Below are positions 1 through 64,000 of a stretch of 64,000 nt of DNA, piece after piece (position 1 is the first letter of the stretch; every line of letters begins with the position of its first letter). A program made the translations under genes and the position numbers. The stretch spans positions 13,982,513-14,046,512 of the forward strand of contig CM034547.1 of the NCBI GenBank assembly GCA_020055645.1, given 5' to 3'. This DNA is from Tomocerus qinae. Lineage: Eukaryota; Arthropoda; Collembola; Entomobryomorpha; Tomoceridae. The notes under the pieces were generated by a model, which searched no databases, was not told where the DNA came from, and worked only from the letters and a program-made list of their open reading frames with translations.

Positions 1-1245
1 AGCTTTAGTTTTGAGCCCTCGTCTATTTTGGAAAATCTATGGATTCATTCTGTTGCTTCGAAATCTCATGTCTGTATCTCACTGCTTTCAATCAGAGAAG
101 ACTCAACTGACTGAAGTACCAACATATTATATTAAATTATATGTAAGACACATGCATTATAGCAGTGGCACAAGTAGGCTTAATATTCAGACTGTCTGCT
201 TATAGACTAGAAAAGTATCACAATTTCAGATCTAAGTAGAATCACTTTACTGTTGTAGAAAGTCGTTCGATCTCTTTAGTTGAGCAAATCACACATTCTG
301 CAGATGAGAGACCTGTAGTGGAACGCAATTCTAACAATACCGAAGAAAAATAGATAGCTTAGTTAGGTACATGTAGACATGCAAACACTGCACTGGAAGG
401 ATATTCGTCACCGTTTTGTATCATTGTGTAACTTTTTTGGAATTGACTACAGGCTGTGTAGAATGTTGTAAAGATGTGAACAGTGTGAAGAATGCAAATA
501 GTTGCAAAGATATGCAGTAAGTTGTGAGTAGGACTTACGTTGTACTAATAGTCGTCGCATTGGTTATTTATTTGCCCAGGCTATTAGTATACAGTTCTAT
601 AAGTGCATGACACTTTAATGTTATGTAGTATGTCCCTACTTTTCCTTTGAATGTACTTAAGAGATTTGTATGTCTTGTGTCTTGTCTTTTTCTAAACATT
701 TTTATGTGTACTTATGCATTTATACGTTCATACATCTCTCTATTCTCTCTCGTGTACCAATCCTACTAGCATGTAATATTATTTATTATAATATGTACTA
801 TCTGCTTTTTCAACGTATTCTTTAGTTTACTTGACATGTTCCATACTAAGTAGAGTTACACTATAGTGCTACGAATAGAGAGAAATGCCAATTACTCTAC
901 TCTTGACGAGTATTCTTTTCTTAGTTATTCCAGACTCACCCATTGCAAAAAGTCTTCAGTAATTTTGTATTAATCTTGCTATACTTAAGTTGATGAGAAT
1001 ATTTATAAATCACATTATATTTGTAGTAATTTGTATGAATACGAACATTACACTGGTCAGGGATACAATTAAGTGCATTTTTGAGAAAATGACTACCACA
1101 TCCACTGAAGATAGAGAAAGTTTTATCGGTAATTCATTGTTATGCCTTTCTAGGAAGGCTATACTTACGTTGGTTATTTAAAGTAGTATTTTGATTTATA
1201 GTATATGCACATTTTCATAAACTTATGCTTTGTTTTCAATTTCAG
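1..1245 (+). other. Intron of PPP4R1 (3' end of an intron whose 5' side lies outside the window)
   Basis: No exon with homology was found here. The stretch is AT-rich and ends in a good polypyrimidine tract and AG acceptor just before 1246. The exon at 1246 starts with one base completing a codon from an upstream exon, so this must be intron and the gene must begin to the left. Short open frames at 11-205 and 990-1181 look like chance. Confidence 0.7.
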
Positions 1246-4200
1246 AAAAGCCGCAGCATGTGGAGCGCTGGAAGCCTTCCGGTCAACAGTTTTCGCCGGG
1301 GATGACACAGCCGGAGTGATGGATATCATTGAGAAACTTGTCAACGACGAGGGTAAGCAAAAGTAGTTTTTTAAAAAGATTTTTAGCTTGGAACTGTATT
1401 AATAATTAGGACCAGGAAAAGCAAAACATTACTAAAGCCTTTAGCTTTACATTATAATATTATTATTACATGGCAGATTGCAGATGCTATGGGTTTACTT
1501 ACATACACATACATTGTGTGACCACAGTGAGAACTTTTCTTGTGTTATGTCTCTTAATTTTACTTTGATCATTTAAAAAGGGAAAAGGTTAGGTACTGAT
1601 GCTGATGCTATTGAACCTGTTGACTACCTTATTTTTGTTTTGATGGAGAAATTCGTGCAATTTTAGAATCCTAAGTTAGATTTGTTAAGACTGAAATATA
1701 TTATGTTCTAATGTATGCATACTGATGTATACCGATGTATTGTAAATGCCTATTAATTTAATACATCTTTCGAGTTCGAACAAGATGGCAATGGCAGTTT
1801 ACACCCTGCCTGTGTGCGTTGTCAGCATGTGAGTATTGAAATTTGACCAGGGGGACAGCGACATGACTGAAAAGTCGGAGTGTGTCACAGCTGCGTTTGA
1901 GGTTTGAGGCCATATATTAGAATTTGGTTGCTGTGTAAGTGATACTTGGAAAATCTTTGTAGACAGATGATATGTCGAGACACGTGCCATGTCATTCTCT
2001 GAATGTTGCATTACATCACATCACCTACAAAGCATAACGTAACAGTATCAGTGTGAAGGCAGGACAAACGATAACATTGGAGCAAGCATTCATATGGCAT
2101 AGCAGGCACTTCTTGAGACGGAGACACCAGACTACCAAGCTACTTACTTCCACTACCTACATGCTCTGTTCTGGGCGATAAGCTATTGTAAAGTAATCTC
2201 TGGATTTAACATTGGGTTTAAAGGCACGAGCCATCGTTTTTTTGCTTCTTCGAATTGAACGGAAGGAAGAGGGGGATTTCTATATTCTACGCGTAGGTTG
2301 AAGCAAGTTGTAGGTGGTATTAGTATTGGTAAAGTGAAAGTCTGTTCGTTTGAGACAGCATGTACTACTACTGTACAGCTGGACTTGTATCAATGATGCA
2401 TACTGCACTAACTATAACTTTGTTTTCTTTGTTTCGTCCACGCATTCGAGGAAGCTGCTGAGAATCGTTATAAGACGTCATTTACTAGGTAGAGTTAATT
2501 GTGCAGTGTGTGATGTGTGATGTGAGATGTATTAATGGTTAATTTAACAAAATGAATTCAATGCTGAAGCCGATATCTACTTTACCATGTCTACGAGAGT
2601 TAAATTATGCTTAAAAATTTCGAATATTGAAGTGTTTACTGTGCAATAGAAAATAAAACATGAATGGGACTTGGGAGCCATCGGCCCATGGCTGAATAGT
2701 GCATTTTCATGCTGTATTGATTAAATCAGTGGGTTGACAAAAAGTATACAAAATACAAATGTTGAGATAGAACGATACTAAAATATTAGTTGATCCAGTC
2801 GCCCTAATATTAATGATGTGATTGAATTTTACTGATTGTGACGTGTTAAATTAGTAGTAAATAGATATGTTAATAGTTAGTAAGAGTCATTAAATACTAT
2901 GGAACTACGACCGACAAAAATAGTAGACAGTAGATCAGACTGATCCGATATTTTGAGACGCGAACAAAGCATTCGGAACTATAATTTGGTTGGAATACAA
3001 TGTGATGCAATAAGCATTATCTTTTACTTATGTATTTATTATGTATGAATGAAGAATTATATTAGGGATGGGCACAGAGCGCTTGACACGCACTCACTAC
3101 CATCATCATCATTATCATCATCTTCTTTGACACAACTCCTCAGCAGAACGGAACGAAGCTTCTGTTTGAAGTCTGAACGATGATTGACATCCATATGTCC
3201 ATTTCCTCTGCAGGTTTGTTTTTCTTATGCCCTTCTGTCTTCTGTGTCAGACAACTCGCAACTCTAATCAAGCGAGTACTTATGTAACCTACTGACTACT
3301 AAGACTCAGTACATTATCTAGTTCCTTGTTTTCTACGGCTAAACTAGTGCCAAATTTTAATGACTGTATAGGCGGCAACTTTTTGATCAGATTGACAATA
3401 GTAATGTTTTAGTTTGCTCTCCTTGTTGAAATCTTTCTATCATCTTCCTATCCTTTCGAACTTTGGTGCACATAGTCTGACTTATGTGTCCCATGCGTAT
3501 ATTGGCATTGTCAAGCGGACTGTTAATATATGTTTTCTTTCATTCTCTGCATTTTCACACTGTTTAAATGATGCTTTGCAAGTTCTGCTTTTGAAACAAT
3601 GTTTTTCTGTTTTAAAATAATTTGCAGGCTGACAGTATTTGCTTTAGGTGCCTTTAAATCATAATTCACAATTCCCCTTTTTAGAGGGTTTACTTTACAG
3701 AACAATATTTTTCAACCCGATTTGGCCGTCTCAGTCTCTTGTGTTGTATACAAAATTTTTGCCCAAGCAGGTAAACTTTCGGTGTATCATTGTATCTATC
3801 TCTATTGTGAGTGTTGACGTTGTTTTGTTTTCTCTGTATGAACATAATATTATTTTCATCGTGTTTTGATGGTAGCAAATACTAACGGGTGTAATGGTAA
3901 GGAATAGTAGAGGAGTTTGTCGTGCCACACGACAGGAAGTGTTTGCAACCTGACCGGAAATGGAAAACGATCCTATACTGGAGCAAATGAAGCTTCATAG
4001 TTTATGAATGTATATTAGAGAGTCAGAATTGAAATTGAAGCGAGTGTAGGCGTATATATAGCTCTATATTTGTACCGAAAGTTGAGGTACAGACTTTGTA
4101 AGGGATAGAAGAGTACAGAGACCCGAAAGATTTTACCCAACTTAAACTTGTTATCTATCGTTGTCAGTGTCTTGTGTAGTTGTACACATGTCTTGTGCTT

Positions 4201-7200
4201 TTCCCTCCGCGTAGAGGTAAGAACGAGCCACAAGCTCAGCAAGTTAAGAACGAGTTTAGCGTCTAGCCATAAATTAATTGAATATCTAAAGCTTGGATTT
4301 TACATGATTTTCGGTTAGTTCCGTAATTCGGTTTACTAATAATAATGATTCCTCCTAGTCGTTGTAAAATAATTTATAGGAAAGTTATTTTCTGATCAAT
4401 GCCAAACACCTCTTTTGTTAACATAACGTTTTACGGATATTATGAGTAAAAAGTTTCCTCACTGTTCTGCCTAATAATAATAATTACTTTAAAAGGTAAG
4501 GTTTAATATTGTAATACTTTATACATTGACTCCTGAGAATGTGCAGCACTAAAATCGTATCAAATACGACTTAGGTAATAAGTAAAAAACTATGATATTT
4601 TCCTTCATACTTGTATTGGACTGTTGGACCCGTTCCCAACTCTATTATCATAATACGAAATGAATATAGGTACTAATAACACTATGTCGTACTACTTTTC
4701 ATTCTAATGTGTTGGAAGTATATGCAGTAAAGTTTGAGCTTAGAATACTGGAAAAGGGTATGAAAGGTTCATAAGTACGTATTATTATGGCTTTACTTAT
4801 ATATGCCCTTACATACGACGTTATGGGCTCATGAGCAGATGTGGTGTCTTCCTTTTGTAGATTTCATGTGGTGGCCATACCTTCTTCTTACTGTTATGTT
4901 CTGCTGTCATATCAAAGAATCATGGTTCTACGTAACATATTGACTTCTTGTAAAAGTGAATGTTCTATGGTAGGGTTGGGGATAAGGACGGTAAAGGCAA
5001 CGTAATCAGGCGTCTAATTTTTATTAGAAGTTCAGTTACTGTGTATAATATGTGTATGTCTTTGTAAGTTACAAATATAATGTTCATTTATAGCTTTAAC
5101 CTTATCGTCCATAAAGAATGGTACAGAAAAGAAAAGCTATTTATTGTTGAATTGAGAACTGATCAGAGTGAGCATCTAATTAATAAATGACGTTTGGTTA
5201 CGTTGAAACATTTACATAGTTGAGCCCATGTCCTGTTTTTTGTTGAAATTGGAGTGAATGTGAGTGTAACTTTTACGTCTACGTCGATACGTACGCGTAG
5301 TTGCTAGTTTAGCTCTCTCGTTCATTCATATCAGATGATAAGATAAAAACTCCCTTCCCCATTACTGAGAAATGCCGTGGAATGAGAAAATAAACTTTTG
5401 CCTTTCTCGTGGGCGGATGTTGTGACTGTTTTTCACCGTAGTTCCAATCAAGTGAGTCAAGTCAATTAGAGTAGCAATAGCAGGAGAGAGAGAATGGAGT
5501 TTTAACTTTTAGCTCACTGTCTGACAATCAAAGGAATGTTTTTTGTTGATTCATTCTGTATTACAATGCTGCACTGCTATGTCTGACGTCCATTCATACT
5601 CATATATTGTGAATTAGATACTCACAAATGTTATCTCTACTCGTGTCATCTATATGACAAGTAGATACGATGTAATAATATTTGGAAAAATCGAGCAATT
5701 GAGATCGATTAACATTATGTTATTTTTGCTCACTTATTTAAAAGAGTTGGGTACTTTTATCAGTAATGCCAGGGCAAGGCTTAGATTGCAAAGTTGCAGT
5801 ATATGCATCTGATTAAAAAATTCTTGATAGTCTTATCAAAGTATCGTACACTATCGTCCCGGATATACATATGCCAATGGCCATGATCGCATAAAATCCT
5901 AACCATAAGTCATGGAACCATTATGAATATTAAACCCTTTACTTCACTTGTGATTTTTTGGTAACAATTACCACTTAATCTACATGTAAATCTTACCTTA
6001 CCTATACATATTCTGAATTCATCTACATAAATTTTACCAATAAATTTTATAGAATGTAGAAAGAAAAAAATGTAACTTCCTGTTTTAAGATAATATATTT
6101 TTTGTCTGCTCCATGTTCTGTACATTTAACTATTTACTACAAGTTGTATTTTTAGTTTTAGTCAAGCCTTACACTGATTATCATGACAAGACTTTTTCCT
6201 CCGTCATTAAACTAAATGAGCCTTTTCTCTCTTCGAAAAACTGTTAGCAGCTCATTAGTTGAGGTTGGTGTTTTAGCGTCTAGGTTTTTTAAATAAATAA
6301 TGGGGAAATCAGTAAATCATGATAGTTGCAAGTAAATACCCAAGTAATTGAGAGTTCTTTGCCAACTTAAAAACCTATTTTTATAATAGTGTTATCTTTT
6401 TCTGTGTATTTAGAGAAAAGATGACACACCTAATAAATACAGTTACCTAATCAATGAAGTCCATAGAGAATGTTTCAATTATCACGAATTTTCATTGTGA
6501 ACGCGTGTCTGATCATATTTCAGTAGCGTCGGTAGGCATGATATCGTTCTTTGAATGTCAGTCACATCCACACATCACATTACTAATACAATTGCAGTTA
6601 TTGTGATGATGTCTAAATTTATAAAGTTAATAGTTGAGTACTGAAGTATAGCTTGTTCGTATCTCACCACCTTTAGGTGTAGTACACAAAATAATACATG
6701 TGGAAGCTGGAGTTTCCCATTTCTTTTTAAATTAATTATCTTATTTGGTAAGCTGGCTATGGAGATTTTACATATTCCTGCAAACTGGAATCAGAATGGT
6801 TACCTGTGCATTTACTATATATTTACTACTCACCCACCAGCTCCTTTGTGCAATAAGTGCATAAGTGTATTTTAAGCTCTATGGATGCTTTAGACATAGT
6901 AATATAATTGGACGGTAATGGTAGTACTATAAAGTGTTTGTAGTTTTCTCGGCATGCAAAGATTGCTTGCACTATAGTGCAGTGACGAAGAGGAAGTTAA
7001 AGGAAAAAGCTAGATGAATCGATGAAACAGGGTAGAAATGTCGGGAGGAGAGCGGGAGGAATGTTGGATCTGGCACGAACTAACTGAATCCACAGGAATA
7101 GAGATTGGAGAAGAGAATATGGCGAGGAGTGTAATGTGAGGGTATCAAGTATAGTATGTGTCGGGAGTATACAAAATACAAGTATACAATGTAAGCTCTA

Positions 7201-10200
7201 GCAGTGCATGTAATGTAATGCCGAGGACTGGAAATACTCTACAATCTACAACTACAGCACAAACAAACGTGAATAGGGTGACTTACCTAACTCACATACT
7301 ATTCATACCCATGTACAACTCCTCTCTTCACGATTCATAGTAGTACTTGTGTTACGTAACTTCATACAATATGTTTCGTTGTTTTTGTCTGACTGTATTT
7401 GTACGATAGGAGGGAGGGAATTAGTTGGGAGTTTGGGAGATCGAGTAAAAAAGACGAAGACAATGAGAAGTGCATTACAACTACAAGTTGCTGCAAGGAG
7501 ACAATGCACTTATTATGAGTAGTGGAGATACATGAATGTAAAAGAAGGCGTGTGCTCTCTTGTACTTTGGATTAAAGCTTACACCGGTGAAACTAAGGGT
7601 GTAGGCGTGGGCAGCGTAGTTTATACATACTTATCTTCCTGGATTATGGTATTGATATAGTACAATAGGAATACACATTATGGCACATTTAGAGTCTGTA
7701 AAGATATAAGTAGTGTATTGTGTATGCGAAGTCCAGTGTCCAGTATGGAGAAATAGTAAGGTTAATGTTCATATATGTGGTTTGCAATTGAGGGAAAATT
7801 AATGAATGTTATGAACTCTTCATGAGGATAGTGTCACTAAGTCACTAATTTTTATCGTCTTGCCAAGTTCTATGTCAGACGGCTCAAAAGGGGTAGTCAG
7901 TTGGCTTATGTATTGTAGATTTATATAAATATATAGTAAATATATTTTGGCTGTTGATTTTATATAAAATACTTATTCAATACTACTACATTAGTATTTC
8001 AGACAAGTGCTAGTGTAATCATTTTCAAATAAGGTTTTGCATTGTCGGGTGTTGACTTAGTGGCTCTTATGTGTAGCAGTTTGTTGCACCAATATATGCA
8101 CAAATAATACGAACAAATAAGCGGGATTTAAAGTTTTGGTCAAGTAAATTACGTAGGGTTACAGTTATAGACAATTAGAATGGAGAATTGCGTAAGCTTA
8201 TGTGATGTTCTCTATTCTGAGTATTTTAGGTTGTAGTAGTTGTAGGTGAGTAGAAGGTGCATAATTTGAGAGTAGACCTTCATCCCTCGTCCTTCTTAGA
8301 ACATGATGTAGGAACTAAGAATTAATGCTACATATAAACGAAAGAATGCACAGAGATCACTTACGGAGTCAGGCCCCTGCCTAAGCCCAGAAACGAAAAG
8401 AGGATTCCATAATATAAGAATCCGGACCAACAAGGTTTGGCGCAGTTGAGTTGAACTAAGATTAAATACAGACAGACGGATTGAGAATCATACCGTAGAA
8501 AAAATTTAAGAATTTTGGATTCAGTTTTTTAATATTTGAACATTCTTATGTTGTTTTGATGAAATGAACCTTTGTAAACGCTGGATTTTTTGGAGAATCA
8601 AAATGTCCAAAATGAGCTTTTATTTTCTTTATTAAGTCTATTGAGGCTATGAGGGCTATGTCACCCTTACTGACGTCAATGTGGCATTATTGTGGATATG
8701 AGGATTAATTTTGTAATTTTTAGCATAAGTAACGTGTTAAGCTGCATGTAAATCTTATTAATGGATGTCTCTTTACTCCAGTTTATAAATTGGTTTTACT
8801 TGCTTTTAAGCTTTGATGAGTTTTAATTTACATAATTAATGCGTATAAAAGCTTTCCAGCAAAAGCGTGTGGGTCAGATTGGGATTGATCAGTTTGTGTA
8901 CGAAGTCAAAAAAGTTTTTTTTTCAAAATCTGGAGTGGGTAATGTTTGTAGAAGTTTGTGTGGGGGTATGCCTATTGACCTGCCAATTGAAGGTAGGAGA
9001 AAATGTTGGAAACACTGAATGCATTAGGTGAAGCGGAGGAGATAGCGGGTTAGATAGAGGCGCGCTTATGCGATGCAACTAACATACAAGGTCCTATCGC
9101 ATCTCATCTCTGTGTGGTAGTAAAATAAATGAAAGTAAAGTAAAGCGGAGTAAAGTAGAACAAGTTCAGTGTTCAATCCAAGTAGTAAAGAGGAGAAGAG
9201 AGGGAAGTAAAGTGAAGTAGGTAGAGGCGAACCAACAGAATAAGTCAAAGGAAGAGAGAGCGAACGTAGCGTAGTATTTGCGAAAATGGGCGGAGTCAAA
9301 GCTACAACCGATCTAGAGCCAGACCGAATCGTAGTAAAAGAATAGAATGGGGGTTGCTGCAAGCCGGGATCTGCACCGCTCCGAAATTCAGTTGCCGGAG
9401 TTGCTCCATGTCCTTCGTGGCTCTGTGATGTGATTTCCTGAGGCTCTCTCTCTCTCTCTTACTACTCTTCTCTTCTGTACTCTGCTGTTTCACTTAGGCA
9501 CTTACACTATTTACTTACAACTATATATACCCTTACTTACTACTACGTTACGTCGTACACGGCAACTAGTTCATACAGAGGAATTTGACGTAACATAACA
9601 GTACTTTACTAGCATCCTTCTTTCTTCCCTATTCCTACTATTCCCCGTCTCTCGACTGCACATTGACTCCGGAGAGTCAACGGAGACTGACTCTTTCCTT
9701 GGTTGTTGGCTTGAATGGTAGTGTGGACATCTTCGCCTCGGTGTGGCAGTCCGTCTTTCTCCTTTCTACTCTAAATGGTGTAGTAGTGGTGCATAGTTAA
9801 GAGCGCGATCTGGACCCATACTCATACTGACTCGTCAGATATATGAGTATATATAAAAATACACAATATGCACTCGTAGTAGACTTCAGTTTATATCGTG
9901 TCGTGTTTTGTCTCCTATTACGACATCCCCTATCTGTACACAATCCTCCTATGGCCATAAGCACACCAGGATCATTTACATTACGTAATATATAAAAGAA
10001 CATTTCGTACACATACCTCTGTACTTCTGTGCATTTCTATACTTGTACACTAACTAACAGACTGGTTCTTTTCCATCTGCCTTTCTTGTTTAGTGTATTC
10101 TGTGTTGTGTTAATATAATTTTCCCCTTTTTGGAGTCAAACTGAAGCCAAGGCAAGCTAAGTGAGACTTGAGTTGAATCTGTTAATGCTTGTGTGCTCCA

Positions 10201-13200
10201 TTCAAGGTACTTTTACTACTTTACACGGACATTTCTACTATACCATGCACTATGCATAAATTCAGGAGTTACAAAGACTAAAACTTGACCAGTTTCTCAC
10301 AACAGTTTATCGACCCTTTTCTATATACCTAAAAGGTATAAGTACTAGGAATATGTACGGTGTACTGAGAATTTTCAAACCGAATGAGTTAATGTGGGCC
10401 CACGAAGGTGCAATCATTTTCTTTCTGCGAATATTTCTGATTCACCCTGTTCTGTGAAATTTCATTCCGTAAAATCATTTTCTCTCGTAACCGAATTGGA
10501 CTTATACTTACTTGTTACACTTACACACAGACACTTGAACTTTATCCAACCTGAACTGTTTACTCTGTTCGCGGTATTGCGGCTCCATTCGATCAGATTG
10601 TGTTTTGTGCAAGTTCATTACTGCTATTGCTAAACTGCCAACGAACTGTCTGTCAAGTATAAATGTAGTCATCTGGTACAACATGTAGTACCGAGTATTT
10701 GCTACACATACACCATGTGCGTTCAAATAATTATTGTTTTGCCTTCACCTAACATTCCAGTCAACTTGAGACTGTTTTGTAGTGCAGTGCTACTTAGGTA
10801 GCTACTAAGACATATTTTATACCATCTACCTCACCCTATTCTGTAGTTCTGTACTTACACATTCTTGGTGTATTTTTTGTAGTAGTTATGAGTATAATTA
10901 CATATTGAATACTTTCCATTTTCTACATCCACATCTTTACAGACTGAAAATGTTACGGACACAAAACTATCGCAAAACAAGTTACGTTCCAATTGTACAT
11001 TCCGGTGGAAATTCATTATTTGTGTGTAGTTTTAATATACACAACAGCAAGTACTTTTTCTTTTCTTGTAAGAGTCGAACATACTCAGATATTATACTAG
11101 CTCCCAAGATGGTACTAAATATTTAATTGCATTAGACCGGATAAGTGGATTATCCTAGAGAAATGGATTTAACGGAACTGTTTGATGGATGAAGCTTTGA
11201 CCAGAAGACTGAAGGGATTAAGGAATGCTTTGAAAAGGTGGCTTGTTTTTTTAATTAATCTAATTGGATAGGTTTGTATTGCTCTACTTGGTATACAGTG
11301 CGATGTTTTGTAGCCTGTTGTAGGTTGTTTCCTCAGAATTTGAAGAAAATAGTGAATTAACGTGGGGTTGCTTAACCTTCTTCATATAGCTTACTTGACT
11401 TCATAATTCGATAGTCTTTTTACAATTACTTTAAGTGGAGAGAAAATTTAAATATGAAAGTAAGAAAAAGCAGCAGTATGTACTTACGTACTATTTACAT
11501 ACGAGACGACGAGACAGATACCACTAAAATATTGTGTAAGTGTAGAGTTCATTCGATATCCCATTGCTACGTTAGAGCGTGAGACGTACTTACTGTGCAC
11601 AAATAATAGTATACACATAAGAAGAATATTTATGAGGAAGAGAAAGATAATTTATAAAGAAGAGAACGCAAGCCGGCTCCAGCTCCTAGATGAAGGCAGA
11701 CAGGTCTGTTACAGTAAGCATAAGTAGCTAAGTTTTTAGTTTGATGCTGAGTTCTGATCTGTTGTGCTGTGTATATGTGTAGGTAGTTTGTTTTAGGTAT
11801 TTAGTGCAGTGCATCCAAACAGAAGAAGAGTGTAAAAGCAGTCTCATTTTGTAAGAGATTGGAATTGGAGTTGGTTTCCTGCAAGAACTGCAACTACTTG
11901 ATAGGTACTTGATGTGGTGCATACAAATGGTTATCAATATATAATGTATATACAATGGTAGAACTAATATTATAAATTACATGCAATTATAGTAGTGTAG
12001 GTTATAATTATGGAGGAGAAAGAAAAGAGCGGCCTACTAGAGAGAGACAGAATAGAAGATTGTGAAGAGCAAAGGGATATATAAATAGTCGTAGTACGTT
12101 GACTAGTCTACTAGCTGTGTGTGTATAGATTACAAATAACTACAATGCTTACTACTGTGTATATATAGATAGATACATAAGTAGTAGTGGAGAGTAGATA
12201 TAGAATCCACTCTCGGAGTCCATTCCATTCCGCTACGATACCATTGAGAAGAGTGGTTGAAGGTCTAGTGGGGAAGGTTCGTCTCTCTCGATTTCCTCGT
12301 CACCGTCATGATGGTAGCCAAAAGAGTCAGTTCAGTCAGTTGAGTTGAGTGTAGTGAACCTGGTTTGGTTTGGTTGTGAATTTAGACGAATTTAGGGTGG
12401 CTTGGCGTGGATCACAGGGTCGAGGCATTGCAAGTATCGATCCGGATTCGGATATGCGGCGCTGCGCTGCAGTTGCGCACCAACTCTAAAATCTACCCTA
12501 GTCATTCAGTTCAGTTTCTGTTGAGTCTCTTTGGGTTTTCTGGTATATATGATGATGATCCCTTTTCTACTCTCCTCTCCTCTTTCTATTTCTACTGACA
12601 TGACGGTGGAACGGATGGATCCAATCCAGTTTGCCTTTGCATTGCTTGCATTTTGCCTTGAGTCAACTAAACATTACAGAAACCAAATGCTACTTGCTCC
12701 TGCAACATACACTGCATACTATGTATCTCTTCTGTACATGTTGTAGTTTGTATTATGTAGTGTAGTACATGGTTGTCTTGCTCATGGAGAGTTCAAGTTG
12801 GAGTTGAGTAGAGTTGAGTAAGTGCATGAATTTTATAGTAGAGAGAGAGAGAGAGAGGAGCTCACTGACTCAGTCTCTCGACGACAGAACCTTCGTTCTT
12901 CTCTCTTCCTTCGGTTGCTTTTGCTTTGCTTGGTTGTGGTTGTTGGAAAACGTAGTAGACAGAGAAGCCAAAAGTGAACAAGAAGAGTACAAACGATGAA
13001 TAGGGCAGGACAGGAAGGAAGAAGGAATAGATTCCCCCAATGCATCCATTCCGCAGTCGCTTCACTGCGATTCGATCCTCTGTCTGTGTAACGTGTATAT
13101 AGATATAGATGTACTTGTGTGCTTACATGGGTCCTTCTTTCTCTAGTCTTATATGTGGATGGACTTTACGATATTCCTCCATATGCACTCTCACTCACTC

Positions 13201-16200
13201 ACTGCGAGAACAAGGAGTAGATATATTTTATATTTATAAGGAGACAGTCCGTCGGGATGTCGGGAATTCATGAGAAATGTTTCAGCACTGTGTACTATGT
13301 AGATGTTTCACGGAGACTTGAATTCAAGTTTGCCTTGGCCTTATCCTTACTCATCATGTCCGTGTACGTTGACTTAACCTTTTTTGGTGAATAGCTAAGA
13401 TCCAAATCTTTATATAAAATCGTTGTAGATTCGTGATAATAAAAATATAGATTGAAGTAGATGTTTCCTTATGTAGATTCTTGTAGGCATTGTAAATATT
13501 ATATATATATTCATTATTGCCAGCGTTATTGTATGATAGGAAGCTAAGAAAGTTAAAATATGGAATATATTTTAAAAGTAAGCAGCTACACTTAGGTAAT
13601 TTGATTTAGTTAGAGTGTAGTACACTAACATGGAGCTAGAAAATGTAATTGATGTGAGTGAGGGTTTGTGTAATGTAACTTGTAGGGAAATACTAAGTCG
13701 AGTTTCCGAGTATCTGTTTCTTCTTCTGTGAAGGCAGCTCCCAGTTACCTAAAATATTTTGAATCTGTAGGTTTTTGGTGTGTGGAAGGTTAGATAGAGG
13801 AGTGTGGTGGAAGCTCATCCCTGTTAAGGATATCATTTTGTTCGTTATGCTTGTTACGCTTACGCTATGCTGTTGTGGGAAAGTGAACTGCGCGTAGCTC
13901 AAGTTAGCATGGCGTGGCCCTAGGCTTCCGTTCCGACTGACTTGGTCTCCTCTTCGGCTCAGCTCCTCCGTCCCTCCATTCTACTTTAGTCAATACTTTA
14001 CTACTTTTACTACGAGTTTACTACCATCATCATAGCAGCAGCCAACGAAAAGAACTCTACTCACTCTACTCAACTTGACTTGGATTCGTATCAGATCAGG
14101 TGCATCACTCAAGTCAAGTGAAGGAAAGAAAGAAAAGCTTTCTCCATGATCCGACAACTATGGCATTTCGTTTATCTCCCATTCCGCTGATCCCCACTCA
14201 TAGAGATGCTGAGAAACGAGTCCAGTTACTACAGAAAAAAACAATATATACCTATATAGAATGTTGGAGACAATGCTTATTTCTCAGTCGTTTTTCTCAA
14301 ACTTTGGCGTATACTTGTACATATAATAATGCCATTCTTCTGGACTTACTGCTAGTATTTCCACAAAGCTATGTTTAGTAGGATATTTTTGGTAGTTATT
14401 TTCGCAATGAACTATTAAGTCCTTTTGTTTAGTACTTGTTCGTTTAACAATGCCTATACTAGAATAAGTACCTAGTTGCGTAATCATTACACAATATTTT
14501 TCTCACTATCTCAATTAAACAGTGGGATTTTTCTCGCAGGAGGTGTCTTGTGATTGGATAGTAAAGTAGAATTTACGTTTATTGGTGGTAAATACTTTTT
14601 CGACTGCTCGTAAAATAGACTACTACATTTAGGCTGTTGTGAGGTTTTCTACTTTTATTTTATGATTGGTTGGAATTGGAATTAACAGAGAGGATACCGT
14701 TAAGTACAGAACACAGCGATAAACGAACATGATCTTTCAAAATAAAGAGGATTATACTATATGATAGCTTTTACTGGTAACAGGCTGAGCTATTTAGTTT
14801 TGGCTGATGAGATAGGACAATAGAAGATAACAATAAAAAGCCTAGAATCTCTTTATGTAAGACAGCCTGGGCAAAGCTGCAAAATGTTTGTTTCGCAGTT
14901 TTTGATTATTTAAATTGGCGCAGCATCTTCATCTTCCAGATTACCAGCTTTTTAAGCCACCATCTGGGAATAATGTAATTTAACATTCATACAATATCAA
15001 CCGATTCATTGATTCATAATATTATATTACATAATTAATGATGGTTAGAAAATTTGGAATTTTTTATGGAGAAATGTTTTTCAGTTGAACATCGCTTGGT
15101 TTCGTTTGTCAAAAGTGCTGATGTTGTCATTTTCAGGAGATTTCTAGAGTTTCTCTTTCTTTTCTCGCTCGATATATCTTTTGAATCGATTTTATTGGAC
15201 AAGGGGAGAAAAAGTTCTGAGAAAGTAATTTACCCTAGGTAGAGGGTGTTACAAAACGCACGTTTTCACTATTGGGCAAAGAATAAGGGAAAATATGAGG
15301 GAGAATAAGCTTGATATTGTGTATTTTCATAAGCATCTATACTATTAATTGGAAGAAGGAATGAGGATGAGACAAGTGTTTAATCAACATTATTTTTTTT
15401 TGTTACAGAACAGTCTGTCAGAAACGAAATAATGCATCAGCTACCACAGATTGCTCTATTCTGCCATGAAGCGGGTCCTCGACTGGATTTTGTTGTGCCT
15501 CAGCATGTTCTTCCCCACATTGTACAATCTCTTAATGATAAATTCACACAGGTAAAGTGAGTCTATATATAATTCGTAATTAATTAAATTTTTTTGAAGA
15601 TTTTCTGTGGTGAAAGTTGTTTTTGCAATAATCAAACATGGTCGGCAGAGTTAAGAAAGTAAAAGTTAATACGTAGGTATTACAATTTTCTCTCGTACTC
15701 AAGTGGATTAATAGGGTACTTTTTAGTAGATTAGTATACTACTTCGTTATGTTTCATTCTCCGAATAGTGACTAACTATATAGTTCATTGGAAAACGATA
15801 TGATTTCATGTATTTAACCGTATTTTAGTTGTATACGGTTCATTGGAAAGTAGTATGATTTCATATAAGTATGTACATACTATAGTAGCTATAGTTCATT
15901 GGAAAGCACTATGATTTCATTTATTTCTATTTACTCACCTGCATTGCAGTGTGATAGGCATATACTATGTACTCAACTGGGTTGGAAAGAATTGTAAATT
16001 GGTAATTACCTATCTTTGATACATGATTGACATACGCATAATGGTATTCTTATACACACTAGGTTTGGTTGAAATACATTATAAATGAATGGGTGGGTTG
16101 TGTGGTAAGTTGTTGGGTAAGGCACGAACAAACTATGCATGTAAAAAGAGTTGCGATTAGAAAGTGGGCAGTTCTCATTTCTGATTCCATCGTATTGTTT

Positions 16201-19200
16201 TCCGACGTATTTACTACTACGGAGTACGGAGTGTTTGTAGTTTGGCGAGTGGCTTTCTACTTTCATTCCGTTCAGGATTCGATGACAGTCAATGAAATTA
16301 CCATACGTGAGAGTGAAAGTTTAAAAGAAAATATCACAATGGATTCGTAAGTGGATATATGTGTAGGAAGTGGACGTAGGTATAGAAGTAGGTAGATACT
16401 CCTACATTAATTGCGGTGAAAGTCATCATGTATAATTTGTGGCTATGTAATTCAAATTAAGCTAGAGAATTAATTGGAAGTTAGTGTGTTTTAATAAATC
16501 TCTAGTACTCTAGTCTCTAGTCAATTCAGTTGTGTATAGTTTCATTGCATTCATTCATCAAGCTGCGGATCGATATAACCTGACGAAGTGAGTGGCTGGC
16601 TGGTATTCAGAGGGAACGGAAGGAGCAAGTGAGGCAGTTGTTGTAGTCAACCCACAATCAAGTTAGAATTAGGTTCGTGCTAGTCACTCAAACAGGAACT
16701 CATGAATATGACTCATCATTCTTAAAGCATGAGGTTCCAGCTGAATCTAACAATAAGAAGCCACCATCATTTTATACTGTAATAGGAAAGTCAGAAATAT
16801 TCCTTTCAATTCTCAAAATAGTGAGTTGTGGAATATCTAAGCAGGTTTGGTTTATAGTGCAGCATGTGAAGAATTGTTGTAATACAATATGCATGATTGC
16901 ATGACTAAAATTGATTGAGCTTAGTTTCCGAGAAAAATGCAGGAGAAAGCAAACTGACAGTCAGTGGTGGATTAGCTCATAATATTATACATAGTGCAAG
17001 TGTAGCCTGGTCCTTGTTCTGTAATGCAATCTTAGTTCTACAACTGGATTGGTAAATAGCCTCACATTGTGACAGTACCGTACAATAGTAGTGCATTGTA
17101 AACAAAGTCAATTGTATACAATTTTAAAAGGAACTTCAATTGCATATTGCATTTAAGTTTATTCGATTTTTACTATTTTTGCTTAAAATAGGCATAGGTC
17201 ATACATGAGACAGAATAATATCATTTACTTTACATCAACTTAACTTACAACTTCGTGAAAACCAAGTACGCATTTTTTCTAGCTGCCAGTAGTATTTTTT
17301 GTCACCTATTTAATGAGTTTTAAAATGAACCTGGTAGCCCACTACTTACCACGAAATGTTTATGTTGATGACAATTTTCAGAAATCCACATTGCCTTGTT
17401 ATACATTGCAATTTAAGTTAATTTTCACCTTACTATGCTGCTGTAAGCCAACATGTTACATGGTAGTGCTAAAACATGCTTTGGTACGATTACTTAGTTC
17501 CATGATGGGTAATGCACATTGTAATCAATATAAGAGGTTACATTTATACATGACCTATTGCCTACATTACTTAAAATGTCGGGGCAGTCACCCACACCCA
17601 CCGTGTGTACATGTATGTTGTTTATCCCACTTAGTCATTGACGATTGGTAATGGTAACTTAACTGGATTGTTTTTTTAGGTACGAAAGACAAGTCAGGCT
17701 TGTTTATTGATGCTGTTGGAAAAAGGAATAGTAGCTCCGAGTCAAGTGGAAGAACACATCTGCCCGGTGATCCTAGAATTCACAGAATCAAGTGATGACT
17801 ATCGAACAGAAATCGTCAGTGTAAGTGACATTTATTTTATTTATTGTGCTAACTGTTTAGAGTTTCTGTTCGCATATTTTGTGGTCTTTTCATCCGTTAG
17901 GTAGGATTTGCTACGTTTCAGCAGTTTGCAGTCGTTAATTACTTATAATTCTTATCGACTAATTAAATAACAACAGTTACGACATTCATATATTTTAGTA
18001 TTTCTCTTTCATTCAAATGTTTCATCCGATCTATCTGTTCATGAATTGTATAATCATTACAAGATAAGAAGTATTGAGGTATTATGGCATTCTATGTTGT
18101 AATATGGTGAACATACTGTTGGATTAGAGTTATAACAGAAGAGAGTATAAGTAGTTTTATATAGTGATGATAGCATCGACGTATATCTTTTTCTTCTCAT
18201 TTAGAGCTGTAGTGACAATAGTACTTACGGTAGTATCGGTTACACACTATTCAGCTACACAGACAACTCACTTCACTCATTCACTGTATCATGAGTGCAG
18301 TGCAATGATGTGAATCCTTGCCGTGAAGTTACCATTTGGGGTTTGAATTGGATCAGATATCTTGACTAGAACGTGCTGTTGCTGAATGAGAAACATATTT
18401 ACATAATGTTGCATCACAGACGCAGCATCCTGGCTGGAGTGTGTAAAGCATATGATATATTAAAGTACACAATAGAAATGGGAGTCGTGGGATTTAGTCA
18501 ACTACGTGAGTTGTTTGGTGGAATAGTGGCTTATGAAAAAGACGGGAGTACTAGTGTGAGTGTTGTGGCAATACGATACGATGTAAATGTAACACTGAGA
18601 AGGAAGAAGTTTTAGAAGATATTGTACTTTGTGTAGACATTGGACGTTAATACTCCGCTTCGTCAGTACAGTGCAGTTCTCAGCAAGTACCCTCGCATCA
18701 TAACTCATGTAGTACAATAAATAAATACATATGTTCATGAATTTGTCGTAACGTCCTAGTCGTTAAAATGTCTACCTACTACAACTATTTGGAATACCTA
18801 AGTGTATAGAAATGAATGACTATTTTAAACTTATAACTTGCTAACCAAACTCTTATCTCTATGTAAGTTGGTATGTAGACAAGCATTTCTACCTACGAGT
18901 CCTGGTATTTGTGTTTCTGTTTGTTTCATTTCATTTACATATGGTCAACTTCTGTTAAAGATTATTTTGTAGTCTCATTCTGGTTTGCTTGTCATCTCAG
19001 ATGGAATATTTTGTAAGCAGGGACGGGAATAGGTAAATATGGACCGACGAGACAGGTATTTGCATTTTACATAGCAATAGTTGAAGTATCAGTGCTTACT
19101 GGCTTGTAGCTGGACTTGTTGGTAGACAAATATGTATCTATTGTTAAACATCAGCCTGTTATGCAAGTAGACGTAGTGCAATAATGCAATTGGTAGTATG

Positions 19201-22200
19201 TAATTTAATGCAGAAAGAAAGAAGAAAACTTTAGGGGCTAGACAGATGCTTCAATAAAATAGTTGATGAGATGAGACAATTCAAAGGGTGGAAATAATGA
19301 TATTTGAGATATTGATGGGTATGGAGAATAATAATAGATCGTTTATGCATTTATTGCTTTTTTCAGTTCATTTGTCCTTCTCTCCTATTACATAATACTA
19401 GTGTCTTCTGTCTTGATATATGAAGTTATGGGATGTCACGGGAAGTATTTCATACTTCCGCTCTCTCGTGAAAGTAGATACTTATGGCATTTGTGTAGTG
19501 TAATGTTTAGCTTGCTTTGCTATGTGTTAGTGCTAGATGACAAATTGTATTGTAGGCCCACCTATATAATACAAAATAAAATTATACAAGGATCCCATTG
19601 TATGAGCTGTTCTATTACCTTATTATCCTATGTAATGTCAAGTCTACCCCGGTACAATACCAAAATGCAATGTTCGTAGCAACAGCACATAGATAAAAAT
19701 GTTTAGTTACCACTACGAGTCTACAGAAAAAGGGAAGTTGGATTTGAATGTGTAGTATTTGGAAAGAAGCCAAAGAATGAGCTTTGCAATGCAAAATGCA
19801 AACGTTAGGATTGTTGGGTATACTCAGAGATAGCTAGAAGGAATGGCACGAGCCAGTCATTTCTATTCAAAAGTGACAATTGGATTTTGACGTTATAGAC
19901 GACAGCTTTTACAAATATGGTAATGCTATTTGATTTCTTAACATACCAGGTCATTTTTATAATGCTTATATACATTCTCCATGTGCTCTGTTGTTGCCCT
20001 TCGGCCATTATATGCATGAAAAGGCATCAGCCACCACCACCGGAAACGACAAAACCGGATGGATTCATAAGTTCTTCCAAAAATGCCCCTCTTAATTTTT
20101 CATGGTAACATCTGCACTGATTGCAATTGACTTCCGGTTGTCTAGAGATCTTTAGAGTGACTACACACTTATGAATTACAGTCCTAAGTATTTGATTGAT
20201 GGCAGAGAAGTTGTGATGAGTTAAAAACTCACCAGAACAATGTTAGCCGAATTTTTTGGTTGATTACATACCACATCTATTAGGGGAAATGATATTGTAT
20301 TATAAATCGTGGAATATCTTGAAAACATGATCAGTTGTAGGGCTTTTTTCATAGTTTTAGATAAATAATTATAGTTATATATTGGGATACTGATTTTGGT
20401 CTTGAGAGTTACAATTTCTACTACTACAAATATGAAAAAGCAAGCATTAAATCCGAAGACATACAAAATGATCCTCAAACTTCAAGTTTCTTCAATGAAT
20501 GATGGTAGAAGGCTGAAAGACATGGGTAGTGAGATGCTGAATGGCTTGATCATCTCACTACCTTGTCTTTCACGCTTTACGCCTAACTTCTCTTCCAATA
20601 GAATTCAGATGTAGTATACAACCGTGAGAGTAGCAGCCTATCATTTAAATCATTACTATACAGACTTGTTGGACGTTGGACGAAATTTCAATTTTTCACC
20701 ATTCGACATGTCGACAATCGGCATCAACAGAAGAGCTTTTTAGATTAAATTTCAATTGCTTGATCCTGTAGCGGTATGGATGATAGTGATACCATATTTT
20801 AATACTGTACGTGTGTTGTGTAACTTTTAACTCTTCCATCAATAATTTTTGTCAATTAAAAAGTCGTTCTGGTAGGTGACCATTATTACGTTGAAAAAAT
20901 TGTAGACCTAAGTATAGCTAGACACTATAGGTTGATGAAACGGAGAAGAACTTTCCTTAAGGTCGTCAAATTGGCTGGGAAATGTTTTAAACTCTGCATA
21001 TCACAGCCACCTTTGATGAGCTTTAAGCTAAGTCGGGACTTCTAATATAACATGAAGATGTAATTATCAAGACATGCAAACTACAAGCTGAAGGACGATG
21101 GATCTGAAGTTGAGCCATGTGTTGCTGCAATCATTGTCTGATGAAGAATGGGTGGAGCGTGTCACGTCAAATTGACTGTGGTGTGTCGTTTTTTTATTTC
21201 ATATCACAGCCATATTTGACGAGTTCCGATTCCCCCTTAATTTCGACAAGACAACAACGACTACTTCCTTCTGGATGTCAACAAGGTGAAGACTCTATAC
21301 ATAACCTATTTTAGAAGTTATTCTGTACGCGATTAGTATTATAAACGAGGAAGTAATCTAAGTGCTTGTTATGTGACTTTAGTACATAAAACAAGGTTTT
21401 ACGAGTTTAAATTTTGTTCAGACTACAATTGGTAGTAAATTGTGAAGATGAGGATAGCGCAATTAAACATTAATTAGTGTTGTGTTAATGTGTCTTGTTG
21501 AATGTATAATAGTAATGTTAATTATGTGTGTAGTACGCGGTGTATAAGTTGTAAGTGTAATGTAAGTCCAGCCCAGTCATTTAGCCTGTAAGTAAAAGAG
21601 AGCGAGGAAGATGTGTTCATGGTGGCTTGGCTGATAGTAAAATAAAAATGGATAAGCGAGCTTTAGCCTTGGTAAGCTGTTTGGTGCCATTTGGGTTTGG
21701 CTTGGTTTGGGTGTGTGTGGGTCGCGGACAGTGCTCCTGCTACCGGGGTAGAGACGACCGACGCGAGTGAGTGTTCTGTAGTGTGTGATGTGAGGTTAGT
21801 GATGTAATGAAAAGTAGTAAGTTTGAAGATGAGATGGAGATGGACCAAGACTACTAGCGCAGGAGTATGTACAATGGACTTCTAGCCATCGCACATGCAT
21901 TCTTTGCTATGATTATATGACTGAGCCGATGCACATACACAGGAGGGTTATATAGAGCAGTTGAATTCACTCACAATCTCCAGTTTCAGTTCAATTGAGG
22001 GAATGCGAAACATACATATAGGAGGAGCTTTAGCAGACGTCTGAGTTGACGACGATAAAAAGGCGAGGAGCCAGAAAGGAATCAATAAATAAATGCCAAG
22101 CAAGAAAGTATAAGATGTATTCGCGAGGTCTGCTGTAGTACTCGTCGTAGTAAAGTCAGTACAAGTACATAGTAAGTGAATAGTAGTAGTGCAGAGAGGA

Positions 22201-25200
22201 GAAAATAAATGTATTTATTTATACCCTTTTTGTACATAGTAATGTATGTATGTATTGTGTATAATAAGGAATGAATAGTTGTACAAAAGTAGTAATAGAA
22301 TAAGGACATAGTTTTATGCATAAATCCCTATATCTTGCTTCTGAACTTTATCTGTATACAGATGTACAACCGACACGACCATTCACTACTACTACCATTA
22401 TAGCATCTCTTTTCTATATATATCTCAAGTATACTGTTACAGTCTTCTGCGAAAATAATATCATTTTACCATCTAATGATATTTGCAGCCGTGAAGGAAT
22501 TGTAATCGTAGAACTAAATTGCATGAATATATTTTTAGAAGCTCCCCACTAGAAGCATTAATACCTGTGAAGACACTTGATTGTAGTTAATTATCTGGAA
22601 TGCTGCTGTGCTGGACATCTTGGTGTAGGGGTTAATAGGTAGAAATTACGTAATCCAAACAATACGATATTTTATTTTGTTGTACTCAGCTTTTTATCTG
22701 TATGTTACCATTTGGTACTGAAATTACATTGTAATTTTCTAGTAGTAGAGCATTCTGAGAAGATTGGTTTGTAGTTTCATAGTTTTGTTTTTATGCAATC
22801 GATAGTTAGGTATTGTGATGTCTATTGTATTTATCCGTTAGTAAAAATAGTAACGGTCCCCTTTCGATCATTACTGTAATGAGTAATGATAGTAATGAAC
22901 CAAAGACTCAGAAATTGTAATGCAGGTGGTGAGTATATGGCAAGTTGAGCACTTTCCTACATCCTTTTCAGAACTTGGGTATTGGATTTTCTTCTGCTGA
23001 CAAAGCGATGCATCATTCTTGGTTTGTTGCTATTCCCTGTTTTACTATCGGTTGTTAGCAGCTTTCATCGAAGATGTGAGCAATTTTGTTTACTACAGGA
23101 CAAATAGGTAGTCTTTGACTCATTTCTCCCTTCTTGTTCCTCCCGGAAATTAAATTATATCATCTCCTATCTAAAACATCGGCCCAGAATGATTTTAGTG
23201 CTTGCAAGTGTCTGTTGAAGTGAAACGTGTTATTAGTGGAATTTACTATACTACAGCTTTGAATGGTGTATATTCTAATTTGAAATTAATGAAAATGAAA
23301 GTTGAGGAGTGGGATGTTTGTAGGAAGTATAGGTAGATACTCTATTTGATTTTGATACTCAGCAGTTTTTAAATACAAACGTCGGTTACAAAAGCAGGAA
23401 GTGTAGAATAATTCAATTTCAATACTCTGGCAGCTGCACTCAGTATTGGAAACAGTAAAGTGAGGAAATAAGATGTACCTAAATGTACTTTATAGGGTTC
23501 TCTTTATGATTGGTAATTTGTATCCATAATGCAAGTGCCTGTCAAAAGGGAAAGTAAAGGAGAAAGGTTCTTAGGGTTAAACACAAAGTAAGTATTTCAA
23601 TATTTGGCGGAAGTCATAACAATTCCTCTAGCATCAGTCTATATTATATTACTTATGCTCAATTCACTGGTTATTAGATGAAATTTAACAAAATCTAAGA
23701 AACAATGTTTCTACGATGGGCAGCCATGTTGTTTTGGCGTTTCAGTAATGTACTAGTAATGGAGTAATGGCAGAAATTGTTGTTGGTTCTAGCTTATAAG
23801 TGAGATAATACCATCAATGAAGTTTTAAAAGCATTTGTATTGTCTGTGACTAGATTCTAGTAATTACTATTAGTTTATTAGTTACTTATTATTTACTAAT
23901 AATTATTATATAGTTTCATCTCTTACGTCTTCCTGTATCAGAAGCATAATAATGCCATTTTTGTGTACTTACACACAGAAAAGAGGGATAATTCATTTCA
24001 TCCACGATCATTTTAAGGATAACAGAAAAGGTCTAGCGGAAGTATTAATAAGTGATACTGTGTTTAAGCAAATTAACTTAATTTATGTTATCATTTACTA
24101 ATTGTGTAAGTGCATTGTAAAATTCAATGTGGTTGCTGTTTGTAATTGTAAGTGTGTATACCTGTAATTATGAGGTAATTATCAATAACACGTAATATTG
24201 AAGGGGTAAAATTGTAAAGTGTGCTTGTTGGCGTCCCTCTCAAAGTGGATGTGTGTATGTGAATAGTATCATATCACAGCCAGCTTTGATGAGCGATGAC
24301 TCAAGTTAAAGAACTCGCCGATACAGTCATTTTATTCTCTGTCCATGTGTGGTGAGTGTGTTATAAGTCATTTACGTTCTACTACATATTGATACATGTT
24401 GTTTTAGTTTGAATATAGTGTATCGGGTAGCCAATTTTGTAGAATAATGGAAGTTAAAGTATAATATAGATGGATAGCAACCAACAAGTGTATTTAGACT
24501 ACCTAACTAATGTTATTTGTATAAATAGAATATTATTCTTGGATATAAGTGCACAATTGTTAGTTAGTGTAAAGTATTTGGATCACTTGCAACGAGTTCG
24601 ATGTAATTTAGAGGAAAATGTTAAGATAGTATTTTGAATTGGTTAAAGAGTTAAATAGTAGTTAAATAGAGCGGTTGGACTTATGTGTAGTTGGGATAGA
24701 GTATGGGGTAAACGAAGCTTCATCAGACTTAGAAATAGTCAGGAAAATGGTTATTAGCAATATGTAATGCTATTCTTGTGACTAAGAATGTGATAGAAGA
24801 TAAGTGAAGTTGCTAAAAAGCATTGTAAAATGGGAGGGACTTGGCGATGGGATGACATCCTTATAGTAGTTAAGAGAGTTCAGTTCAGTTCACATCGTAG
24901 AAAGACTAGCTCACTGAACTGAAGTCAGCTCAGCGTCTATCAACTACATATTATACTTATACTACATTAATAGTAGTAGTATGACTGGTACTATTTACTA
25001 GTGATAGCTAGACCACGTTAGTAGACTAGTTACTCTACTACTATTGTGCATTACATTTTGTGCATCTCTATATAGTACTACTTAGTTGATTATCATTGAA
25101 CTCGTGCACTTACTACGCTATAGTTTATGTAGGTATGTAACGTAATGGTGTAGTAAGCTTTTAGTAGTGTTAAAAAACTGCATACTAGAAATAGTAGTGG

Positions 25201-25804
25201 TAGTAAAGAAGAGTGACTATATCTGTCGGTTCGGTATTCAGTATGTTTCGTATTGACGTTGTGGCAATAGTTATGTAGCGTTACATAATAAGGAGTATAT
25301 ATTTAGTTGATAGTAGAAATAATATTCTGTGAGTGTAAATAGTACAGGGTACGGATATAGACTTTGAACTAGTTAGTTGAGTAACATGTCCCGTGTGATG
25401 GCATAGCTTAGCATGACATAAGTACGATATGGCAATCATGGAGTGGAGGGAAGTATTCGGTCGGGCCCGGCACGGGTTAAGTTATGTTTTGTACAAGGAG
25501 GTGGATCACTCTCCGTTGGATCCTTTCAAGTTGGTTGGTTGGTATTTCTGGCAAGAGCTCATTCTGGCGCGTAGCGTTCTCAATTACCCGGTCCGAACCG
25601 AAAGATAAACATCATTAGCATTGCTCTTTTAAAAATTCTTTTCCTTCATGTGCTTAGTCCTCTCGATACACAGTCACATTCACACTCAACTATAATCTAG
25701 ACTTAAATATACGGAGTAATGTAATAAGTACCTTTCTTGGTACAGACTACTACTACAAGTGAACTGTAGCGAGCGAGAAGACATGGAAATAAGATGATTC
25801 TCTA

Positions 25805-25836
<32 letters not shown>

Positions 25837-28800
25837 TCATCTGTCTCTCTACTCATTGTCAGTTATTTGAGTATCCTGTTCTCTCTCACAGTCACATTAT
25901 AAGAGAATGAACTTTAGCACCACGTTTTTACGTGTGCAACATTTCTACTACATTTATACTAGTAAAAGTAATAGTAAATTGTAGTTGCATACCTACATTA
26001 ATGTACTATGTAAAACTACAGCTCATCTCTCTTCCTTCTTCACCTAACGAACCTTTGCTTTAGAGAAAGGCTCTTTCCTACACACTACTATTTGTGTCAT
26101 CTACACTCGACACCACTACTTCGGAATGGCAAATGGCTAAGACAAAACTCATAAATGACTTACCTACTTAGCCTCCTATTGGCTCCTGCTTTTCCTAAAG
26201 TGCATACAGACTAACATTTTCTGTTGTTATTTTATACTGCCTCTTCTACTATATATGTTCCTTCACTAATGTATACAGTAACAACATCAATCCACTTTCA
26301 TTTTTGACGTTATTAGTGGAACTGATTGCGAGACGAGATTAGGAGATTCACTGAAGAAAACATTTAACATCTATTTCACTTAGCATATCTTCTTTACTGA
26401 TTAACACTCTTCCCCAAGCTTCTTCTAGCTCCAACTTAGTTCAAATGGCTGTACCCATTTTTCAGAGTTTTTTGTCAATTGACGCTTTCCATTACGGTGA
26501 CCAGATCATATCTACTCAACCTTTTTGGGTTCCTCCATTTTACATTAGACATTATGCTGTTGAAATGCTTTTAAACAGTATGTTACCAACTACCATGCCG
26601 AAGTTTTATGCCAATGAAAGAGCATTAGACACTGTGAAAGTCTGACTAATTATTAGTACGACGCATTTACAGAGACATCCCAGATAAAATTTTATATTTC
26701 TGTCGGGGAGTTACAGATTTTTTACTGTTTTCATAGCAGTTTACATTGACTTATTTGTTGCAGTATTATTGGACATAGTCAAATTACAGATGTTCATTTT
26801 ACAGCTCCATGTTGAACAACAATATTTTTCTGTTCTTTTGGCAAGATGCATGTTCAGGAAGGATGATGGGGATGAGCAAATGTGGACATGGGTGACAGCC
26901 ATTGCCAGAGGATTTTTTCCAGTCTCCCATTTAGTTAGGAAAAGGGAGTATGAAATGTTCATTTGTACATATATAGTCATCCCATCCAAGATCCGACGTT
27001 GTTTTTCTGCTTGCTTGAATGACATTTATAGCCCCGCCAAGAGAGCCGCTTCTTTCTTTGTAATAATTTTAAAGCACTAGTTCCGCTAACTTGGTTTCTC
27101 TTTGGCCACATCTCTACATTTTACAAATGCAAAATTCGGATATTTTTTTGTGCCCGTTAACTATTAACCATTTTTGTGACATGTGGGATGGTGAAATTGA
27201 TCTAAGTTTCCTAAGAAATTTAGAGTTTACTCTTACAGCTGTAATTTCCCTGTTATAGCATTTAATGGTACCTGAGTAGAAAGCATTTTGGTATTGACTT
27301 TATAAGTCCTGTTCTTTAAGGAATAATTTAAGGAATATTACAGAACCTACCTTTATGGTAATACATATTAGAAAGCATTGTGTTAATGAATAGGAAATGA
27401 CGTTGAAGGGTCTTCTAACCAATGTAATAGTAGCCATGTTTTATGGTACTAGACTGTGTAGTCTAATTGAGCAGTGTGGCAGATCCTATAGCTCGCTTTT
27501 GATGGACATGAGTTAGTGACATTTTTGTTGAACAAACATGAAAAAATATGCTAGGTCTGGGTTACCAGAAAAAGCAATTCTGTGCAAGTGTATACATTTA
27601 ATAGAGGAAAGAATAGGAGAAAGGAAATAGTTTTGTCTTTATTGTCAGCTAAGTAATAAAGTTGGATTCAGTAGTACAGAGTGTAGTAGTAAATTGACTA
27701 GAAAATATTATGAGAGTGTTGTCTGACTAGTCTGAGGATGATTTTGGTTTGACCTAGCATTTGGATATAATGTGCATAGATATCTGTGGAAAATATACAT
27801 TGTCTTTTTCCTCACTGTGTCCTTCTACTTTCCACTAACTTATCATCTTTATTTTTGTTAGAAAGCACATCCACCGTAAAGATTCGTTTATAGTAGTCGA
27901 GGGCAAGAGATATAATTTGTCTAGCTTGAATCTCTCTGGTAGTTGACTCTTGAAAGTGCATAAAATGTGTGGGTCAAGTGAAAGTGTCTATTTTATTAAC
28001 TGTCCTGGGTGTTGCTTAAAGTTTTACGGTGATCGGAGAGAGGAGTTGGTTTTAGTGTTTAGTGTGTTGGTTAGGAGCGAAGGTTGTTGGAGAGAGTGCG
28101 AGGATTCATCAGAGAAGTTTCATCATCCATCCTAAGAGCTCTTTGTCCATTCTGGATGCAATGCAGAAGAGAGGGAAAGAGGGAAAGCAGAGTATAATGG
28201 TCTGAAAGATGCATTATTTAGGATCAGCGTTGATGTCCTAGTCTATCGCCGCAGACGGCGGACGAGAGTCGAATACTAATGTCGATTTTGAACTCAAATA
28301 TGCGGCGCATTATTATTGGGATCTTGTACATAGAATTTTATCCCATTTTCTTCCACATAGTCTTAGGGACCGTTCAGACATGGCGAGAACTAAGTAGGGA
28401 GAAAGGAAGGTCACTAAAATCATCTCCCCCTTCCCTTGATCAAATTATCAGGCATGAATGTGCAGAGTCGAAAGGTTTTCATGGGGAATCTTCCCCCTTA
28501 AAAATCCGTCTTCGTCATATTTGGCTTCTCCCGCAAGACGAAGAAGTGAGTGTGACTCTTCGACTTTTGGTTCTTCGTCCGGCTGTATTCAAAAGAATAA
28601 AGTTGAGCTTGGTTGTGTTGGGATAGGAGTCTGTGGCGGAGGATGAGTGGATAGAAGTGCCGGGCTCAAGTCGGCGGACAGACGGGAGCGGGATCTCGGG
28701 AGTGAGTCTTCCAGTCTCCCTTCCTTTTTGCTTTCTTCTTTCCCTTCAATTCTTGTTACCTCAGGATCTATTCAACTTTTACGTGATGTCATGTACACTC

Positions 28801-31800
28801 CAACTTCTATTAATGTAAATGCATCTTCCCACTCCATTATTGCTCTTTCTATATTATAACAAATGTGCTCTAACTCAACTGTTCACCCATCCAGCACTCT
28901 TCCGCTCTCTCTCTCCTTGTTTTCCTTCTTTCACTTCCCTTCTATTTCACAGAAAATTTATTCCTTCTCATATATAATCTCATTTTCTCATCAAAATCTG
29001 TATTGTATGTACTTAAATGCGTATGCTCCTGCCTTGCCCTCCATCCCTCCCGTTTCTATACTCCGGAAAGTCAACTTAAGTACTTAGAGCCAAAATCATT
29101 ATTTTATTCCTCATATACTCTCTCCGCCGAGTAATGATACTATCGATGTCTTGTACAGCTTTTATATTAGCTAGTTTTGGCATCGCTCCTTGTTTGAGGT
29201 ACTTTCACATTTTATAACACTCACTGAACTATTTAAATGCCTAAAATCCGGACATTTTATTTCTAACTTAATGTTAATTTTATACCGGTGCACATCAAAA
29301 TGAAAGATTTCGAAAATATATTCATCACCCTGCCTGTAGATGTGCTTTGTAATTTGTAACACCCGTTTTGTTTGATGTGGCTGTATTTGAGTCTACCTTT
29401 GAAGTACTTCATCAAAGACTTTTTTAAGCAGGAAATAACAACTAATCAGAGGCATGTACTAGTATACCATATTACTTGTTCCTTACCTAGCCTTGTGTTG
29501 AGGATTACTTCAGTTACAATTTTAATCTTTAACCGCACAAGTTTCTTTGCAGTTATAATATTGTTTTTGTACAGTTTTTGGATAACACGTAATACTAAAT
29601 TAACTCATTCTCATACAATTGACAACACATTTCTTACATCATTGTTCACAAGGTATGTATATTCAGTTGATGTTTGCATAAATCCTTTAAAAAACAATTA
29701 TCTACTACCTACTAGAAAATATAATGAAGGAGAAAAAAACAACGGGAAAGGACACCTGTATTCATGATTGTAGATTTAGTTGGCACTTTATTTCCTTAAA
29801 AATATTTACACTTATAGTATTTTGTTAGTTGGTATTAGCGTGGTGTGTGAAGTGCTTGTTACACGACTTATGACGACGACGAGGACTCTTTGGAGGGCTG
29901 AGAATGGCTAGGGAAATGTCTGCAATTTGTCTGGTGAAGCTTATCAGAGTGGATGTGGTGTGTGGAAATTGTTTCATATCACAGCCAGCTTTGATGAGCT
30001 TGGCCGCGCACCAATTCATCTCGTCTATCCATGGAACAAGACGATTAAACTATCAACAATTCTGTGCAAAAATCGTTGATAGTACGGTAGCACCAGCCGG
30101 CAGCTAAATAACTACTCCATCGACTATTTACTTGTGTGCTACCACAAACTGTTTTGTAAACCTCTATCTATACGCCTATACATTTAAGCTGAATCTTTTA
30201 TATGTAACTTAATATTTGTATAATATTTATTTGCCTTTCTCTCCAGCATTAATATACTATAGTTTGTGATTGTAATGTAACCTGTTTGTACAGAATCCTT
30301 CGCTTGAATTTATCATTTCTACTCTAAATTTATGTCTCTTGATAATCTAATTTCCTCTGCTAAAAGGAAATAATCCAGGAAATGATTGATCCTGATTCTA
30401 TAACACAATGTACCTATAATGTAAAATGCATTTACTAAAGTTACTTTACTTTACTTACAACTACTCTGTGCGAAGTAAGTAAAGTAATCAGTTTAATTAG
30501 TAAAATTTGTTCCAACCCAATTAGGATCTTTTAAGTGCATGTGAAATTGTCAATTGTCACTCTTATGGTAAATGTAAATTGAATTGAAATAGACGAATAA
30601 AAGTTTATACGCATTATTAGTATATGGCTGTGTAGGACAGAGAAATCATTTTAGGTGGAAGTTGGAATTGGAGAGGAAAAGAGTAAATTGTGGTGAACAG
30701 AAGCATGGAAATGGGAGTGTGTGGAGGTTGTGAGTTCAATGTATTAGTACTGGTAGCAGTGTGGCTGTAGTTTGAATTTAGAAGAGTTAAATCGATAGTG
30801 TCAAGGTTTCATGAGGAGTCTGGTCGGAGTCTCGTCTGAGATATATATTGTTTGATTTGCCAAAGTATATAAGTAAGAAGGCCAGGTCAGGAAACAGTTG
30901 AGTTTCAAGACGTATTGTATAGCGTAGCATGAGTAGAGCTTTAATGTGAATCAAGATTATGACAATTTTTTATGCATTTACCTTTGGCTCACACAGCTTT
31001 GCTCATGTCGATAAAGAAAAACAAGATAAATAATAGAAAGAAAATAAAAACAATCGAAAGGCAAAGAGTTATAGTTTAAAGACCCAGGCTAGGCCACGGT
31101 GCTAGTATTTTCTCCATTTATCAGCAGTAATGTGATATAATGTTTAGTCGATATGTTTCATGTCGACAGTGGACTGGTTGTATATGCAGACAGAGTATGC
31201 CATGCTCAGTATTTTGATTGCATCTGTGAGACTGATGAAAAGAACACTTAAACATGATACACTTGTAATTCATAATAATATTTATAGTAGTGACTAAGGA
31301 TTTAAGCATTATGAGAAACTACCGTCGATTTAAAGATAAGTAAATAATAAGAAAAAATGTCTGTATTGGTTACAGTTCATGAGCATGTTGGCTCCACTCG
31401 TTGGGAAAGAGATTACGGTGAAAACGTACCTGGATCGCTATTGCACCTTGTGTGAGGACCCCATGTTTCAAGTGAGACGCGTCTGTGCCACGAGTATGGG
31501 CGATATTGCCACAGTCATCGGTACCAAACTCACAGAACTTGTTCTTGTAAGCAATCTCTTTTTCTTTCATATTTTAAAGTTTGGCTAACAAAAAATATTT
31601 AATTGCCAAAAAAAGTATTAATTCACAAGTGATAACACACGCACTTTTGGCCTATACCTATTACTAATACATACTTTAGGAAATTGATGCAAAAAGTAGT
31701 AATTCTTCAAGTTTCTTGCATGATCTTTTTTGTTTTGTCCAGTTGCCGAAATTCTTGGCATTAAGTGGGGATGAAGTTTGGGGTGTCCGAAAAGGCGCCG

Positions 31801-34800
31801 CAGAAGTTTTCACAATAGTCGCAAATGTTTGCAGTTTGTCAACTCGTAAGGACACGTTATCACCCCGTTTTGTTCATCTACTCACAGATCCTTCCAGATG
31901 GGTCCGTGTAGCTGCTTATCAAACACTCGGTCCTCTCATCACAACATTTGCAACTGATGATGGTCATACAGTATCCCCTGACCCTGACTCTTCTGAAGCT
32001 GAAAGAAATTTTCTCCATCGGTAATAACACATAAAAATAACATTGGGAAACGAGATTCACTGTTTTAATTTCAAAAGTTTCTGTCGAGAACGTTGACACA
32101 GAGTTTTAGTTAGAGACCTTAAGGAAGGATAGCCATATTATAGACTCTTTAGTGGTAACATCATAAAGTTACTCCTCAAGTTATTGTTTTTACTTCCTTT
32201 AAGAGACAGTAATGAGATATATTTGGACATGTGCTAGTCTTAGTTCGTTAGTGCAGTATAGTGATAAGCAATAAGCAAGTAGGACAAGACGGAAAGATAG
32301 ACTAGACGTGTGCTTTGTGTAATATAGTATTGTCATTAAGTAGATTTTGTTTTGGCACCATGTGTCTACGACTTGGCCCCTGCCGAATAAACAACTACAT
32401 ATTATATGCATATATTTATATTCTATGTAATAATAACCATGTGTATAATGTTCAGTATATTTATTTGCCACTATACCTACCGTTAATATTATTAGTCTAT
32501 GGTAGTTTACTATACTGTAGGTGCACATGGTAGCATTCGGAAGAAGATTCAATACTATGTGTTCATTTAGGTTGGGTGTAGCATAAAGAATCTACTATAT
32601 CTCTTGTGTAGGATGTCTGTAGTAGAAGTTAAGTAAGACTCTGTTGACTATGAAAGATCGAGTGACTAAATTGGGTAATTGTAAAACATCTTGTTCTCAT
32701 ATGTAATCTCCGCGGCAGGCCGAGCAAACGACATATCAAACTCGTAATGAAAAAATACATCTGCTGTAGTTCTGCTGTCTTGTCTTGTCTCCAGAGTTTC
32801 ATTTATCTTGAGCAAATAGGAAAACCATTGCATTGCATCGTATAATAATCCTATGACAGAAGGAAAACTCTTTTCCCCTTACATGATAATTATAAGCAAC
32901 CAACTGCATATATTACCCTGCAATAAAAATAATTGTTTTTATTTTTCGAAAAGAAGCCTTATCCATGTAGGAGAAGTAAATAGGGAAAAGAGTGGAAAAG
33001 CATGTGTGATATGACGCAGAAGCCAGGTATATTCCAAAAGTGTAAAAGTTAGCTAGTACGACAGACGGCGACGTAATTTCATTAGGAGCTTCATATACCC
33101 TTAGAAAATAGGTGCAGCTTGACGGTCAGAAAAGGGAACTCTTTGTCAGTAAACATTATATATCTATATAGATAGCCTGGAGGTGTGTGGAGGGATATTG
33201 TACAAAATGCATCGCAAGTTATTGTGGTATGATTGTGTTAGGGACGGCAGAAAGGGTTTCCATTCCGAAAAACATGATGAAATGAAGCTGAAGGTTTGGG
33301 AAGTTAGACAGGCACACTTTTAAAAGCGCTGTTAGTCAGTAGACGCTTACACATTTGTCGTGTGGCTATGGCTGCTGCTAGTTTGGTGAGACTGTGTATA
33401 TAAGCTAGCTGGAGAGGAGTTTGTAGTTAGTACGGATGTAGGGTGGCTCTTCTTTGACATGGTTGCAGTTGCAGCTTTTGTAAATGTAGCCAAAGCTAGG
33501 AAACTTTGTAACGCTGTGCTCTGACTGAGTTGAAGTTAGACAGTATGGAAATAAATGACGGAGGGTAGGGTAGGACGAAGATAGGGTGGTTCCTTTCCGT
33601 GCAACGTTCAGAAAGGACAGATATATTATTATATCCTAAGTCTATGTATAAGTATGTATGTATTTATAGCGTTGGTTGTAAGTAGAAGCATAACTGAGGA
33701 CAGACTAGTGCAGCTATGTAATTCGGGCTTGTATGGAGGAAAGGGTGAGAATATTAGTTAAGTTACAGGAAAACACATATATATGCGTCGTAGTGAGCTG
33801 TAGTGGTTATAAATAAACAAGTATAGAAAGGAGAGGCGAGGAGAAGCGTCATTCTCATTTATGTGATGCATCTTGGTTTTCAATTTTTGAGAGTAACATG
33901 AAAATGGACTGAAAAATGGAAAAGACAGTTGTGTTGCTGCAAGTAGTAAATTGTAATTGTATGTGAGTGTGGCTGTGGCTTAGAGGAGCAGATGTTGCTA
34001 GCTTTTGGGTTTGCATTTGTATGTTTCTAATCAATGGATGAGAGTCATGTCCTACGACCATACGGATAGGGCAAGACAGAAATGTTTTTTTCTCTCTCTC
34101 TCGCTCTTACTAATTCTGTACTGTTAAGTTGAGTTAAATGGAGTTGATTCCCTGTAGTCTGTATGTATGTAGTCTTTACAGTTAGGCGAGTGTAAAATAT
34201 AGTATGTTTCAGGAGTAGAGAAAATGAAGTCAACACGACAGAGTTGATTATTGTCTGTCCTTTTCCTGGACCGAAGTCAAGTGAGTGAAAGAGGGAGAAT
34301 TATAAATCGTAGGGAAACGGGGAGAGTCATATAGCATTCAACACTTTGTAATTTAGGTGCGTTGAGTAGCGTCTTTCCTGTCGTTTTCAGTGCTAGATGA
34401 ATGAGATGACGAATTTTTTGGTTTTCTGGTCTGTTTTTTACAGGAGGAGTTGTGATACGGTATTGACTATCGAAGAGGACATAGCGTTGGCAGTTGGAGG
34501 AGCAGTGAACCCGGGAGAAGAAGGCGAGAAGGCAATGCAAAAGGAGCAAGGAGCACAAACAAATTTAGTATTAAAGACAGAAAGTTCCCAAAATTCAAGT
34601 CAGTCATCTGTGATATTTACGGCTATTGATGAGACTGGGACAGCAAGCGACGAGCGTGACGATGACGAGAAAAGAGCTTGTTTCGACTCGGACGATATGG
34701 ATATTGATGATTGGGAAGATAAGAGCCAGAGCGGGGATCAGGAGCAGGAATGTCAACCGAAATTATATAACGAACATAGGAATCGTAAGTTCGTAAAAAA

Positions 34801-37800
34801 AGTAAATCGACATTATGAGAAAGAAAAGTTACAGGAGTCTAATGATCCTTCGGATCGTGGAGATGCGGATGCTTCCTTCATCGTCTATGAAATGGCCACA
34901 AGTCCAGATAAGAGTTGTGATGATGGTGAGGCTGACAGCAAGCAAATCGATTTGAACAATACTGCTTGGTCCATTAGTAACTTATCGTCTTCCAATGTGT
35001 CTTCCAACAATCCTAATACAGATCAAGAAGTTTCATGCACTATAATTGTAGCGTCTAAAAAGCCCGGGCTAATTCGGGAAGATAGCATCATGGAGGGACC
35101 GAATGCAAACACTAATACAAATACAAGTACGCTTCCTTCAGGTCAAAACCCCTACAATACATTTCAGTATTGGCGTCTCCCTGTTCCAGAAATACTCATT
35201 GAATTCGACGCAGATCTCCCAATGAACTCTTTGGAGAATGATGCACAAGAAAATAATGATACACAGGTACCTTTTATTTAAAAGGATAGTTTGATTTTTC
35301 GAGAAAAGTGTTTTGGAGAACAAAATGGCAGACTGGAACTGGAGTGTGTTGACTCATCATCAAGAGCATTATAGGAATAGGTTTTCAGACGAGATTTTCA
35401 GACTTGACGTAACGTAAAGGAACATTAAAGAAATTAAACGGTTTGTGTAGAGTAGGCGGGGATTTAAAGAGTTACGATACAGATAGAACATGACGTGGAG
35501 TGCTAGTGCAAATATTGACAATCCTGTCCTGCCATCTTTTCTGGACAGAAGCCAGTTGTCCCAGGGAGGACTTTCATGTATATATTATCTGTGGATGTAA
35601 TGTGAGGAAGGATGGTGTAGATAAATCGCCCGTTTCAGATCCGATGAGGTAGGTTCAGTTACATTCGATGAAGTTAAGTGTGGTTGCCTGAGTATGTGAA
35701 GGCTTACACAAGGATTAGTCCTTCCACTGTCAACTCAAATTACCATCCAAAAATCCCAAAACCTACTTTGATTTTGATTCACATTTAAAAATTTATATCT
35801 CACTCACTCCACACCACAATAATGTTCCAAGATAAAATATCACCACCATTCACTAATGGGAACGACCAAACCTCTGTTCACTATTCACTACTGTCGATTT
35901 ATTTCTCAGCATATCGAAGATTTTTAAGAGTATTTCAATTTTAAAGTAAACACTATGCATAATGAAGTCTTAATTCATCATTTCTAGTTATTCATGTAAA
36001 AATGGCCAATTTACTATAGTAGTAAGCACTGTATCTTTTTTTAGGCTTGTGAATAGTCATACACTTTTGTCAAACCAATGATTGGGTTAGAGTTAGAGGA
36101 AACTACTACTGTACAGCTTGTACTTGAAAATGCTCTCCCACAAATTCCACAATTAAACGAAACCAAATGAATTATGTTATATTGATAAAGACTGATTTTT
36201 TGTGTGGTCATCCAGTTCTTGGAAAGAGATTATGCAATGCACCATTTTCTGCTACACTCCATGAAAACTAGAATTTAAATATCTTTCCGTAGTTCTTGTA
36301 ATTCCAAATGGTCTCCCATTTTATGGGTATCATGAGACATGGGCTCAAGAAAGTGTACACATTTATATTACACTTGTATACCTATAACTTATAACTACTT
36401 AGTAGGTAGATTGTGGATTGTGAGCCATACTACAGTAGCATAGCTGAGTAAGATTGAAACTATAGTATAGGAACAGTGGGAAGAAAGGTTTCTTTGGCAT
36501 TCGGTGAGTATTTTCACTATAAACCAACATTTGAACATTATTTTCCATTTAAGGCTTAGTATCTACTAATCCTGTCGTAAGACGTAAACACGGGTTTAAT
36601 TAGTGCTATCTACTTTATTCATTTGTACTGCTGCTGTTCTTGTGCGTTTTCTTTCGTATAAGGAATGAGGTGCCTGTGCCTGCGTAATTTTATATCTTGA
36701 GCATTTATGTAGTAACAGGATGATGTATAACAAAGCAACACATGGTTAGTCTGTTTTATTTCCTGTGTCGTTTGTCAACACCAAGTAGAGTGTAACATAA
36801 TTTCTTGTGTGGGAGCGAGCGGAGGGATTACGTAATATTTAGTATATAAAGGAGAACAATGCAAAGCTGTATATAAATTCAAAAATAACTAAGTAGTAAA
36901 TGAAAAGGGGGAAATATTTAGGTAGAAGGCGGGTTCTATTTGTTGCCGATCCTATTTTTCAAAACACTATAAACACTGTTCCAGGATCTAGCTAGTTAAT
37001 TTATGTCTTATTTGTTTTACTTGTGAATTATGACATCTAAAGCAGATTTTATTTTTTCCTGTGCTAATAGAATGCGAATGAAAAGAAATGCGAAGATGCC
37101 TTAAACGGGAATGTGGAGCTTGACAATAACGCTTCCGGTTCGACGGAGTCGACCACTCTCTCTTCTCACACTAGATCCACTAAAACAGTTAGTTGTGATA
37201 TCTTGCAGCGTGTGTCTGGTATGTCTATAATATGCCTCTTTAAGAGGATATAAACTGTTATTAGAGTGTACCAGAGATTTGGCTCTGATTCCAGTTATAC
37301 ATCATTTCGTTGTGATTTTACAGATGTGCATAGAAGCTACTTAAATTTGTACAATGCGTCCAGAGATCAAAATGGAATGGATGACATGGGTCTGGATACA
37401 ATTAGACTTATGGATCCTTATGATGATGACTCAGATGATCAATTCAGTAGTCCTTTTCCATATGGAGAAGATTGCTCAAGTTTATGGAGTGGTAAGCTGT
37501 TTGTTACTCTTTCGTGCATGTAAGGAGTGATAGAAATGATATCTGCGTTGGATTTCTCTTTGCTATACATTGTTGTTTATTTGTAGCAAAACCAACCAGG
37601 AGTCGTCTTCTTCAGGATATCCCCAAGATGGTTACTTCTGGACATCAAGATATTGTACCTGATGCTCTTCTAGAACATTTTAATTCTATGGCTAATTTAA
37701 ATAAAGAACAGGCATGCGATTCGGAGTTAACTGGCTACTGTGTTTACAATCTTCCGGCTGTTGTTCACACTATGGGTCCACAAAATTGGTCCATGCTTAG

Positions 37801-39025
37801 GGATTGTTATGAAGCCTTAGCTTGTAGTATGCAGGTAACGTGAATAAGATCATATTATTTTAACAGTTGAATGTTGCTAATAGTATAAAATATGATTTGA
37901 TATTTTTGTTTCAGTGGAAGGTGAGATACACTTTGGCTGCCAGCTTACACGAAATAGCTCGAGTTTTAGGCCCTGAGTTGGCAGAGAGAGATTTGGTTCC
38001 TTTTTTTAACGCACTTACAAAGGATTTGGATGAAGTCAGAGTGGGAATTTTACGAAACCTATCTAACTTTGTCGAGGTAAAAAATACTATGATTGTGTAT
38101 TAAGAGGATTGGATTGGGAGAAAATATGCGGTGAATTAATTGGTTTAATACATTACAGATTCTGGGAAAGGAAGAGCGTCGAAAATGTCTAGAAACTTTG
38201 AGAAGCTTTTTAGAAACCGAAAATAAACGTAATTGGCGGTTCCGGTTGGATTTGACAAATCAGCTAGAACAATTAAGTGAAATGTTTGAACCTGAAGACG
38301 TCCTAAAGTACATTTGTCCCATTTCAGTGGATTTAATTTTAGATGGTGTAGCAGAAGTGCGGCGGAAAGCCCTTGAAGTTGTAAGAAATCCTTTGCTATT
38401 CTACTGGTCCATGAAATAGCTCATTGGTATTAATGCCCCTTTTTATTGTTTTGGCATATGCAGGTTACTCATTTAGTTAAACAGTTGAACGCATGTACTA
38501 AGATAAACTCAGAAGGAGGAGAAACGAATTTGGTTCGGGAATTTCTCCTGGAGCTGGTTAACATCCTAGGACACAGTGACAGATGGGTAAGAAGACAGAC
38601 TTTCGCCAGCCTTTCGGGTCAATTTGTGGAATTTGGTGCTCTATCACCCAACCAATTTGCTCAAGATATTTTACCACACTTAATTGATCTCAGCTCCGAT
38701 AAGGTTCCCAATGTTCGCCTCATAGTAGCTAAAACGCTAACAAAATATGTTTTAAAAAACGGTGAGTGTTTTTAAAATAGTTTTTAAAAAATCTTTCTAA
38801 TTAAAAATAGTAATATAGTATTAATAATGGTATGGGTTTTTGTGAACAGAATATTTTGCTGATTCCAACAATCCGCACAATGAAATTTTAATGTGTACAA
38901 TGGGGAAGCTTCACAGTGATTCAGATCGAGATGTGCGGTTTTTCAGTGCCGAAGTACAATCAGAAGAAGTAGAAGAGGAAAGCCGAGAGGCAGAAAAGTC
39001 AGATGAAAAACCACTAAAATTGTAG
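1246..39025 (+). CDS. PPP4R1: Serine/threonine-protein phosphatase 4 regulatory subunit 1 (5' partial)
   Basis: This is a HEAT-repeat scaffold that binds the PP4 catalytic subunit and directs its dephosphorylation activity. Phase-consistent exons are 1246-1352, 15409-15551, 17680-17820, 31376-31546, 31743-32020, 34444-35266, 37071-37218, 37324-37491, 37587-37834, 37915-38076, 38159-38380, 38464-38761 and 38850-39025 (stop TAG). Together they give about 1,028 residues, against 950 for the whole human protein. HEAT-type stretches resembling vertebrate PPP4R1 include QLPQIALFCHE (exon 2), VRKTSQACLLMLLEKG (exon 3), LVGKEIT and VRRVCATSMGDI (exon 4) and DPSRWVRVAAYQTLGPLI (exon 5). Exon 6 (274 codons) is an acidic, Ser/Asn-rich linker ending in FQYWRLPVPEI, the counterpart of the human FHFWRTPLPEI. 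Exons 9-12 return to HEAT repeats (WKVRYTLAASLHEIARVLG, NWRFRLDLTNQLEQL). The extreme N-terminus, probably under 100 residues, is outside the window. The 13.6-kb third visible intron hosts a microRNA cluster. Homology was judged by recall of the family sequence, with no alignment run. Confidence 0.95.
9050..9480. other. GC/CpG-richer island inside the PPP4R1 14-kb intron
   Basis: Several CpG-containing words (GGCGCGC, GCCGGG, CACCGCTCCG) cluster in otherwise AT-rich intron DNA, followed by a short CT microsatellite. An internal promoter or enhancer is possible. No TATA box, initiator or coding content supports a firm call. Confidence 0.25.
12230..12480. other. GC/CpG-richer island inside the PPP4R1 14-kb intron
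   Basis: The region contains CpG-rich words such as TCGATCCGGATTCGG and GCGGCGCTGCGC, unlike the surrounding AT-rich intron. It may be regulatory sequence or a non-coding alternative first exon. No reading frame here resembles a known protein. Confidence 0.25.
15552..17679 (+). other. PPP4R1 intron (2.1 kb)
   Basis: Intron between exons 15409-15551 and 17680-17820, with donor GTAAAG and acceptor TTTTTTTAG. It holds a three-copy imperfect tandem repeat at 15778-15927. A 112-codon open frame near its 3' end (17313-17651) has no recognisable homology and looks fortuitous. Confidence 0.8.
15778..15927. repeat. Three-copy imperfect tandem repeat, about 55-bp period
   Basis: The phrase GTTCATTGGAAA, followed about 10 bases later by TATGATTTCAT, occurs three times, starting near 15783, 15838 and 15894. 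Copies differ mainly in the AT-rich spacer. This is a local tandem duplication in the PPP4R1 intron. Confidence 0.8.
20505..20580 (+). ncRNA. mir-71: miR-71 precursor hairpin
   Basis: The 5p arm at 20514-20536 reads TGAAAGACATGGGTAGTGAG and continues to ATG, the conserved mature miR-71 as I recall it. The 3p arm at about 20553-20574 (TCTCACTACCTTGTCTTTCA) matches the known star strand. The arms pair almost fully around a roughly 14-nt loop, and the stem extends through GAAGGC/CGCTTT outside the mature duplex. miR-71 is conserved in protostomes and was lost in Drosophila. It normally heads a cluster with miR-2 genes, as here. It lies in the sense orientation within a PPP4R1 intron, so processing from that transcript is plausible. 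Confidence 0.97.
20956..21027 (+). ncRNA. mir-2: miR-2 family precursor hairpin, first copy (ACC variant)
   Basis: The 3p mature strand at 20999-21021 begins TATCACAGCCACCTTTGATG. This keeps the miR-2/miR-13 seed ATCACAG and the TTTGATGAGC tail, with CC where the common form has GC. The 5p arm at about 20965-20985 (GTCGTCAAATTGGCTGG) pairs with it, and the stem extends outward through CTTAA/TTAAG, giving a compact hairpin of about 72 nt. It lies 0.5 kb downstream of miR-71, the usual order in invertebrates. Confidence 0.94.
21155..21235 (+). ncRNA. mir-13: miR-13-like (miR-2 family) precursor hairpin
   Basis: The 3p mature strand at 21202-21224 begins TATCACAGCCATATTTGACG, with the miR-2 family seed and the TTTGACGAGT tail typical of miR-13. 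The 5p arm at about 21165-21185 starts CGTCAAATTGACTGTGG. Its CGTCAAAT pairs exactly with ATTTGACG of the 3p arm. It sits 0.2 kb after the preceding miR-2 copy, close enough to be cut from one primary transcript. Confidence 0.94.
24228..24305 (+). ncRNA. mir-2: miR-2 precursor hairpin, second copy (canonical)
   Basis: The mature strand at 24272-24294 begins TATCACAGCCAGCTTTGATG and, as I recall the sequence, is identical to canonical miR-2a-3p. The 5p arm (CTCTCAAAGTGGATGTG, about 24237-24259) resembles known miR-2 star strands and pairs with CTTTGATGAG. It lies 3 kb downstream of the miR-13-like hairpin, unusually far for this cluster. Confidence 0.94.
25811..25837. repeat. CT dinucleotide microsatellite
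   Basis: An uninterrupted run of about 13 CT units, followed by degenerate CT-rich sequence, inside the PPP4R1 intron. Confidence 0.95.
28210..28720. other. GC-richer patch in the microRNA-host intron
   Basis: CpG-containing words such as TCGCCGCAGACGGCGGACG and AGTCGGCGGACAGACGGG stand out from AT-rich surroundings, between the second and third miR-2 copies. An internal promoter or enhancer is one explanation. The open frame here (28279-28626) resembles no family I know. Confidence 0.25.
29930..30010 (+). ncRNA. mir-2: miR-2 precursor hairpin, third copy (canonical)
   Basis: The mature strand at 29977-29999 has the same sequence as the copy at 24272. The 5p arm (CTTATCAGAGTGGATGTGG, about 29939-29961) forms the star side, with GCTTATCAGAG pairing against CTTTGATGAGC. 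The loop and flanks differ from the other copies, so this is an independently maintained locus and not a recent duplicate. It lies 5.7 kb after the previous copy and 1.4 kb before the next PPP4R1 exon. Confidence 0.94.
32021..34443 (+). other. PPP4R1 intron (2.4 kb)
   Basis: The intron splits an Arg codon between exons ending at 32020 and starting at 34444. AT-rich, with no recognised gene, RNA or transposon. Confidence 0.8.
35267..37070 (+). other. PPP4R1 intron (1.8 kb)
   Basis: Intron between the long acidic exon (ends 35266) and the exon at 37071, with donor GTACCT and acceptor CTAATAG. Nothing recognisable was seen inside. Confidence 0.75.
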
Positions 39026-42000
39026 ATTGTTTAGAAAATAGTTAATGTAAGAATTACAAATTGAAGTCTACGCACGCATGCAACTGAACAACATTGCTAA
39101 AATAATGTCAACTGTGCCATATTATTCTAAAAAGGCCTAAAATTTTACTCTGTGTATCTTGCGCAAGTACACTATATATATCGGTTAGCGCTAAATCCGT
39201 TATTACAACTCTTAGCATCTTATACTTAAATCTTCGGTCATGACATGAAGAATATCTATTAGTGAAGAAAGGAATTACATAGCGGCTCAATAATTGCTTA
39301 ATTAAAATTGAAATGTAACGTGAAGTTTTAGTGTTAAAAATTGTGCTCTTAACTTAACCTTACGTAACTTACTAATTACAAAGAAATCAATTTAAAGTAT
39401 GTTCTATTGTAACATGAAAAACTACGGAAGTATTTAAACTCAAGAAAATTATATGTATGCAACCGGCTTGCCTATAATTACTTTGGTTTAAATATAACGA
39501 TGATAATAAGCTAGTTGATAAAACGTACTGAAAATTTGTGATAATTATCAAATTAGTAATTAAACTACCTATTAAATACCTTCCCTGACTACGTGTTAGA
39601 GTATTTAGACAAAACGTTATTATAATGATATTCTTACACTCGTCCTAAATGTTTTGCGCAAACAAAATGAGACCAATGTGAATTGGTCAAGTCGCAAGTT
39701 TACCTATTAATTAGTGTGATGTGATGTATCTATTAATATACATTAGTAATCTCCTGGTATTCTTATTTAACTATTACTGTTATTCTTCTTCCATCAAACA
39801 AAGTACTTGCTCTGTATATTAACATATATTGGCTTATACCCTTATATTATTATAATTACTTGTTCTGAAATGTGAGTAAAGAAAATGAAAAGTAACTATT
39901 TAGCTCATTGAATACTTATTTATTACCACAAAGCATGCTAATTTTATGAAATTCGCAGTTGGCTACAATACTCGGATTATAATTCCAATCTTTCATTTAA
40001 TTTTCCCTTGGATCAAAAAATTCGTCTTGATACGTACATGACCGGGCAAATAATTTTTCCTTAAGAGTCCAGTTCCTTTACATTTCAAAATCTCTGATGA
40101 CTATCAAAATACATGTAAAAATTGTTTTACAACTCTTGGAATTCTGTCTAAAGTTCTTACCCGATTTTCTTGTGTGGCACATTTTTGTAATCCTGAATAT
40201 ATTGTCGACCACCCCATTGTACAAAATATACGATATTTTTACTCATTAATATATCTTATTGCGATTACAATTTTGTAGACGACAAAATCTGCTAGAAAAT
40301 TTAAATATCGTATATTTTGTACAATGGGGCGGTCGACAATATATTCAGGATTCCAAAAATGTGCCACACAAGAAAATCGGGTAAGAACTTTAGACAGAAT
40401 TCCAAGAGTTGTAAAGCAATTTTTACATGTATTTTGATAGTCATCAGAGATTTCCAAATATAAAGGAACTGGACTCTTAATGGCACGCTGTATTGAGGGG
40501 GGAAAATTTTTTCTCAATCGAAATCGACTTCTAAATACAGTACTGCAGAACGATTACGATAAGGGTAGAACTTATGGATCCAAATAAAGAAAATATGTTT
40601 CTAAGAATATAGTACAATTATTAAGAGATTGTCGTTTCGGTTTATTTTGGCATTGCACTACTAAACCATTACGAGAAACTATAACTTATTTTTAAATGTA
40701 TACATCTTGGTCATAGTCTGGGTGTGACTCATGCACAAGTCCTTCCTTTAAAGTGGTTGAAAATAATACAAAAATTTCCTAGTACACAACAGAACGTAAA
40801 TAAATACTAAAAAGTATATTCATGAGCCATATACTGATGACGTTGCAGATGCTTTCCAATAAGCCTGGTACCATAGTCAAGTCACAAGCAATATTTCACC
40901 ATGTTAAAATCCGTCAATATGTTCGTTTTCACGGAAGGACCGTGCCATTTTATAAGCCCGATACGTCGGGAAAACTAATGAAGGGGTGCAATAAGGGCGT
41001 TGTAAATGTAAACATGAAACATTTGAATAAATGGTTAAAATGTAAATGACCAATAAGCCACTTCAGTCACAGAACGTTCAGATATTTATTAAAGATACCA
41101 GTAACATTATAACAACATCAATACTTCTTCGGGATGAGACTCCCAGTCTAAAGGATTGTTTCAGGGTGATTATATTTTATGTGCACTCTACAGACACATA
41201 TTCATCACATTCACTCACGACTACATGTACAGTACATCACATCACAATTTCATCACTGCACCACTCGCTATATAAGACGACATAAATTCCTTTCGTACTA
41301 CTCGATTTAAATTCCCAGGGAATTTATTTTGGAAATTAATATTTCAAGCCCTATGTATTAGCATGAAAATAGCTAACCGTTCTTCTAACTTCTAAAAAAT
41401 TGAATCAAACAATTTAAGTTGAAAGTATTTGGCCCAATGACAAAGTTTGTGGGAAGGGATGGATTACTACGGTATAGTTTTATCCTATTTTCACACTATA
41501 AGAGTGGAGTGCAGCTTGTATAAAGATAATATAGCGCATATAATATTAACATTAGTAGTTGGTACATTTGGTATGAGATTTCAGCTCATAAAGTTAAGAT
41601 ATATATTCTTATTATACCAAAGCTAATTACGCGTGATTATGAGACATTATACTCAGCAATAAACTAATAATGTTTTAAGTTTTAAATAACAGCTGGGCAT
41701 GGGTATTTAGCGATAACATTTAGAGCAATGGGATTCGAACCAATGATAGTCTCTCCCACTTCAGGTGAAGTTCGATCCACATTGATTTAGAGTATGTATA
41801 AGAATTGACATTTATTTCACTCAGATAAGATGCATCAAGAAAGCATTGAAAAAAACGACTAATTGTACAGCGATGCAAAATAAACAATATAAAGCCAAAG
41901 CATACCTTATCACAAAACAAAATTAAGAAAACAGTCGACTATTGCATATTAAAAATATAGATACGAAAAATGACACGTGGACATGGCGAGTATATAGTAA

Positions 42001-42059
42001 CATTAATAAAATTATCATGCATTAGTGTATAGCATGGAAATAGCTCATAATATTTGAAG
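39026..42059. other. Convergent intergenic region between PPP4R1 and the CNOT9-like gene
   Basis: AT-rich DNA holding the 3' untranslated regions of two converging genes. The main structured feature is the 178-bp inverted repeat at 40061-40480. A short tRNA-like B-box phrase on the minus strand near 41724-41750 does not extend to a complete tRNA. Open frames at 40822-41049 and 41046-41285 have no recognised homology. Confidence 0.75.
40061..40480. repeat. Near-perfect 178-bp inverted repeat (foldback/MITE-like or long hairpin)
   Basis: The left arm is 40061-40238, the right arm is 40303-40480, with a 64-bp spacer. By eye the arms differ at roughly 7 positions, about 96% identity. The outer ends are TTAAGAGTCC and GGACTCTTAA, so both arms start with TTAA, and flanking sequence outside them does not match. 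TTAA at each end is what a TTAA-targeting (piggyBac-type) non-autonomous DNA element would show, though the following bases are not the usual piggyBac CCC start. A transcript would fold into a long double-stranded hairpin. No transposase is encoded. Confidence 0.9.
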
Positions 42060-43686
42060 TTATTTTGACGCTTTGTAATTTTCCTTCTTTTTCCCAGTTT
42101 CTTTTTTCTTGGGGTCGTTCTGTTTGGCAAGAGCCTTTACTGGTCTGTTACCCGTCGTACTTAAATTATTCCACAACAAAGTGAGCCACTGTTTGGTCAG
42201 CAAATCATCTTTGAAACAATTGTAACAAGTGGAATCTCTGAGTTGATGTGGAATGCTTCGTCGCAACAAATCCCGACTCCTGTAAACAGACAAAATAAAA
42301 ACCACTTTTTTAAAAACTCTCATTTTTGGGAAATAACAAGAGATTGCTTTGTTAGGAATGATAAATCAACAGATTGTTATATATTTACGTAATGTCTTCG
42401 GATAATCTCAAAAAGCAATGAATAATATACTTCAGCAATCGAGTGTGGGTGCTTATTTGCTTGGTGGCACTTAGATATTTAATGATTTTGCAAAGACCAA
42501 CAGTAATATCACTGAGAAAGTAGGTATTGTGACAGATGTGGAAAAGTCCAAAGTCCGTAAGCAAAACCTTTCGCAAAATAGCGGTGGCAAGTAGCTTGGT
42601 GGCGAGATCTGAGTACAGGTCAGTCTTGACGATGCGGAAGCAAAGTGGTAAAATCTCCGCCGTGGTCGTAAACAGGTAGCCCACCACGTTATTGTCACTA
42701 TTCTAAATAAGGGACAGACTCTAATTAACTAAAAGCCTTTAACGACATGTCATAGATGCAAGCTTTAAAAGTGTACTTTGACAAGTGCTAGAATAACGCT
42801 CAAAGTACTCTGTCGCAAGGACTCTATAGGTTCTTCTTTAGCCAACGTATTCAAGTAAGGATACAGCAGCATGTGTATTTGGGCATCTAGAAATAGTGGA
42901 CGAGTTTCTGGATGCTGAGCCACACACTGAAGCAATTTTAGCGTGTTACAAAGCTACAAAATAACAAGTAAGTATTAACACAAAACAAAGACGGTGCAAA
43001 ACAATAAATCAGATCCACAAAATATAAACGTGTTAATATTTGGATCATTAAACTAAACAAGATCAGTTTTTCAATTGTTTTATACCTTTCGAGATTGTTG
43101 TGAGTTCAATTTGGGTGGGTCAATGTAGAAATACCCTGAAATAATGTCATCAATTAAGCATGACATAGATCCTATAGAGTGCCAGAGCAAAGGAGCCAAT
43201 TCAGAAGAATTCCCACGCTTTTCTCTGCATGAAAATAAATTCCCTTCAATTGCTTTGCTTTTAGTTGAAAAGAAAATAATGATAAAGTAATCTCACAGCA
43301 ATTCAATAACATAAAAATCCCGAACATAAGGATCCGACAATTCTTTCAGTAGCTGCAAAATGTCATTTCGCTCCAGTTCTTGTTCCACATTTCTTAACTC
43401 GGGAAGGGCTAATGGCATCTGCAATGGCATCGGCGACGGAATAGGTGAGAAAGTTACCAGCGGAATAGGTGGGAATCCCATCATTGGGGGCGGCACTACA
43501 GATGTTGGTAGCAATGGTAATTGGCTTGCTCCCGGTAATTGATACAGAGGAATTGGTAAAAACCCTGGAGGCTGCAAGTAAGGCACAAAAATACATCAGT
43601 TTATTATCAAAATATACATTTTAGCACATAAGCTCAAGATTTGATTAATGGTGATTTAAAATCGGAATACTTACAAGGGATGTCAT
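42060..43686 (-). CDS. Divergent CCR4-NOT complex subunit 9 (CNOT9/Rcd1/CAF40 family)
   Basis: CNOT9 is an armadillo-like subunit of the CCR4-NOT deadenylase that recruits mRNA-decay factors. Phase-consistent exons, in transcript order, are 43686-43675 (M-T-S-L only), 43571-43297, 43224-43086, 42953-42777, 42702-42389 and 42279-42060, giving about 378 residues against 299 in human CNOT9. Residues about 5-65 are a Pro/Leu/Met-rich extension. The CAF40 fold follows: ELAPLLWHSIG (human DLAPMLWHSFG), CVAQHPETRPLFLDAQIHMLLYPYL (human [25 protein letters not shown], positions aligned by eye), AEILPLCFRIVKT, RLLKYIIHCFLRLSE and a Lys-rich tail. Identity falls well below the near-invariance normal for CNOT9, so this may be a paralog and not the main subunit. 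Exon 1 is inferred from a GTAAGT donor and a TTGCAG acceptor. An alternative start at 43586 would read through that acceptor. Confidence 0.88.
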
Positions 43687-46244
43687 AGTCAAAAGTGCAT
43701 TAATTTTCTTGTTGAGTAGGTAGCGATGTGTCAATGTCAATACGTGTCATAATTGTATACAGTATGTAGGATATTGATATATTCCATATAAAGTGTACTC
43801 TTAACTGAGATAAACCTCTCTTGTCCTCTATACATATGGTATGTGATAATCTGGCATATTTTGTACCTTATAAAATTTAATTACAGTCAGCAATATGGTT
43901 GAAGTTAATATGACTCTGTACATTTTTACTATTAATATAAAGCTCTCGTTATTTTGTATATATCTTTCATGTAAATATATTTTTTGGCTACTTGAACTAA
44001 AGGAATTTAAGCGTTTTCCAGCTTCTATTAAACTATATTGATTGACAGTAATAATCCATTAAAGGAATAATTATCTTGTGAACTTATATTGTAGTTAACT
44101 AATAAATTGGTTTAATTGGCAATCCACTAATAACGCAATGGAAAATAAAGCGGGTGAAGAAAGTCAAACAATCAAGTCTTTGATTTAACCGTGATTTGTA
44201 CATTGCTCCCTAACTTCCCTGCTACGTGACTAACGTTGGAATGAGCCATAACCTTATTAAACAAATAATCACGCTAAAATAAATCTGATTCAAATAATTC
44301 GTTTGGTGACCTAAGTGAGTATAACTAACTGCAAGGAAAAAATTAAGAAAAGAGAGCAACTATATACATTACATAATAATATTAATTATTATATAAAACG
44401 AAGCTTGAAATCTAGCGCGAAGAAGACTGCTTCATTCCTTTGCTATAATCCTTCCTCTGCCACGCAAACGCTTATTGAGTTGAGACCTACAAGCTAAAAT
44501 GTAAAAATATTTTTATAAAATCCTAGACTAGAAATCTTGAGGTAACTACTAATCATTTTGCTTCTAGAATTTTATAATACAACTAATGCATTTCTTTTCG
44601 ATCTGATACTACCGCAAATAATTAGTTCCAGTTCTCAAATAATCTGAGCGCGATAAGAAATGACGTTTTTTAAAACTAATAATAAATTGCAGAATAATAT
44701 CCCAAAACCCAAGAACACTCCCGCTATTTCAAAGGAATAAGCGACAGTGTTCGACATTCGACAGGCAACATCTTCCCCCAAAGTCAACGAAAAATATACA
44801 AAAATGTCAGAAATTGGAAGCATAAAAATTATAAAATCAAACCATTTTAGCCTTCCTTTCAAATAAATGATTCATGACTGTAGCCGTGGTTAAATCCAAA
44901 AATTTTTTCAAATAAAATTAGACAAATCAGGAGTAATATTACAATGATAAATATATGCATGAATTAAATCGATACCATTGTATCTATTTTCATAAAAGTA
45001 CTTAACAACTTTTACTTGAACATTAACAATCGCGTGAGTATTCATGTAAAAACAATTACATACAGATCTTGTACTGTAAACAACAAGACATTTTTTACAA
45101 TTGGATTTTTCCTTTTAGCACTATTATCGCTGGATGGAACTACATCTACAACTACATAAGAATAACAGTTTAGAAAGGGGTAAACAATACTATATAAAAA
45201 TTTGCCCTTTCCTTCCTATAAAATCATGCATTTTCATTTACAAATATAACAATATAAATATAAAAAGGCCTACTTAGTGTATTCATTTACATTGACGGTA
45301 ATCTACATATGTCATTCATTAAGCTAGTCTATAACTATGCTAAGTATTTGGCTGGGTCGTGTAAAGTATCATTTATAAGCCTGTAGATTTCTCATTCGTT
45401 TTGTACAAAAAATAATACACACATAAATACATAACAATATTTAAGTAGTGATGCTTAACTAAAGATTGAGTGTTCCGGGCAAAACGAAAAAAAATCTCTA
45501 AATATTTTTATATCTAATAGAAGGTATAAGGTACCATGCGACACTTTACATTTGACATTCACGCACACGACGAACGGGTTCTTCCAAGATTTGTCTAAAC
45601 AGGTTAGGCGAAGCGGGAGTTTGCAAATTAAAAGTTCACTTTTTTCACCTCTATATTCACCTGCCTGTAATCACCATGGTAGTTAGCAATGGCAGTCATT
45701 TATCCTATCCAAGCAGTGGAGGACAAATTATAGGATTTGTCCTCCAGAAGTGACAAAAGTGAATTTTTAATTTGTCAACTACCGGACCGACTAACCTGTT
45801 ACCATATAGACGAATCTTGGGGTTCTTCCTAATTACATTTTACAGATTTCATTCCGCGCCCTATTTGCAAACCTTTAAAGGCTTTACGTTAAACTTTAAA
45901 CAAGCTCTAGTTTATGCGGATGACTGACTAACATAATTGGCCTTAGTTTGAAATGTAATACAATCCAAATACTTCATTATCGCTTAAAGAATTGAGAATA
46001 CATCCCCTACAAGTTTCAAGTAACTTGTAAGTTCTGCTGAACTAAACTTATTATTATAGATATACTTAGTAAGGTGCTTAAATACATATCCCTTAATATC
46101 ATAGTTTACTTTGCATTTTAGAATATAAATATTTTCCAATTTTCATCTACGAGCACTTATACATCTTTCTATATTTTACATAAATAGCTACCATTTCCAC
46201 ATAATAAGAGTTCTACAATATTCTTAAAACTTACAATTAGCCTG
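43687..46244. other. Intergenic region between pygopus and the CNOT9-like gene
   Basis: AT-rich stretch holding the CNOT9-like upstream region, the pygopus 3' untranslated region and a small terminal-inverted-repeat element at 45584-45820. A hydrophobic 75-codon minus-strand frame at 44635-44862 has no neighbours, splice support or recognised homology, and I do not call it a gene. Confidence 0.7.
45584..45820. mobile_element. Small non-autonomous DNA element (MITE-like) with about 70-bp terminal inverted repeats
   Basis: The left end CCAAGATTTGTCTA...AACAGGTTAG...CAAATTAAAAGTTCAC is matched in inverted form at the right end (reverse complement CCAAGATTCGTCTA...AACAGGTTAG...CAAATTAAAAATTCAC), with a few small gaps. 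The centre also holds a perfect GGAGGACAAAT/ATTTGTCCTCC palindrome. At 237 bp with no coding capacity it fits a MITE. The superfamily cannot be named because no clear target-site duplication is visible. Confidence 0.7.
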
Positions 46245-47373
46245 CTATGGTTTAAATTTGACGAGTGGAATATTCTTCGTCGACAAGCACTTGTCACAAA
46301 CCCATTCGGCATATACTTCTTGAGTTAAAAAATGATAGGCCGCTTCAGTTAGTCCAGTACATATTCTAAAATTAATCGAGCAAAATATCTAAATATAATC
46401 AAAATACACCTTTACACAAATTAATGCCGTTTTTCATTAAAAGAAATAATACCTGTGAAACCAAAAATTGCAACCAGATTCACAAGGAATCGCTTGGTCA
46501 TTGTCATGAACTTCTTTGTGACAAACACCACAGGGGTAAATAGGGGGAGCGTTAGGGTTCTGCGGATTGAATACCATGGGTTGGTCATGAGGGTAGATCT
46601 AAAGTAAAGAAAATCACTGTTCAAACGATTCCTACATTGTCCAGTCGTTGTCAAATTCAAGTATACGCAAATCATACCTTTCCACTTTGCATAGGCATTG
46701 GCTTAGGGGGGCCGTTCCACTGTTGCTGTCCCATACCCATTGGTGCCATTCCATTATTCATGTTCATACCAGGGGGACCTCCTCCAGGAGGTCCTCCATG
46801 ATTCCCGGGTCCTGGAGGACCGTGTCCCATGCCTCTAGGATCGGGTCCTGGACCACCTGGACCGTGGCCTGGTCCCATGGGCATTGGACCTGGACCCATA
46901 TTTGGACCGTGACCTGGACCCATCCCCATATGATGCATCATAGGAGGGGGGCCGTTTCCTCCAGGTGGCATTCCCATATTCATCATCTGTTGTGGTGGCA
47001 TTTGCTGGGGAGGAGGCCCGCCACCCATCTGATTAATCTGTCTTGGTGGTGGAGGTGTGTCATCGAAGGGATTTGATGCTATTATCGTATCACCAAAGCC
47101 AACTAAACATGTACAAACACAAATCGGTTAATAGCCTTTCTACAAAATGTTAACACAATTTTAAACCCAATTATAGCTGAAGTAAAAACTGCTACTTGAC
47201 ATAGGCGGAGGTGGCACAAGTTCTGGCATGGGGGAAGATTGTACAGCAGGAGGCGTAGCACTACTCCCTGAGCCTGCTGTCGATGTCCGTCTTTTCTTCT
47301 TGGCATTTCCAGGGCTGTCAGGAGTACCTGCACTTCCAGGGGATTTAAAATCACCACTTCCTCGAGATTTCAT
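46245..47373 (-). CDS. pygo: Pygopus, PHD-finger co-activator of Wnt/beta-catenin signalling
   Basis: Pygopus is a nuclear adaptor that binds BCL9/Legless and methylated histone H3K4 through its PHD finger and activates Wnt targets. Exons in transcript order are 47373-47196, 47102-46678, 46598-46453 and 46365-46245. All phases agree, giving 289 residues, short for the family. The N-terminal homology domain has an NLS (KKKRR, residues 25-29) and the diagnostic NPF motif (residues 70-72, in ASNPFDD). Residues about 85-195 are a low-complexity Gly/Pro/Met linker. The PHD finger spans about 222-281, with all eight zinc ligands visible: C224, C227, C240, C244, H249, C252, C273 and C276. The splice between exons 3 and 4 falls inside the finger. 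A cag acceptor sits five bases before the ATG (at 47378), implying an upstream non-coding exon. The gene is divergent from SMG1 about 1 kb away. Confidence 0.96.
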
Positions 47374-48355
47374 TTTTCTGAAAACGGTCAAAATAATATT
47401 AGTTTAAATAATAACTAAAGTCTTTAAATTTTCAGTTAACCCCAAGCCCAACCCAAAACTTTATTTACCTATTATTTATTAAAGGACCTAGTTCTGATGT
47501 CGGAGTTTACGATTAATATAATGTTACATTAAATGGTCTACACTTCGACAAAGTGGTTCCTTTTCGATTATGACAATACAAGCAAATTTTTTGAAAAAAT
47601 CTGTCAAACACTTGACCTGACTTGACACTTCGGGTAAAAAATAGGGCAGCTCCAATCGGTATTTTACTTTCAACTATTATTTCATCTTTCGCTATACTTA
47701 TCTATATCACCGATCAAAACAAAAACAAACCCGAACCGACTATCCCACGTATAATTAACTACTGAGACGTATTATTGATTCTTGCCTCAGCCTTATTACC
47801 AAAAAAAACCACAATGAGTTAGATATAATTTTTTGGAATTTTTTGTTCAACAAAATTCAAAAAATTTATCAGACAGACGGGTAACGAAATAGATAGTTTG
47901 ATGTTAAAAAATTGACTTTTGAAAGCAAACTGCCTCCGAGTTTGTAATTTGCTAACTCAATCCAGCCACCAGCCAGCACGAAGTTATGCACAGGCAGAAT
48001 CAATGCTAAGGGCAGCGCGAAAATTAAATGCAAGTGCAAACGAACTTCTTATGAGCAGTCGGGCAAAATAGTGTTGCTGACGCAAAATAAAATATCATAA
48101 TCTTTTAAGAAATTTTGAGAAATTTCAGCTTTGGCTGCCAGGGGATGTCGATATACGGATCCTCGTTTATCTTACTGATAACTAGTGACAAAAATCAATT
48201 GTTAAGGAGAACCTTAAAGGGGTAGTATATAGAAAAATGTAGGGAAGCTGAAGGGCAAAAGCTGCTCTTTAAAAATTTGCAGTTGAATTCGAATATTAAT
48301 CACACTTAAATAGTGTGGTAAGTATCCTCAGAGGTGATTTTTGGTCACTTCATTG
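47374..48355. promoter_or_regulatory. Shared upstream region of the divergent genes pygopus and SMG1
   Basis: About 1 kb separates the two start codons. It must contain the promoters and 5' untranslated exons of both genes. A cag acceptor at 47380-47378 shows that pygopus has a 5' non-coding exon within this stretch. No TATA box could be assigned with confidence. Confidence 0.55.
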
Positions 48356-51300
48356 ATGTCCACCATGTCACGACACGAGAGGCCTCGAATTCACACGTCT
48401 CGAAGATTTGGAAATTCTTCTAAATCTTTAGCAGCTGGAGATCATGAAAATGACAAGTCATCTCATGGTTCTTCGTACAGTAATACTGAAGATGCGAAGG
48501 GGAAAGATCCAGATGTTCGTATTTCTAAACTTGCTCGGACAATGGCTCGGCTAGAGTCTGAAGAAGTTTTCTCTAAAGCCTGTGATCAGATTGAGGAACT
48601 GTTAAAAATTTCGGAACACCGTAGATATGTCTTGAAATCTTTTAGCTGCCTCATTGTTCCCTTTGGAGAAATCTTTAAAGGATTTCCAGGTATTTCATTT
48701 GGTTATATCAATTTTTGGTAATGTTTGTCATATGCAAATTAAACATTTTTATGGTGTTTGTTTTGAAGGTTTGTCATGGATAAAAGCAGGCACTACAAGG
48801 TATGCTAAATTCTTTGGTAAAATTGCTGAAGTAATGGACAGCCAGAGCCACTCGCAAAGTAACCGGCTGTTTCAATGGCTCATCGAGTTCATTGAACGAA
48901 AAAGCCATGGCTCTAGGGTATCGGAAACTTCGTTTGCTGTCCAAGAAGTCACGCTTGAGGTTAGGCTTTAAGTATAAGTACCTCTTTATAATAAAATATC
49001 ATAATTAGTCCTAATTACTATTTAGACTTATGTACCTAACATATCGTAAATATTTACTAATTCAGTTGATACCCCATCTCAATCAAAGAGCCTTGGCAAA
49101 TTTGGTGTCTCAAATATTAGAAGTCTTGGATCAATCAAATCATACCGATATTTTTAAAATACTTTGTGGTCTTTTTGTCGCCGGTGTTCTGCACCATACA
49201 TCAATCAAAATGGGTCATTTTACGGTATGCATGTATTGCTCAATTATATTTTCAATCAAAACGAACTTGCAAGTTGCTTAGCTAAATTTGACCGACCGAC
49301 ACTCCAGGATTTTGTGGACGTTGTAATTGGGTGGCTTATGGACGACGACGACGATGGACTGTACGGATTCTGTACCGAAATTCTTCAAAAATTGAAGCCT
49401 TATTTTTGCAAAGATCCGAATTTTCCAGCAACTCTAATTACTCAACTTTTAGAAGATATGGACATTGTTGTTAAAGAATTTGGAAATGGAGTTGTACCTG
49501 CCGATTATCAAAGTCAACTTTCTCGAATCGCAACATTCTCTAGGTCTGCACAATGAATTACAAAAGCTGTGCTATATGGTAATATTTCTCTCGTCTGAGT
49601 TAATTGTTTTATTTTGATTTTGTAGAATATTCAAGTCAATAGTAAGCATTGATAGTATAGAAGACAAGAATTTTCTACAAGAGTCCTGTGAAGCTCTAGT
49701 GTCGAATGTATTGGCTTCATTGAAATTACCTAGTTGTGCAAATAGAAATACTTTCATATCACTAATTAGTCATACAAATGATTGTATTTCATACTGTCAT
49801 GGAGTGGACGGCCCTAACACGAGGCAATTTTTAAAGGTACTTCAACTTAAAGGTCTGAAAGTTGTCTTAATTATTTAAATTCTATGATATAATTGTTTCG
49901 TATCCTTATGTTTTTACTAGAAACAATTAGACGCTTACTTAAAAGACAGCGAATGGAAATCATGGCCAAAGTCACTCATATTCGACTTTTTATATGGATT
50001 TACCACGTGGATTGACTCTGTTGTGACAATACCAGCAGCTCAAAATCAAACTACTGATGATACAGTTGAGTTGTGCAGTGCAGTGTTAAATTTTATTGAT
50101 GAAATGTATTCATTTGGCAGTCCAGAAGACCAATTTATTTTCGTGAGAATAATCCACTCTCTTTTACGGACCAGAAATGTCAGTATGTTACAAAAGGTTT
50201 ATAGTTGGCTTGTAGGGAAAATTCGTCTTCAGAAAAATATAGACGTGTCTGACTCACAGGATGAAGAGACAGTTTATTATGTCCTGGCCTGTTTAAGTGA
50301 TATTGGTGAGTAAAACGCATTAATTTACACATACCGTTACTTTTGACAAGATATAATGACTATAATAACAGCTACTAATCAAAATAAATTCATTTTTAGC
50401 GATTAACAAAGGAAATGCCATCCTCGTTTTGTGGACCTTAAATCCCCCAATTTTTGACTTTCTAATGACACTGTTAACAAAACCGAACAGCAGTCGGCTG
50501 AATGAATGCATCCAAAACGTGCTCAAGGCTCATTGTGTCTCCCATTCTCATTTTGTCTCAAGTATTGTATCCGTAAACAGTTACTCGTCAGATTCCCCTG
50601 GAACTAGGTTAGTTTTTACAATTTTGCTACACATTTGAATTTATTATTTTACTCTGACTCTGGTTAGTATTAATTAGTGCTTTTAGGTTTGTTGTAAACT
50701 TTCTCTGGTGAAAGTTTAGCCTTAATTATAATTATTTACTTTCCTGCTTGCGTTATTTGTGTAGCAAGTAAAAGTAACCTAATACTAGCCGTGGAACATT
50801 ATATAGTTCGATTTCGCTCAAAAGCTAAATGATTATTTATTACATTCCACGAATATTAACTTTGTATTCTATGTTTTAGGTTCCTGCCTGCCCTGATGAC
50901 GTTTTGGATACAGCAATTATGTGATCAGCCTTTTCCGAAAGATCAATGGCTTTTTGATTGGGTCATTGAATTTATAAAAGGGAGCGCTTCCTATGCGTCC
51001 GTACTTACTCATAGGCAACCTGAATTTTATAAAAATTTGATCTCTGTAATATGTTCCAAAGCAAGTTTAATGAGTAGAGCACCAAGTGTTCTTGAATGGA
51101 TCTGTGAAGATCAGCATTATGGCCAATCGGTTTGTATTTAGTTAACATGTACTAATATTTTATGACTCTTGTCTTTTAGTGAGTTGAATATTTCACAATT
51201 TTTATTTCAGAATGTGATTCTGGATTCTGTTCAAGATAACTGCGTGAATGTTTTAACTAGTCCAAATGTGAGTGATCAAATAAAATGGACTTACAAAAAG

Positions 51301-54300
51301 CTTCTTAACTGTCTTCCTAGTTTAGTAGTGTATGAGCCTTGTTTGGACGACGAATTTTGTGAAAGTCTGAATGTAAGCAATGTAAAGCCATCTGACCAAA
51401 GTTCCTCGGGTCTGACTGCCAACCAGTTCAATAGCTTTCTGACTCATCTTTTTACTGTGACGCAAAACATTAAACAATCAGATCAATGCCTGATTGATCC
51501 GGCAGAAAATGTTGAATCTGCTGTAGAATACCTTCTTAGGGCCAAATTGAAAACTCCTTTAGGAAAGCCACAAGAATTTTTTGGTCAGCTACAAGTGATG
51601 TTGAAAAAGCACAAGGTATTAAAATTAAGTCAGGATCATCCGTTACCATTGTGGAAATTAAAATTCGTCTACGAGTTGGAACGAAAACTCAATCTTTGGA
51701 TTAATGGGAGCTCTATGTTGGAAGTCAAAGTTCCGGAGGTATTGATATTTTAAAATGAGTTACCGAAGCTAACCTTAACTTCATAAAATATTGTAAAGGG
51801 TTAGTTACATACGATGCACTTGTGTTTCCAGCAAATACGCTCGTTTTTCTTGACAAATAAAACACCCTGTACAGAATGGCTAAAACGAATGCGACCGGAT
51901 GTTATCGAAGCAAGTTTGGCTGTTAATGATCACTACACTGCTTATTTATATTCCTCACTTTCCGGCGACCTTACAAAAGTGAAGATGACTTTACTGAAAA
52001 TGCGAGGTAAATTAGCAAACTTTTAATTCCAGTTTTAAAAAGTCAATGCATTTAATGAACGAGTAAATGGTAGATAATAGATAATGTCGTCGCAACAATC
52101 TATTCATCAGTAAATATCAAAATACCATTAAGTATTCGTGACAGACATTGACAAGACGTCATTAGCGAATTTCTCCCTATTTTCATCAATTCAAATTCAA
52201 TTTTCAAAAAATATCTACTTTCTGATATGCTTTCCCAGGCACTTTGGATTTTTTGTGTTGCTTATCTTTTATGACGTCACACGGAGAAAATTTCCCTATC
52301 CATTTCCTTGGGGAGAAAAAACTTTCCAATTGCAAAGTCCGCTCCATGGAGATACGGAAATTGTCGCCGAGTGACGTCATACGTAGCTAAGCAACAAAAC
52401 ATTTCAGATTGCTCCCGGAATTCCAAACCTTATGCATGTACAGGGACCATATTCTGAGCTGATTGTAATTTTTGTTGTAACTTCAATAGTTCTAAAACCT
52501 ATGGTCAAAAATGAGTGTAACTTGTAGTTGCAACGTTGCAAGCGGCAACTAATAAGGTATTCATGATAGAATTTTCTGCCTAATTTACAACCAAATTGAC
52601 AAAAATGCTCAGAATATACACATTTAAAGTTAAATGGGTCAAAATTTGGTTGCAAGGTTGGTATAACTTTTGGTTGTAACTTTAATACTGCAACCAGAAT
52701 TGCGCGGATCCAAATAAGGTTCCAGTGCAGTTTTAGCTCGCCTGAATAAGGCAGCTTATAGAACCGTACTGTCTGTCCGTCCGTCCGTCCGTCCGTCCGT
52801 CCGTCCGTCCGGACCCACGATAACTTTCGAACGCATTGACCGAAGTTGACCAAATTACGCTTAAACAATGCCTATGCACTGGTGACGAACCCTATTGATT
52901 TTGGTTCAAATCGGTCCATAAGTTGCTGAGATACCGCGCGCTCACTTTGTCTTTATTTGATAGTCAAAGCAGAAAATGGGCCATATAAATTTCAATTGTG
53001 TTTCCTATTAATTGTTAGCGGGATAGTATAAAATATTTAACTCCGCTTCTACCAAATTTAAGATTTTATAATAACCAAAATAGGACGAAAATAAATCAAT
53101 TTCGCATTTATATTCAAATTGATAGTCAAATTTCCATTTTTCGATTTCCTTTCAATTTTGATAGTCATTATTAACCGAATTTAATTTTCTGTTGATTTTA
53201 ATACTCATAATCAATCAAAGTTGAATATCTGTTGATTTTCATAGACAACATTAATGTGCTTTGATTTTCTGTTGCTTTTCATAGTCAACATTAATGTGCT
53301 TTGATTTTCTGTTGATTTTCATAGTCAACATTAATGTGCTTTGATTTTCTGTTGATTTTCATAGTCAACATTAATCAATTTTGATTTTCGACTGATTTTC
53401 GTGGTCAACAATCATCAATTTTGATTTTATCAAATGATATAGCTTCGTTTCCTTATAATATCAATGTCTGAATTTTTCATATGTCGTAGATACATATATA
53501 AAGACTCAATTCTGAAAGTTTGATCAAATTCCGTAAGCTCGATTTTGTGTAACGTGCTAGTACTTTTCGCTACCAAAATGTGTACACGGTAAACTTTACT
53601 CAGGCGAGCTTCTGTTACGGCTTGCTGTAGGTTTTTCAGATAATATCCAAATTGTTTTTAGCAAGGAAAATAGAATATAATATACTGAGAAAGGAATGGT
53701 ATATTATTCGATTTATTGGGGATTCGGAACAAGAGAAAATGTGTGGAAAAATTACATGACTACAGCCGATCCCTAATTTCCCCCACTTGGGGATCTCTAT
53801 GTAAATACACACTCACCAATGACGTCATTGGCGAGCTTTCCCCACCCACTTTTCATTTTTTCATTTTTCCATAGGGATCTGCACTGGGTTATAATATTTC
53901 AATTATATTTTGATCAATAAATATACGGTAGTTGTAGCAACTGTTTAGTTACAGAGCATTACAACTGGCTTACCAATTTTCAATCGCTCTCGCTGCATTG
54001 AACTTCGTTGTGAAAGTCAACGTTCGGCGACGGTCTTTTCGATGTACCGAGCTAAAAGTATGAGATGTTTGTGGTGGCCCTCAGAATTTTACCTCTTGCC
54101 TGATGGAAATGTGAAAAGAGAATGAGTTAATTTTAAATGGATAATGTTTTAGATGCTGATACGCTGAAAGGAATGAAGGATTTAGCTGCTTATAACTATT
54201 TGGAGGGGAACTTTGAGGAAGCCCTTAGATTAATGACGGAGTCTGAAAGCGGATCCAAAGACCCTTTCAAGGATACGATAGAGAAAAGATCAGAAGCAAT

Positions 54301-57300
54301 TTTGAATGCAGCATGTGAGTCATTGGAGTATTGGTCGGATACCGAGCCAGGGAAGCCAGAGAATTGCATCGAGTATTTACTAAGCCCGTCGTACCGATTC
54401 CCATCCTCAATATTAGATTTACAGTTAGAAGCAGTAGAAAAAAGCTCAATTTGTGTTCTGAATGCAAATGAGTCAAGTCTGGGTCTACTGACACTTCTTA
54501 AAATCGGTGAATGGATGAAAGTTGCGGTTGCGCATTCGTCAACAGAAAAAGATAAGTTTGAGATCCTTAAAGTACGAAGCTTGTTAGAAAATGGAAATTT
54601 GAACTGTGCCAAGCAATGGCTTTTGAAGAGAAACATTGACTTGAGTCTTGTGGACGAATTACATCCGATTTTGACATTTGCACATTTGTCGAGAGACTAC
54701 TTGGAGTTTGTTGCGGATGTCTTTTATGCGGAGAGTAGTTTCTACGTTTCTGCACTGATGTACTCGATGATTTCAGATATCATCCCACCAACAGACTGTC
54801 ATAATGACCTAGATAAAATCGCGAATTTTTATAGGAAGTTTGCCATGAAAATTGACGAGTCGGAAGAGTTTTGCGAAGGTGTGATGGGAAGACCGCCAAT
54901 GCTTTTCAGCAGCCATAGCCACGCGTCTCTTGTAGAGCCTCTTTTCGAAAAAGCCGTGGAGTACGCGCCGGCAAACAAAAGCATATGGTTTGATTTCGCG
55001 AATTATATGTATCAACTGGCACTGGACGAGGAAATTGAGTGCGGAGAGGCGGACTCTGCCAATAGAATAAAGATGACCACTGTTGAGTGCTATACGAACG
55101 TTTTGAGACTGAGAGAAGGGCCGAGTATAGTGGCCGAAGGTGATAAGAGACCTTTCAAGTGCAAAATATACAAGTCAATTACCCGACTGTTAAGACTGTA
55201 TGCTCAAGGCTACGAATTCATACCCCAAGAAGTGATTACGTCAGAAGAGTGGCTAGATTTACTCCCCGAATTAATTCTATATGAAAACCTACGTCCTCAT
55301 TTAGCCAAGAGATTCCCCAATCAATGTTCTCTCCACTTAGCTCCGTATGACATAAAGACAGAAGTGAGCAGGAAAACTTGTCGACGAAGAGGAGTTTTTG
55401 ATCCTTTAAGTTACTTATTCAGCGAACAGAATGAAGAGCCAGTGAGTAGCACATTGCCCACCAGATTCCCTTGTTGCAAATCTTCAGAAGAGGAAGATGC
55501 AGATAAAAGTGCTAAAGAAGGAACTGTTTACTCTAGCAGAGAGAATTTAAACATCTCTAATGGAATCAAACTCGTTTTGCACGAGTTAAACAGAATTGGT
55601 ACATGTCGAGATGAATTATGGTCCTGGTCTCTACAAAAAGTTGTTTTTGACTGGACAAAAAGGCTAAGTTCCTTGAAGAAAGATTTATCCAAAGAGTTTA
55701 CCAAAGAGAAATTGACAGCTTATCTCGACCCCATGCTCATTTATATCAAATGCATTTGGGAAGAAACAAAAATATGTGAAACTCCTGCCGAGCTCGCCTT
55801 TTACAACAGAAATTGTATGTTTTCCTTTCATTCACACGATTTCTATTTATGTTATATTGTTCCTAAAATTATTGGTTTTGATTATTTTTACATTTTAGGT
55901 GATGTCATTACACGAGTCTTGAATGAGCTAAGTTGTTGTGAGACTGTGGACTCCGTTGCTTCTGCAATGAACAAGTTGTTGACACATGTAGAATCTTTTG
56001 ACTCCTTTTACATTTCTAAATTGGCTCTAAGCTCACTTTCACCAAAGTTATATTCCTGCAACTATGGTGAATCTGCCATTTCCCTACCCGGAATGCCTCC
56101 TGGCGTTTATGTGACTTCAGTCGCACCCGTCGTCACAGCTTTGGCTACAAAAACAAAACCGAAAAAGTTAATGTTTCGTACGTCAGACGGAAAGGCCAGA
56201 GAGTATTTGGTCAAAGGAAACGAAAATTTAAATGTTGATGCTGGAGTAATGCAGCTTCTCAAATTAACTGGCGAATTTTTAAAATGTCCTACAAGAACTT
56301 ATTCAATAACTCCTCTAGGTGAGTGGTTTTTTTTGGTACATTGATATTTTATTAACCGTTGTATCTGAACTGCAAGAAAGTTTTTCCATTTTTTAGGAAA
56401 GCGTGGTGGACTGATCCAAATTGTAGAAGGAGCCATGCCTTTGTTTGTTTTGTACAAGAAATATTTACAAAGAAAGAACTGTGTGGAAAGAACATCGGAA
56501 ATGTTTTGGAGAAGACTAAATGCCATGGGATGCACTGATCGCTCCAATCCAGCTTTGCTTAAACTTGTATTTGAAACCCTTGTAAAAGAAACTCCGTCTG
56601 ATTTGATCTCTAGGTAATAATCACCGTCAATGGAAAATTGTGGGTCTTAAAAGGCCTGTGTTAGTATATATTGATGTTTTCTATCGTAAACATCTTAGCA
56701 TAGTTTTTGCGATTGGAGGAAAATATATCAATTATTAAATCTTTGTTCAAGTATCCGTTTAATATGAATTATTGACTGGATTGCAGTGAGCTGTTGTTAT
56801 GTGCAAAATCTTCAGAAAGTTGGTACAAATGTGTCCGGTCCTTTACAAAAGATTGTGCTTTGGGGTCCGCCTTTGGTTATTTGCTAGGACTTGGGGATCG
56901 GCATTTGGACAATATTTTAATAAATCTGCAACAAGGACACTTAGTGCACGTAGATTTCAGCATTATATTCGGAAAGGGTACTACACTGAGAATTCCTGAA
57001 AAAGTTCCTTTCCGTCTGACTCAAAATATTACTGGAGCTCTGCAATATCCTGGCATTTCGGTACTCAATATTGCAATTTGATCTCTCAGGTTTTTCGTAT
57101 TAATACTATACTAGTTTTTTTGAAATCACAGGGACCATTTTCAACTTATTTGGAAGACTTTTTATTGTCTTTTCAAAAGCACCAAGAAATTACTGTTTTC
57201 TGCCTGAACAGCATTGCAGTTGCTTATCATTTGCTAGAAGATGCAACAGTGGATGGCCACAAGATACTAAGTTCTGAGTTAAAATCTTGTGTAATTCTTC

Positions 57301-60300
57301 TCAAATCTCGTTTGGAATCTGCCGTTAAAGCAGTCCCCCACATCAAGTATGTACAATTATTCTTAAGAATATTCAAGTTCCAATAATATAATTACGATTG
57401 AGCAATAGATTTAATTAATTTTTATCCGACTTTTCTCATTTCTCATTGTATTTGTCGATATTCATTCCTAGTTCAGTTAGACTTAGATGTGTTTATAATA
57501 TTTTTTTCTACTACCTTTAGGCACGAAGTGATGGAACTATCGATTGATCATCAACAATCATCTAAGGACATCGAAAAAAATAAGTTAGATTTAGTTGTCT
57601 GTGCTAATAAATTGGAAGGGTTAACAATCGCTCTGAGTATTCTTAAAGACAAGCAACCAGACCTGGTAGGACTTCGAGCTCTGAGAGCTCGTTGTGAATT
57701 AATTAAAGCAAAGGAAGAACTAATGAAGGGAGCTGGTCGACTTAAAGAAAAACTCGAGCGAGTAAAATTTGATTATGAGGTAAGAAATGGTCAATCTGAT
57801 TTAGATGTGTACCGGAATGGATTTGACTTATAGTTCTTTTCTTTAGGAATGTCTTCCTTTGCTCCACAAAATTGAAATTTTTGATTTTGAAGATGTTACA
57901 TCTGTAATGAGTTTAGCACATCAAGAAAATTTAATTGTTCGTGAAGACGATGGGAAGGAGAAAGCAAAGATATATTTAGAAGACTTTATTGCTGGTGTGT
58001 TAGAAGCAAAGGAGAATGCAAAGTTTGTAACCCAGCTTGGCTGGCTATCAAAACGCTATCCATTTTCTACGCATTTATTTTCCAGGATATTAAATAGCTC
58101 AAGTATGGCCCTGGACGCTGCCAATCAAAATGAACTGAACTTTAAACTGGAAAATATTTCCGAAGGTCATACTAGTGCTACAGTTTTGGCCACGTGGACA
58201 GTCCTTATGAAAGAATTAGATAAATCTGCAGGGGAAGTTAACAGCCTCCGTACGCTTATTATTAGTCAAGGGTAAAGATTTTCAGATTTCGCTGAAGTTA
58301 TTTTCTAATATTTTATTAAAGTTCTCAGCGTTTGTATTCTGTATAGACTTTTTAAATCATATTTTTGTTTTCTATTCAGAATTACTGACTTGACACAGGA
58401 GATTCGACTGTGGGAATCTCGAAGTGCAAATATAGAGGAAACTCTGAATCGTTTCACGAGCAATTACTCCGAAAGCGACTTTCAACTTTTACTCCAGTTT
58501 TCCTTGCCTATCCTTGAACAATCATTAGATGCTCCGAAAATTAACTACGATTTTGTTGCCCGTTTGTTGCTTCTTGCCCGCAACTCTGTGACATTTCAAG
58601 TGCCATCGAGTATCGCGGACATTTTAGAAATCCTTCTTGGACTCCATATTAAAGGACGAGAGTTGCTGTCGGAAATTGTGACTGGAGACTATAACAATTT
58701 TCTGAGAGCCGGTTACCGTGTGGTGGCGACTGTCGCTGAAGTTTTAAATAGTCTAAATGTGGACCAGCAAATAGTCTTTGAATGTTTTAGTGGACCAGAA
58801 CTGATGATTTTGTGGAATAAAGCTGTAGAAGATTTACGGGTCAATGTAGAACTCTACGACAAATACCTTCAAGGGGAGAATGCCACATGGGAGGTTTCCA
58901 CTACAGACCTGATAACATTTATTTTAAGCCCTGTTACCAATTTTACGTTACCATTAACAAATTCTTGTCAAGCTGCCATTGTATCTACAGCAAGAACAAT
59001 CCTGGTTGCGAATGCCCGACTTTTAGCAGCGACTCCATACACTGCTGATCCGTTGTACCGACTTCTATCCGATTTTCAAAAGGCACATGAAAGATTAAGA
59101 TTTCTGAAGGACTTAAAAGATGGTTTGAAAGGATGCGAAGCTACTCATAATTGGCTGAAAGGAGAGAAAGACCGATTTGAATGGGCCCACATGACTTTAC
59201 TTCCTAACAACGAGATTATTATGAAAAGTAATTATCAGTTTAAAAATTGTGCTTTTAAAATTTTTAAAAGAAAAAAATCATTGCTAATTATTACATGTTT
59301 ATTATGTTTTCAGAGAGAACATCTGTACTGAAGCACATCAAGTCTGGGATAAGAAATCTTATCGCTCGATTGGGGAAAGCTGGAGAGTGGAATGTTTACT
59401 TTGACTCATTGGCTGGCTCTGCTTTCGAGAATTTCAGAAATTTTTCAAAAACACTGTTGAAAGTCTCCCAAGGACTTTATGTTTTTGAAAATCTCCGGTT
59501 TAATCCTGCTGTTCGTCTAGATTTTCAAGATGTGAGTTGAAATATAACTTGTATGTATAATAAGTAGTCAATGTTTTTCTAATGTTATTTGAACGGTAGC
59601 TCCTAGATAAAAATCCTTTTCTCAACGATGGAAACGTTGAAGCTGACGAAACAGAGGCAGAAAAGATTTTGTCTCTGTGTGCAGAGAATTCGGGGAGTAA
59701 AAGAAGTCAGATCACAGAAGATGACGTGACATGGGCGAATTCTATGGAAAAAATAATATCCAGTCAACTTCAAAAGCAAGTTCATCAAAAACTGACTCTT
59801 TCCGACGAGATTGGGAAGTTGGGAAGAGCTCATACTGGCACTATGGGCAAACTAATTAAGAAAATCAATCGCTGGAGGAGAATTTTAGTCAACGTGGTTC
59901 CTCTTGTCCAATTTATTGTTACAAATGCAGCTTCAACTGAGGACGATGATATCTCCAGATTTAAGTCTGTTGTCCAAATTGATTGGCTGACAGCTGTTCA
60001 TTTCTGGTGCCATTCTAAAGTTGAATATCTTGTGCTACAATGGGAGAAATTTGAAGAAAATTTCAGTAAAATTTGTTAAATTATAAGCTTCATAAAATAT
60101 GTTAATGTTTTAATTAATTAATTTTAATGTTTAAATGTAACTTCGCTCTTTTCTGTTTAAAGATTATGCTGAACGGGCATTGAACGATTTGACTGAATTT
60201 CTTCAGTTGTTGGCAGAAGAGACAAAAATCACGAATTTAAATGTTGATCCAAATGCTTTCCGAGATCCGTCAATAGAAATCATTGACTATGGGAAAGTAG

Positions 60301-61206
60301 AAGGAACGATAAAAACTGTGAGGGAAAGAATAACTGGTTTTAACTCTACAACTTCCGTAAGACATTATTTTATTTTTTAAACTAAAGTAGAGACAAAATC
60401 CTACTATAAGGTTCACTGTTTGCTATGAGTTAAATAATGTAGAAGCAGATTGACAAGGCGGAAGTTACATATTTGTGTGCCAAATGTACTTTTCATTTTA
60501 TCTGACAGTGGCAAGTGAAAGTTTACTTTCCTTTCTTTGCTCCAGTATTTAAAGAAATTATACTGTGCAAATAAAAAGTACCTCTTCATCTTCATATAGC
60601 TTATGTATGAGTCTCTTTTGAAGCCAAGCCCAAACCCGATGATAAAATTTCGTATGTGATGTGATTAATGTCGAAGCACGACATGTTGAAAGTCATGATT
60701 TCTGCTTGTAAAACTGGTATAAAGAAAGCTTACTTGTTGAAGTCAAATGAACCATTACTTTTACATACCGGGTATGCAGGTAGAAACTGTAGCATAGTGA
60801 AAGCTGTACTTTCACCATGCTACAAATATAATGGCGTTGTGTTTCATTTCTACGGCTAAACTTGATTCTTTCCAATAATTGGGGCCAAATAAAACCGGTT
60901 GAGGCTAACTAACATTGAAGTAATGGTTCAATGAAAACTTTCAAAGAATTTGTGTTTAAGATCTGTTTCTCTGAGTTTCTCTTGGTGGAAGTTTAGATGA
61001 ACTTGAATTTGTTTCAAAGCATGCAAACATTTTTTATGAAATGGGATGATGGAAATACATAGTGATAATAAATATAACCAGTATTACTTATAGATTGAAA
61101 ACTAAATTAAGCACAATATTTGTTATAGGTTGAAGGTCTTATATCTGAAGCTACTCGAGTGGATAGTCTTGCTCAAATGTACGAAGGATGGACTGCGTGG
61201 GTATAA
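48356..61206 (+). CDS. SMG1: Serine/threonine-protein kinase SMG1 (nonsense-mediated mRNA decay PIKK)
   Basis: SMG1 phosphorylates UPF1 during nonsense-mediated decay. Exons: 48356-48689, 48769-48959, 49066-49224 (end uncertain), about 49277-49543, 49626-49836, 49921-50305, 50400-50607, 50880-51129, 51211-51738, 51832-52006, 54153-55814, 55899-56318, 56397-56613, 56787-57060, 57132-57346, 57521-57779, 57847-58271, 58380-59227, 59314-59531, 59600-60065, 60163-60356 and 61129-61206. This gives about 2,660 residues, against 3,661 in human. An N-terminal HEAT solenoid is followed by FAT-like helical repeats and then the kinase. The kinase has SDGK...YLVKG for ATP binding (about 1550-1562), PLGKRGGLIQIVEGAMPLF, the catalytic loop GLGDRHLDN (about 1703-1711), HVDFSIIF and VPFRLTQNI. 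A SMG1-type insert of about 870 residues separates it from the FATC tail, which ends LAQMYEGWTAWV, almost identical to human SMG1. The catalytic Asp and Asn are present, so it should be active. The start is the first of two close ATGs. The boundary between exons 3 and 4 is unresolved: the strong GTATGC donor does not match the nearby acceptors in phase. Confidence 0.96.
52773..52811. repeat. GTCC tetranucleotide microsatellite
   Basis: About ten uninterrupted GTCC/TCCG units near the left end of the repeat element in the SMG1 intron. Confidence 0.95.
53130..53430. repeat. 40-bp tandem repeat array
   Basis: Each unit has TTTGATTTTCTGTTGATTTT followed by CATAGTCAACATTAATGTG. Three nearly identical units start at 53249, 53289 and 53329. 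A fourth, at 53369, is diverged, and older degenerate units extend to both sides. The period is exactly 40 bp between the best units. Confidence 0.9.
60357..61128 (+). other. Last intron of SMG1 (772 bp) with a short hairpin
   Basis: Donor GTAAGA and acceptor TTATAG separate the FAT/insert exons from the FATC exon. At 60788-60824 a 16-bp stem (TGTAGCATAGTGAAAG against CTTTCACCATGCTACA, one mismatch) closes a 5-nt loop. A weaker outer pairing, GTAGAAAC with GTTTCATTTCTAC, extends to 60780-60853. The open frame 60668-60859 spans this repeat and has no homology I know. Confidence 0.7.
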
Positions 61207-61971
61207 GACGCCAATACGGCAGAGCCTTCGGCGGGTTCAAGTTGCGTGATCAATTGCTATCTTGATGATGGAATTGATATGGCAATCGCAACAGAAATTC
61301 CAATGTTTGCATTGGAACTACAATCATTGTTCTATAACGATTAATCATGAACGTCTAAATTCTTCGTTGTCGTCCGATTATAATCAATTCTGCCACAATC
61401 AGAATTCAGATATTCATATAGGTGTTTTTCGTTTGAATATAATTGGGAAATCTATTTACATTCTAATAAGAATACTATGAATAGTGGGAATTACAGAATT
61501 AACGAATGTGTGTTGAAGTTGAGAGGTATAAACCGAGAGCTGAATATATAATCAAGATTAGAAATGATGGTTATAATGCATTATATTTTCAAACTCTTAA
61601 GTAATTAAGATTTATTATCATTACATCATATTACAGTGATTAGACAAGTTTCAAATAAATACAAGTGATTTTTAGGTTACAACAATCGCAATTCGCATAT
61701 CTTCATTTCATTTCGGCATTCGGCAATAGTAGTTATTGAAATTGAGCTACACAAATAACCACCTATTTTATTTGTCTAAATAGCTTACAAACCATCTTTT
61801 TGCAGAACGTTAACATAGAGGAAAAAAGGTTTGTCTACCTAATTTGTATTGGATTGCGCAAACATATGGATCAAATTTACATAAACAGCTATGATTTGTA
61901 TTTACATCTTACTTAACTTTCAGTAACACGACACTGACACACTACTCTAAACTTCATGATCTATTCGATTT
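61207..61971. other. Convergent intergenic region between SMG1 and NDUFS3
   Basis: AT-rich 3' flank shared by two converging genes. AATAAA-type signals are visible on both strands, for example in CAAATAAATAC near 61653 (plus strand) and in the reverse complement near 61764. No further gene was seen. Confidence 0.7.
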
Positions 61972-63152
61972 TTATTTCGGTGGGGTTGGTGGAGGTGTAA
62001 TGGGTACACTTTCAGATGCAGGGAGTGCTTCACGGTAGTTTGGAAATTGCTCCCAAGGGCTTGATAAATCAAATTTACGAAATTCTTGGGCAAGTTCTAA
62101 TGGCTCAACAACGACCCTCTTGACTTCATCATCGTAGCGTAACTGGAAGACAAGATTACATATTATTATACAAAAGGAATAACTAAAATCGAAGTTAATT
62201 TGATTTGTTTCAGAACAATTACCTCAACATAACCACTAAGAGGGAAGTCTTTTCTGAAGGGATGTCCTTCGAAACCATAATCAGTGAGGATTCGTCGCAG
62301 ATCAGGATGATCTGAGAAGAAAACACCATACATATCCCATATCTCTCTTTCGTACCAATTGGCAGCTTTGAAAACTTCACAAGCCGAATCAAGTGGAGTT
62401 AGCTCGTCAGTGTAGGTTCGAACCCGAATACGGGAATTATATCTCAGCGACAGCAGATTGTATATGATCTGTAAATTGTACCCAGTATTGAAATTCAGCG
62501 AAAAGGCTATTTTTCTTTTATCGTAATATAAATACAAACCTCAAATCGATTTCCTCTAGCAGGAACGTCCATTCCAGCTATATCTACTAAACTTGCAAAC
62601 TGTGCAGTATGATGATCCTTCAAAAATGTTAGAACGGGAATAATGCCTTCAGGAGCAATCAAAAGTTCTAACTCGTCACCACAGGTAATCTGAACCTTCT
62701 GCACAAACTTCGGTAGACATTCTGCTACGTACTGACCAAATTCCGACAAGTGCTGTTTAGCCGCTAAGTCAACTTTTTTTACAGCAGCTGTAAACATTAA
62801 CATGTTATCATAATATTGACCCAGCAAACAAATTCGCCAAATGGTAAAATCTCACGTCTAGTTTCTGGGGCCGGAGGGGGTGTTTGTCCAGATGTTCCAG
62901 AAGCTCCGGTTGTTTGAGACATAAATCTTGAATATACAGCAGTTGCTGAAGGTAATTGAGTTTTCATTCCTAAGTGGATGTAAAATAAATTAATTACTGG
63001 ATCATAAAATGTAAAATTACATCTCATTTCTTTAAAGATAGATTCTACGATCATGATATATTTTTTAATACTTTTGGAAATAAAATTGAAATATTCCTTT
63101 TACCTTTGTTAACAGCTACTGTAGCCATACGTCGTATTAGTGCCGATGCCAT
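61972..63152 (-). CDS. NDUFS3: NADH dehydrogenase [ubiquinone] iron-sulfur protein 3 (complex I 30-kDa subunit)
   Basis: This is a core subunit of mitochondrial complex I in the peripheral (Q-module) arm, encoded in the nucleus and imported. Exons in transcript order are 63152-63104, 62969-62856, 62787-62540, 62468-62223 and 62142-61972. All phases agree, giving 275 residues, close to the usual length of about 264. The N-terminus [16 protein letters not shown] is basic and lacks acidic residues, as expected of a mitochondrial presequence. Then come [30 protein letters not shown] and [13 protein letters not shown]. The 30-kDa family signature follows ([43 protein letters not shown]), and then [20 protein letters not shown]. 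An AATAAA overlaps the stop codon. It is divergent from UGGT, with 264 bp between the two start codons. Confidence 0.98.
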
Positions 63153-63416
63153 TTTTTTACCAAATAAAAACTCAAACTAATGTTGGAAAGTTGAAAGTGG
63201 ACAATCAAAGTCCAGTATAAAGAAATCGAGGATGTTGCTTTTAATATTTTCAATACTCTTCTGGTTTCTCTAAAAATAGGTATTTGAAACTCGTACAAAT
63301 CCACTCAGCACCAATTGGATGAATACAGCGAGCACGAGAAAAAAAATTCCAGAAAGGGGCGAAGACTTGAATGAACATCATTTGTTTTAGTATCAGTACA
63401 TTTTTCCAAGACTGAA
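63153..63416. promoter_or_regulatory. Probable bidirectional promoter of NDUFS3 and UGGT
   Basis: Only 264 bp lie between the two divergent start codons, so both promoters must be shared or abutting, unless there are unseen 5' untranslated exons. A TATAAAG-like word near 63214 on the plus strand is a weak candidate core element. Confidence 0.5.
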
Positions 63417-63969
63417 ATGTTGACGTGGTCATCGTTGTCACTTTTAATTTTTTATTCGGTGGTCACCGTTGGACATGAACAAAAGATCCAAACGGTTCTA
63501 GTTGCCCGATGGAGTCCGACTTCCTTGCTGTCAGAAGCGGCGGAATATATCGCCGATGTTGACTCCTTTCTTTATTGGCAGTTTGTTGGAAATGTCTTTG
63601 AGAACCAAGATAGCTATCCGGCTCCTGCATCAGGTAAATTTTGACTTGACTTTGATCTTGGTATAAATATTAATTCATATGGCCACTGATATTTCAGACA
63701 TTACCGTTCAAGTTTAGTATATCAATATAAAGTAAAATAGTGACGAAAATTGATGCAGATTGTGGCATTGTTAACTAACATTGTTACTATCAACTAGACC
63801 GCATTGAAGTATTGACATTCATTGACATTTTACCATTTTGAAAGATGACGCAGAGGCGGACTTGGCATCGGTATCCGCATTCAACGTCATATCATCAGCG
63901 AAACTTCGGATGATGGAGTGGGCAATGACATCCAGAGCTTATTCTCCAAGAGTTATCATGTTCACACAG
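63417..63969 (+). CDS. UGGT: UDP-glucose:glycoprotein glucosyltransferase, N-terminal exons (3' partial)
   Basis: UGGT is the ER enzyme that re-glucosylates misfolded glycoproteins so that they rebind calnexin/calreticulin. Two exons fall in the window, 63417-63633 and 63845-63969, with matching phase. The gene continues past the edge after a GTATAA donor. A hydrophobic signal peptide occupies about residues 1-19 (TWSSLSLLIFYSVVTV). Next comes VARWSPTSLLSEAAEYIAD, the counterpart of the KWNSTPLLLEASEFLAE segment opening the first thioredoxin-like domain. Exon 2 has EWAMTSRAYSPRVIMFTQ, matching the LSLRSYSPRVEMFRQ region of the family. The catalytic GT24 domain lies far downstream, outside the window. 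Confidence 0.87.
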
Positions 63970-64000
63970 GTATAACTACCGGTTTTTCATTTTATAGCAA

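Follow-up and report, generated by a model that had tools for sequence, protein, structure and literature searches.

The springtail Tomocerus qinae carries an ancient protostome mir-71/mir-2 microRNA cluster in the sense orientation inside the largest mapped intron of its PPP4R1 gene, where the hairpins would be processed canonically and which would be an inherited location; this whole explanation has, in our estimate, a probability of about 0.92. The cluster itself is an ordinary, textbook member of the known mir-71/mir-2 cluster. The mildly new point is its host, which is shared with Caenorhabditis elegans. The analysis covered the whole 64-kb stretch of DNA, here called the window, and addressed the hairpins, the host gene, the likely route of transcription and the age of the arrangement.

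The mature mir-71 sequence, TGAAAGACATGGGTAGTGAGATG, starts at position 20514 of the + strand by word match, and TATCACAGCCA..., sought across the whole window, starts at 20999, 21202, 24272 and 29977; only 0.03 occurrences of this 11-mer are expected on both strands of the window. The complete 5p sequence of mir-71 (UGAAAGACAUGGGUAGUGAGAU) is exact at 20514, and the identical sequence is printed for silkworm and thrips. The 3p mature start UAUCACAGCC is present in all four mir-2-family members, while the 10-nt core ATCACAGCCA occurs four times when both strands of the window are counted, each time at one of these four sites. Rfam models place precursors on the same coordinates: mir-71 (RF00832) scores 70.2 bits at 20508-20579, against a gathering threshold of 50, and mir-2 (RF00047) scores 58.2, 61.8, 49.6 and 59.9 bits at 20959-21025, 21160-21228, 24234-24298 and 29937-30003, all above its threshold of 45.5; E-values of the five matches, computed for the whole 64-kb window, range from 6.1e-13 to 1.2e-6. 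All are on the + strand, with mir-71 upstream and the mir-2 members downstream.

Each of the five precursors also folds as a microRNA hairpin should. When 96-101 nt were folded, the z-scores were, in order, -7.0, -4.0, -5.1, -3.6 and -5.0, and a shuffled sequence was as stable as the real one in 0, 0, 0, 1 and 0 of 200 trials. In the predicted folds, 18-21 of the 22-23 nt of each mature arm are paired. The predicted mature product lies on the 5p arm of mir-71 (20514-20536; predicted 3p, 20553-20574) and on the 3p arm of the others: 20999-21021 (predicted 5p, 20963-20984), 21202-21224 (21164-21185), 24272-24294 (24238-24261) and 29977-29999 (29941-29962). The predicted stars are 22, 22, 22, 24 and 22 nt long; a 2-nt overhang was imposed when the duplexes were drawn, so the informative part is the resulting star lengths alone. 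Under this imposed geometry, a stable hairpin with paired arms is found in five cases out of five, and the predicted miR-71 star matches that of thrips (PMC6053560) at all but a single base. Chance hairpins are ruled out by the E-values, the fold z-scores and the word expectation. The hairpins, their mature sequences and their strand are thereby established, and the preliminary description, which had named these five mature positions, a pairing opposite arm for each, and an order of miR-71 followed by miR-2 members, all on the sense strand, is borne out.

Nothing suggests that the cluster extends further: an E-value scan of 17600-31700, which returned 18 matches, found no additional members below threshold beyond the five loci. 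The sole matches that do not overlap these loci, to MIR2617 (29.9 bits vs 46.5) and MIR2086 (23.8 vs 50), are taken as chance. A sixth Rfam match at gathering level is the antisense of mir-71 (53.0 bits vs 50); it is a by-product of the nearly palindromic stem, and an antisense gene is not claimed. The exact mir-71 21-mer occurs in none of the stretches in the viral and prokaryotic contig collections.

Are all five hairpins equally credible? The last two copies stand apart, following gaps of 3.0 and 5.6 kb and lying 3.0 and 8.7 kb beyond 21228, and they are 87.5% alike over 56 nt, so that they look like duplicates of each other. The hairpin at 24272 is the weakest of the five, with the lowest Rfam score (49.6 bits, against the gathering threshold of 45.5), the weakest fold, one shuffle in 200 as stable, and a predicted star of 24 nt. 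Even so, the full 23-nt mature sequence of silkworm miR-2 is preserved without change in both distal copies, and the more distant precursor reaches 59.9 bits; the doubt that attaches to the pair is slight. Wide spacing of the cluster also has a precedent: a study covering Blattella germanica describes Mir-71 with five Mir-2 genes and one gap of more than 12 kb, and a correlation between cluster length and genome size (PMC5121899). Expansion of the intron by local repeats was considered and set aside, with just two short tandem arrays in 17600-32000. When the intron was compared with the window at an E-value of 1e-5, nothing beyond self-matches appeared except the resemblance of the two distal mir-2 copies and the palindrome of mir-71; a comparison of this kind overlooks any element present just once in the window.

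Assigning names to the family members is less straightforward than finding them. The copy at 21202 has one mismatch to miR-13b of silkworm and thrips, and its earlier label, miR-13-like, is fair. By contrast, the copy at 20999, which had been called plain miR-2, is one substitution away from miR-2 and one inserted base away from thrips miR-13a; to judge by these alignments, it falls between the two, and the plain name is arbitrary. Mir-13 is equated with Mir-2 in one insect study (PMC5121899). Of four exact words sought in the literature, three, among them the 22-mers at 20999 and 21202, have no occurrence in the papers searched; the exact 24-mer at 24272 occurs in two gastropod papers, but its 23-mer core is common to insects, and the gastropod matches are therefore not taken to point to a mollusc.

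The cluster sits where the preliminary description had put it, in an intron of PPP4R1. An exon at 17680-17820, which ends ...SSDDYRTEIVS in phase 0, is joined to an exon at 31376-31546, which starts FMSMLAPLVGKEIT..., across a phase-0 GT-AG intron of 13,555 nt (17821-31375; donor GTAAGT, acceptor TACAG). Among ten mapped steps this intron is the longest; the next is ~2.4 kb, with several borders downstream of 37300 unrefined. Nine + strand stretches, the first beginning at 15405 and the last ending at 38757, are collinear with human PPP4R1 at 25-57% identity by tblastn; the query was a reconstructed human sequence, and nine of 15 rows were used, the other six being out-of-register matches between HEAT repeats. 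The mapped part of the gene begins at about 15405-15409 and includes, downstream of the intron, a HEAT-repeat exon (31743-32020), a large acidic linker exon with a NPYNTFQYWRLPVPEI motif (34444-35266), and C-terminal HEAT exons (37646-38757; outer tblastn borders, with several splice sites unrefined), all on the + strand.

A hand-joined host peptide returned 20 PDB matches, each of them to a PP2A chain and almost every one labeled as an A, or scaffold, subunit. Is the host then PP2A-A/PR65? We take PPP4R1 to consist of two HEAT-repeat blocks with a long acidic linker between them, unlike PP2A-A/PR65. In the window, HEAT matches are found in the tested stretch of each block and the long linker exon between them has no Pfam match; this linker, together with the collinear match to the reconstructed PPP4R1, led us to reject PP2A-A/PR65 despite the PDB matches. 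Collinear similarity to that reconstructed protein identifies the host gene as PPP4R1.

How would the microRNAs be made from this intron? Pol II crossing the intron would yield a primary transcript that starts at the PPP4R1 promoter, at a promoter in the 2.7-kb segment between the exon and mir-71, or at both. Drosha and Dicer would cut the five hairpins, releasing miR-71 from its 5p arm and four miR-2/13 products from their 3p arms, the latter with a common seed, AUCACAG, and the PPP4R1 host exons would be spliced as usual. From homology, we infer the processing, the choice of arm and the targets.

In one case, raised conditionally in the preliminary description, the cluster is processed only from PPP4R1 pre-mRNA and its output tracks PPP4R1 transcription. 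Sense orientation and residence of the cluster in one long intron speak for such coupling, but the nematode relatives have promoter activity separate from that of the host, and strict coupling seems doubtful. The opposite case, in which a separate promoter within the intron drives the cluster largely independently of PPP4R1, their shared location being passive linkage, is about as likely as not. In C. elegans promoter reporters, mir-71 is expressed broadly and mir-2 mainly in neurons, each in its own pattern, and the overlap between mir-71 and ppfr-1 is partial (PMC2835999); likewise, a potential ppfr-1 null, tm2180, does not have the effect on AWC neuron asymmetry that is caused by deletion of mir-71 (n4115; PMC3410857). 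In the window, the 2,693 nt that separate the donor from the mir-71 mature start offer room for a promoter. Against this, a search of the + strand of the intron for a TATA+Inr pattern found none; so crude a pattern is scarce in the window as a whole (three sites per strand in 64 kb), and the objection is therefore weak. On the reporter data and the ppfr-1 null in the AWC assay, mixed or independent transcription is favored over strict coupling.

Why is the cluster in PPP4R1 at all? The nematode literature suggests descent. In C. elegans, ppfr-1 hosts both mir-2 and mir-71, in different introns (PMC2835999), with mir-71 inside a large one (PMC3410857); ppfr-1 is tabulated against PPP4R1 (PMC7735605), and PPFR-1 is among the closest orthologs of PP4 regulatory subunits (PMC6952425). 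Since the PPP4R1 ortholog of a nematode hosts the same two families as PPP4R1 does in this window, the location is probably ancestral, and we hold with moderate confidence that it dates back at least to the ancestor that nematodes share with arthropods; the basis of this reading is this one locus, one nematode gene and the literature. Independent insertion into PPP4R1 in two lineages is a formally admissible alternative to shared descent. Inheritance is proposed for the gene and not for the intron: the C. elegans mir-71 and mir-2 occupy different introns, leaving homology at the level of the intron unsupported.

How far beyond ecdysozoans the location might extend is constrained by flukes: a study of opisthorchiids, in its abstract, describes two gene clusters and only one intronic microRNA, miR-190 (PMC4405270), a point against residence of the flatworm clusters in PPP4R1. 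Within nematodes, mir-71 and mir-2 form a tight pair in Haemonchus contortus, whereas about 7 kb separates them in C. elegans (PMC3282659). The excerpts consulted name no host gene of mir-71/mir-2 for Brugia, chelicerates, insects, honeybee or H. contortus, and the insect and chelicerate cluster literature, in its accessible parts, does not mention introns. Nor was a statement of a PPP4R1 host in any arthropod found among the literature matches listed, a search whose coverage left out most subscription papers.

Several known systems are close to the springtail cluster. One is that of B. germanica, which also has mir-71 first, several mir-2/mir-13 genes after it and a long spacer, but five mir-2 genes instead of four. 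Silkworm and thrips have near-identical mature sequences. C. elegans has the same two families in same-strand introns of ppfr-1, in two introns there as opposed to five hairpins in one intron here. Spiders, a scorpion and the horseshoe crab likewise associate mir-71 with several mir-2 copies; however, chelicerates generally have duplicated clusters on separate scaffolds, whereas one cluster is visible within the 64-kb window.

The PPP4R1 and ppfr-1 hosts suggest that a microRNA-host pairing has been kept across ecdysozoans. Furthermore, the mir-71 transcript is held to be where mir-2 originated (PMC3763532); if so, PPP4R1 is perhaps the birthplace of mir-2. The pairing also provides a test case, in two phyla with laboratory models, for whether ancient intronic microRNAs are kept by shared transcription or by embedded regulatory elements. 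Interleaving of microRNA enhancers with the host may be what keeps the cluster in PPP4R1, perhaps together with miR-2 feedback on the host mRNA through a perfect 8-mer site at 34608-34615. The miR-2 8-mer target word CTGTGATA has its sole + strand site at these positions, in the PPP4R1 linker exon, against an expectation of 0.046 in approximately 2,855 exonic bases. Having been sought with two seeds in one species, and falling within a coding exon, this putative site is a lead only for host feedback. In the host 3' region, on the + strand from the linker exon to 48580, sites of the 7mer-m8 class are absent for both miR-2 and miR-71.

Elsewhere in the window, an NDUFS3-like gene lies on the minus strand at about 62-63 kb. 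Its best PDB matches are 8esw and 8b9z (397.6 and 388.3 bits; the next is 358.2), which we take to be Drosophila complex I entries.

Could the miR-2/13 hairpins, which lie within an intron of PPP4R1, act back on their host? The large acidic linker exon of this gene (34444-35266, + strand) carries, at 34608-34615 (+), the 8-mer CTGTGATA, a perfect complement to the seed shared by the miR-2/13 members; by chance, 0.046 occurrences of this 8-mer would be expected in the ~2.9 kb of PPP4R1 exon. Feedback of miR-2/13 on PPP4R1 through this predicted site is possible.

Within the cluster, the antisense strand of mir-71 (20507-20578, -) scores 53.0 against the Rfam mir-71 model, above the gathering score of 50, and folds well (z -6.6); it does both because the mir-71 stem is nearly palindromic. 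The seed of any putative antisense product would be identical to the sense seed. The last two hairpins, both mir-2 copies, are 87.5% identical across 56 nt (24240-24294 vs 29944-29999), a likeness which suggests that one arose from the other by duplication.

Downstream, long open frames at ~54137-60400 (+) belong to what we take to be an SMG1-like kinase gene; a Pfam search with two stretches of them gave no match. Frames rich in proline, glycine and methionine at 46675-47403 (-) resemble the tail of an SSBP2/3/4-type single-stranded DNA-binding protein; the stretch 46675-47127 (-) had no match in Pfam. At 40031-40553, translated stretches are alike on both strands (40054-40275, +; 40242-40553, -), and the region looks like an inverted repeat, perhaps from a mobile element. 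An NDUFS3-like gene, for the complex I 30-kDa subunit, occupies 61975-63099 (-): its stretch 62169-62540 matches Pfam PF00329 (E 7e-35), and its top PDB matches are 8esw and 8b9z.
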